DNA of 42,071 bases from Alphaproteobacteria bacterium (GTDB taxonomy: Bacteria > Pseudomonadota > Alphaproteobacteria > Sphingomonadales > Sphingomonadaceae), in the NCBI GenBank assembly GCA_006226465.1, contig SBHJ01000256.1:1-42071 (forward strand). The letters are read 5' to 3'. Each line of letters opens with the position of its first letter. Positions within the stretch are counted from its first letter, which is position 1. Shown here in pieces: positions 1 through 42,071 of this stretch. The translations under genes were made by a program, and so were the position numbers. The notes below the pieces were generated by a model. That model was not told the origin of the DNA. It did no database searches and saw only the letters and a program-made list of their open reading frames with translations.

Positions 1-415
1 TCCCGTCGACGGGAACCTCGACCTCTTTGTTCGTCGCAAGCTTTGAGAAGCAGAAGCGATCCTTCACGGACAACGAGCTGCCATAGATCAGGCGAATATC
101 GTCGATCGTCGCCGGCTGGACCGTCTTCGGCGGGATCGCTAGAGCGTCTCCGCCGCGCTCAAACTTCTGATCGCGCAGAACGCCGAGCGGGAAAGCCTCG
201 ATCACATAGTCTTGGCTGCCGTCATCGCGCGCCTGAATCTGGAAGTTCTCAATGATGGCAACCAGTACCGCATTCTCATTGTCGGCGATCTTCAAATAAG
301 AGCCGACGCGGAGAGACTCCTCGGCAATTCTGAAATTCTCGAGGTCATCGACGACGATCTTGACCTTGTTAGGAAAGACCGCAACGACTTCAGCTTTTAC
401 ATCGCTCATACTCAT
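1..415 (-). CDS. herA: HerA-like ATPase, N-terminal part only (runs off the left edge of the window)
   Basis: Hand translation of the complement from ATG at 415 (alternative ATG at 409) is open to position 1: MSMSDVKAEVVAVFPNKVKIVVDDLENFRIAEESLRVGSYLKIADNENAVLVAIIENFQIQ...SSLSVKDRFCFSKLATNKEVEVPVDG. This resembles the HAS-barrel N-terminus of HerA/DUF87 ATPases just before Walker A. It starts 3 nt after the stop of the upstream nuclease gene. Absent from the ORF track because it has no stop inside the window. Confidence 0.75.
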   Translation of the reverse strand, partial: MSMSDVKAEVVAVFPNKVKIVVDDLENFRIAEESLRVGSYLKIADNENAVLVAIIENFQIQARDDGSQDYVIEAFPLGVLRDQKFERGGDALAIPPKTVQPATIDDIRLIYGSSLSVKDRFCFSKLATNKEVEVPVDG

Positions 416-418
416 CCC

Positions 419-1636
419 CTAAATGATCTTGTCGATGTCTTCGTACTTGGGAATCTGGAAGCGGGTATGGCTGATGGCACCATCACCAAAGTCTTCAACC
501 GGCTCACTACGATAGAATTCGTAAATCTCGCGAGAGCGCTGGAACGACAGAAAGGTCTGCCGCGCCTCCGCCAGATCGCAGAATAGCCTCAGGGCCGGGC
601 CGGCGTCGGCGGATGCCGGTCGGGAGATTGATCCGGCGTCGAACTGGGCACCCTTGAAATCGTAGCCGTCAACAAAGCGAACGTCTTCATTGTGCAGCTC
701 CTGCTTGAGGCCGGCAAGTTCGGTATCGTCGATGCCGACGAGCAGCACGTAGGGCGAGAAGGGCTTTGAATCTCGCTTGGAGAGCTTGGAATATTTCCGG
801 GAGATGGTCTTCAGAAGCGTTTTGACCGCGTTCCGGCTGTAGGTGTCGCCAGCCGGATGGATGATGAAAAGCCGGTCGGCCGGGGAGATATTGACGCCCG
901 CTGCGAAAAACTCGTTGCGCAGCGCGCGATAATATTTGGCCGTACCAAGCTTGGCGATGAACCACTCATCAAAGAGATAAGAAGATGTATCTATTCGCTT
1001 TATGAACGCTGTCCTCGTTGTGACGCGCAGAGCCTCGTCAGGTTCGATCGCCAGTTCTTTGATCACCCGCAGGGCACTGTTATAGTAGAAAAATTCGGCC
1101 GCGAACGGTGAGCAGCCGAACTGTTTGACAAGACTCTCGATGATCGCCTGAAATTGATCCTCGAATTTCACCGCATTCACGTCGATCGAAAGACGTTTCA
1201 AGAAGTCCTCAAGCTCAGCGTCACTGACACCAAGCTCTTCATGCTTTTTGACTGTCTTATCTTTTGATGCGGTTGTGAGAAAATTGGTCTTGAGGAAGGC
1301 GATATCGAACGGAAGCACCAGCTTGTCCTGCCCGGACGCAAAATGACCGCTGAGCTGGTACTGGATCGGTGGCCGGCCGGCGGTGAGGCCCGCCTTGTAG
1401 TGCGCGAGCATGAACATGATAGCGGGCTTTATAACCGACTGATTATACTCGGATTTCTCATAGTATTTGCACTGGACGGCAGTCGTTTCCGTAGCGGTGT
1501 GGACGTCGATATCCTCGATGCATTCGATCGCCACCGAGTCATTCGCACCGGCTAGCCCCAGGATGCTGAGGATCGAGCGATCGAATTGATAGAAATAGCC
1601 AGCAATCGTCGAAACTGCGCTCCGATCGGCCACCAT
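419..1636 (-). CDS. DUF4297/Cap4-type dsDNA nuclease domain protein (PD-(D/E)xK candidate)
   Basis: N-terminus STIAGYFYQFDRSIL...VAIECIEDIDVHTATETTAVQCKYYEKSEY matches the E...ED-(I/V)-D...QxKY pattern of DUF4297-like nucleases; directly upstream of a HerA-like gene. Confidence 0.65.
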   Translation of the reverse strand: MVADRSAVSTIAGYFYQFDRSILSILGLAGANDSVAIECIEDIDVHTATETTAVQCKYYEKSEYNQSVIKPAIMFMLAHYKAGLTAGRPPIQYQLSGHFASGQDKLVLPFDIAFLKTNFLTTASKDKTVKKHEELGVSDAELEDFLKRLSIDVNAVKFEDQFQAIIESLVKQFGCSPFAAEFFYYNSALRVIKELAIEPDEALRVTTRTAFIKRIDTSSYLFDEWFIAKLGTAKYYRALRNEFFAAGVNISPADRLFIIHPAGDTYSRNAVKTLLKTISRKYSKLSKRDSKPFSPYVLLVGIDDTELAGLKQELHNEDVRFVDGYDFKGAQFDAGSISRPASADAGPALRLFCDLAEARQTFLSFQRSREIYEFYRSEPVEDFGDGAISHTRFQIPKYEDIDKII

Positions 1637-1757
1637 TACCCCCTGCGGTGATCTGCTGCGCGGACATCGCGTCTGTATTCGCTCGTCATCGGAATCCCTA
1701 TTGTTCGGCCTCCCCCTTTTCTCGATGATCGCATATCGGCGATTGATAACTTCATCG

Positions 1758-4379
1758 TCACAACGTTATCCGATTTCCAGCGACATGTCTGAAGGCGCGA
1801 TCACGGCAGGTGAGAAGGACGACCTGCATGCGGCTTGCGGCCTCCGACAGAATTTCGATCATCGTGTCGAGACGGGCATCGTCGGAGTAGACCAGCGGAT
1901 CGTCCAGGATCAGCGACACGGGCTTCCCCTGCTCCAACAGCATATCGGCGAATGCAATCCGTGTGAGGACGGCAAGCTGCTCCTGCGTGCCGCGCGACAG
2001 GCTCGCGCAGCTTTCGTCCACGCCCGCACGGATCACGCTTTCGAGACCGAGATCCTCCGAAAAGTTGAGCTCGCATCCAGGCAGGAGGCGCTCGATATGA
2101 CGCTTCGCCCGCGCCGCCACCGGACCGACAAATTTGGCCGACGTCTCGTTGCGAGCGGCGTCGAGGGTGCTTCGCAGCACCTTCAGCGTTTCCGCTTCAT
2201 CGGTGATGCGCTCAAGAGCAAGATGAGCCGCCTCGACTTCCTCGAATGCGGCAGCTGTCCGATCGGCGAGGCCGAGTCCGCCCTCGCTCTCGATCGTCCC
2301 TTCAAGGCGCGCGATATCGGTCTCCAACCGCGTTCGGGTTTCCCCGGCCGTGCGCACTCTCGCATCGATCAATTCGATCTTGCGCGTGATCGCCGCGACG
2401 TCGTGCGCAGAGGCATCGCGGAGTGCGTCTTCAACCTTGACCGAAGCCTCGGCGGCTTGCTCGCGCGCCTTGGCCAGATCTTCCGTAAGCGTCGTCCACT
2501 CAGGTCGCCGCTCGATCGCGTCAAGTGCGCTTACGGCGTTGGCGACATCGCTCGAGGCCCTGGCTTCTGCCATCGCAAGGGGCGCTTCCTCCTGCTCGAC
2601 GCGACGCAGGGCCTCGATGGCGCTGTCCTGGGCCCCTTCGGCACGGGCTGCGGCGCTATCGGCCGTCTCCATCGCCTTCGTGAGCGCCACGATATCGGGA
2701 AGTTCCCCCTCCCCTATGGCCTCTTCCGCGCCGAGCTCGGCGACGAACAGCTTGAGCGCGGCGGATCCAGCGGCAAGCTGAAGGGCATCGTCGGCGGGCG
2801 TGGCCGCTTCGATGCGCGCCTCTAGGGTTCGCAGATCCGCTGCGGCATCCCTGGCGATCTCGTTGCGGGCTCTCGCGGCAGCAAGATCGGCGACGCCGAG
2901 ATCGTCAAGTGCCGATTTCCGCTTACGAAGCGCAGCCGCCAAGACCTCCGCGGCGCTGGCGGCAGACGTCGGCGGCGTGATCTGAAGCTCGGCGGCGCCG
3001 AGGCGGATATGGACCTCGCGATCAAGAGTGCGCGCGCCGAGTGCCATTGGCTCGCCATCAATCGTGATGCCGTCCGCTGTGCCGGACAACGCAATCCGGG
3101 TCGCGCCAGCGTTCACCACCGCCTGCGCTTCCGCAACGGCGCGATCATGCGCTTCAAGCGACGTCAGCACTTTCGGGGCGATCGCAGTGTCGGTGAGCAC
3201 CTTCGCGGTGCTGTGTTGTTCCTCAAGCTTCAGGAGGTCGGCATGTCGCCGGCACGCGGCCTGGACCGCTGCACCGCGACGGCATTGTCGAATCCGCTCT
3301 TCGCCTTCAGCTAGGGCCCTTTGCGCGGCCTGGCGGTCCGTGCGCGCGGAATCGAGCGCGGTGCGCGCATCCACCACCTTCTGCTTCGCCGCCGACAATG
3401 CGTCGGCAACCCCGAGACGCTGTTCGCTTGCCTGGGTCAGCGCGGCGTCCGCATTCGTCCGGGCCTGCGTCGCGTCATCGTGGCGCTGCCGAAGGTCCGC
3501 GAGCGCCTTCACCTTGCCGTTGGCCGCTTCCTGCTCGGCACGACGGGTGGTAAGGATCTGGGCCGCCGCCCGTGCGATATCGAGCGAAGCAACCAGGTCG
3601 CTACGCGTTTGCGAGTCCGTGTTGTCCGCCATCTCGCGCTGGATAATCTTCAAGCGGGCGCGAGCCGCCTCGACATCTGAGAAGCTGCGCTCCAGCGTGG
3701 CCAATCGATCCGCGGCTTCGCGCGCCGTGGTCTCGGCGGCCTCAAGCCGCTCACGCGCGTCGGTTTGCCGACCGCGCTTCTGGCCGGTCGGTGTCCAGTA
3801 GAGCTCATATTGAGCCTCGACCCGATCCCTGACGCGGCGATAGGCAGCGCCGCCCATGATCGACCCGACTTCCGCCTCGAGCGTGGAGGTGACGCTGTCG
3901 CGCACGATTTGGCCGGGCGCGGTCACGGACAAGGCCTCGGTCTGGGCGACCCAAAGCAAACCGAGTGCGCCATAAGTCGCGACATCACCGCCCCGGCTAG
4001 TGTCGCGGACCGAACCGAGCAGCGCATTCAAGCGCGCCTCGGCCTCCTCCCCTTGCGCACAGCCCTGAGGTCCGGAGACCTCGACCGATGCACTGCGCAA
4101 GAAATGCTTGGTCACCGACCAAGGCGCGCCATCCACATCGAAAGCGACCTCGATCTCAGGACCGACCGCATCGCCATGTGGAGCGAAGGATTGGGCCAGC
4201 TGATTGCGCGTGTTGAAGCGGACGAAGAAGGCCGCGCGCAAGGCCTCGAGAAGCGTCGACTTGCCCGTCTCATTCGGCTCGATGACGACGTTGAGGCCGT
4301 CGGTAAGGCCCTCGATCACGACGGGTGCGCGGAATTTCCGGAAATTCTTCACCGCGATGCGACGAATGACGAGGCTCAT
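1758..4379 (-). CDS. SMC-like AAA ATPase (Rad50/SbcC/YhaN-like)
   Basis: Walker A EPNETGKSTLLEALRAAFF; long Ala/Arg/Glu-rich coiled coil; signature LSRGTQEQLAVLTRIAFADML; Walker B SLILDDPLVYSDD. The start overlaps the stop of the Mre11-like gene (ATGA). Confidence 0.9.
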   Translation of the reverse strand: MSLVIRRIAVKNFRKFRAPVVIEGLTDGLNVVIEPNETGKSTLLEALRAAFFVRFNTRNQLAQSFAPHGDAVGPEIEVAFDVDGAPWSVTKHFLRSASVEVSGPQGCAQGEEAEARLNALLGSVRDTSRGGDVATYGALGLLWVAQTEALSVTAPGQIVRDSVTSTLEAEVGSIMGGAAYRRVRDRVEAQYELYWTPTGQKRGRQTDARERLEAAETTAREAADRLATLERSFSDVEAARARLKIIQREMADNTDSQTRSDLVASLDIARAAAQILTTRRAEQEAANGKVKALADLRQRHDDATQARTNADAALTQASEQRLGVADALSAAKQKVVDARTALDSARTDRQAAQRALAEGEERIRQCRRGAAVQAACRRHADLLKLEEQHSTAKVLTDTAIAPKVLTSLEAHDRAVAEAQAVVNAGATRIALSGTADGITIDGEPMALGARTLDREVHIRLGAAELQITPPTSAASAAEVLAAALRKRKSALDDLGVADLAAARARNEIARDAAADLRTLEARIEAATPADDALQLAAGSAALKLFVAELGAEEAIGEGELPDIVALTKAMETADSAAARAEGAQDSAIEALRRVEQEEAPLAMAEARASSDVANAVSALDAIERRPEWTTLTEDLAKAREQAAEASVKVEDALRDASAHDVAAITRKIELIDARVRTAGETRTRLETDIARLEGTIESEGGLGLADRTAAAFEEVEAAHLALERITDEAETLKVLRSTLDAARNETSAKFVGPVAARAKRHIERLLPGCELNFSEDLGLESVIRAGVDESCASLSRGTQEQLAVLTRIAFADMLLEQGKPVSLILDDPLVYSDDARLDTMIEILSEAASRMQVVLLTCRDRAFRHVAGNRITL

Positions 4380-5485
4380 GCCGGCTCCTCCCGGCTATAT
4401 TCGACGAAGAGGCGTTCAAGGGCACGCTTCGCGACCGCAGCATCCTCGCCGCCGCCTTCGATCCTCGTATTAAGCATCGCCGCTGCCGCCCCAAGCATGC
4501 CCTCGACGGCCAGGTTCGCAATGTCTTCTTCGCTCGGCCGACCAACCAGATCATCCGCGCGCACGTCGAGATACCGCAGCTGATGACCGATATCGTTTTC
4601 GAGCCGACCCAGCATGCCAATCCGGTCGCCGAGACTGGTGATACCAGCCAGCGTAAGGCGCAAAAGCGTTGTGGGCGCGTCGATCGCGCCGAGGAGCAAT
4701 TCGCACTCGGCATCGAACGCTGCCTGGTCACTGACCATCCACTCCCGCAAAAGCCATTGGAAGCGGCCTGTGCGGATCGGGGTGACGGACGGCTCCGCAC
4801 CAGTCGACAGCTCGACGACGAGGGCTTGTCCGGGATCGTCGCGCTGGAAGCGGTCGACTTCGGGCGTGCCGGCATACCAGGTGCGACCATCGACGCGGAG
4901 TGCCCCATGCCAGTCACCGAGCGCAAGATAGTCGAGGTTCGATCGGCGTGCGCGATCGGGCGCGATCTGGTTCTTCGTTTCGCCTTGCGAGCCAAAGTCG
5001 CGGATCGAACCGTGTGCGAGGCCGATACGCAGGGTCGCGCCGGGCGTCTCCATGGAGTCGAAACGGGCGGTGGGATCTTCGAGATTGTGGCGATGCTCAA
5101 GCGGCGCGGGCAACAGCCAGACGCCGGGGCTCATCTCGAACGGCTCGGGCGTCGACAAGATGACGATGTTCTCGCTCGCCCTTTGACGGACCCGATCCCA
5201 TAGTCCGCCATTGCGCGCGAAATCATGGTTGCCTGGAAGCAGCCACCAGCGACAGCTTTGACGGCTCATCCGGGATATAGCTTGGACGATCGTTCGGTCC
5301 TCCGGACCTTCGGTGTCGAAGATGTCGCCGGCAACGACGACGTGCTGTGCCCCGTGTTCGACCGCTGTGCGCCCAAGTGTGTCGATTGCCTCGAACCGCG
5401 CCTCGCTAAGGCCGGCCCGGACTTCGGGCTCGAAGCGCCCATACGGTTTGCCGAGTTGCCAGTCAGCAGAATGGATGAATTTCAA
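4376..5485 (-). CDS. Metallophosphoesterase, Mre11/SbcD-like
   Basis: MKFIHSADWQLGKP...VVVAGDIFDTEGPEDRTI...WWLLPGNHDFAR...LGDWHGALRVDGRTWYAGTPE: calcineurin-like phosphoesterase motifs DxH, GD, GNHD, GDxH. Preceded by GGGGGAGG as an RBS. Confidence 0.92.
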   Translation of the reverse strand: MKFIHSADWQLGKPYGRFEPEVRAGLSEARFEAIDTLGRTAVEHGAQHVVVAGDIFDTEGPEDRTIVQAISRMSRQSCRWWLLPGNHDFARNGGLWDRVRQRASENIVILSTPEPFEMSPGVWLLPAPLEHRHNLEDPTARFDSMETPGATLRIGLAHGSIRDFGSQGETKNQIAPDRARRSNLDYLALGDWHGALRVDGRTWYAGTPEVDRFQRDDPGQALVVELSTGAEPSVTPIRTGRFQWLLREWMVSDQAAFDAECELLLGAIDAPTTLLRLTLAGITSLGDRIGMLGRLENDIGHQLRYLDVRADDLVGRPSEEDIANLAVEGMLGAAAAMLNTRIEGGGEDAAVAKRALERLFVEYSREEPA

Positions 5486-5646
5486 AATACCTCCCCCTGA
5501 TCAGGCACTCCAGATCCTCGCTAGGCGCGAGAAGCTCTCGGCTGCTGCCGGCTCGAACTTAACCGGCAGGACAATGCTTGGCACCCTCAAATATCCGGTC
5601 GCCCCTTCGCTGGTTTCCAGCCCCACTAGGCAGAGCAATTTACGCG

Positions 5647-6171
5647 TCAGGCGCTCGCGCGGCCCGGCCAAGCAAGAGCCGCCTGCAGCACGACGTGTGC
5701 TTCCTTTATGAGCGTCACGTCGCGCTCCCACTGGCCATCCGGCCCACCGCGGAATTTCTCGCCATGGAGGTAGCTATTGCGCACTCGGCAAACGCCTTGG
5801 ACAATTAACTCGTGCACGTTCGTTAGGGGCACGGGTATTTCAGGTGCCCATACAAGGTCGTTCATCAGGCGACGCGGCGGCTCGCTAATCAGCGTCTTAG
5901 CGATGCCCTTGTCGACGACTGCGGCGAAGAATTCTGGCCCAAGATCGCGGGCGAACGCATCCCAATCGGCCTCGGCAATCTCCTTGTTTAGCCGCATCCG
6001 GCCGGATCGCTTCAAAGCGTATTCGGCATCGCCGAATTGTCTCGCGAAAGCCCCTGCGACTACGTAGGGATTGTCCAACGAAATCCTCCAAGCCTGATCC
6101 GTCCTCCGGCTAAATGTTGCATGCCGGTATACGCTGTAAACGACTTTCTGAATGACCTCTCTGGGATGCAT
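5647..6171 (-). CDS. Hypothetical protein with a HEPN-like RNxxxH motif
   Basis: 174 aa; C-terminal motif HELIVQGVCRVRNSYLHGEKF contains R-N-S-Y-L-H (Rx4H) typical of HEPN RNases and related proteins. Confidence 0.6.
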   Translation of the reverse strand: MHPREVIQKVVYSVYRHATFSRRTDQAWRISLDNPYVVAGAFARQFGDAEYALKRSGRMRLNKEIAEADWDAFARDLGPEFFAAVVDKGIAKTLISEPPRRLMNDLVWAPEIPVPLTNVHELIVQGVCRVRNSYLHGEKFRGGPDGQWERDVTLIKEAHVVLQAALAWPGRASA

Positions 6172-6175
6172 AACC

Positions 6176-6226
6176 GTCTGCTCAAGCCGGTTTGCGTGCG
6201 AATGGCCGGTTCCGGTTTGAGCAGAC
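6176..6226. repeat. Inverted repeat GTCTGCTCAAGCCGG / CCGGTTTGAGCAGAC
   Basis: 15-nt arms with one mismatch and a 21-nt spacer, ending 5 nt upstream of the HEPN-like gene start. Confidence 0.8.
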
Positions 6227-6345
6227 GTTCAAATGTCGACCGAGTACCGAACCGAAGTGGTCGGCAACCGACGTCGACTGAATGTCAACTATTGCCGCGC
6301 CCAGGCCCCGAACCGGACTTTCGCCTATCGGCCCCGTTCGCGACA

Positions 6346-8076
6346 TTATAGCCCCAACCCCCGCCCGCGCCCTAACGACCAGTCCACGCCGCCGTCGCCA
6401 CGCATGATGCCGGAGATGTGCTTGCCCATCTGCCGGTCGAGCGAGGGGGACCAGGGCACGAGTTGGAATCCGAGCCCATTGTCGATCATGGCGAAGCGAC
6501 CCGAGGCAAGGTTCAGACGCTGCCGCACCGTGCCCATGACGTAATCGCCGGTTTGTGACGGCGTATGCGGCAGGCCGATTTCCGTCGACAGTTTCTCGGC
6601 AGCGGCATCCAGTTCCCGCCTCCGGAGTGTATCGAGCAGATTGCGGGCGAAGATGATCCGCCGCCCCTGCCGCCGCGCCAGGCCCTCGTCGGCGAGATGC
6701 TCCGCCCGTGCTTCCATCGCGACCCGAACCTCCGCCCCGAAACCGCCCCCGAGGTCACGTCCATCGCCCGACAGGTTCCGCCGATCCAACCAGGTGGCAC
6801 CCGGCGCGCGGACCTGTGCGTTCAGGTCGAAGTCCGAGCGCACGGCCAGCGCCATCCGCTGCCGGCCCTTGCGATCCTTGAAGTGCCGTAGTTCGACAAT
6901 CGCACCGGGCCTGCAATCGCCGGTCGCATCGACGTCGAGAAGCTGAATATGGTGCGTGCGTCCGTCGATGCCGTCGACGATCGCATAGGCCCTGCCGGTC
7001 AGCTCGTCGTGCAACCCACGCTCGACCAGCCTGCCCATTACGTTCTGTCCGGGTTCGTGTTCGAGTGCATAGCTGGCTGAGCCCCGGTCTATGCCCCGCT
7101 CAGTCATGGCGCGGTGCATCCGCATGATGATGTCACCACGCGCCTGCAATTCGCGCAGCGCGGTTTCGGCATCGCCACGCATGGTCCACTGACCGGGCGC
7201 CACCTCGCTGGCGAGGCCGAGCCCTTCGAGTTTGCGCAAGCGGCCGATGCGCAGCGCATGATCCGGACCGGGCCGCGCTCCCCGTTCAGGCGCAGTGTCG
7301 ATGATGCCGTTGCGGTCGCGCTCTCGCGCCAATCTGTAATCCAGATCGGTCCAGCGTTCGGCATTGACCTGCCGCTCCAGCGACTGGTGGATTTCGAGAT
7401 CGGTGCGCAGGCCGAGTTCCTGCGTGACGATCTCGCGAGCCTGTGCCCGCATTCCCTCGCGGATGTAGTCGCGCGCAATCACGAGATCACGGCCGTCCTC
7501 GCCGACGCCGCGCACGATGACATGGATATGGGGGTTGTCGGTGTTCCAGTGCTCGACCCCGCGCCAGTCGAGACGGGTGCCGAGATCCCGTTCCATCTGC
7601 GTCATCAGTTCCCGCGTAAAGGTCTTGAGGTCGCGCATTTGCGCGGCGTCTTCGGGCGAGACGATAAAGCGGAAATGGTGCCGGTCATCCTCGCAGCGCG
7701 CGGTAAACTCGCTGCGGTCGAATTCGTCGCCCTCGGTCCCGAATAGCATGCCACGCTCGCCATCACGGGTGACGCCGTCGCGTTGCAGGTAATCGAGATG
7801 TGCACCAAGCGACGAGCGGCCTCCATGCCGGACCACGCGCGCCTTGATTACGACGTTGCGAGCCCGGCCACCGAGACGATGGGCGGCGCGAATGCTCGCC
7901 GCACGCCCGCGTCCGAAGGTCGAAAACCCCACACCGGAAGATCGTGCGCGTCCCGCGCCAAGGCCTCCGGCTCGCTGGGCGGCGGCAAGAGCCTGCGCGA
8001 TGGCGGGCCGTGTGCGCTGCCCGCCTCGCGTGCGGATGCGGCCTGGCCGGACACGGAAGTCATCCTCGCCTTTCAT
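6346..8076 (-). CDS. Relaxase/mobilization nuclease (VirD2/RlxS-like, DUF3363)
   Basis: MKGEDDFRVRPGRIRTRGGQRTRPAIAQALAAAQRAGG...RGVEHWNTDNPHIHVIVRG (HxH relaxase motif). ORF opens at 8103; start 8076 preferred by similarity to the usual N-terminus. Confidence 0.9.
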   Translation of the reverse strand: MKGEDDFRVRPGRIRTRGGQRTRPAIAQALAAAQRAGGLGAGRARSSGVGFSTFGRGRAASIRAAHRLGGRARNVVIKARVVRHGGRSSLGAHLDYLQRDGVTRDGERGMLFGTEGDEFDRSEFTARCEDDRHHFRFIVSPEDAAQMRDLKTFTRELMTQMERDLGTRLDWRGVEHWNTDNPHIHVIVRGVGEDGRDLVIARDYIREGMRAQAREIVTQELGLRTDLEIHQSLERQVNAERWTDLDYRLARERDRNGIIDTAPERGARPGPDHALRIGRLRKLEGLGLASEVAPGQWTMRGDAETALRELQARGDIIMRMHRAMTERGIDRGSASYALEHEPGQNVMGRLVERGLHDELTGRAYAIVDGIDGRTHHIQLLDVDATGDCRPGAIVELRHFKDRKGRQRMALAVRSDFDLNAQVRAPGATWLDRRNLSGDGRDLGGGFGAEVRVAMEARAEHLADEGLARRQGRRIIFARNLLDTLRRRELDAAAEKLSTEIGLPHTPSQTGDYVMGTVRQRLNLASGRFAMIDNGLGFQLVPWSPSLDRQMGKHISGIMRGDGGVDWSLGRGRGLGL

Positions 8077-8344
8077 GGCTGGCAGTCCCGTGATGTGCGG
8101 CAAAGCCGCTTAAACGGTGGGAAATGGCAAAAGGCACACATCGCGGACATTGCCGCGCACCTCGCGGCGGGCCGCCGCAAAGCCTTGTGAAACAAGGCCA
8201 CGACCGGCTGCAGAGGGCTTGGCACATCGCGGCTTTTATCTTGCCATCGATTTTTCCTCGTGAATTCAATAGACTTGCCACTGCTCCGCCGCCCTCCATC
8301 GGGGCCGAGAGCACGCCATGGGGCGCTGTAGGTGGCAACAGCCG

Positions 8345-9037
8345 TCATTGCCCTGAAAGCGATACGAAAAGACCGTTTGCCGGCGGCTTGGCGGCAACGG
8401 CTGGCGCGGTCGGCGAAGAATCCGAAGCTTCGTCAGTCACTGCATCCTCCGTATTCGGGATGCCATCTGCCCGTGCGGGAAACAGACCCGCGCGGCGCCA
8501 GGCAAATGGATCGGGCGGTGGCGCCGCAGCAAGCTTCGCGTGGCCGGAATTGCCCGTGACCGCTGTCAACTTCGCGAGATAGGCGCGCGTCTCGCGTGGC
8601 AGCGGACGGCCCCGCGAAAGATACTGTTCGTAGCGACCCGGCCCGGCATTGTAGGCGGCGAGCATGGCGGCCGCACTGCCGTAGCGGTCGTGCATCTCGC
8701 GCAGATAGGCCGCGCCCGCCATGATATTGTCTTGCGGATCGAACGGGTCCGATCCCAGCTGATAGCGCACGCGCAGATTGGCCCAGGTCGCGGGCATGAT
8801 CTGCATCAGGCCCATTGCGCCAGCGGTCGAAACAGCGCGCCTGTCGCCATTGCTCTCGACGCGCATGACGGCCCATATCCAGTCTTGGGGAATGCCGAAC
8901 CGCCGCGCTGCATCGGCCACATGCGCTGCATAAGGATGGGCCGTGGCAATGCCGGGCGCAGGTTCCGCAACGACCGGCGACGAACCGGCCATCTGCAAAG
9001 CGATTGCCAAAGTGGTGGCAAATGGCCTGCGTTTCAT
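8345..9037 (-). CDS. Lytic transglycosylase (SLT domain, conjugation-associated)
   Basis: Signal-like N-terminus; AARRFGIPQDWIWAVMRVESNGDRRAVSTAGAMGLMQIMPATWANL...AAYNAGPGRYEQYLSRGRPLPRETRAYL. Confidence 0.93.
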   Translation of the reverse strand: MKRRPFATTLAIALQMAGSSPVVAEPAPGIATAHPYAAHVADAARRFGIPQDWIWAVMRVESNGDRRAVSTAGAMGLMQIMPATWANLRVRYQLGSDPFDPQDNIMAGAAYLREMHDRYGSAAAMLAAYNAGPGRYEQYLSRGRPLPRETRAYLAKLTAVTGNSGHAKLAAAPPPDPFAWRRAGLFPARADGIPNTEDAVTDEASDSSPTAPAVAAKPPANGLFVSLSGQ

Positions 9038-9591
9038 GGCGCGATTCCCCGCCAGATCAGCGGTCCGTCCGCTGTATCGCGGGTGAGCATCGGCGTCGCG
9101 CGGCCCAGCAGTGTCATGGCCGAAAGCGGTCCGAAATAGCGGCCGTCCAGGCTGTCAGGCACGTAGGGGTTCATGAACAGAAATTCGCCCGACCGGAGGT
9201 TGTGACACCCCTGCCAGACCGGCAGCGGGCGGCCTTGGCTGTCGCGATCCAGCGCAACGGCAACGGGCCGGCGATCGACACTGACCATGTTGCCGATGCG
9301 GCAAACACGCTGCCCCGCTTTTGCCTCGACATGTTTCAGAAGCGGCACGCCTTCCGGGAGATAGCCGCGCTCGGCTATCCAGCGTGCCCATGGCCGCGGC
9401 GGGGTAACAGCTACCAATGCACCGGACGGCGGATCGTCGTCGGCGTGTATCCGGTAGAAACCGATCGGTGCGCTCGCGCTGGCGTTCCAGATGACGCGCG
9501 GACGCGGATCGGCAAGCGCCACCGTGACGAACAAGACGATAAACGCCTGCGCGGTAACGACCGTGGTGATGACATAGCCGAAGCGGGTCAT
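9034..9591 (-). CDS. traF: TraF-like S26 family signal peptidase
   Basis: MTRFGYVITTVVTAQAFIVLFVTVALADPRPRVIWNASASAPIGFYRI...LKHVEAKAGQRVCR. ATG at 9591 overlaps the TGA of the upstream DUF2840 ORF. Confidence 0.9.
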   Translation of the reverse strand: MTRFGYVITTVVTAQAFIVLFVTVALADPRPRVIWNASASAPIGFYRIHADDDPPSGALVAVTPPRPWARWIAERGYLPEGVPLLKHVEAKAGQRVCRIGNMVSVDRRPVAVALDRDSQGRPLPVWQGCHNLRSGEFLFMNPYVPDSLDGRYFGPLSAMTLLGRATPMLTRDTADGPLIWRGIAP

Positions 9592-10106
9592 CCCTCGATC
9601 TCCCGCCGCTTGAGCCAGGCAAGGTGACGTTCCATCGTATAGGGCCGCGGGCTTTGCCCGGCGGCGATACGGTTGTGAACATGGCGCCAATGATCTGGTG
9701 CGGCTTCGCAGGGATCGACACCGGCGGCCTCCACATTGTCGATCGCGGACAACACCTGATTGACCTTCGGCCAGCCTTCGATGTGAAGCAGAATCTCTCC
9801 TCCGGGCCGCACGAACGGCAAGGTCGTGTAGGCTTCGCCGTGCGCGACGGCGCGCAGCACATCGATGCGCGAACTGATCGTTCCATAGTCGTTCGCCATC
9901 CAGCGGACGAAGGCGAAGATCGCGCCGGGTTGGAAGCCGACGACGCGGGTCTTGCGCGTGACAATGCGGTCCTGCGCAATTCGGCCGAAGCGTATCCAGT
10001 GCTCGAACTTCTTCTCGATCCAGGTCAGTTCGACTTCGGTCAGCTGCTTGCGTGCCGAGCCCAATGCGCGGCCTCCGCGCGCACCGCCCGGTGCGTCGTT
10101 ATTCAT
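9588..10106 (-). CDS. DUF2840 domain protein
   Basis: LTEVELTWIEKKFEHWIRFGRIAQDRIVTRKTRVVGFQPGAIFAFVRWMANDYGTISSRIDVLRAV; lies directly before traF in this element family. Confidence 0.88.
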   Translation of the reverse strand: MNNDAPGGARGGRALGSARKQLTEVELTWIEKKFEHWIRFGRIAQDRIVTRKTRVVGFQPGAIFAFVRWMANDYGTISSRIDVLRAVAHGEAYTTLPFVRPGGEILLHIEGWPKVNQVLSAIDNVEAAGVDPCEAAPDHWRHVHNRIAAGQSPRPYTMERHLAWLKRREIEG

Positions 10107-10277
10107 TGCCGATCTCCTTTGAGCCGCCGTCGAGCAGTCGCCTTGCCGGCGACGCAGCGCGCGATCTGTCCACAGCGGCGAGCTGCGTTAGCAAGAATCC
10201 GAAGGATTCGATTCTATTAGCACTGTTAGAAGGGGTGCGATTCCGTGAGGATTTCTGCGGGATTGCGGGCCACTCGC

Positions 10278-10340
10278 GTTCCCGATAGTCCGAGGATCGC
10301 GTTCCTGATGGTCCGAGTCCGGGTGTTCCCGATAGTCCGA
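10278..10340. repeat. Three iteron-like direct repeats GTTCCYGATRGTCCGA
   Basis: Copies at 10278-10293, 10301-10316 and 10325-10340 (first and third identical, second with two differences), start spacing 23 and 24 bp, immediately after the repA stop. Confidence 0.85.
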
Positions 10341-10343
10341 ACC

Positions 10344-11258
10344 TCATGACCGGCTATCCACAGCGTCAATGCCCATTCGGCGCCTGGCGGCGTCGAGTGG
10401 ATGCTCCGGGATGGGCGCGAAGTTCAGCCGATCACGGCCAAGTGCATGTTCGAGCTTGAGGACGTAACCGGGTAGAGGCTGGCGGGCGACGATCGCGCGT
10501 AACTCGAAAGCGAAGCGGCGCAGCGGCGAAAGCACGCCGGACTTCATGTGAAGGTGGGGAACGTCGAAGCTCCAACCGCCTTCCTGCCTCCCGCCATGCT
10601 TGCGCACGATGCGGTAAAGCCAGCGCTCCAATCCGCCAGTCAGATCGAAATAGGCCCGGTCTATCGTCAGCACGAGCGCGCGGTCGAGCACACCAGCATA
10701 GAACCAGTCCGGCAGGATCAACTCGATCCCGAGCGCCCGGCCCTGGCCGTCCGCTAGTTCACGCCATTCGTTGATCCACGAGAAGCGATGACGGCGACGC
10801 TGATGCTCCTGCCGGATCGACGTTGCGACAGTGGTGGATTGCAGCCGGTCGAGCGCAGCCTTGAGCCGTTCGTAGCTCGCCTTGCCGGTGCCGCGCCGGG
10901 TGAACGCCAATATCTCGTGCGGCGTCGTTATCATGAGACGCGAAGTGGGCCGGCCGGCATCGCGCGCCTCGATGAGCTGGCTTGCCGCCCAGATCAGCAC
11001 GTCGGCATCCCAAATGGTCGCCATGCCATGTTCTGGCACGGCCTCGACCGATATGCGGGTCTTGCCCATACTGAAATCGATCGGCGCTATGCGCCTGCTC
11101 TTGGCCAGACTGAAAAATGGCCAGGCCATCAGATCCTGCGCATCGCGCGGCGTGAGATTGCCGGGAACCGAACGGAACAGTTCCAGCTGCGTCCGTTCGG
11201 CGCCGGAGCGGGTGGAAGAAGACTGTGCAACGCCCATGGGTCTCAGCGTCGCACGCAA
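10344..11258 (-). CDS. repA: Replication initiator protein RepA-like
   Basis: QLELFRSVPGNLTPRDAQDLMAWPFFSLAKSRRIAPIDFSMGKTRISVEAVPEHGMATIWDADVLIWAASQL...GGLERWLYRIVRKHGG. Confidence 0.9.
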   Translation of the reverse strand: MRATLRPMGVAQSSSTRSGAERTQLELFRSVPGNLTPRDAQDLMAWPFFSLAKSRRIAPIDFSMGKTRISVEAVPEHGMATIWDADVLIWAASQLIEARDAGRPTSRLMITTPHEILAFTRRGTGKASYERLKAALDRLQSTTVATSIRQEHQRRRHRFSWINEWRELADGQGRALGIELILPDWFYAGVLDRALVLTIDRAYFDLTGGLERWLYRIVRKHGGRQEGGWSFDVPHLHMKSGVLSPLRRFAFELRAIVARQPLPGYVLKLEHALGRDRLNFAPIPEHPLDAARRRMGIDAVDSRS

Positions 11259-11509
11259 TCAGTGGGGAGGCGCTTGGCTGGGTGGACAACGCCATTGCCA
11301 GGATCGGAGGTCGAACGGCGCAATCCCTGTTCAGCCCATGCTTCGAGATCGTCTACTCGATACACAATCCGCCCACCCAGCTTGTGGTAGGCAGGTCCGG
11401 TGCCGAAACAGCGGTGCTTCTCAAGCGTGCGGGGCGACAGACCCAGGTGAACAGCTGCGTCCGGGGTGCGCAAGTAACGCGGGCGTATTGGGGCTGGAAC
11501 GGCGTCCAT
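11243..11509 (-). CDS. Small HTH protein (AlpA/MerR-like; RdfS-like excisionase candidate)
   Basis: RYLRTPDAAVHLGLSPRTLEKHRCFGTGPAYHKLGGRIVYRVDDLEAWAEQGLRRSTS; first gene of the repA-traF-LT-relaxase operon. Confidence 0.85.
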   Translation of the reverse strand: MDAVPAPIRPRYLRTPDAAVHLGLSPRTLEKHRCFGTGPAYHKLGGRIVYRVDDLEAWAEQGLRRSTSDPGNGVVHPAKRLPTDCVRR

Positions 11510-11681
11510 AAGAAATCTCCGCTAGGTGCTGGGGGCGGCGGCCAACTGCCGCCCCTCGCGGAGTGGAATGGCGCATCGGTGAGGCCGGGTGGGAGTGACA
11601 AGCTTGCAGGCCGAGCATCTGTCACCCCGGGCGCCGCTATGAGGCTGCCCCGTTCAAAAGGATGACGGGCGACCCCCGGCC

Positions 11682-12248
11682 TCAACTGAGGCGGCAATGG
11701 GGCGGAATGTGGGAAAGGACTTGCCTGTAGCCAGTCGACGCCAATCTTCTTGCTTCCGCCATAAGGCGCAGCGTGTGGCGTCTCTCGCTCGATCCTTTCC
11801 ATGTGGCGCCCTTCAACGGCCGCATTTTCGGAAAGATCTGGGAAAAGGCGATCTCGTGGGTGCTGGCTCCTGCCAGCCGCGCATCCAGGATGGTCAGCAG
11901 CCTTGCCAACCGCTGACGCTGGTATGCGGTGGGAGCAATCAGAGGGTTGGCGGCACGGCGCTTTCGGCCCCACAAGGCAACTAGAAAGTCTCGCATTGCC
12001 TCGGTCCGGAGGAGCACGAAGCCGTCGTCGGGCAAGACGAAGATAGCAGCGTCTGATTGACTGTTGCGCTGAACCCAGAGTCGAAATCGTGCCGAACCAA
12101 TCTGTAAGATGGAATGTTCCCCATCCGTACAGCTGCAATTGTGGGTCCTGACTTTACTCCAGGGTGGCTTTCCAAGAATCAGGCTGGTGCGTCTTTGGCA
12201 GATGATTGTCGTGCCGAGCACGCCTGGAGACCAGTGCGCGGGTTCCAT
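11682..12248 (-). CDS. DUF2285 domain ORF (C-terminal half of an FseA-like activator, joined by +1 frameshift)
   Basis: FVLLRTEAMRDFLVALWGRKRRAANPLIAPTAYQRQRLARLLTILDARLAGASTHEIAFSQIFP...HTLRLMAEARRLASTGYRQVL. In-frame sequence upstream of its ATG reads CDPEKSPI and continues the DUF6499 ORF. Confidence 0.85.
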   Translation of the reverse strand: MEPAHWSPGVLGTTIICQRRTSLILGKPPWSKVRTHNCSCTDGEHSILQIGSARFRLWVQRNSQSDAAIFVLPDDGFVLLRTEAMRDFLVALWGRKRRAANPLIAPTAYQRQRLARLLTILDARLAGASTHEIAFSQIFPKMRPLKGATWKGSSERRHTLRLMAEARRLASTGYRQVLSHIPPHCRLS

Positions 12249-12480
12249 AATTGGAGATTTTTCCGGATCGCAGGGGAAAACTAAGGCCCCACCGTCGAGC
12301 CAGACCCTCCCTCTCTTTCACGGCAAGTTCGGGGGCTAATGCAACGCGTTGCTCGGTTCTGGAGAAGTCCCGGCGGTAATCCGGGTTTCGTCGCAAAAAT
12401 TCCTGCGCGAAATCAGCGTAATCGTGGTTCTCATATCGACCGTTCGTGTCGGGCGATTGCCATGATGTATTACCAGACAT
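12154..12480 (-). CDS. DUF6499 domain ORF (N-terminal half of an FseA-like activator)
   Basis: YENHDYADFAQEFLRRNPDYRRDFSRTEQR...LARRWGLSFP then shifts at CCC-C (complement of 12276-12273). Confidence 0.85.
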   Translation of the reverse strand: MSGNTSWQSPDTNGRYENHDYADFAQEFLRRNPDYRRDFSRTEQRVALAPELAVKEREGLARRWGLSFPLRSGKISNYGTRALVSRRARHDNHLPKTHQPDSWKATLE

Positions 12481-12640
12481 CCTCGGTCTCCCAACCTAAG
12501 GGGCACAGGGCCGGGATGCAGGCTCCGACTTCGCCAGAGCGACAGCAAGTCACCAATTTTTCAGTACATTAGCCGCAAGTGAGGATACCGAAATCGGGGT
12601 AGAATCACGTGAGAGGTCATCAATCGATCTCTGTGAACGC

Positions 12641-12898
12641 CTATCGTTGGATGGCCAGTTGCCGATAACCGGCACGGGCCATCCAGCGCGCACGCGCGAG
12701 ATGAGTCTCGTAAACCGTTTTGGCCCGCTTAGGTTCAGCGTGCGCATCGATCTGAAAGATAATGGCGGCAACCTCCCGCCAATCTGCGCCTTCCGCAACG
12801 GCGTCGAGCAAGCGGAGATAAGTCACGAAGTTCCGCTCGTCATAATCGGTGATGGTATCAGCCTGAGGAGGACTAACCTCAAATCCAGTCGAGATCAC
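12641..12898 (-). CDS. Small DUF2285 protein (QseM-like antiactivator candidate)
   Basis: 85 aa: DTITDYDERNFVTYLRLLDAVAEGADWREVAAIIFQIDAHAEPKRAKTVYETHLARARWMARAGYRQL. Confidence 0.85.
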   Translation of the reverse strand: MISTGFEVSPPQADTITDYDERNFVTYLRLLDAVAEGADWREVAAIIFQIDAHAEPKRAKTVYETHLARARWMARAGYRQLAIQR

Positions 12899-13117
12899 TT
12901 ACGTTCTACCCGGCTTGCGGCAGCGGCCCGTCAAGAATGCTTTATCATCATTTGCTTGCAGCGCGGTGACGAACCTTAGTGCCGGGAGAGGACAACAGAT
13001 ATCCGCCTACGAGCATAAGGGCGGCTTCCTTATCGATGCGATATTGCCATGAAAATATAGCAGCTTGGCGTGCAAGCACCGATTTGACGAGTATACTCCG
13101 TGGTTAAATACTCTGCA

Positions 13118-13138
13118 ATGCCACTTTGTCAGTGGCAT
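13118..13138. promoter_or_regulatory. Palindrome ATGCCACT-N5-AGTGGCAT overlapping the XRE gene start (operator candidate)
   Basis: Perfect 8-bp arms; right arm overlaps the ATG at 13137. Confidence 0.55.
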
Positions 13139-13364
13139 GAGCTTGCGTGAGACATTTGCGCTGAATCTCCGGCAGACCCGGGAAGCTGTGGGACTTTCTC
13201 AAGAGGAATTGGCTCACCGTGCCCAAATCGACCGCACTTATGTCAGCAGTCTTGAACGCTGCCAGTACGCTGCGACTCTGGATGTAATCGAAAGGCTGGC
13301 CAGGGCATTGAATGCCGACCCGGCCTCGTTGCTGCAAAAGCCGGTCGATCTTCATCAAAGCTAG
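13137..13364 (+). CDS. XRE-family HTH regulator (QseC-like position)
   Basis: MSLRETFALNLRQTREAVGLSQEELAHRAQIDRTYVSSLERCQYAATLDVIERLARALNADPASLL; divergent from the small DUF2285 gene. Confidence 0.9.
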   Translation: MSLRETFALNLRQTREAVGLSQEELAHRAQIDRTYVSSLERCQYAATLDVIERLARALNADPASLLQKPVDLHQS

Positions 13365-13398
13365 GACCGCCAAGCTTTGATATGCTGGATCCGCGCGA

Positions 13399-13638
13399 TC
13401 ATCCACGCTCCGGAAACAACGGCAAGGTTCCAGCGCCAACCTCGTTGGACCGCGCCTCGCGTGTCAATTCGTAGGGGCGAAGGGCAGCGACGACGCGCGC
13501 AGTCAGGGTTTCGATGGCCACTTGCCGATTGAGCTTTCGCGTCGTTGTCATCACATCGCGTAGTGCATATCCGGGCGCAGTCGTCAGCGCGATTGCTATG
13601 ACGTCGCGCAATTCATCGTTGTCGGGCCGAATCATCAT
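13399..13638 (-). CDS. Hypothetical small protein
   Basis: 79-aa ORF with plausible composition; no family recognised. Confidence 0.45.
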   Translation of the reverse strand: MMIRPDNDELRDVIAIALTTAPGYALRDVMTTTRKLNRQVAIETLTARVVAALRPYELTREARSNEVGAGTLPLFPERG

Positions 13639-13791
13639 GCACCCATGGGAACATAAATAGAACAGATTGGCAATCGCTTCTCCTCATGGCTCGGAGCGGC
13701 AACGTGCAATCTCTAGCGGATGACCGAGGAGCATGACGACTTGGCTCGCTTGCCGCTGATGACAACAAGTGTCGCCGAAAAATGGAAAGAA

Positions 13792-13833
13792 CCCCGCCCG
13801 GCATGTGCCGGGCGGGGAGCCCCTGCGGGGGCT
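13792..13833 (-). terminator. Tandem hairpins after the DUF736 gene
   Basis: CCCCGCCCGGCA-TG-TGCCGGGCGGGG (13792-13817) and AGCCCC-TGCG-GGGGCT (13818-13833). Confidence 0.65.
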
Positions 13834-14155
13834 ATTCGCCGTTCGTCTTCCGGCTGCGGGTCCAGATCAGGCTGAAGTTCTCGCCATCATCATCGGCGAA
13901 AAGGTTCGCGTAGATCGGAGCGACGAAACTCGGATCGTCCAGCTTGACCGAAAGGTAGTCGCGACCTTCCTGGCTCTGCTTGCTCCACGCGGCACCGATT
14001 TCGGCGCGGCCGACAAAGACTCGGTGCGAGGGCGCGTTTTCGCTTGCCTGTTCGCTTTCTTCGACGACGCGCACATTCTTCTGCTGCACGCTCATGGTGA
14101 CGATTTCGCCCTTGTAACCGTTGGACGTCTTGGTGAAGTTGCCGATGTTGGCCAT
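13832..14155 (-). CDS. DUF736 family protein
   Basis: MANIGNFTKTSNGYKGEIVTMSVQQKNVRV...GAAWSKQSQEGRDYLSVKLDDPSFVAPIYANLF. Confidence 0.92.
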   Translation of the reverse strand: MANIGNFTKTSNGYKGEIVTMSVQQKNVRVVEESEQASENAPSHRVFVGRAEIGAAWSKQSQEGRDYLSVKLDDPSFVAPIYANLFADDDGENFSLIWTRSRKTNGE

Positions 14156-14279
14156 GATGAAATTCCTTTGCTGTTGCTCGAGCCTGCGCCCATCGCAGCC
14201 TCGATGGCTGGGCAAAGGCGGATGGGCGCGGCCGGCGCATCCCGTCAGGGACCGCAGCGAAGCGGAGGAGGGCAGCGGA

Positions 14280-14341
14280 GCGGGGCTATTTTGTTTCGCG
14301 ATGCAAAGAGCGCGCGAGCGCTCGGCGGAAAATAGCCCCGC
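14280..14341. repeat. Long inverted repeat GCGGGGCTATTTT / AAAATAGCCCCGC
   Basis: 13-bp perfect arms at 14280-14292 and 14329-14341, between DUF736 and parB. Confidence 0.85.
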
Positions 14342-14788
14342 GCTGCGCCTTTGCGCCCGAGGCCGCGCAAGGGCGAAGCCCGGCAGACGCCAGACACGCC
14401 ATGAACGAGGCAGCCGGTGGAGCAGGCGCTACAGCAATGGAAGAGGGACGAAGGCCAGCCTGACTTCGCGAGGCCGAACGAATGTGGGAGCTATCGGTTA
14501 AGCGTGACTGCAAGGGAGGCTGAATGCCATCCGTTGGAGCCGAGCAGCACAGAAAAAGGTGGTCTCGCGGGCTTCTTGGGACCGTGGCGAGCGATGCCAT
14601 GGAGGCGACAAGTTGGAACGGTCGTGCACCATCTTGGCGCTGGCGCCGCGATCTTAGATCCCGGTCGGCCTGTGGCTCTGCTCCGCCATGATGCGAAATT
14701 CGACCGGACCCGTTTTCAAGGCAAAACTGAACGGAGGACAAGGCGGGAAGCGGGATCGTCCCGTTTCCCGCTCCACGACCAAAACCAT

Positions 14789-16624
14789 TCAGGCGGCCAA
14801 CGGCGCATTCTCCTCCAGGGCCGGCGCGTCGGGTCCGACCTCGATCCCGCGATCCCCACCGCCGCAGGTTTCCCTATCGGTATCGTCAGATTCGGTGAGC
14901 CAGCGCGCGCGATCGGCGGCGGCTACCGTCCCGACCCCGCCGCGCGCAGTATAGGCAGAAGGCGGGAATGTCATCCAGCGCGGCACCCACCGCTCGACCT
15001 TGGGGCGTTCGTTCGCGCCGGTCAGGTGGTCGGCGATCAGCCCCTTGAGCGTGGCGCCTTTTTCAGTCGCATTGGCGCTGGCGACGGCAGCGCCACCGAC
15101 TTCGGACAGGATCGCCACCAGTACTTCCTTGTCGCGCAGAAGCCCGAAGAAGGCATCGTCGGCCTGCCAGTGATCAGCCATGTCGATGGCAAGGCGCGAA
15201 CCGAGAAGTTCGATCAGCTCGCTGCCGATGGCAAGCGTCTCCGCCATGGCGAACGCCATGACCTGCATCACCTGTTCATCGCTCAACGCCAGCAGGCGCA
15301 CCACCAGCGGCACAAGGTCGGCCCCATATCGGTCCTGACACAGACTCTCGCGCTCGACATCGAAGCCCAGCAGATCGAGAAGCTGTTTACGGCGCGCCGA
15401 ATAGGCAGCCTCGGCGGAACAACAGGAAACGCTGTCATTTATCGCCGCGTTGCGGCTGAAATGATCCGCCGGTTTGACGCTCCAGTGAACCGAACCGCAG
15501 ATCATGTGCGCAACGGCCACTCGCAAGGCGAGCGCGGAGTCGCTTGCCAGAGCCTCGCGCACTACGGCATGCCGATGAAGATCGACATAGCTTGCCAGCG
15601 TCGCAGTCAGTTCGGGCCGGTTTGGCTTCTCGTCCACCTGCTCGCCGCGCGCGCGTTTCGCCGCCGCCTGCGCTTCGCGGCGGGTCACATAGCCTTCGTG
15701 GAACACCGCCTCGCCATTGACGCGCAACTGAATATAGACGCGCCCGCCTTTTCGCTTCGACGCATGGTCATATTCCCAGATCGAAAATTGCTCCATGGGC
15801 GGGACGATCACCGCCTCGGCCCAGCCCGCTTCGAGATAGGCAGCCTTACGCCTTTCGACCTCGGCCATCTGCGCTTGCCAGAAAGCATCGCTGTCCGCGA
15901 AATAGCCATCCTCGCCAAACAGATCGGCAACGATCTGGCCGGAATAGCTTTCCAGATCAAACACTGCGACAGCGGTCGAAATCGACGTACCGCCGAACAG
16001 CCATGATTTGAGCTGGCTGCCGCGCGGGGCATAGGTTTCGGGATCGTCGAAGAGCGCCAGCCAAGCCTTTTGCTGCGCTTTGCTCGCGAGTGTCAGGTGA
16101 CGCATGGTTGCGGCGTCGATCTCGTCGGCGCGGTAGGCTTCACGGATGCGCGGCAGGAGATTGCCGAGCGCGAGAATACGTTTCACCTGCGTTTCGGTGA
16201 GCGCGAAGGTTGCGGCAATGTCATCAACGCTGCGTCCTTCCTTCACGAGGCGGGTGAAGCTCTCCCATTGCGTGACCTCATCGGGTTCCTGGCGCAGCAG
16301 GTTCTCGATCATCGAGATTTCGAGCGCCTCGGCGTCGTCGCCTTCACCGATGACGATGCAGGGAAGGCTGCGTTCGCCGCCGCATTCCTTGGCGGCTTCG
16401 ATACTGGCGAAATAGCGCCGCTTGCCCGCCAGTATCTCGAAATGCTCGGGTTTGCCGCCAACATCCCCCTTGGGGGAAGAAACGCTGCGGACGAACAGCG
16501 GCGACAGCACGCCGCGCGCCTTCACCGATGGTAATATGTCACTGACGTCGGGCAGCTTGCGGCCGCGCCGCATATTGAGGGCCGAAACGGAAAGTCGCTC
16601 GAGCGGAATCTGGTCGATCTGCAT
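14789..16624 (-). CDS. ParB/RepB/Spo0J-type partition protein
   Basis: MQIDQIPLERLSVSALNMRRG...ILAGKRRYFASI...EALEISMIENLLRQEPDEVTQWESFTRLVKEGRSVDDIAATFALTETQVKRILALGNL. Confidence 0.93.
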   Translation of the reverse strand: MQIDQIPLERLSVSALNMRRGRKLPDVSDILPSVKARGVLSPLFVRSVSSPKGDVGGKPEHFEILAGKRRYFASIEAAKECGGERSLPCIVIGEGDDAEALEISMIENLLRQEPDEVTQWESFTRLVKEGRSVDDIAATFALTETQVKRILALGNLLPRIREAYRADEIDAATMRHLTLASKAQQKAWLALFDDPETYAPRGSQLKSWLFGGTSISTAVAVFDLESYSGQIVADLFGEDGYFADSDAFWQAQMAEVERRKAAYLEAGWAEAVIVPPMEQFSIWEYDHASKRKGGRVYIQLRVNGEAVFHEGYVTRREAQAAAKRARGEQVDEKPNRPELTATLASYVDLHRHAVVREALASDSALALRVAVAHMICGSVHWSVKPADHFSRNAAINDSVSCCSAEAAYSARRKQLLDLLGFDVERESLCQDRYGADLVPLVVRLLALSDEQVMQVMAFAMAETLAIGSELIELLGSRLAIDMADHWQADDAFFGLLRDKEVLVAILSEVGGAAVASANATEKGATLKGLIADHLTGANERPKVERWVPRWMTFPPSAYTARGGVGTVAAADRARWLTESDDTDRETCGGGDRGIEVGPDAPALEENAPLAA

Positions 16625-16768
16625 GATATTACTCCTTGTGGTTCGCTTGGACTGGGGTGGCCCCGCCCTCCGTTCGGGGGACTTGGGAGGCGAAAGGCGG
16701 GGCCGGTTGGTCCCGCATCGGACGGACGGCCAGATGCGGGCATCATTCGCCGCTATTGGCTTGGGGGC

Positions 16769-17158
16769 CTACGGCGGCGAATGTCTCCGCTCGCGCGACA
16801 GCGCCGCTTCCGCACGGGCAAGGTGATCGGGATGTTGGGTGATCTGGCCGCAAAGCCGCGCGGCTTCGGCATAGACCGAAAGCGGGTGCGTCGCGGCGAA
16901 GGAAAGATCGCGCTCGATGGAGAGGCCGAACGGCAGGCGCACCGAAACGATTTCGGACAGGCTGGCCGATCCGAGTTCCGGAAAACCGAAACCAAGATCA
17001 CACAGACCGAACAGCGTATCTCCGTCGCCGTCGAGTTCGGAAAACAGCCAGGTCGCCGCGCCAACGGGATTGAAGAACTTGACGACCGGCAGGTGGTCGC
17101 CCTCGCATCGGCCATTGGCCAGCAGACTCTCACGAAGGGATGGAGTGAGAAGGTCCAT
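16769..17158 (-). CDS. DUF2958 domain protein
   Basis: HLPVVKFFNPVGAATWLFSELDGDGDTLFGLCDLGFGFPELGSASLSEI...ERDLSFAATHPLSVYAEAAR. Confidence 0.92.
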   Translation of the reverse strand: MDLLTPSLRESLLANGRCEGDHLPVVKFFNPVGAATWLFSELDGDGDTLFGLCDLGFGFPELGSASLSEIVSVRLPFGLSIERDLSFAATHPLSVYAEAARLCGQITQHPDHLARAEAALSRERRHSPP

Positions 17159-17173
17159 GTCAGCGCCTCCGGT

Positions 17174-17392
17174 TCAGAACATTTCGAGTTGGTTGCGGGC
17201 GTTCGTGTCGAACAGCCCATGATCGGCGGGCCGCTGATCCTTGCGGGGCAGCAACGGCGCATTCGCGAGCACGGCGAGCCGGTCGCCCAACGTCACCGGG
17301 GCAACTCCGGGCACCAAGGTCTGGCAACCGGCCTCGGTGTCCTCGGCCTCGAACGCACGGCCACGCGCGGGCCAGTCAGTCTCCCTGCTCAC
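17174..17392 (-). CDS. Hypothetical small protein between DUF2958 and ardC
   Basis: 72-aa ORF whose start overlaps the ardC stop; no family recognised. Confidence 0.5.
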   Translation of the reverse strand: MSRETDWPARGRAFEAEDTEAGCQTLVPGVAPVTLGDRLAVLANAPLLPRKDQRPADHGLFDTNARNQLEMF

Positions 17393-18366
17393 GCCGCCTG
17401 CTCCTTGGCGGCAGCGTCGTATTGCAGCAGAAACTCGGCAGCCTTGCTGGCCTGACTGGCGGCCTTGAAGATCGCGCGATTGTCGGCGCGCAGCACTTCG
17501 AGCCAGCTGCCGAGATAGTCGGCATGGCGCACCGATGGTTCGATACCAAGCGCCGCACAGAGGAACGCGGAGGCCAGTTCGGCAACCAGTTCCTCGCGCG
17601 CGTAGGGGGCTGACCCGAAGCGTCCTGTCTGCTCGCGATCAAGCCGCGAACGGTGGCCGGTCCAGTGGCCCAGCTCGTGCAGGGCGGTGCGGTAATAGTC
17701 GATCTGGTGATGAAAGGCCGGTTGTGGCGGCACCATCACGAAATCGGCAGACGGCGAATAGAAAGCCTGTGCCCCGCCAATCCTGAAATCCGCGCCGCTG
17801 GCTGCGATCAGGTCTTCGGCAGCGCGGTGCAACTCGCGTTCGGGCAATGGCGCTGGCTCGCTGACCAGCCCAGCGGGCAGGCCGTCGCACTGCGCGGCAT
17901 TGAATACAGTAAACCGTTTGAGAAACGGGATTGAGCGGACTTCCTCGCCGCTCTCGACCTGCTCGCGCCCATGTCCGTTATCGGCGTCCTTCGGAGTGAA
18001 GCGGTCGGCATAGAATATCGTGCGCCCGCGTTCACCCTTGCGAACGCAACCGCCAGCGGCCAGCGCCTGCCGAAAGGTGAGCCAGTCCTGCGAGGGATAG
18101 CCGCCCTCGATGACGGCTCCCCACAGAACAAGGATATTGATTCCCGAATAGGGACGCTTGGTCACTGCATTGTGCGGCAGACCCGGCGCGGCCTTGGCCT
18201 TGCTCCATGGCCTGACCCACGGGAATACGCCTTCTTCAAGCTGCCCGATGATCGTCGCTGTGACTTCATCGTAGAGCGAAGCGCGGGAACGCTCCCCGCG
18301 CGCGGCGCTGCGCGCCGCCCTTCCACGCCTGCCACCATTCCGAACCTTTGACTTTCCACGCGCCAT
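17389..18366 (-). CDS. ardC: ArdC-like antirestriction protein (ssDNA-binding plus zincin metallopeptidase)
   Basis: SLYDEVTATIIGQLEEGVFPWVRPW...PYSGINILVLWG...YRTALHELGHWTGHRSRLDR (HExxH). Confidence 0.92.
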   Translation of the reverse strand: MARGKSKVRNGGRRGRAARSAARGERSRASLYDEVTATIIGQLEEGVFPWVRPWSKAKAAPGLPHNAVTKRPYSGINILVLWGAVIEGGYPSQDWLTFRQALAAGGCVRKGERGRTIFYADRFTPKDADNGHGREQVESGEEVRSIPFLKRFTVFNAAQCDGLPAGLVSEPAPLPERELHRAAEDLIAASGADFRIGGAQAFYSPSADFVMVPPQPAFHHQIDYYRTALHELGHWTGHRSRLDREQTGRFGSAPYAREELVAELASAFLCAALGIEPSVRHADYLGSWLEVLRADNRAIFKAASQASKAAEFLLQYDAAAKEQAA

Positions 18367-18851
18367 CGTCGCCTCCCGAACCGCCCAAATCCGCACACCG
18401 GCCCCGGAAGGGGCGGGGTGGGCGGTGACAGCGACCAGAAAGGCGCGGGACGGCCAGCCGCACCCGCATGGAGCGAGTGGCTGAATGGTCAGCCAATCCC
18501 AAAGGGCTGCAATGGTAATGGAAGACCCGGTCCCGCAGGGCCGGGTTGCGGCTGGCCGGACCGTGCCTAGACGGGAGCGCCGCCCACCCCGCCACTTCCG
18601 CGGACCGCACCAACAACGCCGGCGCGCTCGCGCGCCGTCCGCAGCAACCTGTTCTTGCCGCCAATCTCGGCGAGCGGCCAGCGAGCTGCGAAAGGAACGG
18701 GAATGCGCACCCTGAATGAAGGCGTAAGCTACCAGTTCGAGAACCGGGCGCTCCGGCGGGGCCAGTCGTCGGGGAGGCCGGTTCTTGTGCCAGCGGCAGC
18801 CGTAATCAGAGTGCGTGCGGGGCCCGGAACGAGGATGCCGCGCCCTCAGGA

Positions 18852-18929
18852 GCGCATCGCCAGATGCGCGGAAATGAGCGCGTCATAAGCCCCGCTCCGA
18901 TTGACGGGGCGTTGCGGGGTGTCCCCGCA
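18852..18929. other. Cluster of three hairpins in a roughly 650-bp noncoding interval
   Basis: GCGCATC-N4-GATGCGC (18852-18869), GCCCCG-N10-CGGGGC (18889-18910), TGCGGGG-TGT-CCCCGCA (18913-18929). Confidence 0.5.
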
Positions 18930-19026
18930 GAAGGGGTAGCCGGAGACAGCGAAGCGGCTCAGGCTCAGGGGAAGGCCTTCCCCACCCCATGCTCCACCAG
19001 ACAATCTTCCCACGGTTTGCAAATCT

Positions 19027-19051
19027 CCGGGGAGGCGTAAGACCTCCCCGG
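19027..19051 (-). terminator. Hairpin after usg
   Basis: CCGGGGAGG-N7-CCTCCCCGG directly beyond the usg stop (19053). Confidence 0.6.
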
Positions 19052-19052
19052 C

Positions 19053-19322
19053 TCAGTCCAGCGAGATTACACCATCGACAGCCTGCCATTCGGCAGGCCG
19101 TATCAACTGCTCATGAGCAATCCGGACCGACTGGATCTCCGCCTCGATTTCTCTACGCCAATGGTCGAGAAATCCGAACAGGACCGGAAAATCCGGCGCC
19201 GCATCATACTCCTGCCACGCAAAGAGCTGCACAAGCGAAGGATGGTCGGGAAGGAAATAATAGATTTCCGCAGTCGTCAGTCCGTACCCTTCAATTTGGG
19301 CAATAAAGGCTCGATCGCTCAT
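19053..19322 (-). CDS. usg: Usg family protein
   Basis: IEGYGLTTAEIYYFLPDHPSLVQLFAWQEYDAAPDFPVLFGFLDHWRREIEAEIQSVRIAHEQLIRPAEW. Confidence 0.85.
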   Translation of the reverse strand: MSDRAFIAQIEGYGLTTAEIYYFLPDHPSLVQLFAWQEYDAAPDFPVLFGFLDHWRREIEAEIQSVRIAHEQLIRPAEWQAVDGVISLD

Positions 19323-19555
19323 TGCACTGTGGGCCGTCCAGATTGAGGCTGGTCGACCAGATGCATGGCCGCGAGTACATCATCGACAGAGACCGGGCTT
19401 TCGAGGTCCGGAGGTTTCCGTAACGCCGGATGATCTCTCACGGCATACTGATCGGAGGCCCAGGAGGCCAGGATTGCGCGCTTCACCTCGGGCTCAAGCG
19501 AGGGACTGCGAGCGACATCGAAGGGATGAAGGTAGCGTGAGAAAGGTTGCGACAT
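19319..19555 (-). CDS. Conserved-looking hypothetical protein
   Basis: MSQPFSRYLHPFDVARSPSLEPEVKRAILASWASDQYAVRDHPALRKPP...SVDDVLAAMHLVD; overlaps the usg start by 4 nt. Confidence 0.7.
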   Translation of the reverse strand: MSQPFSRYLHPFDVARSPSLEPEVKRAILASWASDQYAVRDHPALRKPPDLESPVSVDDVLAAMHLVDQPQSGRPTVQ

Positions 19556-19674
19556 AGGAACTTCCTCCTTTCTGGCTCGTCGCTAGTTGCTCACTGCGGA
19601 TCGCTCCGCCCGCAATATTTTGGACTTCGCGCATCGCTCGTCAAGATGCTGAGAAGAGGCACCAATATTGGCGT

Positions 19675-19701
19675 TTGGCACTTGGCCCAATCGAGTGCCA
19701 A
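19675..19701. promoter_or_regulatory. CIRCE-like HrcA operator TTGGCACTT-N9-GAGTGCCAA
   Basis: Classic 9-9-9 CIRCE geometry (consensus TTAGCACTC-N9-GAGTGCTAA) with paired substitutions, upstream of groES. Confidence 0.75.
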
Positions 19702-19816
19702 AAAAATTCTTCGGACCTCTTGAAGCCGTTTTTCCCCAAAACTAGATCGCGCGAGTCTCCTGCCGGAAGCGGGGGAGGCGCCTTTAGTCATATCGCTTGT
19801 ACAATGGAGGTTATGC

Positions 19817-20131
19817 ATGCATTTCCGCCCCTTGCACGATCGTGTGCTGGTTCGCCGCATCGAAGCGGAAGAGAAAACCGCAGGCGGCATTATCATCCCT
19901 GACACCGCGAAGGAGAAACCGACGGAGGGCGAAGTTGTCGCCGTCGGGCCCGGCGCGCGCGATGAAACCGGCAAGCTGGTCGAACTCGATGTCAAAGCCG
20001 GCGATCACATTCTGTTCGGAAAGTGGTCCGGCACCGAAGTGCGGATCGAAGGCGAAGATCTGCTCATCATGAAGGAGAGCGACATCCTGGGCATTATCGA
20101 GCACACCGCCGAGCTCAAGAAAGCGGCGTAA
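19817..20131 (+). CDS. groS: Co-chaperonin GroES
   Basis: [77 protein letters not shown]. Confidence 0.97.
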
Positions 20132-21805
<1,674 letters not shown>

Positions 21806-21921
21806 TACGGCAGCTGGCCCCGGCGCTCGCGCCGGGGCCCTTCACACTCTTTCTGGTTCCAATCGGCATGCGGGGAGCTGGGCAATTCTCCCTGCCTGCT
21901 CCGTGCATGGAGGATTGAAAC

Positions 21922-23016
21922 ATGAAGATTGCCCAGATTGCTCCGATCGCCGAAAGCGTACCGCCGCGCCTTTATGGAGGCACGGAAAGGATTGTTTCCT
22001 ACTTGACCGAAGAACTGGTCCGACAGGGCCATGATGTAACGCTATTCGCCAGCGGGGACTCAACGACCGCAGCGGAACTGGTTCCGATTACAGAGACCGC
22101 GCTCCGCCTCAATCCGTTGATTGTCGATGCCATTCCTCATCACATGATCCTGCTGGATGAGGTGGCGCGGCGGGCCCACGAGTTCGACGTTCTCCACTTC
22201 CATATCGACCTGCTGCATGCGCCGTTGACCCGCAGTTTTGCGAACAAGACGCTGACGACCCTTCACGGTCGTTTGGATCTTCCCGATCTTCAGCCCTTCT
22301 ACCGCCGCTTCTCGGATATGCCGTTGGTGTCCATCTCGGACCACCAGCGTCAACCGATGCCGCCCGTCAACTGGGCGGGCACCGTCTACCACGGGCTTCC
22401 GCGCGATCTCTTGCCGGCCACACTGGAAGCAAAGGGAGACTATCTTGCCTTTCTCGGTCGCATTTCTCCTGAAAAGCGCCCCGACAGGGCAATTGAGATC
22501 GCTGCTCGTTCCGGCATGCCGCTCAGGATCGCCGCCAAGGTGGACAAGGCCGATCAGACATACTGGGATGAAATGATCGCTCCGATGATCGCGGCCAATC
22601 CCAATGTCGAATTCATCGGGGAGATCGACGAACATCAGAAGGCGGAATTTCTGGGCAATGCCCGTGCACTTCTGTTTCCAATCGACTGGCCCGAACCTTT
22701 TGGGCTGGTGATGATCGAGGCGATGGCATGCGGTACGCCCGTCATCGCCTTTCGTTGCGGTTCCGTGCCGGAAGTGATCGACGAAGGGGTGTCAGGTTAC
22801 ATTGTCACCGATGTGGACGAGGCGGTCCAGGCCGTGCAGCGGCTTGACGCGCTGGACCGTGCGGCCGTGCGAACGGCATTTGAAGCACGTTTCTCGGTCG
22901 AACGGATGGCCCAAGACTATGTGAAAATCTACAAGTCACTGCACAGAGGATATCTGGATGGCCTGGATGTCGACAGGTTAGTCGAAGCAGATCCGACACT
23001 CGAAAGTGAAGCCTGA
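21922..23016 (+). CDS. Glycosyltransferase family 4 protein
   Basis: MKIAQIAPIAESVPPRLYGGTERIVSYLTEELVRQGHDVTLFASGDS...FLGRISPEKRPDRAIEIA...WPEPFGLVMIEAMACGTPVIAFRCGSVPEVIDEGVSGYI. Confidence 0.93.
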   Translation: MKIAQIAPIAESVPPRLYGGTERIVSYLTEELVRQGHDVTLFASGDSTTAAELVPITETALRLNPLIVDAIPHHMILLDEVARRAHEFDVLHFHIDLLHAPLTRSFANKTLTTLHGRLDLPDLQPFYRRFSDMPLVSISDHQRQPMPPVNWAGTVYHGLPRDLLPATLEAKGDYLAFLGRISPEKRPDRAIEIAARSGMPLRIAAKVDKADQTYWDEMIAPMIAANPNVEFIGEIDEHQKAEFLGNARALLFPIDWPEPFGLVMIEAMACGTPVIAFRCGSVPEVIDEGVSGYIVTDVDEAVQAVQRLDALDRAAVRTAFEARFSVERMAQDYVKIYKSLHRGYLDGLDVDRLVEADPTLESEA

Positions 23017-23036
23017 TTCAGGCGAGGGGAAGCGAG

Positions 23037-25256
23037 ATGGATATGGCCGTAGCTGGTTCAGATTCTGCCCGGGCGACAGAGCCCAATGGCATCGCGAAAG
23101 CACCAACTCAGTTCTTCGTTCCGGCAACTGCCTCGTTGCATGAACGAAGACCGCGTACGCTCAAGCACGGCGATACGTTCGCGGTGTTCGATCACAGTGG
23201 GGATGCCATCAGCGGCCATGGAAGTCCGGAAGGGCTGTATCACCGGGATACACGCCATCTCTCGCATTTCTATCTGACACTCATGGGCGGGGTGCGGCCG
23301 ATTCTTCTCAGTTCCGCATTGAGAGACGACAATGCGACGTTGACCTGTGATCTAACGAATCCGGATATCCACGATGAGGGCGGCGAATGCGTCTTGCGGA
23401 ATGACCTCGTCCACATCCGCAGGACGCGCTTCCTCTGGAACGGCGTCGCATATGAACGGCTGTCGCTCTTCAACTACGACGATCAGCCGCATCGATTGTC
23501 AGTGGAGATCGGTTACGCCGCTGATTTCGCCGATCTGTTCGAGGTGCGCGGCACGGTTCGCCCAAAGCGCGGAGAGCGATGCTCTCCGGTGTTCGGTGAT
23601 GACCATGTGGTGCTGAGCTATATTGGCCGCGACAATCTGACGCGTCATACCACTCTGAGGTTTTCACCGCAGCCACAGGTTATCAGCCACGATCAGGCTG
23701 TCTTCTCATTCGAATTGGGGGCAGGCGAGCGGCAATCCATTCTTATTGAGGTGCATTGCGGGGAAGCGGATCTGAACCAGGATCTGCGTACCTCTTTCAT
23801 ACGCTCGTTCCGGGCTGCAAGGAGGGCGTTGCGCGCATCTTCCTCGCGGGCTGCCGCAGTCGCATCATCCAATGAGATTTTCAATCAGGCGCTTCGCCGC
23901 TGTGTGGCGGACATCTACATGCTTGTCACAGACACGGAGCATGGCCCCTATCCATACGCCGGCATTCCCTGGTTCAGCACGATCTTCGGGCGCGACGCGC
24001 TTATTACAGCGTTGGAAACGCTGTGGATCGATCCGGAAATCGCTCGCGGTGTCCTGTCCTATCTCGCGGCGAAACAGGCAAAGGAATTCGATGCGGCCGC
24101 CGATGCAGAACCTGGCAAGATCCTCCATGAGGTTCGCCGCGGTGAAATGGCGGAATTGGGAGAAGTGCCGTTCCGCCACTACTACGGCAGCATCGATTCC
24201 ACCCCCCTCTTTGTCATCCTGGCCGGCGCATACCTTCAGCGTACAGATGACGTCGAATTCGCCCGAGCTATCTGGCCGAATGTCGAAGCCGCCCTGCGTT
24301 GGATCCAGGACCATGGCGACCGGGATGGCGACGGCTATGTCGAATATGGCCGACACACGCAGGAAGGGCTGGCCAACCAGGGCTGGAAAGACAGTTACGA
24401 CTCTGTTTTCCATGCAGACGGTCGCCTGGCAGCTGGACCGATCGCGCTCGCTGAAGTGCAAGCCTATGTCTATGGAGCGTGGGAAGCCGGGGCCGCGATG
24501 CTTGATCGACTGGGCAACGCCAAGGAGGCCCAGTCACTGAGAATGCGGGCCGAGGCGTTACGCGAGCGGTTCGACCGCGACTTCTATGACGAGGATCTCC
24601 GTACATACGTTCTTGCACTGGATGGAGAGAAACGGCCCTGCCGGGTTCGTTCGTCCAATGCGGGACACGTTCTCTTTACCGGGCTTGCCAAGCCCGAGCG
24701 CGCCGCTGCCGTCGTCGAGACATTGATGTCGCCTTCCAGTTTTTCCGGCTGGGGCATTCGTACGATTGCCACCACCGAAGCCCGATACAATCCCATGAGT
24801 TATCATAATGGTTCGATCTGGCCACATGATAACGCGTTGATTGCGGCGGGCTTCTCCCGTTATGGATTCCGGCTGGAGGCTTCGATGATTTTCGAGGCCT
24901 TGATGGGCGCTTCAACTTATGTCGACCTCCGCCGTCTTCCGGAGTTGTTCTGCGGCTTCCCCCGTCGTCCGGTACAGGGTCCGACCTTTTATCCGGTGGC
25001 CTGCATTCCGCAGGCATGGTCCGCGGCCGCGCCGCTCTTCCTGATTCAATCGAGTCTCGGCCTCAGTTTCGATGCGAAGGCCGAACACATCATTTTCAGC
25101 GAACCTGTTTTGCCGAACTTTCTGGATGAACTCCACATTCGCCACGTTCGCGCCGGCGATGGACGTGCCGACATCATGTTGAGGCGCTCGGGCGAGAAGG
25201 TTCTGGTCGATGTTCTGGATCGTACGGGCGACGTGCGAGTTCTGTCGATGGTATGA
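23037..25256 (+). CDS. Amylo-alpha-1,6-glucosidase / glycogen-debranching-type protein
   Basis: LKHGDTFAVFDHSGDAISGHGSPEGLYHRDTRHLSHFYLTL...GIPWFSTIFGRDALITALETLWIDPEIARGVLSYLA...NPMSYHNGSIWPHDNALIAAG. Confidence 0.92.
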   Translation: MDMAVAGSDSARATEPNGIAKAPTQFFVPATASLHERRPRTLKHGDTFAVFDHSGDAISGHGSPEGLYHRDTRHLSHFYLTLMGGVRPILLSSALRDDNATLTCDLTNPDIHDEGGECVLRNDLVHIRRTRFLWNGVAYERLSLFNYDDQPHRLSVEIGYAADFADLFEVRGTVRPKRGERCSPVFGDDHVVLSYIGRDNLTRHTTLRFSPQPQVISHDQAVFSFELGAGERQSILIEVHCGEADLNQDLRTSFIRSFRAARRALRASSSRAAAVASSNEIFNQALRRCVADIYMLVTDTEHGPYPYAGIPWFSTIFGRDALITALETLWIDPEIARGVLSYLAAKQAKEFDAAADAEPGKILHEVRRGEMAELGEVPFRHYYGSIDSTPLFVILAGAYLQRTDDVEFARAIWPNVEAALRWIQDHGDRDGDGYVEYGRHTQEGLANQGWKDSYDSVFHADGRLAAGPIALAEVQAYVYGAWEAGAAMLDRLGNAKEAQSLRMRAEALRERFDRDFYDEDLRTYVLALDGEKRPCRVRSSNAGHVLFTGLAKPERAAAVVETLMSPSSFSGWGIRTIATTEARYNPMSYHNGSIWPHDNALIAAGFSRYGFRLEASMIFEALMGASTYVDLRRLPELFCGFPRRPVQGPTFYPVACIPQAWSAAAPLFLIQSSLGLSFDAKAEHIIFSEPVLPNFLDELHIRHVRAGDGRADIMLRRSGEKVLVDVLDRTGDVRVLSMV

Positions 25257-25268
25257 TGAGGAAGAGCC

Positions 25269-26684
25269 ATGGAACGACTGATCGTCATTTCTAGTCTCGT
25301 TCATGCCTTGGCTGAAGGCGAAGCCGAAGCGCATGGAGGTGGCCTGCCGCAGCCAATCGTATCGGCAATGGCAGGTCGGAATGCGCTGTGGTTTGGCTGG
25401 TCCGGCAAAGTCACCGAACGCTTTACCGGTTCGTTGAAACTCGAATGCCGCGACGGGATGCGGATGGCGAGTGTCGATCTGGACGCCGCCGATATTGATG
25501 AGTTCGTGAATGGGTATGCCAACCGGACATTGTGGCCGATGCTCCACGGCCGTACCGATCTTGCGGAATTCGAACGTCATTTTACGGACGGCTATGAGCG
25601 GGGCAATTCCCGTTTGGCCCGGTCAATTATGCCCTTAATCGAGGAGGACCACCTTGTCTGGGTGCACGATTATCCCTTGTTCCTGGTGGCAAATGAACTG
25701 CGCGCGTTGGGGTGCGACAACAGGATCGGCTTCTTCCTGCACACGCCCTGGCCGCACCGTTCGATACTGACCGCTCTGCCCGACCATGCCAGGATGGTTC
25801 AAGCCTTGCTGTGCTATGACGTGATCGGCTTTCAAACTGAAGATTACCGACAGGCCTTTCTCGATTATCTCGAAAGCGAACTCGGCATCTCTCCGACTGA
25901 GGATGGCCTGATCGAATTCGAAGGCCGCTGCATCAGGGTCCTCGCTCTGCCCGTAGGTATTGATGCAGCCGAATATCGAGATTTGCTGGCCAGCCCCGAG
26001 GCGCGGGCCAGCCATCAGGCTTCCATGGAAAGCGCGAATGGCAGGAGCATGATCGCCGGAGTCGATCGGCTGGACTTTTCAAAAGGGCTACCGCAGCGTT
26101 TTGCCGGTTATGACCGTTTCCTCTCCGCGCGGCCCGATATGCAGGAGCAGATTTTCCTGCTCCAGATCGCACCGCCCGCGCGCAATGACATTCCGTGCTA
26201 CAGTCATATCCGCGAAGAACTCGAAGCTCTTTCAGGCCGCATCAACGGCAAACATGCGACCTCGAACTGGGTGCCGATCCGCTATGTGAACCGTGAGCAC
26301 AGCAGGCAGCAACTTGCGGGAATCTTCCGGGCGGCCCGGATCGGGCTCGTGACTCCACTTCAGGACGGCATGAACCTTGTGGCGAAGGAGTTCGTCGCGG
26401 CACAGGATCCTGAAAATCCCGGAGTCCTTATTCTGTCGAAATTCACCGGAGCGGCGGCTCAGCTGAAAGAGGCGCTCACCATCAATCCATTCAGCGCTGA
26501 CGAATTAGCGGAAGCTATCGAACAGGCGCTCAAGATGCCGGTCGCAGAGCGCAAGCGTCGCTGGCGCTCGCTATACGACATCGTGAACCGGGAAGATGCG
26601 GCTTGGTGGTGTGACAGTTTTCTCCAGCGACTGCGCGGCTCATCCGAAATCGAAAGGCCGGTGCTCTTGTCGCAAGCGGCGTAG
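25269..26684 (+). CDS. otsA: Alpha,alpha-trehalose-phosphate synthase
   Basis: NRTLWPMLHGR...VWVHDYPLFLVANELRALGCDNRIGFFLHTPWPHRSIL...GVDRLDFSKGLPQRF...TPLQDGMNLVAKEFVAAQDPENPGVLILSKFTGAAAQL. Confidence 0.95.
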   Translation: MERLIVISSLVHALAEGEAEAHGGGLPQPIVSAMAGRNALWFGWSGKVTERFTGSLKLECRDGMRMASVDLDAADIDEFVNGYANRTLWPMLHGRTDLAEFERHFTDGYERGNSRLARSIMPLIEEDHLVWVHDYPLFLVANELRALGCDNRIGFFLHTPWPHRSILTALPDHARMVQALLCYDVIGFQTEDYRQAFLDYLESELGISPTEDGLIEFEGRCIRVLALPVGIDAAEYRDLLASPEARASHQASMESANGRSMIAGVDRLDFSKGLPQRFAGYDRFLSARPDMQEQIFLLQIAPPARNDIPCYSHIREELEALSGRINGKHATSNWVPIRYVNREHSRQQLAGIFRAARIGLVTPLQDGMNLVAKEFVAAQDPENPGVLILSKFTGAAAQLKEALTINPFSADELAEAIEQALKMPVAERKRRWRSLYDIVNREDAAWWCDSFLQRLRGSSEIERPVLLSQAA

Positions 26685-27100
26685 GAGCAATTCAGGCGTT
26701 CTTGTAGGGCTTGTCCAAAAGCCATGTCTTCACGCCAGATCGGGCGCGGAGCTGAAAAGCCTGCCTTCGCGGGTCATAGAAGCGCGCCTCGTCCGACAGG
26801 ATGAAGAGATTTGCGAGAGCAGAACGCCGATGCAGGAGGCACTGATTCAGATCAGTGCGCCGTCTACCACCTGATGGAAGAAGAGCTTCATGGATGGAGA
26901 GCTCTTACATCTTGTCTCTCTCAGCGCATGGGCTGCCAGCGCTCGCTTGTGGCGGTCCCGTAACTCCGATCGGAAAGCCGGATCGGCTGCCTGCCTTACG
27001 CAAATTAGCGTCTGCCAATTCGAGGCGTCGGCATGATCTTCATGCCGCTGAAAATGAAGGCCGGCCCAGTCTGAAAATTGCCTTAGGGAAGGGAAGCACG

Positions 27101-28072
27101 ATGGATCAGAATAAGAAGTGCCGCAGAATACGGGTACTGAATCGGGTCTCGGTCAGAGGTCTCTATGCTGCGTTGCTCCTTGGCGTATCCGTCAGCGCAA
27201 GCGCTCAGGAAAGCGACAAGGAATCTACAGCCCCGCCGAGCCAAGCGGAGGCGACAGAAGCAGTTGGAGCATCTGTTGGTGAAAAAGCAGGTGATGAAGT
27301 CACCAAGAAGCGCGCCGAACTTCTTTCCGAAGCTGTGGAGGCGCTCCAGCAGACCAAACTTGCGATCGAGCATCTCGACAAGCAAGACGGAAAGAAAGCG
27401 CTGGATGCCCTCGCGACAGCTACGGGCAGGCTCGACATAATCTTGGCTCGGGATCCGGGCCTTGCGCTGGCGCCCGTTGATGTCGTGACCAGCCGCACAG
27501 ACATCATCGCGACAGTCGCCGACGTCAGGAAAATCCGGGACAGAATTGAAGCGCTCGTGAAGGAGGGGCGTCTGCAGGACGCGCGAGTGTTGATGGAAAC
27601 CTTCGCCAGCGAGATTCGGATCCACACCACCAATATTCCCCTCGCAACATATCCTGCCGCCATCAGAGGGGCTGCTCGTCTCATCGATCAAGGCAAGTTG
27701 GCTGAGGCTAAATCCGCCCTCAACACTGCTTTATCGACCCTGGTGATCGAGGAAGAGGTTCTGCCGCTTCCGCTTTTGCGTGCTCAGGCAATGCTGAGTG
27801 CCGCAGAGAAACAGCTGCAAGACGGCTCTGCGAAGGCGGCGGACGAAGAGTCAGAGAAATCGCAAATCGACCCCACCATCTTCATCGACAATGCCTCGTA
27901 TCAGGTGGAGCTCGCGAGGGCTCTGACATACGGCAATGACAGCCTTTATGAGAAGCTTGCTCGGGACATAGAGGATTTGAAGAAGAAGGTCTCCGCCAAG
28001 AACGAATCGAGGGATCTGTTTGAATCAATAGATAAGCAGATCGATAATCTCGAAACGACAGTTAATGATTGA
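27101..28072 (+). CDS. YfdX family protein (exported)
   Basis: Signal peptide RGLYAALLLGVSVSASAQES; KKRAELLSEAVEALQQTKLAIEHLDKQDGKKALDALATATGRLDIILARDPGLALAPVDVVTSRTDII. ORF opens at 26855; internal ATG at 27101 preferred (purine-rich RBS, signal peptide). Confidence 0.85.
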   Translation: MDQNKKCRRIRVLNRVSVRGLYAALLLGVSVSASAQESDKESTAPPSQAEATEAVGASVGEKAGDEVTKKRAELLSEAVEALQQTKLAIEHLDKQDGKKALDALATATGRLDIILARDPGLALAPVDVVTSRTDIIATVADVRKIRDRIEALVKEGRLQDARVLMETFASEIRIHTTNIPLATYPAAIRGAARLIDQGKLAEAKSALNTALSTLVIEEEVLPLPLLRAQAMLSAAEKQLQDGSAKAADEESEKSQIDPTIFIDNASYQVELARALTYGNDSLYEKLARDIEDLKKKVSAKNESRDLFESIDKQIDNLETTVND

Positions 28073-28088
28073 CCAGAAGGAGGCGGAA

Positions 28089-28358
28089 TTGTCCGACAAA
28101 CCCTTCCTTGAAACTGTTCCCAGAAAGCTTCCCTGGATACTGGCAGCTTTGCTGGCGATCGCTCTCCTCGTTTGGTTCATTGGCCCGTTTGGCCAGGAAG
28201 AGGAAAAGGAGGTAACCTATGTTCCTGGCGCTAAGGATATCAGCGGTGGGGAATTGATAGTAACCGAACCTGATCCCCTTGCGGTCCCGGTGGAGCTGCC
28301 CAAGACGCCAATGACGCCTGTTCCACCTGAAAAGGGAGAGGCAGCTTCAGAACAATAA
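28089..28358 (+). CDS. Small single-pass membrane protein
   Basis: LPWILAALLAIALLVWFIGPFG transmembrane segment. AGGAGG precedes a TTG start at 28089; the ATG of the listed ORF (28065) lies inside yfdX. Confidence 0.65.
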   Translation: MSDKPFLETVPRKLPWILAALLAIALLVWFIGPFGQEEEKEVTYVPGAKDISGGELIVTEPDPLAVPVELPKTPMTPVPPEKGEAASEQ

Positions 28359-28683
28359 TCGCGCCTCTCACTCTGCCGTTGCCCGATCCGCACTTTAGCC
28401 TCGCGCTGACCTTTCACATACTGGGTTGCCCGATATCGTGGTGGAGGCGCGGCTCTGGATGGCCTGGTGCAAGCGACTTTCGCGGGTTCCATCAAGACCA
28501 CATAGACGTTCAAAACCTGCGTCGAATGGCGCGCGTATGAGCAGTGTCGCATTATGCGCACAGGGCGGGAGTTACGCGGCGCGCGGACACGCTGCATTTC
28601 GCCGAATTTTCGGGTTCACCAGGAATTGAAACAGGTCGTCCTTCACCTAAATCAGTGCTGAATAACAGGTTGGAGGACCCACA

Positions 28684-29553
28684 GTGAACACGATGAAGAC
28701 ATTCATTCTGCTCGCTGCCTTGACCGCGCTTTTCATGGGCCTCGGCTACATGATCGGCGGCTCCAGCGGCGCATTGATCGCGCTCGTACTGGCGGCGGCG
28801 ATGAACTTTTTCACATACTGGAATGCGGACAAAATCGTATTGTCCATGCACAGGGCTCGCGAAGTGAACGCCACCAGCGCCCCTGAATTCTATGGAATGG
28901 TTCGTGAGCTCGCGATCCGGGCCGGTTTGCCGGTTCCCAAAGTCTATATTATCGATAGCCCTCATCCGAACGCCTTTGCGACCGGACGCGATCCCGGCCA
29001 CGCTGCGGTTGCAGCAACGACGGGTCTCTTGCGCATGCTTTCGCACGAAGAGATCGCAGCCGTGATGGCGCATGAGTTAGGTCACATCCGCAATCGCGAT
29101 ACGCTGATTATGACGATGGTAGCTACGATCGCCGGCGCCATCTCCATGATCGCTAATTTTGGCTTCTTCTTCAGCAATGACAACAGGTCCAATCCCTTGG
29201 CGCTGCTCGCAGCAGTCGTGGTCGCACCATTTGCGGCGATGATTGTGCAGATGGCTATAAGCCGTACTCGGGAATTTGGTGCTGACCGTGCCGGTGCGGA
29301 GATTTGCGGCAATCCTGCGGCCCTGGCTTCGGCTCTGAGGAAAATCGCCTCCCCGGCCCAGAGGATTCCTAACCCGGTTTCCGAACGCAATCCCGCAGCG
29401 GCACAACTCTACATCGTGCCAACGCACGTTTCAGAGCTGTTCTCGACGCATCCGGCGACCGAAAGGCGAATTGCTGCTTTGGAGGCTATGCGGGGCCAAC
29501 AAGCAAACCGAGTGAGGCGCCCCAATGCGATTGGGCGGCTTGGACGATGCTGA
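28684..29553 (+). CDS. htpX: Membrane zinc metalloprotease HtpX
   Basis: [26 protein letters not shown]...[37 protein letters not shown]...[11 protein letters not shown]...[14 protein letters not shown]. Confidence 0.96.
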
Positions 29554-29628
29554 ATAGTCAGTAGCCGAGGTTGCGCGCCGTCGGTGTTCGTCAGGGATCA
29601 ATAGCCCGACAAACCGGCGGCGCGAAAC

Positions 29629-30849
29629 CTAGGGGTGCTTTGGTTTTTCCATCTTTGCTAGCAACCCAGCAATATGTTCGTTCCAACAGCGCAGCGCTTC
29701 GCGCTTTTCATCTTTCCAGTCGTGACGCTGATAAATCCCTGCGACGCCAGCCCGTGATCCGCTAACGTGGTTCAGAACTGCTTCCGTGACTTCAAAGCGC
29801 ACACCGAGTCTTTGAAAGCCCGTTGCCAATGTGCGCCGAAGGTCATGTAGGCGCCACGGCGGCATAGGATCACCGCCATCTTTCTCCAAAAGATGGTCCA
29901 GCTTCAACTTTCCCTTATGATAGCCGGTGAACGGACCGCCGGTAGACGTTGGGAAAACCTTGCCGCGTCGGGGCCAATTTTTCCCTCCTGCGACACCATC
30001 CAGAACGGCTACCGCGAGATCGTTGAGGGGAACGCTGTTTGGCTCTCCATTTTTCGTCCTTTCCCCCCTTAGCGTCCACATGCGCTCGGCTCTATCCAGC
30101 TCTTCCCAGGTAAGCCCCGCCACTTCCTCGCGACGTTGGCCCGTCGTGATGAGCAGGCGCACGATCGGCCCGAAGCAGTGATGCGTTTTAGGGGCTTGCT
30201 TCCATATCCGGGGAAGCTCCTCATCGGACAACCAGCGGTCCCTAGGCTTGACAGGAGGCGGTGTCTCCATGCCCTCCATCGGGCTACGTTCAATATCACC
30301 TCTGCTAACAGCCCAGCGGAACATGCGTCTCAAAACCGCGAAGACGTTGCGCTTGTTGGCAACTTGCTCAGCGGGCATTCGATCGAACACCGCCACGATG
30401 TCCGCTCGCGTAATGTGAGGCAGGGGCTTGTTGCTCAAGACCGGCTTTGCATGAAGCCGGAACGAACGCTTCACGAGAGTTATCCATCCCTTGCCCGTAC
30501 ATGATTGTGCGAACCGGTCGGCATAGTTGTCGAAGGCGAGATCGACGGCTTCCCGGCGTCGTTGTTTCTCCGCTTCGGTAGGGTCGGTGCCTTGCGCAAT
30601 GAGCAAACTGAGCCGTTCAGCTTCAGCTCTTGCCGTAGTGGGTGTCCAAGGAGAACCATGTCCGCCGATCGTATACCGGCGTGTCTTGGATTCTCGCCCA
30701 CCCATTCGATATTGCAGGATGTAGGATGCCGCACCGGATGAAGTGACTTTCATCCCGAAGCCTTTGATATCCTCGTCCCATAAGAAGCCGGCAACGCCAG
30801 CCGAACGCATCGCATCGACCGCGCGCTTACCTATTCTTCCTGTAGCCAT
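29629..30849 (-). CDS. Tyrosine recombinase/integrase (P4-like, DUF4102 N-terminus)
   Basis: MATGRIGKRAVDAMRSAGVAGFLWDEDIKGFGMKVTSSGAASYILQYR...LLITTGQRREEVAGLTWEELD...LHDLRRTLATGFQRLGV...HVSGSRAGVAGIYQRH. ORF opens at 30891. Confidence 0.94.
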   Translation of the reverse strand: MATGRIGKRAVDAMRSAGVAGFLWDEDIKGFGMKVTSSGAASYILQYRMGGRESKTRRYTIGGHGSPWTPTTARAEAERLSLLIAQGTDPTEAEKQRRREAVDLAFDNYADRFAQSCTGKGWITLVKRSFRLHAKPVLSNKPLPHITRADIVAVFDRMPAEQVANKRNVFAVLRRMFRWAVSRGDIERSPMEGMETPPPVKPRDRWLSDEELPRIWKQAPKTHHCFGPIVRLLITTGQRREEVAGLTWEELDRAERMWTLRGERTKNGEPNSVPLNDLAVAVLDGVAGGKNWPRRGKVFPTSTGGPFTGYHKGKLKLDHLLEKDGGDPMPPWRLHDLRRTLATGFQRLGVRFEVTEAVLNHVSGSRAGVAGIYQRHDWKDEKREALRCWNEHIAGLLAKMEKPKHP

Positions 30850-30974
30850 TTTCGAGCCTCCTGCAGGTGCTTTCCAGCAATCACCCAGCAATCACCGAAG
30901 CGGAAAAAGCCGCCAAGAGACTGCTAGTGTAGCGCAGTAAGGCTTAGAAAAAAGGTCGAAAAATCAACGCTATG

Positions 30975-31676
30975 CTACGCCTCAGTGCGCTTCCAGCGAA
31001 AATACCACACCTCATGTCCTTGCCGTCGCGCCTTGGCCTCATAGCGGGTTTCGGGCCAGCCGCCGGGACGTTTCAGGAAATCCTCGGGCTTGTCGCACAA
31101 CCATTGGAAATCCTCGCGCCCGTTCATCACCATCAGCGCCCAGCGCAGATAGACCGGGTGATCGGTGCCGAAGCGGAACTCGCCGCCCGGTTTCAGCTTG
31201 GCCGCGATCATGTCGACCGGCCCCTTGTTCATCATCCGTCGCTTGGCGTGACGCGCCTTGGGCCAGGGGTCGGGGTGGAGCAGATAGACGAAGCTGAGCG
31301 CGCCATCGGGAATGCGGGCGAGTATGTCGAGCGCATTGCCCATGTGCAGGCGAATATTGGGCAGGTGCTGATCCCGCACATGGCCGAGCGCGGAAACCAC
31401 ACCGTTGAGAAAGGGTTCGCAGCCGATGAAGCCATGATCGGGCAGCATGTCGGCGCGATAGGCCATATGTTCGCCGCCCCCGAAGCCGATTTCGAAATGC
31501 AGCGGGCGATCATAGCCGAACAGGCTTTCCGCAGTGATCGGCCCCTCTTCCGGGATGGAGATGGCGGGCAGCAGCTCATCGACAAGTTGCTGTTGGCCGG
31601 GACGCAGCTTGTGCCCCGACTGGCGGCCATAGAGACGGTTGAGGGTGGTAGGATCACCGGATTTATGCGCTGTCAT
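30975..31676 (-). CDS. trmB: tRNA (guanine-N7-)-methyltransferase
   Basis: LHFEIGFGGGEHMAYRADMLPDHGFIGCEPFLNGV...VYLLHPDPWPKARHAKRRMMNKGPVDMIAAKLKPGGEFRFGTDH. Confidence 0.95.
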   Translation of the reverse strand: MTAHKSGDPTTLNRLYGRQSGHKLRPGQQQLVDELLPAISIPEEGPITAESLFGYDRPLHFEIGFGGGEHMAYRADMLPDHGFIGCEPFLNGVVSALGHVRDQHLPNIRLHMGNALDILARIPDGALSFVYLLHPDPWPKARHAKRRMMNKGPVDMIAAKLKPGGEFRFGTDHPVYLRWALMVMNGREDFQWLCDKPEDFLKRPGGWPETRYEAKARRQGHEVWYFRWKRTEA

Positions 31677-31790
31677 GGGGCGGGCGCTTAACGATATTTG
31701 TCGCGAAAGGGAATGGGGCGATCGGGAGGTAAAAGTGATCCGCCCGTGAGGAGCTGTTTACGCACTTCAGCGGGCGCAAGGTTTCCCCTC

Positions 31791-31988
31791 CTATGCGCGG
31801 CGGGTGAGGGTGTAGGTCTTGCCGTTCCGGCGCACCACCGGAAAACAGAATCGGGGACCGCCGACCACGATGTCGGGCCAGCCGTGAATGCCTTTGGTTT
31901 TCCGGAACTCCGGTATGCCGCCCCGTTGGTAGAGCAGCCTCCACGCGCCGCCCGCCTGTTGACCGGGCGCCATCGGCGCCCGGAGCAA
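31791..31988 (-). CDS. Hypothetical small protein between trmB and metK
   Basis: 65-aa ORF immediately after metK; weak support. Confidence 0.3.
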   Translation of the reverse strand: MLRAPMAPGQQAGGAWRLLYQRGGIPEFRKTKGIHGWPDIVVGGPRFCFPVVRRNGKTYTLTRRA

Positions 31989-31994
31989 ACAGGT

Positions 31995-33206
31995 TTAGAG
32001 TGCGGCCTTTAGTGCGTCGACCAGATCGGTGCGCTCCCACGGGAAGAAATCGCCGTTCGGGGTGCGACCGAAATGGCCATAGGCCGCGGTCGTGCGGTAG
32101 ATCGGCTTGTTGAGGCCGAGGCCGGCACGGATGCCGCGCGGGGTCATGCCGCCGAGCCGATCCTGCGCGACCTTAGTGATCGCGCTTTCCAGCTTGTCGT
32201 CGGCGACCGTGCCGGTGCCGTGGGTGTCGACATAGAGCGACAGCGGCTCCGAAACGCCGATCGCATAGGCGATCTGGATGGTGCAGCGCTTGGCGAGACC
32301 GGCCGCCACCACATTCTTTGCGAGATAGCGGGTGACATAGGCGGCCGAGCGGTCGACCTTGGTCGGATCCTTGCCGCTGAACGCCCCGCCGCCATGGGGG
32401 GCCGCGCCGCCATAGGTGTCGACGATGATCTTGCGGCCGGTCAGGCCTGCGTCGCCATCCGGTCCGCCGATTTCGAAGCTGCCGGTCGGGTTTATGTGAT
32501 AGACGGTTTCATCCGACAGTAGTTCGGCCGGAACGATGTCGGCCACGACTTTCTTCACATAGGCCTTGAGCTCGGCTTCCTTTTCGCCCGCGTCATAGCC
32601 CGGTGCGTGCTGGGTCGACACGACGACCGCCGTGCATGCGGCCGGCTTGCCGTTTTCGAAACGCAGCGTGACCTGACTCTTGGCGTCGGGTTCGAGGAAA
32701 GGCGCCGCGCCCGAATGACGGTCGGCGGCCATGCGGTGCAGGATGCGGTGGCTGTAATAGAGTGTCGCCGGCATCAGGTCCGGCGTTTCGTCACAGGCGA
32801 AACCGAACATGATGCCCTGATCGCCCGCGCCTTCGTCCTTGTTGCCGCTGGCATCGACGCCCTGCGCAATATGGGCGGACTGACCGTGCAGATTATTTTC
32901 GAAGCGCAGCGTCTCCCAGTGGAAGCCTTCCTGCTCATAGCCGATTTCGCGCACCGTATTGCGGACGGTCCGTTCGATCTCGTCCAGCGCGCCGGGAGCC
33001 CATGCGCCATCCTCATAGACGCCCTTGCACCGTATTTCGCCCGCGAGCACGACGAGCTGTGTCGTGGTCAGGGTTTCGCAGGCGATGCGGGCCTCAGGAT
33101 CCTTCGACAGGAACAAGTCGACGATCGAATCGGAAATCTGGTCGGCGACCTTATCGGGATGGCCTTCGGAAACGCTTTCGGACGTGAACAGATAATTTTG
33201 ACGCAT
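31995..33206 (-). CDS. metK: S-adenosylmethionine synthase
   Basis: [33 protein letters not shown]...[30 protein letters not shown]...[32 protein letters not shown]. Confidence 0.98.
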
Positions 33207-33236
33207 GGTTGTCCCAGTCAGTTGCTGTATCTGCGT

Positions 33237-33252
33237 ATAAAGAAGTCTTTAT
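33237..33252. promoter_or_regulatory. Palindrome ATAAAGA-AG-TCTTTAT upstream of metK (SahR-type operator candidate)
   Basis: Perfect 7-bp arms, 30 nt upstream of the metK start. Confidence 0.5.
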
Positions 33253-33266
33253 GTGCGGTAGGTGCC

Positions 33267-34811
33267 TTAGCGCCGGAACCGCGTGCTTGCAACGGACAAA
33301 GCGACCAAGGCCAGCGCGAGGGCGAGGGGCAGCAGGTTGCCGAAGCGGGCGAACGGCGTGGGCGACAGGGCCGGGGGCAGGGTGGCGTTGATCGCGCCGC
33401 CCTGATGCAGGGGAATCTGTGCGATCAGACGGCCATGGCCGTCGATCACCGCCGAAATGCCGGTCGGGGTCGATCGGATGATCGGCATTGCTTCCTCGAT
33501 CGCGCGCATTCTTGCCTGCGCCAGATGCTGGGGCGGGCCCCAGTCGCCGAACCAGGCGTCATTCGAGGGATTATAGAGGAAGGCGGGGCGATTCTGGCGG
33601 TGGATCACTTCGCCGGAGAAGATGATTTCGTAACAGATCTGCACGCCCATTTTCATCGCGGCGCGATGCGTTCCGTCCGCAGGCAGGAGCAGCGAGCGCG
33701 GGCCGGGACCGGGCCAGAAATCGGTGTCGCCGGGCACGAGGCGGGATAAGCCGAGTGGTTCGAGGAAGGCGCGCATGGGCAGATATTCGCCATAGGGGAC
33801 GAGATGTGCCTTGTCATAGCGGGCGGGCAGGCGCGCGTCGGGTGTCACCACCCACGCGCTGTTATTGGCGCCGATCAGCGTGCGGTCGGTGTAGAAGCCT
33901 TTGCCGCGATCGCGGAAATAGACTTTCGCGCCGCCGGTCATCAGCAGGTCGTGCGGGCCGAGCAGGCTGGCGACGCGGGCCAGCCACTCCGGCTCCATGT
34001 CGAGCCAGGCGGGAAGCGCTGCCTCCGGCCAGAAGACGAGGCGGGGGCGGTTCGCAGAAGAGGGACCGGTCAGTTCGGCGAGCTTGGCGAAATTCACCTG
34101 TTCCAGCGCGGCGTCATATTTTTCGTTCTGGTTGATATTGGGTTGAACCACGGTGATGGCGGTGCCGGGAGCTTCGGAAGCGCCGGGCAGGTTGGTGAAA
34201 CCCAGCACAGCGATCGCGCCGAAGGCCGCCAGCATCGGCAGACCGGTCCGCCAGCGTTTTCCTGCGAGGGCGAGCATGGCTCCGCCAGCGAGCGCGGCAA
34301 GGCCCGAAAGACCATAGGTGCCGACGATCCGTGCTGCCTGATCCACGCCGGTGCCGAGCCAGATCAGACCCAGCGGATCCCATGCAAAGCCGGTGAAGAG
34401 TGTTGCCCGGCCATATTCGCTGATGATCCAGAGCCCTGCGAACAGCGGTGCGGCGGGCAGCGCCGGGCACCGTTCCCGGGCGAGGCGCAGGGTCAGCGTT
34501 ACCAGGCCGGGCCAGACTGCAAGATAGAGGGAGAGCGCGACCACCGCGCCATATCCCAGCCAGTGCGGCATCGCATCCTGAAAGGTGAAGGCATGGGCGA
34601 TCCAGTTCAGCCCGACAGTGAAATGACCAAGGCCGAAACACCAGCCGGTAAGAAAAGCGCGCTTGCGGGTTTGGGCTTCCCCGGCCAGCCAGAGCAGCAG
34701 CGCGATGCAGGCGAGTGCGAGCGGCCAGAGCTGGAGCGGAGCAAAGCCGGTCGCCGAAAGCGCGCCCGCCAGCAGAGCGAGGAGGAGCGGGTGGCGACGC
34801 ATGGCTTCCAT
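33267..34811 (-). CDS. lnt: Apolipoprotein N-acyltransferase
   Basis: LLALLAGALSATGFAPLQLWPLALACIALLLWL...LVFWPEAALPAWL...KAHLVPYGEYLPMRAFLEPLGL...NPSNDAWFGDWGPPQHLAQARMRAIEE. ORF opens at 34859. Confidence 0.95.
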   Translation of the reverse strand: MEAMRRHPLLLALLAGALSATGFAPLQLWPLALACIALLLWLAGEAQTRKRAFLTGWCFGLGHFTVGLNWIAHAFTFQDAMPHWLGYGAVVALSLYLAVWPGLVTLTLRLARERCPALPAAPLFAGLWIISEYGRATLFTGFAWDPLGLIWLGTGVDQAARIVGTYGLSGLAALAGGAMLALAGKRWRTGLPMLAAFGAIAVLGFTNLPGASEAPGTAITVVQPNINQNEKYDAALEQVNFAKLAELTGPSSANRPRLVFWPEAALPAWLDMEPEWLARVASLLGPHDLLMTGGAKVYFRDRGKGFYTDRTLIGANNSAWVVTPDARLPARYDKAHLVPYGEYLPMRAFLEPLGLSRLVPGDTDFWPGPGPRSLLLPADGTHRAAMKMGVQICYEIIFSGEVIHRQNRPAFLYNPSNDAWFGDWGPPQHLAQARMRAIEEAMPIIRSTPTGISAVIDGHGRLIAQIPLHQGGAINATLPPALSPTPFARFGNLLPLALALALVALSVASTRFRR

Positions 34812-34816
34812 GATAA

Positions 34817-35464
34817 TCAGGATGACAGGGCAGACGCGGCCACGGGCGCGCGGGCGCAACTGTCATTCGCCTTGTCGCCTCCGCCGCCCAGCATTCCCGC
34901 GACAAGAAAGCCGCTGACCAGCAACAGAAGAAAACCGGCCGACAGCCAACCCAGATATTTCTCGATAAAAGGTTTGATCGCCGCGCCATATTTCCAGAAC
35001 AAGGCGCCCACCAGCATGAACTGGAACGCGCGGGAAAGGACGCTGGCCCAGAGGAAGGTGAACAACGACAGGCCGATGAACCCGGCGGTGATGGTGATCA
35101 GCTTGAACGGGATCGGCGTGGCCCCCTTCAACAGGATGATCTCTGCGCCATATTCGCGCAAATAGCAGGCGGCGACAGGGAATTTTTCGGAAAGCCCGAG
35201 CGCCGAGAGCATGGCTGCGCCCACGCTTTCGTACAGGAAGTGACCGATCGCATAACCGAAAAGGCCGCCGACAACCGATGCCACCGTGCAGACGAAGCCG
35301 AACCATAGCGCCCGTTCCGGCCGGGCGAGGCACATCAGGCCCAGTAGCGGGTGCGGCGGGATCGGAAAGAAGCTCGATTCCATGAAGGAGATGGCGGCGA
35401 GCCACCTGTCGGCATGACGGTGTGCGGCCTTGGCCAGCATCCATTGATAGAGGCGCGATAGCAT
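34817..35464 (-). CDS. YqaA/DedA-family membrane protein
   Basis: MLSRLYQWMLAKAAHRHADRWLAAISFMESSFFPIPPHPLLGLMCLARPERALWFGFVCTVASVVGGLFGYAIGHFLYE. ORF opens at 35605. Confidence 0.88.
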   Translation of the reverse strand: MLSRLYQWMLAKAAHRHADRWLAAISFMESSFFPIPPHPLLGLMCLARPERALWFGFVCTVASVVGGLFGYAIGHFLYESVGAAMLSALGLSEKFPVAACYLREYGAEIILLKGATPIPFKLITITAGFIGLSLFTFLWASVLSRAFQFMLVGALFWKYGAAIKPFIEKYLGWLSAGFLLLLVSGFLVAGMLGGGGDKANDSCARAPVAASALSS

Positions 35465-35816
35465 CGGTCGGGGAGGTAGCCGAAATGCTCCGGGGAGGCC
35501 AGAGGCGAATTGTGGCAGTGGGCAGGGAATTTTCGTCGGCGGGTCCCATGCCCTTGCAAGGGCAGGGTGGGGACGGAAATTGACTTGGCCCTGCCGGGAT
35601 GACATCTTCTTTCCATAATGATCGGTCTTGTAACCCTTTCGCGCTCCACCCTTCGTGGCGGTCAGCTTCTCGCCGGCATCTAGCCCCCGGGACCGGTGCG
35701 TTGCAGCCCGGGACCGGGGGCGAACGCGAAGAACCCTATGTGAAGCAAAACAGGCGGCCCGCCCGATTTACTGGAACGGGCCGGACCGAAAACACAAAAG
35801 AGAGGAAATCCGTACC

Positions 35817-36218
35817 ATGCATAATCATGCGACGGCTGCCCGCCCGCCCATCCACATGATCGACCGGGAGGCGGATGCGCTGGCTGGCCTTGCGCTCGAA
35901 GCCGAAGCACGCTTGCCGCAGGTCAGCGCTTTGCTGCTTGATGAGATTTCGCGTGCCCATATTCATGGCGAAGGGAAAATTCCCGAAGATGTCGTCACCA
36001 TGATGGCGAGTGCCGAATTTATCGATGAGGCGACGGGCGCCAGCCGGACGATTCAACTGGTCTATCCGCGCGACGCGGATATCTCTTCGGGACGGGTTTC
36101 GATATTGACGCTGGTGGGTGCCGGACTGATCGGCCTGCGGGAAGGGCAGTCGATCCGCTGGCCGGATCGTAGCGGCCGGGAACGGATGCTGTCCGTCGTC
36201 AAGGTCCGGCGCGACTGA
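35817..36218 (+). CDS. Rnk / GreA-GreB C-terminal domain family (nucleoside diphosphate kinase regulator-like)
   Basis: IPEDVVTMMASAEFIDEATGASRTIQLVYPRDADISSGRVSILTLVGAGLIGLREGQSIRWPDRSGRERMLSVVKV. ORF opens at 35655; ATG 35817 preferred. Confidence 0.88.
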   Translation: MHNHATAARPPIHMIDREADALAGLALEAEARLPQVSALLLDEISRAHIHGEGKIPEDVVTMMASAEFIDEATGASRTIQLVYPRDADISSGRVSILTLVGAGLIGLREGQSIRWPDRSGRERMLSVVKVRRD

Positions 36219-37540
36219 TGGTGCCGGAGGGCAGAGCAGGGGCGATCCTGTCGCACCTGCGTTCGCACCGCCTTGCGGGTTATGCGATGGTGCTGATCCT
36301 GATTATCGGCACGGTAGAGGTGATCGCGAGCGTCCTGTTCTATGAGGCGATCGATCGGCAGGCGCTGCGCGAGGACCATGCGCGGCGCGTTGCCGAATTG
36401 CTGGTGGTCAGCGACCGGGTTCATCGGCTGGCGCCCGGCGATACCGCCGCGACCATGACGACGCATCATCTGGATGCGGCCACAGCGACGGCGCCGGCCA
36501 TCGTCCGATCCGGTGCGGCGGATGAAATTACCGAAATCCACGACCATATATTGAGGTGGGAACCGGAGCTGGCCCGGCGTTCGCTGGCCCTCGATGTCGA
36601 GCGCGGATCGGACGGTGGGCGCGATCTGGTGGGATCGATGCGTCTGGGCGACGGAATATGGCTGAATTTCCGGTCGCGCGATCTGTCGACCGGCTGGCCG
36701 ATCGTGCTCAGGGCGACGGCGATGACGTTACTTATCACGGTGATCTGCCTTGCCATCGGGTTTTACGCGCTGCGTTTGCTGACCGAGCCATTGCGCAGGC
36801 TGTCCGCGGCGGCGGCGGAGATGGGGCATGGCCATATGGTGCGGTTGCGCGAAGCCGGTCCCTCCGATTTGCGGGAGCTTGCCCGCTCCTTCAACGATAT
36901 GCAGGCCCGGATCGAAGGATTGACTGATGATCAGGCGCGGACCTTCGAGGCGATCAGCCATGATCTGCGTACGCCGCTCAGCCGTCTCAAACTGGCCTCG
37001 GATTTCGTCGCGGAAGGAGAGGTGGCGAAGATCGTCAGTTCCAGCGCCGACGAGATGGAAGCGATGTTACGTTCGCTTCAGCGGTTTCTTTATGCGCAGC
37101 ATCTGGAGTGTGACCCCGAACCGGTCGACCTGACCGCAGCGACTCGGGATCTGCTGGCACCCTTTGGCGAGCGCGCGAAATTAAAGGCCCCTGCGCGCGT
37201 TGAAGTGACGACGTGGCGGGAGCCGTTGTTGCTGGCGCTTCAGCCGCTGGTGGAAAATGCGCTTCATTATGGGAATCGGGCCGATCTGCGTATCGCTTCG
37301 GCGGGTGAGGACTGGACGATCGAGATCGCCGATGACGGGCCGGGTATTCCAGAGGATTGCTTCGAGAAGATATTGGACCCGTTTTTCCGCCTCGACAGTG
37401 CGCGGGCCCGGGATACTGCCGGTTTCGGGCTGGGTATACCCACCGCGCACCGGTTGCTGGAGCGCTTCGGTGGTAAGCTGGAATTCCGCAACGGTACGAT
37501 GGGCGGGCTGATTGCCCGGGTGACGGTGCCAAGGGGGTAA
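36218..37540 (+). CDS. HAMP-domain sensor histidine kinase
   Basis: LRLLTEPLRRLSAAAAEMGHG...FEAISHDLRTPLSRLKLASDFV...LVENALHYGN...IEIADDGPGIPEDCFEKILDPFFRLDSARARDTAGFGLGI. TGATG coupling with the upstream gene. Confidence 0.95.
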   Translation: MVPEGRAGAILSHLRSHRLAGYAMVLILIIGTVEVIASVLFYEAIDRQALREDHARRVAELLVVSDRVHRLAPGDTAATMTTHHLDAATATAPAIVRSGAADEITEIHDHILRWEPELARRSLALDVERGSDGGRDLVGSMRLGDGIWLNFRSRDLSTGWPIVLRATAMTLLITVICLAIGFYALRLLTEPLRRLSAAAAEMGHGHMVRLREAGPSDLRELARSFNDMQARIEGLTDDQARTFEAISHDLRTPLSRLKLASDFVAEGEVAKIVSSSADEMEAMLRSLQRFLYAQHLECDPEPVDLTAATRDLLAPFGERAKLKAPARVEVTTWREPLLLALQPLVENALHYGNRADLRIASAGEDWTIEIADDGPGIPEDCFEKILDPFFRLDSARARDTAGFGLGIPTAHRLLERFGGKLEFRNGTMGGLIARVTVPRG

Positions 37541-37688
37541 GGGGCTGCCCGGTAATGCGCCGGGGCGAGGGGCGCGCTGCCCGGTCCTCTGCCTGACCTA
37601 CCGACTTTGGTCGAATTGCGCCCTGCGTTGAAAAGGGGGATAATGAAGCGCAAAATAGATCAGCGTTAGTAGAGACGTCAGGTGAACC

Positions 37689-39563
37689 ATGGATAAACAT
37701 AAGGGCTACGACCGCGCCTATCAGGAGAGCATGAACGACCCGGAAGCCTTCTGGCTTGATGCGGCGACTTCGGTGGAGTGGGACGTGCCGCCCGCGCGGG
37801 CCTGGACGGAGGGAGCGGGCTGGTTTGCGGGCGCCATGCTCAACACCTGCCATAATGCGGTGGATCGCCATGTCGCGGCCGGGAACGGCGCCCGCGCGGC
37901 GGTCATCTACGAAAGCCCGGTGACCGGGCAGGCCCGCACCTATAGCTATGTCGAGTTACGGGATCAGGTGGCCGTTACGGCGGGCATGCTTGCGAAGCTG
38001 GGCGTGGTGAAGGGGGACCGCGTCGTCATCTATATGCCGATGATCCCCGAAACATTGTTCGCGATGCTGGCCTGCGCGCGGCTGGGGGCGATCCATTCAG
38101 TGGTGTTCGGCGGTTTCGCGGCGCCCGAGCTGGCCAAGCGTATCGACGACGCGCAGCCGAAGGTTGTGCTCACCGCATCCTGCGGGATAGAGGGGCAGAA
38201 GGTGTTGCCTTACAAGCCGCTGGTCGATCATGCGCTGGAGATTGCCGGGCATAAGGTTGATCATGTCATATTGTGGCAGCGGCCGCAGGCACAGGCCGAG
38301 CTGATCGCGCCGCGGGACCTTGACTGGGCGGAACAGGTGGCGGTGGCGGAGCCTGCCGGATGCGTGCCGGTGGCGGCGACCGACCCGCTTTATATTCTCT
38401 ACACTTCCGGCACCACGGGCACGCCCAAGGGGGTGGTGCGCGACAATGGCGGGCATGCGGTGGCGCTGTGCTGGTCCATGGCGAATATTTATGGGGCGAA
38501 GCCGGGGGAGGTATTCTGGGCCGCGTCCGATGTTGGATGGGTCGTCGGGCATAGCTATATCGTTTATGCGCCTTTGCTGGCGGGCTGCACGACAGTGCTG
38601 TTCGAGGGCAAGCCGGTGGGCACGCCGGATGCGGGCACATTCTGGCGGACCATTGCCGCGCATGATGTCGATATTTTCTTTACCGCGCCGACAGCGATTC
38701 GTGCGATCCGCAAGGAGGACCCGGAGGGCCGGTTCATCAGCGAGATCGGCACCGGCAAGTTGCGCGCGATGTTCCTTGCCGGGGAACGGGCCGATCCGGA
38801 AACCATTCACTGGGCCGAGGATCAGCTCGACATGCCGGTGATCGACCATTGGTGGCAGACGGAACTGGGCTGGGCGGGGCTGGCGACCTGTTTCGGCCTG
38901 GGCGACACGCGCCGCAAGGCGGGGAGCGCCGGTTTTCCGGTGCCGGGCTATCGTTTCGAAATATTGGACGAAAATGGTCATTCCGTTCCGAACGGCCAAT
39001 CGGGCAGCGTTACCGTCAAGCTGCCGCTGGCGCCGGGCAATTATGCCAGCCTGTGGAACAATCCCGCCGGTTATGCCAAGGCGTTCGAGACGTTCGAAGG
39101 CTATTATGAAACCGGCGATGCCGGGCATATCGACGCGGACGGCTTCGTCAACATCATGGGGCGGACCGACGATATCATCAATGTCGCGGGCCATCGCCTG
39201 TCCACCGGGCAGATGGAGCAGATCGTCGCCACCCATCCGGCCGTTGCCGAAGGCGCGGTGATCGGCGTCGACGATGTGTTGAAGGGCATGATTCCGATGG
39301 CGTTCGTGGTGCTGAAGGCCGGTCAGTCCGGTCATGCCGCGATGGAGAAGGAAATCGTCGCATTGGTGCGGGACGAACTGGGGCCGGTCGCCGCATTGAA
39401 GCAGGTGCATGTCGTCGATGCGTTGCCCAAGACGCGATCGGGCAAGATATTGCGGGCGACGTTGCGCAAGATCGCCAATGGCGAGGATGTCGCCACTCCG
39501 CCGACCATCGAAAACCCCGATGTGTTGCGGCAGATACGGGAATTATTTCCCGTGGCGGCATGA
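37689..39563 (+). CDS. prpE: Propionyl-CoA synthetase-like acyl-CoA synthetase
   Basis: AVIYESPVTGQARTYSYVELRDQV...YILYTSGTTGTPKGVVRDNGGHAVALCWSMANIYGAKPGEVFWAASDVGWVVGHSYIVYAPL...RTDDIINVAGHRLSTGQMEQ...PKTRSGKILRATLRKIANGE. Confidence 0.93.
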   Translation: MDKHKGYDRAYQESMNDPEAFWLDAATSVEWDVPPARAWTEGAGWFAGAMLNTCHNAVDRHVAAGNGARAAVIYESPVTGQARTYSYVELRDQVAVTAGMLAKLGVVKGDRVVIYMPMIPETLFAMLACARLGAIHSVVFGGFAAPELAKRIDDAQPKVVLTASCGIEGQKVLPYKPLVDHALEIAGHKVDHVILWQRPQAQAELIAPRDLDWAEQVAVAEPAGCVPVAATDPLYILYTSGTTGTPKGVVRDNGGHAVALCWSMANIYGAKPGEVFWAASDVGWVVGHSYIVYAPLLAGCTTVLFEGKPVGTPDAGTFWRTIAAHDVDIFFTAPTAIRAIRKEDPEGRFISEIGTGKLRAMFLAGERADPETIHWAEDQLDMPVIDHWWQTELGWAGLATCFGLGDTRRKAGSAGFPVPGYRFEILDENGHSVPNGQSGSVTVKLPLAPGNYASLWNNPAGYAKAFETFEGYYETGDAGHIDADGFVNIMGRTDDIINVAGHRLSTGQMEQIVATHPAVAEGAVIGVDDVLKGMIPMAFVVLKAGQSGHAAMEKEIVALVRDELGPVAALKQVHVVDALPKTRSGKILRATLRKIANGEDVATPPTIENPDVLRQIRELFPVAA

Positions 39564-39658
39564 GAAAATGTTCCTATTTGGTTATTTTATATTGACATCG
39601 TGACGCTCATTCGGTACATAAGGGCATAGTCGGAAAATGTGAGTCGCACCGATGCGGT

Positions 39659-39702
39659 GCAAAGAGAAAGGGCTGACCTTCGGGTCGGCCCTTTCTCTTT
39701 GC
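39659..39702. terminator. Strong, probably bidirectional hairpin terminator
   Basis: GCAAAGAGAAAGGGCTGACC-TTCG-GGTCGGCCCTTTCTCTTTGC: 20-bp stem (one T-G pair) with a UUCG tetraloop and A/T-rich outer stem. Confidence 0.85.
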
Positions 39703-39727
39703 CGGCGGGTGCGGAACCGGAGGCAAG

Positions 39728-40654
39728 ATGGCGCGGGTGGGACAGGGCGCGGGAATTGAGGACGTATTCGGCGCGGCAGTGCCTGGGGGCGAGGGAGGCG
39801 GTGGTGACAAGGTCAGCGTGCCTGTGCCTTCCTCTCAGGGGCTGGTGTTGGGCCGGGGCCGGGGGGCGGATGGCGATCCGGCCCGGCCGCAGCGGCGCAA
39901 GACGCCGAAACATGGCTGGACGCAGCGGCGGCGGGCGCGGTTTCTGGAGACGCTGAAGGCGACCTGTAATGTCAAGGAAGCCTGCAAGGTCGTTAATATG
40001 GGTCTGTCTGGCGCTTATGAGCTGCGCAAGCGCGATCCGGGGTTTGCGGCCGAATGGGCCGAGGCGCTGGAGCAAGGCTATGCCGAACTGGAGATGTTGT
40101 TGCTGCGGCAATCCATTCACGGCAGCGAAACCACCGAAACCATCGATGATGGCGGTGGGAGCGGGCGCAGGCGCACCAAGACGGTGCACAGCTATCCCCA
40201 CGCGATCGCGCTGCGCCTGTTGTTCGCGCACAAGGGTGCGGTCGATGCGTTTCGCGACGAGAAGGGTATCGACCGCCCCGGCAGCGATGCAGTGCGCGAG
40301 GAAATTCAGCGGCGGATCGATGCGGTGCGGGAGCGGACATCGGACAGGGACGATTGCGGCCCGGGCGCAGCGGGGGGGCATAGCGCTGGGCGCGCTGTGG
40401 GCATGGAGGCAGGCCGGGAAGGCGGCGATGGCGGGTTCCCGGCTCAGCAATGGGGTGATGAGGCGGATCGGGACTGCCATGGCGGAGGGCGCGAAGACGG
40501 CCGCCGCGAGCAGGAGAGCCGCGGCGATTGGGGGCATGGCTCCGTGACCACGCCCCTGCACGGAGAGCAGGGTGTGGGTGAAAAGGGGCCGGATGAGGAG
40601 GGGGCCGAGCGGGAGCGGCCGATGGGGAATAGCAGGCGAGATGAGGATGCATGA
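39728..40654 (+). CDS. Terminase small subunit-like / GTA-like DNA-binding protein (C-terminal third doubtful)
   Basis: HGWTQRRRARFLETLKATCNVKEACKVVNMGLSGAYELRKRDPGFAAEWAEALEQGYAELEMLLLRQSIHG; immediately upstream of the large terminase. Confidence 0.65.
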   Translation: MARVGQGAGIEDVFGAAVPGGEGGGGDKVSVPVPSSQGLVLGRGRGADGDPARPQRRKTPKHGWTQRRRARFLETLKATCNVKEACKVVNMGLSGAYELRKRDPGFAAEWAEALEQGYAELEMLLLRQSIHGSETTETIDDGGGSGRRRTKTVHSYPHAIALRLLFAHKGAVDAFRDEKGIDRPGSDAVREEIQRRIDAVRERTSDRDDCGPGAAGGHSAGRAVGMEAGREGGDGGFPAQQWGDEADRDCHGGGREDGRREQESRGDWGHGSVTTPLHGEQGVGEKGPDEEGAERERPMGNSRRDEDA

Positions 40655-41979
40655 GCCGGTCGCAATGGGAGGAACTGGCGGACTGGCCGCCGGAGAAGCT
40701 CGTCGCGTTGCTCGATCAACTCGGCGAGGTCGGGCGTGCGACCTTGCTGCACGACTGGGCGGTCCATGCGCGGCCCGAGCAGCTGCCGCCGCCGGGACAC
40801 TGGCGCATCTGGCTGATGATGGCGGGGCGTGGATTCGGCAAGACCCGTGCGGGGGCGGAATGGGTGCGATCGGTCGCGGAGCGGGACGGCAAGGCGCGCA
40901 TCGCGCTGGTGGGAGCGAGCCTGCAGGAAGCACGCGCCGTGATGGTGGAAGGCGAGAGCGGGCTGCTGGCCATTGCGCCCTGGTGGGACCGGCCGGTCTG
41001 GCATCCGGCGCTGCGGCGGCTGATCTGGAAATCGGGGGCTCAGGCGATGCTGTTCGGTGCGGCGGACCCGGAATCGCTGCGCGGACCGCAATTTACCCAT
41101 GGCTGGGCCGATGAACTCGCCAAATGGCCCTATGCGGAAGGGGCGTGGGACAATCTGATGCTGGGAATGCGTCTGGGCACCTTCCCGCGCGTGCTGGTGA
41201 CGACCACGCCACGCCCGGTGCCGCTGTTGCGGCGGCTGGTCGGGCAAGGGGGCGTGGTGCTGACGCGCGGGGGTACGCGGGATAATCGGGCGCATCTTTC
41301 TGCCGCTTTTCTGGAGGCGATGGAGCGTGATTATGGTGGCACCGCGCTGGGGCGGCAGGAACTGGACGGCGAATTGATCGAAGAGCCGGAAGGGGCGTTG
41401 TGGACGCGCGCGCTGATCGAGCGGTGCCGGGTCCGGCCCGGAGGATGGGCGCAAGATAGGGAGGGCGCGCTGGTCCGGGTGGTGGTGGCGGTCGATCCGC
41501 CTGCGAGCAGCCATGGCGATGCGTGCGGGATCGTCGCCGCCGGGCTGGGCGGAGACGGTCGCGCCTATGTGCTGGAAGACGGATCGATTGCGGGAGCGAG
41601 CCCGGAACGCTGGGCGGCGCGGGTGGCGGCGCTGGCGATGCGTCTCGGTGCCGAACGGGTCGTGGCCGAAGCCAATAATGGCGGGGACATGGTGGCGAGC
41701 GTGTTGCGCGCGGCGCAGGCCGGGTTGCCGGTGAAGCTGGTCCATGCGAGCCGGGGCAAAAGCGCCCGCGCCGAACCGGTCGCAGCGCTGTATGAGCGGG
41801 ACAGGGTCGCCCATATCGGGGCTTTTCCTGAGCTGGAGGACCAGATGTGCGGGATGATGATTGGCGGCGAATATTGCGGGCCGGGGCGGTCGCCCGACCG
41901 GGCCGATGCCCTGATATGGGCGTTGGCCGAGCTGATGCTGGGTAGCAGGCAGGGGCAGCGGATCAGCAGTCTTTTTTAG
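40651..41979 (+). CDS. Phage/GTA-type large terminase (DNA-packaging ATPase)
   Basis: ATLLHDWAVHARPEQLPPPGHWRIWLMMAGRGFGKTRAGAEWVRSVAERDG...GPQFTHGWADELAKWPYAEGAWDNLMLGMRLGTFPRVLVTTTPRPVPLLRRLV...ADALIWALAELMLG. Confidence 0.92.
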   Translation: MSRSQWEELADWPPEKLVALLDQLGEVGRATLLHDWAVHARPEQLPPPGHWRIWLMMAGRGFGKTRAGAEWVRSVAERDGKARIALVGASLQEARAVMVEGESGLLAIAPWWDRPVWHPALRRLIWKSGAQAMLFGAADPESLRGPQFTHGWADELAKWPYAEGAWDNLMLGMRLGTFPRVLVTTTPRPVPLLRRLVGQGGVVLTRGGTRDNRAHLSAAFLEAMERDYGGTALGRQELDGELIEEPEGALWTRALIERCRVRPGGWAQDREGALVRVVVAVDPPASSHGDACGIVAAGLGGDGRAYVLEDGSIAGASPERWAARVAALAMRLGAERVVAEANNGGDMVASVLRAAQAGLPVKLVHASRGKSARAEPVAALYERDRVAHIGAFPELEDQMCGMMIGGEYCGPGRSPDRADALIWALAELMLGSRQGQRISSLF

Positions 41980-42071
41980 GGTCAGGACCCATTACTGACA
42001 CCGTTGAGGCGTCCAAATGGCGATCCTATCGGGCCGAATGGCCCGCTGGGAAGGCTGGTTGCCTTTCCAAG

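Follow-up and report, generated by a model that had tools for sequence, protein, structure and literature searches.

A mobile mre11-rad50-DUF4297-herA gene cassette, a candidate anti-phage system with a putative DNA-end-binding front end

Introduction

What switches on the self-destruct defences that combine a nuclease with a ring-shaped motor? For DUF4297-HerA, an already named and structurally solved two-gene abortive-infection system, published work describes the trigger as unknown and the complex as constitutively active and toxic (PMC11291478), so that a licensing factor could have its place here; for SIR2-HerA, too, how the nuclease becomes activated is described as unclear in the literature. 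The cassette reported here suggests a testable answer, as it represents a version of DUF4297-HerA encoded together with its own Mre11-Rad50 (MR) pair, that is, with a putative DNA-end-binding complex through which the question can be addressed directly. It lies at one end of a 42,071-nt stretch of DNA (hereafter, the window), which is one entire contig (G000:C118) of the draft genome of an alphaproteobacterium.

Results

Composition and layout of the cassette

The ORF listing of the window contains four minus-strand genes, encoding a Mre11-like phosphoesterase, a Rad50-like ATPase, a DUF4297 nuclease and HerA (Table 1; hereafter, the quartet). The mre11 and rad50 ORFs overlap by 4 nt (ATGA), and the DUF4297 gene is separated from herA by 3 nt, so that the coupling described in the first-pass annotation of this DNA is confirmed by the ORF coordinates. 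The cassette holds no further gene beyond these four; a 174-aa ORF at 5647-6171 was considered as a member, but was dropped because it is common only to one other locus (L004).

Table 1. Features of the cassette and of its host element in the window.
Feature	Position	Strand	Remarks
Mre11/SbcD-like metallophosphoesterase	4376..5485	(-)	369 aa, TTG start, preceded by GGGGGAGG ribosome-binding-like site
Rad50/SbcC-like ABC ATPase	1758..4379	(-)	873 aa; AAA_23 and alignment of 15 relatives
Rad50-DUF4297 spacer	1637..1757	(-)	121 nt
DUF4297 (Cap4-like) nuclease	419..1636	(-)	405 aa; NF042945, PDLC02187 and 8XAV matches
HerA ATPase, N-terminal 138 aa	1..415	(-)	cut by contig end; residues 135-557 on G000:C273:19711-20982(-)
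Relaxase (MobA/VirD2-like + DUF3363), host element, upstream of cassette	6346..8103	(-)	Pfam DUF3363 295 bits, Relaxase 25.5 bits
Tyrosine integrase, host element	29629..30891	(-)	Phage_integrase 49.2 bits

The DUF4297 protein scored 490.1 bits against NCBIfam NF042945 (cut-off 300), 474.6 bits in an end-to-end match to PADLOC PDLC02187 and 262 bits against the solved homologue 8XAV. The nuclease residues of the solved protein are D40, Q53 and K55 (PMC11291478), and the alignment to 8XAV shows that the corresponding D42, Q55 and K57 are kept. The first-pass annotation had also read a herA gene from position 415 to the contig edge, and the N-terminus encoded there indeed matches NF042944 and the PADLOC HerA model; this piece alone reached 195.6 bits, the cut-off of 850 being meant for the full-length protein. 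The rest of HerA was located on another contig of this genome, C273, which overlaps the window contig by 14 nt; it is 97% identical to its nearest relative, and the Walker A motif expected beyond the left edge is present and intact (GSTGSGKSH). A 33%-identical HerA on contig C3 was rejected as a second defence locus, since this HerA type is present in most of the sampled genomes of the order. The proposal that a DUF4297-type nuclease fills the slot of NurA was not borne out: the nuclease gene is DUF4297, no NurA gene is present in the cassette, and DUF4297-HerA is a named system in its own right.

The MR pair matched known families more weakly. The Mre11-like protein scored 38.6 bits against Pfam Metallophos and 43.3 bits against SbcD (TIGR00619), under the curated cut-off of 77.65, and the Rad50-like protein scored 35.2 bits against Pfam AAA_23 and 42.7 bits against PRK03918, below the Rad50 equivalog cut-off of 700. 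PADLOC has no model for the pair (best E-value for Mre11, 0.029; general ATPase matches only for Rad50, at most 34 bits). In the alignment of Mre11 with its relatives D8, D54, N86, H87, H158 and H193 are invariant, and Q10 and D191 are found where His is expected. These substituted metal-ligand positions we take to be H10 and H206, respectively, in Pyrococcus numbering. In Rad50, the Walker A (N36-T42), the signature LSRGTQEQ (L794-Q801) and the Walker B LILDDPLVYSDD (L825-D827) are invariant or nearly so among 15 aligned relatives, and no CxxC zinc hook is present in the 873-aa sequence. Given the H10Q and H206D changes and the missing hook, resection of DNA ends in the archaeal style should not be assumed. 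An AlphaFold model of Mre11 (seven close rows) reached a pLDDT of 41 and was set aside.

Transfer between hosts

The mobile setting suggested in the first-pass annotation was supported (Table 1), and a search for conserved co-occurrence of the four genes found them in five other genomes. The quartet is common to the window and to these five bacteria (three orders) with 87-95% DNA identity, and the block shared among the six hosts comprises exactly the four genes, with unrelated flanks. To judge from these alignments, the quartet moves as one unit between unrelated bacteria. The identical gene set in five other genomes, along with significant family matches for all four proteins, also shows that the quartet is not a chance assembly.

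Might the MR pair nevertheless repair DNA, remove hairpins or help to maintain the conjugative element, with no role in defence? Among its relatives are many plasmid genes whose annotation reads DNA repair exonuclease and which have no obvious defence partner immediately downstream, and chromosomal MR copies exist, some of them with no defence neighbours. However, the unit common to the window and its five relatives consists of MR together with DUF4297-HerA rather than MR together with transfer genes, and we regard this explanation as highly improbable.

Recurrence, effector exchange and relics

The same gene order, strongly diverged, was found on a Burkholderia plasmid (DUF4297 37% identical) and on three sphingomonad plasmids, where a 27-28% identical DUF4297-like gene is followed by herA. 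Order and close spacing are fixed across large divergence, the gap being 35-121 nt. At two further loci, MR pairs of the window subfamily adjoin SIR2-HerA: L056 reads MR-SIR2-HerA in the same order, with SIR2 in the place of DUF4297, and L054 has SIR2-HerA beside MR. Among the relatives, SIR2 was seen only there, and on the Rad50 tree the link with HerA requires at least five gains or losses. In a control, none of eight SIR2-HerA loci sampled in the same bacterial order had MR alongside, indicating that defence HerA genes do not generally lie near MR. On a Paracoccus plasmid (L117), SIR2-HerA is accompanied by a metallophosphoesterase gene, which was considered as a Mre11 relic and rejected, as its product has no similarity to Mre11.

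Five alphaproteobacterial DUF4297-HerA loci without the pair (L007-L009, L011 and L014) retain, upstream of DUF4297, a stub of a window-type rad50 (E-values 9e-5 and 7e-7), consisting of the 121-nt spacer and the last Rad50 codons, a relic of an ancestral MR-DUF4297 linkage. A similar stub at L013/L040 is weak (E 0.03) and was not counted as evidence. Where the flank of the stub loci is sufficient, unrelated long MR pairs are now found nearby; in L008, L009 and L011, 3.7 kb with a dGTPase-like gene lie between such a pair and DUF4297, a distance that counts against coupling. The idea that the long pairs are tied to DUF4297 alone was rejected, because on other plasmids they are found near a Gabija-like pair.

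Each half on its own

In E. coli, a homologous DUF4297-HerA pair is protective in the absence of MR (PMC11291478), and neither a window-type MR pair nor its relic was found at the DUF4297-HerA loci L015-L017, L044, L046, L048-L051 and L057, or on the prophage contigs L144-L146. Because many loci lack MR, a general requirement of DUF4297-HerA for it was rejected. Conversely, a 92% identical MR pair occurs without DUF4297-HerA (L131), and the window subfamily or its neighbours adjoin SIR2-HerA, OLD-like nucleases, an AAA_13 candidate effector or nothing. Therefore, of the earlier view of a dedicated MR pair, the conserved co-occurrence stands, but not an exclusive partnership: MR is not fixed to DUF4297, and DUF4297-HerA is often without MR.

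It should be noted that both halves inhabit defence islands, where neighbours accumulate, which speaks against their coupling. An SbcCD-like MR pair and DUF4297-HerA might thus be two independent modules lying side by side, co-moved by chance or common selection. The occurrence of each half alone is in keeping with this, as are the many other defence genes that MR pairs adjoin (PDC-S06, TIR and Gabija-like, besides SIR2-HerA and OLD-like) and the 121-nt gap, which could hold a promoter. Nonetheless, we consider it rather unlikely, in view of the order and spacing maintained despite divergence, the transfer as a four-gene block, the relic with a second MR family replacing the lost one, and the control SIR2-HerA loci.

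Discussion

We estimate at about even (roughly 0.5) the probability that the quartet is one mobile anti-phage cassette, with MR as the sensor or processor of DNA ends that licenses DNA destruction by DUF4297-HerA. DUF4297 and HerA would be the effector, assembling into a large complex in which, by analogy with the homologue for which this was shown, the HerA ring would pump DNA into DUF4297 nuclease dimers, destroying phage and host DNA. MR would be the front end, binding the free, blocked or hairpin DNA ends that arise from phage or plasmid entry and replication. A contact of MR with HerA, like that of archaeal Mre11-Rad50, may then load or license the effector at the ends.

Alternatively, MR could be an end processor or a brake rather than a sensor, opening protein-capped or hairpin ends for threading by HerA, or removing ends so that neither host nor element is attacked by the nuclease. 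Mre11-Rad50 has been described to act on blocked ends and hairpins (PMC10586767; PMC12977600), and HerA-DUF4297 is a DNA translocase-nuclease. Moreover, Mre11 retains most of its catalytic and metal-ligand positions, and the substitutes Q and D could still bind metal. Yet Q10 and D191 deviate from classical Mre11, so that the nuclease activity of the window protein is only putative, and MR also pairs with SIR2-HerA, where end degradation is not obviously needed; we judge this alternative unlikely.

A broader extension of the sensor reading is offered more tentatively. Mobile MR pairs may be a portable DNA-end sensor plugged repeatedly into different killing modules (DUF4297-HerA, SIR2-HerA, OLD-like nucleases, the AAA_13 candidate effector and Gabija-like pairs), forming a class of modular immunity parallel to Lamassu, with a real Mre11 retained. 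If MR is the trigger, a break-sensing complex conserved in all domains of life would be linked to programmed DNA destruction, and defence finders would gain a new accessory module.

Comparison with known systems

No catalogued system of the same composition was found (PADLOC was checked), in agreement with the first-pass annotation, and we found no description of MR combined with DUF4297-HerA in the literature. SbcCD and YhaO-YhaN likewise consist of an overlapping Mre11-like and Rad50-like gene pair, but the MR pair of the window scores under the SbcD and Rad50 family cut-offs and belongs to a short subfamily of its own that is common on plasmids of alphaproteobacteria. The archaeal rad50-mre11-nurA-herA operon also encodes Mre11, Rad50 and HerA with a nuclease, and its products interact (archaeal Mre11, Rad50 and HerA co-immunoprecipitate; PMC2288612); however, that nuclease is NurA instead of the Cap4-like DUF4297, the operon is core repair whereas the cassette is mobile and patchy, and the window proteins differ in the zinc hook and in the metal ligands.

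Lamassu (LmuA-LmuB-LmuC) shares with the cassette a Rad50/SMC-like protein beside a Cap4-type nuclease, and the swapping of effectors (nuclease, SIR2 and others). The cassette differs in having Mre11 and a HerA motor and no LmuC-like gene (no LmuC match in the window); its DUF4297 protein scored 475 bits on the DUF4297 model vs. 51.5 on LmuA, and its Rad50 31.5 on LmuB. SIR2-HerA (Nezha) is similar in its HerA with an upstream effector, but the effector of the window is a nuclease, and SIR2-HerA normally occurs without MR. Closest is DUF4297-HerA itself (PDLC02187/PDLC02188; NF042945/NF042944; structures 8XAU-8XAY), to which both proteins belong over their full length, with conserved catalytic residues and Walker A; the known system consists of two genes and lacks MR, while here two more genes lie directly upstream and are co-transferred.

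Structure of the cassette and of its host element

The four cassette genes (see table) have the order and spacing that the first-pass annotation had described, as their ORF coordinates show: the Mre11-like and Rad50-like genes overlap by 4 bases (ATGA), followed by gaps of 121 nt (Rad50-DUF4297) and 3 nt (DUF4297-HerA). No terminator-like site was found in the 121-nt gap. The window spans one whole contig of a draft genome of 68% completeness; extension left of position 1, proposed earlier as a check, recovered the rest of herA at the end of contig C273 of the same genome, where HerA residues 135-557 are encoded, Walker A motif (GSTGSGKSH) included, at 97% identity to the closest relative. The contigs overlap by 14 nt, and the HerA frame is continuous across the join. 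The break in herA falls at this overlap, TCCCGTCGACGGGA (window 1-14 and the corresponding end of C273), which is self-complementary.

Cassette genes and neighbouring relaxase gene in the window
Feature	Position	Strand	Remark
Mre11-like gene	4376-5485	minus	
Rad50-like gene	1758-4379	minus	
DUF4297 gene	419-1636	minus	
HerA gene	415 to window edge	minus	cut by contig end
Relaxase gene	6346-8103		

Because a TraG/VirD4-like gene (named by reading of the sequence) follows HerA on C273, the cassette lies between the coupling-protein gene and the relaxase gene of a conjugative element equipped with replication, partition and integrase genes as well. The same element carries, about 4 kb from HerA, a CBASS pair (C273, 12693-15557) consisting of a CD-NTase (365 bits) and an HNH-SAVED effector (478 bits). 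The GroEL-like, glycosyltransferase, amylo-alpha-1,6-glucosidase, trehalose-phosphate synthase and HtpX-like genes at window 20186-29553, named from ORF reading, resemble cargo for stress tolerance. On a Geminicoccaceae plasmid (L021), glycosyltransferase and glucosidase genes at 69-70% DNA identity to those of the window lie directly upstream of the plasmid's own Mre11-Rad50 (MR) pair.

Identity of the four proteins

The DUF4297 protein scores 490 bits against NF042945 (cut-off 300), its PADLOC match is full length, the solved homologues are 8XAV and 8XAU, and D42, Q55 and K57 correspond to D40, Q53 and K55 of the published nuclease mutant. These matches place DUF4297 and HerA in the DUF4297-HerA anti-phage system already known. 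For the Mre11-like and Rad50-like proteins there are superfamily matches, but their scores lie below the SbcD and Rad50 cut-offs. At what we take, by Pyrococcus Mre11 numbering, to be the metal-ligand positions, the Mre11-like protein retains D8, D54, N86, H87, H158 and H193, whereas Q10 and D191 replace the His residues of classical Mre11. The Rad50-like sequence lacks a CxxC hook but contains the Walker A, signature and Walker B motifs.

The quartet as a unit, and its parts apart

The co-occurrence of the four genes in other genomes, on which the earlier reading depended, is borne out. All four occur in the same order in five loci among the DUF4297 relatives (Erythrobacter, Pseudoxanthomonas, Gluconacetobacter, Komagataeibacter and Sphingobium), with Rad50, Mre11 and DUF4297 at 88-96% protein identity. 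The quartet moves as one unit: DNA similarity among these loci is confined to the four genes and their immediate edges, ending 20-100 bp short of Mre11 on one side and no more than about 150 bp past HerA on the other. A contig from a viral collection (L131) has the MR pair (Rad50 at 92% identity) without DUF4297-HerA; 46 nt from the cassette's right-hand edge are joined just after the rad50 stop, an apparent clean deletion of DUF4297-HerA. At the deletion site (L131, 10619-10673) the retained piece adjoins a recombinase-like reading frame.

The MR-HerA link is both old and recurrent, and diverged plasmid copies keep the gene order. In Burkholderia aenigmatica (DUF4297 at 37% identity) Mre11/Rad50 and DUF4297/HerA each overlap by 4 nt, with a 35-nt gap between the pairs; Sphingobium, Polymorphobacter and Sphingomonas plasmids encode HerA and a DUF4297-like protein 27-28% identical to that of the window (PADLOC, Sphingobium: DUF4297 124 bits, HerA 523 bits). 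SIR2-HerA (Nezha) also occurs with the pair, in the order Mre11-Rad50-SIR2-HerA in L056, and just upstream of Mre11-Rad50 in L054, from the window's own genus (PADLOC: SIR2 412 and 645 bits, HerA 797 and 527 bits). The HerA-linked proteins on a Rad50 tree of 53 proteins require at least five gains or losses of the link, even counting well supported branches only. In 136 genomes of the window's order, none of eight SIR2-HerA loci had an MR pair in the flanks covered, which span about 6-10 kb on each side (less for L182, which lies at a contig end). MR beside HerA is thus uncommon generally and recurrent in particular lineages.

Four Rhodobacterales loci (L007, L008, L009, L011; DUF4297 at 83%, HerA N-terminus at 79-98%) have no window-type MR pair, and directly upstream of their DUF4297 gene the final 13 codons of window-type rad50 (E 9e-5) survive together with the spacer; in L014 (DUF4297 at 64%) the remnant is about 28 codons long and split into two pieces (E 7e-7 each). 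Therefore, either Rad50 stood ahead of DUF4297 in the ancestor, or the module was acquired from a locus of that kind. Among loci with enough flank (contig ends truncate L007 and L010), these lineages have long MR pairs of other subfamilies near DUF4297-HerA, with Mre11 34-42% identical between subfamilies. In L008, L009 and L011 the long pair lies 3.7 kb upstream; in L013 and L040-L042 it follows HerA at a distance of about 170-210 nt; and in L014 it adjoins HerA in convergent orientation. In L008, L009 and L011 (1611-7672) the long pair precedes a gene for a dGTPase-like HD protein (446 aa, so named by reading), which stands between it and DUF4297-HerA, and in L040 (2419-8446), L041, L042 and L013 DUF4297-HerA-MR comes directly after a Shango-like triplet (TerB protein, 346 bits to SngA; ATPase; DEAD helicase).

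The effector family does not depend on the MR pair, because many DUF4297-HerA loci (L015-L017, L044, L046, L048-L051, L057, and prophage contigs L144-L146) have neither window-type MR nor relic. Nor is the pair tied to this effector: MR pairs of the same or neighbouring subfamilies precede PDC-S06-type AAA_13 proteins (L030, L088) and OLD-like nucleases (L089, L090), one lies 430 bp from a TIR protein (L053), and some have no such partner, with chromosomal relatives amid ordinary genes. Long pairs also occur near Gabija-like pairs, so named from AAA ATPase and UvrD annotation. In L089 and L090, 15-42 nt separate Rad50 from the start of the OLD-like TOPRIM nuclease gene, which runs in the same direction. 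The Mre11-Rad50-AAA_13 trio, conserved in two alphaproteobacteria (L030, 8004-13152, AAA_13 176 bits; L088, PADLOC PDC-S06 453 bits), is a candidate three-gene defence system.

Proposed function

The published DUF4297-HerA pair assembles into a complex of about 1 MDa; by itself it is active and toxic, and it kills infected cells by destruction of all DNA, its trigger being given as unknown (PMC11291478; PMC12198126). The ends to which Mre11-Rad50 binds may be free, hairpin or blocked (PMC10586767); in archaea, the genes for Mre11, Rad50 and HerA lie together and their products make physical contact (PMC2288612). We put at about one in two the probability that the cassette is an abortive defence system with DUF4297-HerA as its effector, in which the MR pair would recognise DNA ends and either hand them to the HerA motor or license it. 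That MR and DUF4297-HerA are two defence modules and merely neighbours, a reading compatible with their separate occurrence and harder to fit to a quartet moving as a unit, seems unlikely. Slightly less probable still is a role of MR in end processing or in restraint of the nuclease; the retained Mre11 ligands would suit processing, and sequence alone does not separate it from sensing.

Comparison with known systems

PADLOC has no model for the Mre11 or Rad50 of the window, and no description of Mre11-Rad50 with DUF4297-HerA was found among the papers searchable in full text (mostly open-access, bioRxiv excluded) on HerA, Lamassu or defence in combination with Mre11 or SbcC/SbcD. Within these sources, the supposition that the cassette was not already catalogued holds: its DUF4297-HerA half is a known system, and the added Mre11-Rad50 pair is the new part.

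Follow-up and report, generated by a model that had tools for sequence, protein, structure and literature searches.

An FseA-type DUF6499-DUF2285 gene divided by a conserved +1 frameshift on a sphingomonad mobile element, with a probable UUU-Y slip site

The window, by which we mean the whole 42,071-nt stretch of DNA that was analysed, carries two overlapping reading frames on its minus strand, 12480-12154 and 12248-11682, whose extent the first-pass annotation had given exactly. The 0-frame ORF matched the Pfam family PF20109 (Trans_reg_dom, which is DUF6499), and the frame that is entered on skipping one C (12272-11682) matched PF10074 (RovC_DNA-bd, which is DUF2285), in agreement with the domain types assigned earlier. 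A one-base skip within 12276-12273 would yield a single FseA-like protein that includes ...RRWGLSF-P-CDPEKSPIMEPAHW...; its 265 aa equal the length of about 265 that had been proposed for a continuous DUF6499-DUF2285 product. The features of the locus and of the surrounding element are listed here.

12154-12480, minus strand: DUF6499 half of FseA, the 0-frame ORF, 108 aa (PF20109, E=1.8e-20)
11682-12275, minus strand: DUF2285 half of FseA in the +1 frame, read after the slip as CCC TGC GAT ... (PF10074, E=1.4e-22)
12273-12279, minus strand: proposed +1 slip site UUU CCC C, with the conserved core UUU-Y at 12279-12276
12286-12291, minus strand: TGGGGC (Trp-Gly), at the position of the reported Shine-Dalgarno-like TGGGGG beside the FseA frameshift site (WG codon counts in relatives)
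11243-11509, minus strand: RdfS-like recombination directionality factor, 88 aa, HTH_17 (PF12728, E=1.8e-10)
11592-11628, minus strand: imperfect inverted repeat GGGGTGACA-N19-TGTCACTCC, candidate FseA box upstream of the rdfS-like gene (sequence)
12641-12898, minus strand: lone DUF2285 ORF upstream of fseA, QseM-like candidate antiactivator (PF10074, E=4.5e-9)
8345-11258, minus strand: transfer block with SLT transglycosylase (Msi107-like), S26 peptidase (TraF-like), DUF2840, an 82-aa ORF and a RepA-like initiator (Pfam)
6346-8103, minus strand: RlxS-like relaxase (DUF3363; NF041267, E=5.4e-169, 564 bits, under the curated cut-off of 850; PF11843, E=9.5e-88)
29629-30891, minus strand: tyrosine integrase at the right-hand end of the element (PF00589, E=6.7e-13)

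FseA frameshifting was reportedly first described in a 2015 PNAS paper, and the fold of FseA has already been published. In Mesorhizobium japonicum R7A, a low-frequency +1 programmed frameshift joins msi172 and msi171 to make FseA, which switches on rdfS by way of an inverted repeat and is itself blocked by QseM; of 4709 FseA homologues, about 61% carry a +1 site (PMC10359603). All of the FseA-type sequence features that we looked for were found in the window: DUF6499, DUF2285, a +1 offset beside WGL, and linkage to rdfS with an inverted repeat. The AWEFLRRN-like N-terminal motif of the FseA type was also present, reading FAQEFLRRN. Judged by its sequence, the window gene is an FseA-type DUF6499-DUF2285 activator and one more member of the published family. 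The FseA-like function type proposed at first pass is supported.

The sequence around the junction is read TGG (12291-12289) GGC CTT AGT TTT (12279-12277) CCC (12276-12274) C (12273) TGC GAT, in which CTT AGT TTT CCC C corresponds to 12285-12273 of the minus strand. From the window locus alone the shift can be placed only within about 160 nt, between the opening of the +1 frame at 12317 and the stop codon of the 0 frame at 12156-12154. Relatives narrow its position to a few codons. These were collected by a PF20109 search across about 1,200 prokaryote genomes, which gathered about 170 loci, and profiles for both domains were built from the collected loci themselves. Removal of duplicates left 129 +1 genes and 36 fused genes. 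We anchored 126 distinct +1 genes on the Trp codon (TGG) of WG(L), an anchor that left out three others (L156, L032 and L046). Sampling was uneven across genomes, and related sequences swell the raw family counts; to limit this inflation the TTT-bearing genes were also clustered at 50% protein identity, which gave 53 clusters. Some relatives have a +1-frame stop just ahead of the site and one has a 0-frame stop right behind it, and together the stops in individual relatives bound the shift to W+10 to W+18, that is AGC-TTT-CGC, the three codons around TTT. The 0-frame tail past the slip codon, which lies outside the fusion, comprises 41 codons in the window fseA and is of no conserved length among relatives (2 to 237 codons).

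The conserved element of the +1 family is TGG GGN YTN NNN TTT Y. A TTT codon was present in 125 of the 126 anchored genes, either four (121 genes) or five (4 genes) codons after the Trp of WG(L), the one exception (L025) having TGT CGC where the others have TTT. The base after TTT was C in 117 of these 125 genes, T in 8 and a purine in none, and a pyrimidine also came next in 53 of the 53 clusters with less than 50% protein identity. The 0-frame codon that follows TTT was mostly CCC (54) or CGC (47), and Phe codons elsewhere in the same genes numbered 207 TTT vs 423 TTC. Outside the TGG anchor, L156 contains TTT CGC, and no clear slip site was recognisable in the distant +1 genes L032 and L046. 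The skipped base encodes nothing in the fusion, yet it is always a pyrimidine, which fits re-pairing of tRNA-Phe(GAA) from UUU to UUY. On this family-wide pattern, slippage most likely occurs from UUU to UUY by the P-site tRNA-Phe. We arrived at the UUU-Y pattern independently, and it may already be published. The WG codons upstream of the site were TGGGGG in 74, TGGGGC in 35, TGGGGT in 11 and TGGGGA in 3 of the 126 relatives; the window copy is TGGGGC rather than the commoner TGGGGG, and UGGGGG at WGL has been suggested as a possible stall site (PMC10359603).

The first-pass annotation had placed the shift on CCC-C, where tRNA-Pro would move from 12276-12274 to 12275-12273. Perfect re-pairing is possible at this position, and TTTCCCC occurs in the window, in Novosphingobium sp. 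PC22D and in the eleven next most similar relatives, being nearly constant in this close clade. Both slips would give the identical peptide here (F-P-C-D), so that mass spectrometry of the junction cannot tell UUU from CCC slippage. Across the family, however, CCCC was present at the site in only 22 of the 125 TTT-bearing +1 genes and in 6 of the 53 clusters, while TTT-Y was kept; moreover, TTT CGC, the site of many relatives, does not allow the equivalent re-pairing of the A-site codon. CCC-C is therefore ruled out as the family-wide slip codon, and the near-invariant element is instead TTT followed by C or T. That the window itself slips on CCC-C, or that both slips contribute in its clade, we consider unlikely, although worth bearing in mind.

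The two halves could also be made as separate proteins that are never fused, DUF6499 on its own and a lone DUF2285 protein, the translation of which would be coupled or begin at an internal start. Lone DUF2285 proteins of the QseM type do exist, and one is encoded upstream of the window fseA. The +1 frame, however, is open and resembles the fused homologues up to the slip codon, independent starts would not require a pyrimidine at the skipped position in 125 of 125 genes, and many relatives encode one continuous protein. These properties leave the two-protein reading with very little probability.

That the offset reflects programmed frameshifting had been proposed from the window together with a worry over base calls in CCCC. 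Strain PC22D (L003) is a separately sequenced isolate that carries the closest relative of the window element, 98.6% identical over 3.8 kb, and it has the identical site TTTTCCCCTGCG, which contradicts sequencing error. Of the 5 nt at which the two copies differ in the +1 half, 4 are synonymous changes; dN/dS in this half was 0.13-0.26 for close pairs of relatives, and both halves of fseA are under purifying selection. Among 171 DUF6499+DUF2285 pairs, 134 were offset by +1, 37 were in frame and none was offset by -1. Since random indels would yield both offsets, the +1 offset goes beyond chance or decay, and the earlier claim gains support in that the offset is a conserved and selected feature. 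In-frame homologues without CCCC, which had been expected to point to a simple mutation, do exist (37 of the 171 pairs), L134 near the window's clade being one, but they are the less frequent type and lie scattered, and most members of the clade that holds the window are +1; the expectation was thus too simple. A one-base insertion in a once-fused gene, whether it arose as a pseudogene or as a sequencing or assembly error, is for practical purposes ruled out by the PC22D copy, by the +1 offset shared with most relatives and by purifying selection past the shift. Transcriptional slippage at TTTTCCCC to restore the frame is negligible and was rejected as well, since the short T/C run of the window locus has no counterpart as a conserved homopolymer at the family site (TTT CGC, TTT TGC).

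In a tree of 150 fused sequences built with FastTree, parsimony counts 11 changes between the frameshifted and the fused state, and well-supported branches force 7 of them; the counts are approximate, as this is the fastest tree method and several branches are long. The window belongs to a well-supported group of 16 members, 14 with frameshifted and 2 with fused genes. Near its clade, L134 (G793:C3:20750-22250) has an in-frame fused fseA in which GTT replaces TTT at the site, and its rdfS is preceded by an inverted repeat like that of the window clade; L134 is a naturally occurring form that has lost its need for the frameshift. We give roughly even odds to the combined proposal that the family slips by tRNA-Phe on UUU-Y with a CGC- or CCC-type next codon and has switched many times between a frameshifted and a fused fseA, with at least 7 switches forced by well-supported branches and 11 counted by parsimony. 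If this is true, dependence on the frameshift would be an evolvable setting for the ease of element excision.

The RdfS-like gene lies directly downstream of fseA and has the place and size of RdfS, and 117 of the collected loci have an rdfS-like frame following the fseA pair. The inverted repeat with N19 was present in 10 loci, including the window and PC22D (which has one change) and mostly from the window's clade, and is a candidate FseA box. Similar lone DUF2285 genes lie upstream of fseA in eight examined relatives (L003, L005, L007, L060, L062, L072, L103 and L107).

These elements can be arranged into a model. Translation of the DUF6499 half would begin at 12480, and the P-site tRNA-Phe (anticodon GAA) on UUU at 12279-12277 would occasionally re-pair on UUC at 12278-12276. 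After the slip, the next codons would be CCC UGC GAU, adding the DUF2285 DNA-binding half to give the 265-aa FseA, whereas ribosomes that did not slip would end at 12154 and release a short DUF6499 protein. In a further step FseA would switch on the adjacent rdfS-transfer operon via the inverted repeat at 11628-11592 and excision would start, with the upstream lone DUF2285 protein as a candidate QseM-type brake. The model as a whole, in which this is the fseA of an ICEMlSym/Tn4371-like element and a UUU-Y frameshift makes the FseA that activates rdfS and excision, has in our estimate a probability of about 0.88. Slipping in the host, UUU rather than CCC as the slip codon, activation of the rdfS promoter and control of excision are steps that we infer, the last because of the gene order and the biology of R7A.

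The gene order past fseA is RdfS-like, RepA-like initiator, 82-aa ORF, DUF2840, S26 peptidase, SLT transglycosylase and RlxS-like relaxase. The window thus contains the ICEMlSym/Tn4371-like gene block (rdfS, RepA-like, DUF2840, traF, SLT, rlxS), the content and order of which are the same in non-symbiotic mesorhizobial ICEs (PMC8627217). No trb (T4SS) conjugation cluster was found among the window ORFs scanned, and the contig runs for 6.3 kb beyond rlxS; the draft genome, which is 68% complete, has a CagE_TrbE_VirB gene on another contig, C316, of 3.5 kb. A tRNA scan for an attachment site detected no tRNA in the window. Colinearity with PC22D stops at 29553, beside the integrase, and the integrase together with a Methyltransf_4 gene (30975-31676, TrmB-like) matches a different PC22D contig at 90% (window 29553-31683), an arrangement suggesting that the element integrated beside trmB or that the integrase module was exchanged. 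Between the conserved end of the element and the integrase is an inverted repeat of about 66-70 bp with 77% identity (29565-29630), perhaps a terminator or an att-related sequence.

The plus strand from 20186 to 29553 encodes stress cargo that is about 98% identical to PC22D: proteins of the Cpn60-type chaperonin, glycosyltransferase, glycogen-debranching and GT20 trehalose-phosphate synthase types, YfdX and an M48 peptidase. On the minus strand, 419-5485 encodes in a row a DUF4297/LmuA-like protein (PADLOC DUF4297, E=6.1e-143), an SMC-type ATPase and a calcineurin-like phosphoesterase, which by sequence looks like a Lamassu-type defence cassette. Since PC22D has only a partial counterpart (1767-5484) with 70% identity, this cassette may be an exchangeable module. 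PC22D also has a second, more distant element (65-77%) with the same transfer-gene block (G1147 C3:120096-128737).

Genome annotation splits fseA in two, and on many elements the master activator of excision can be recovered once the slip site is recognised. A testable refinement is that UUU-Y serves as the slip codon, as indicated by the base-by-base pattern across more than 120 relatives. The FseA homologues of proteobacterial ICEs and plasmids share the domain pair and the +1 offset with the window gene, with no difference that matters (PMC10359603). RovC of Yersinia (PDB 6xz5), after which PF10074 is named, has been described as distantly related to FseA (PMC10359603) and has a DUF2285-type DNA-binding fold in common with it, but RovC activates a type VI secretion system and not mobile-element excision. 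Closest in kind is FseA (Msi172-Msi171) of ICEMlSym(R7A) from Mesorhizobium japonicum, with which the window gene shares DUF6499 plus DUF2285 and the +1 frameshift beside the WGL motif; rdfS as the target gene and a QseM-type lone DUF2285 brake are also common to both, in the window as a predicted target and a candidate brake. TraR/TraI, in comparison with ICEMlSym(R7A), were not found among the window ORFs scanned. The window repeat probably has its own sequence and has a 19-base gap from TGACA to TGTCA, whereas that of R7A consists of two hexamers 16 bp apart. Unlike ICEMlSym(R7A), the window holds a sphingomonad element with stress-protein cargo and with fseA immediately upstream of rdfS, and its gene is a further, independent example of the FseA frameshift switch, from a sphingomonad.
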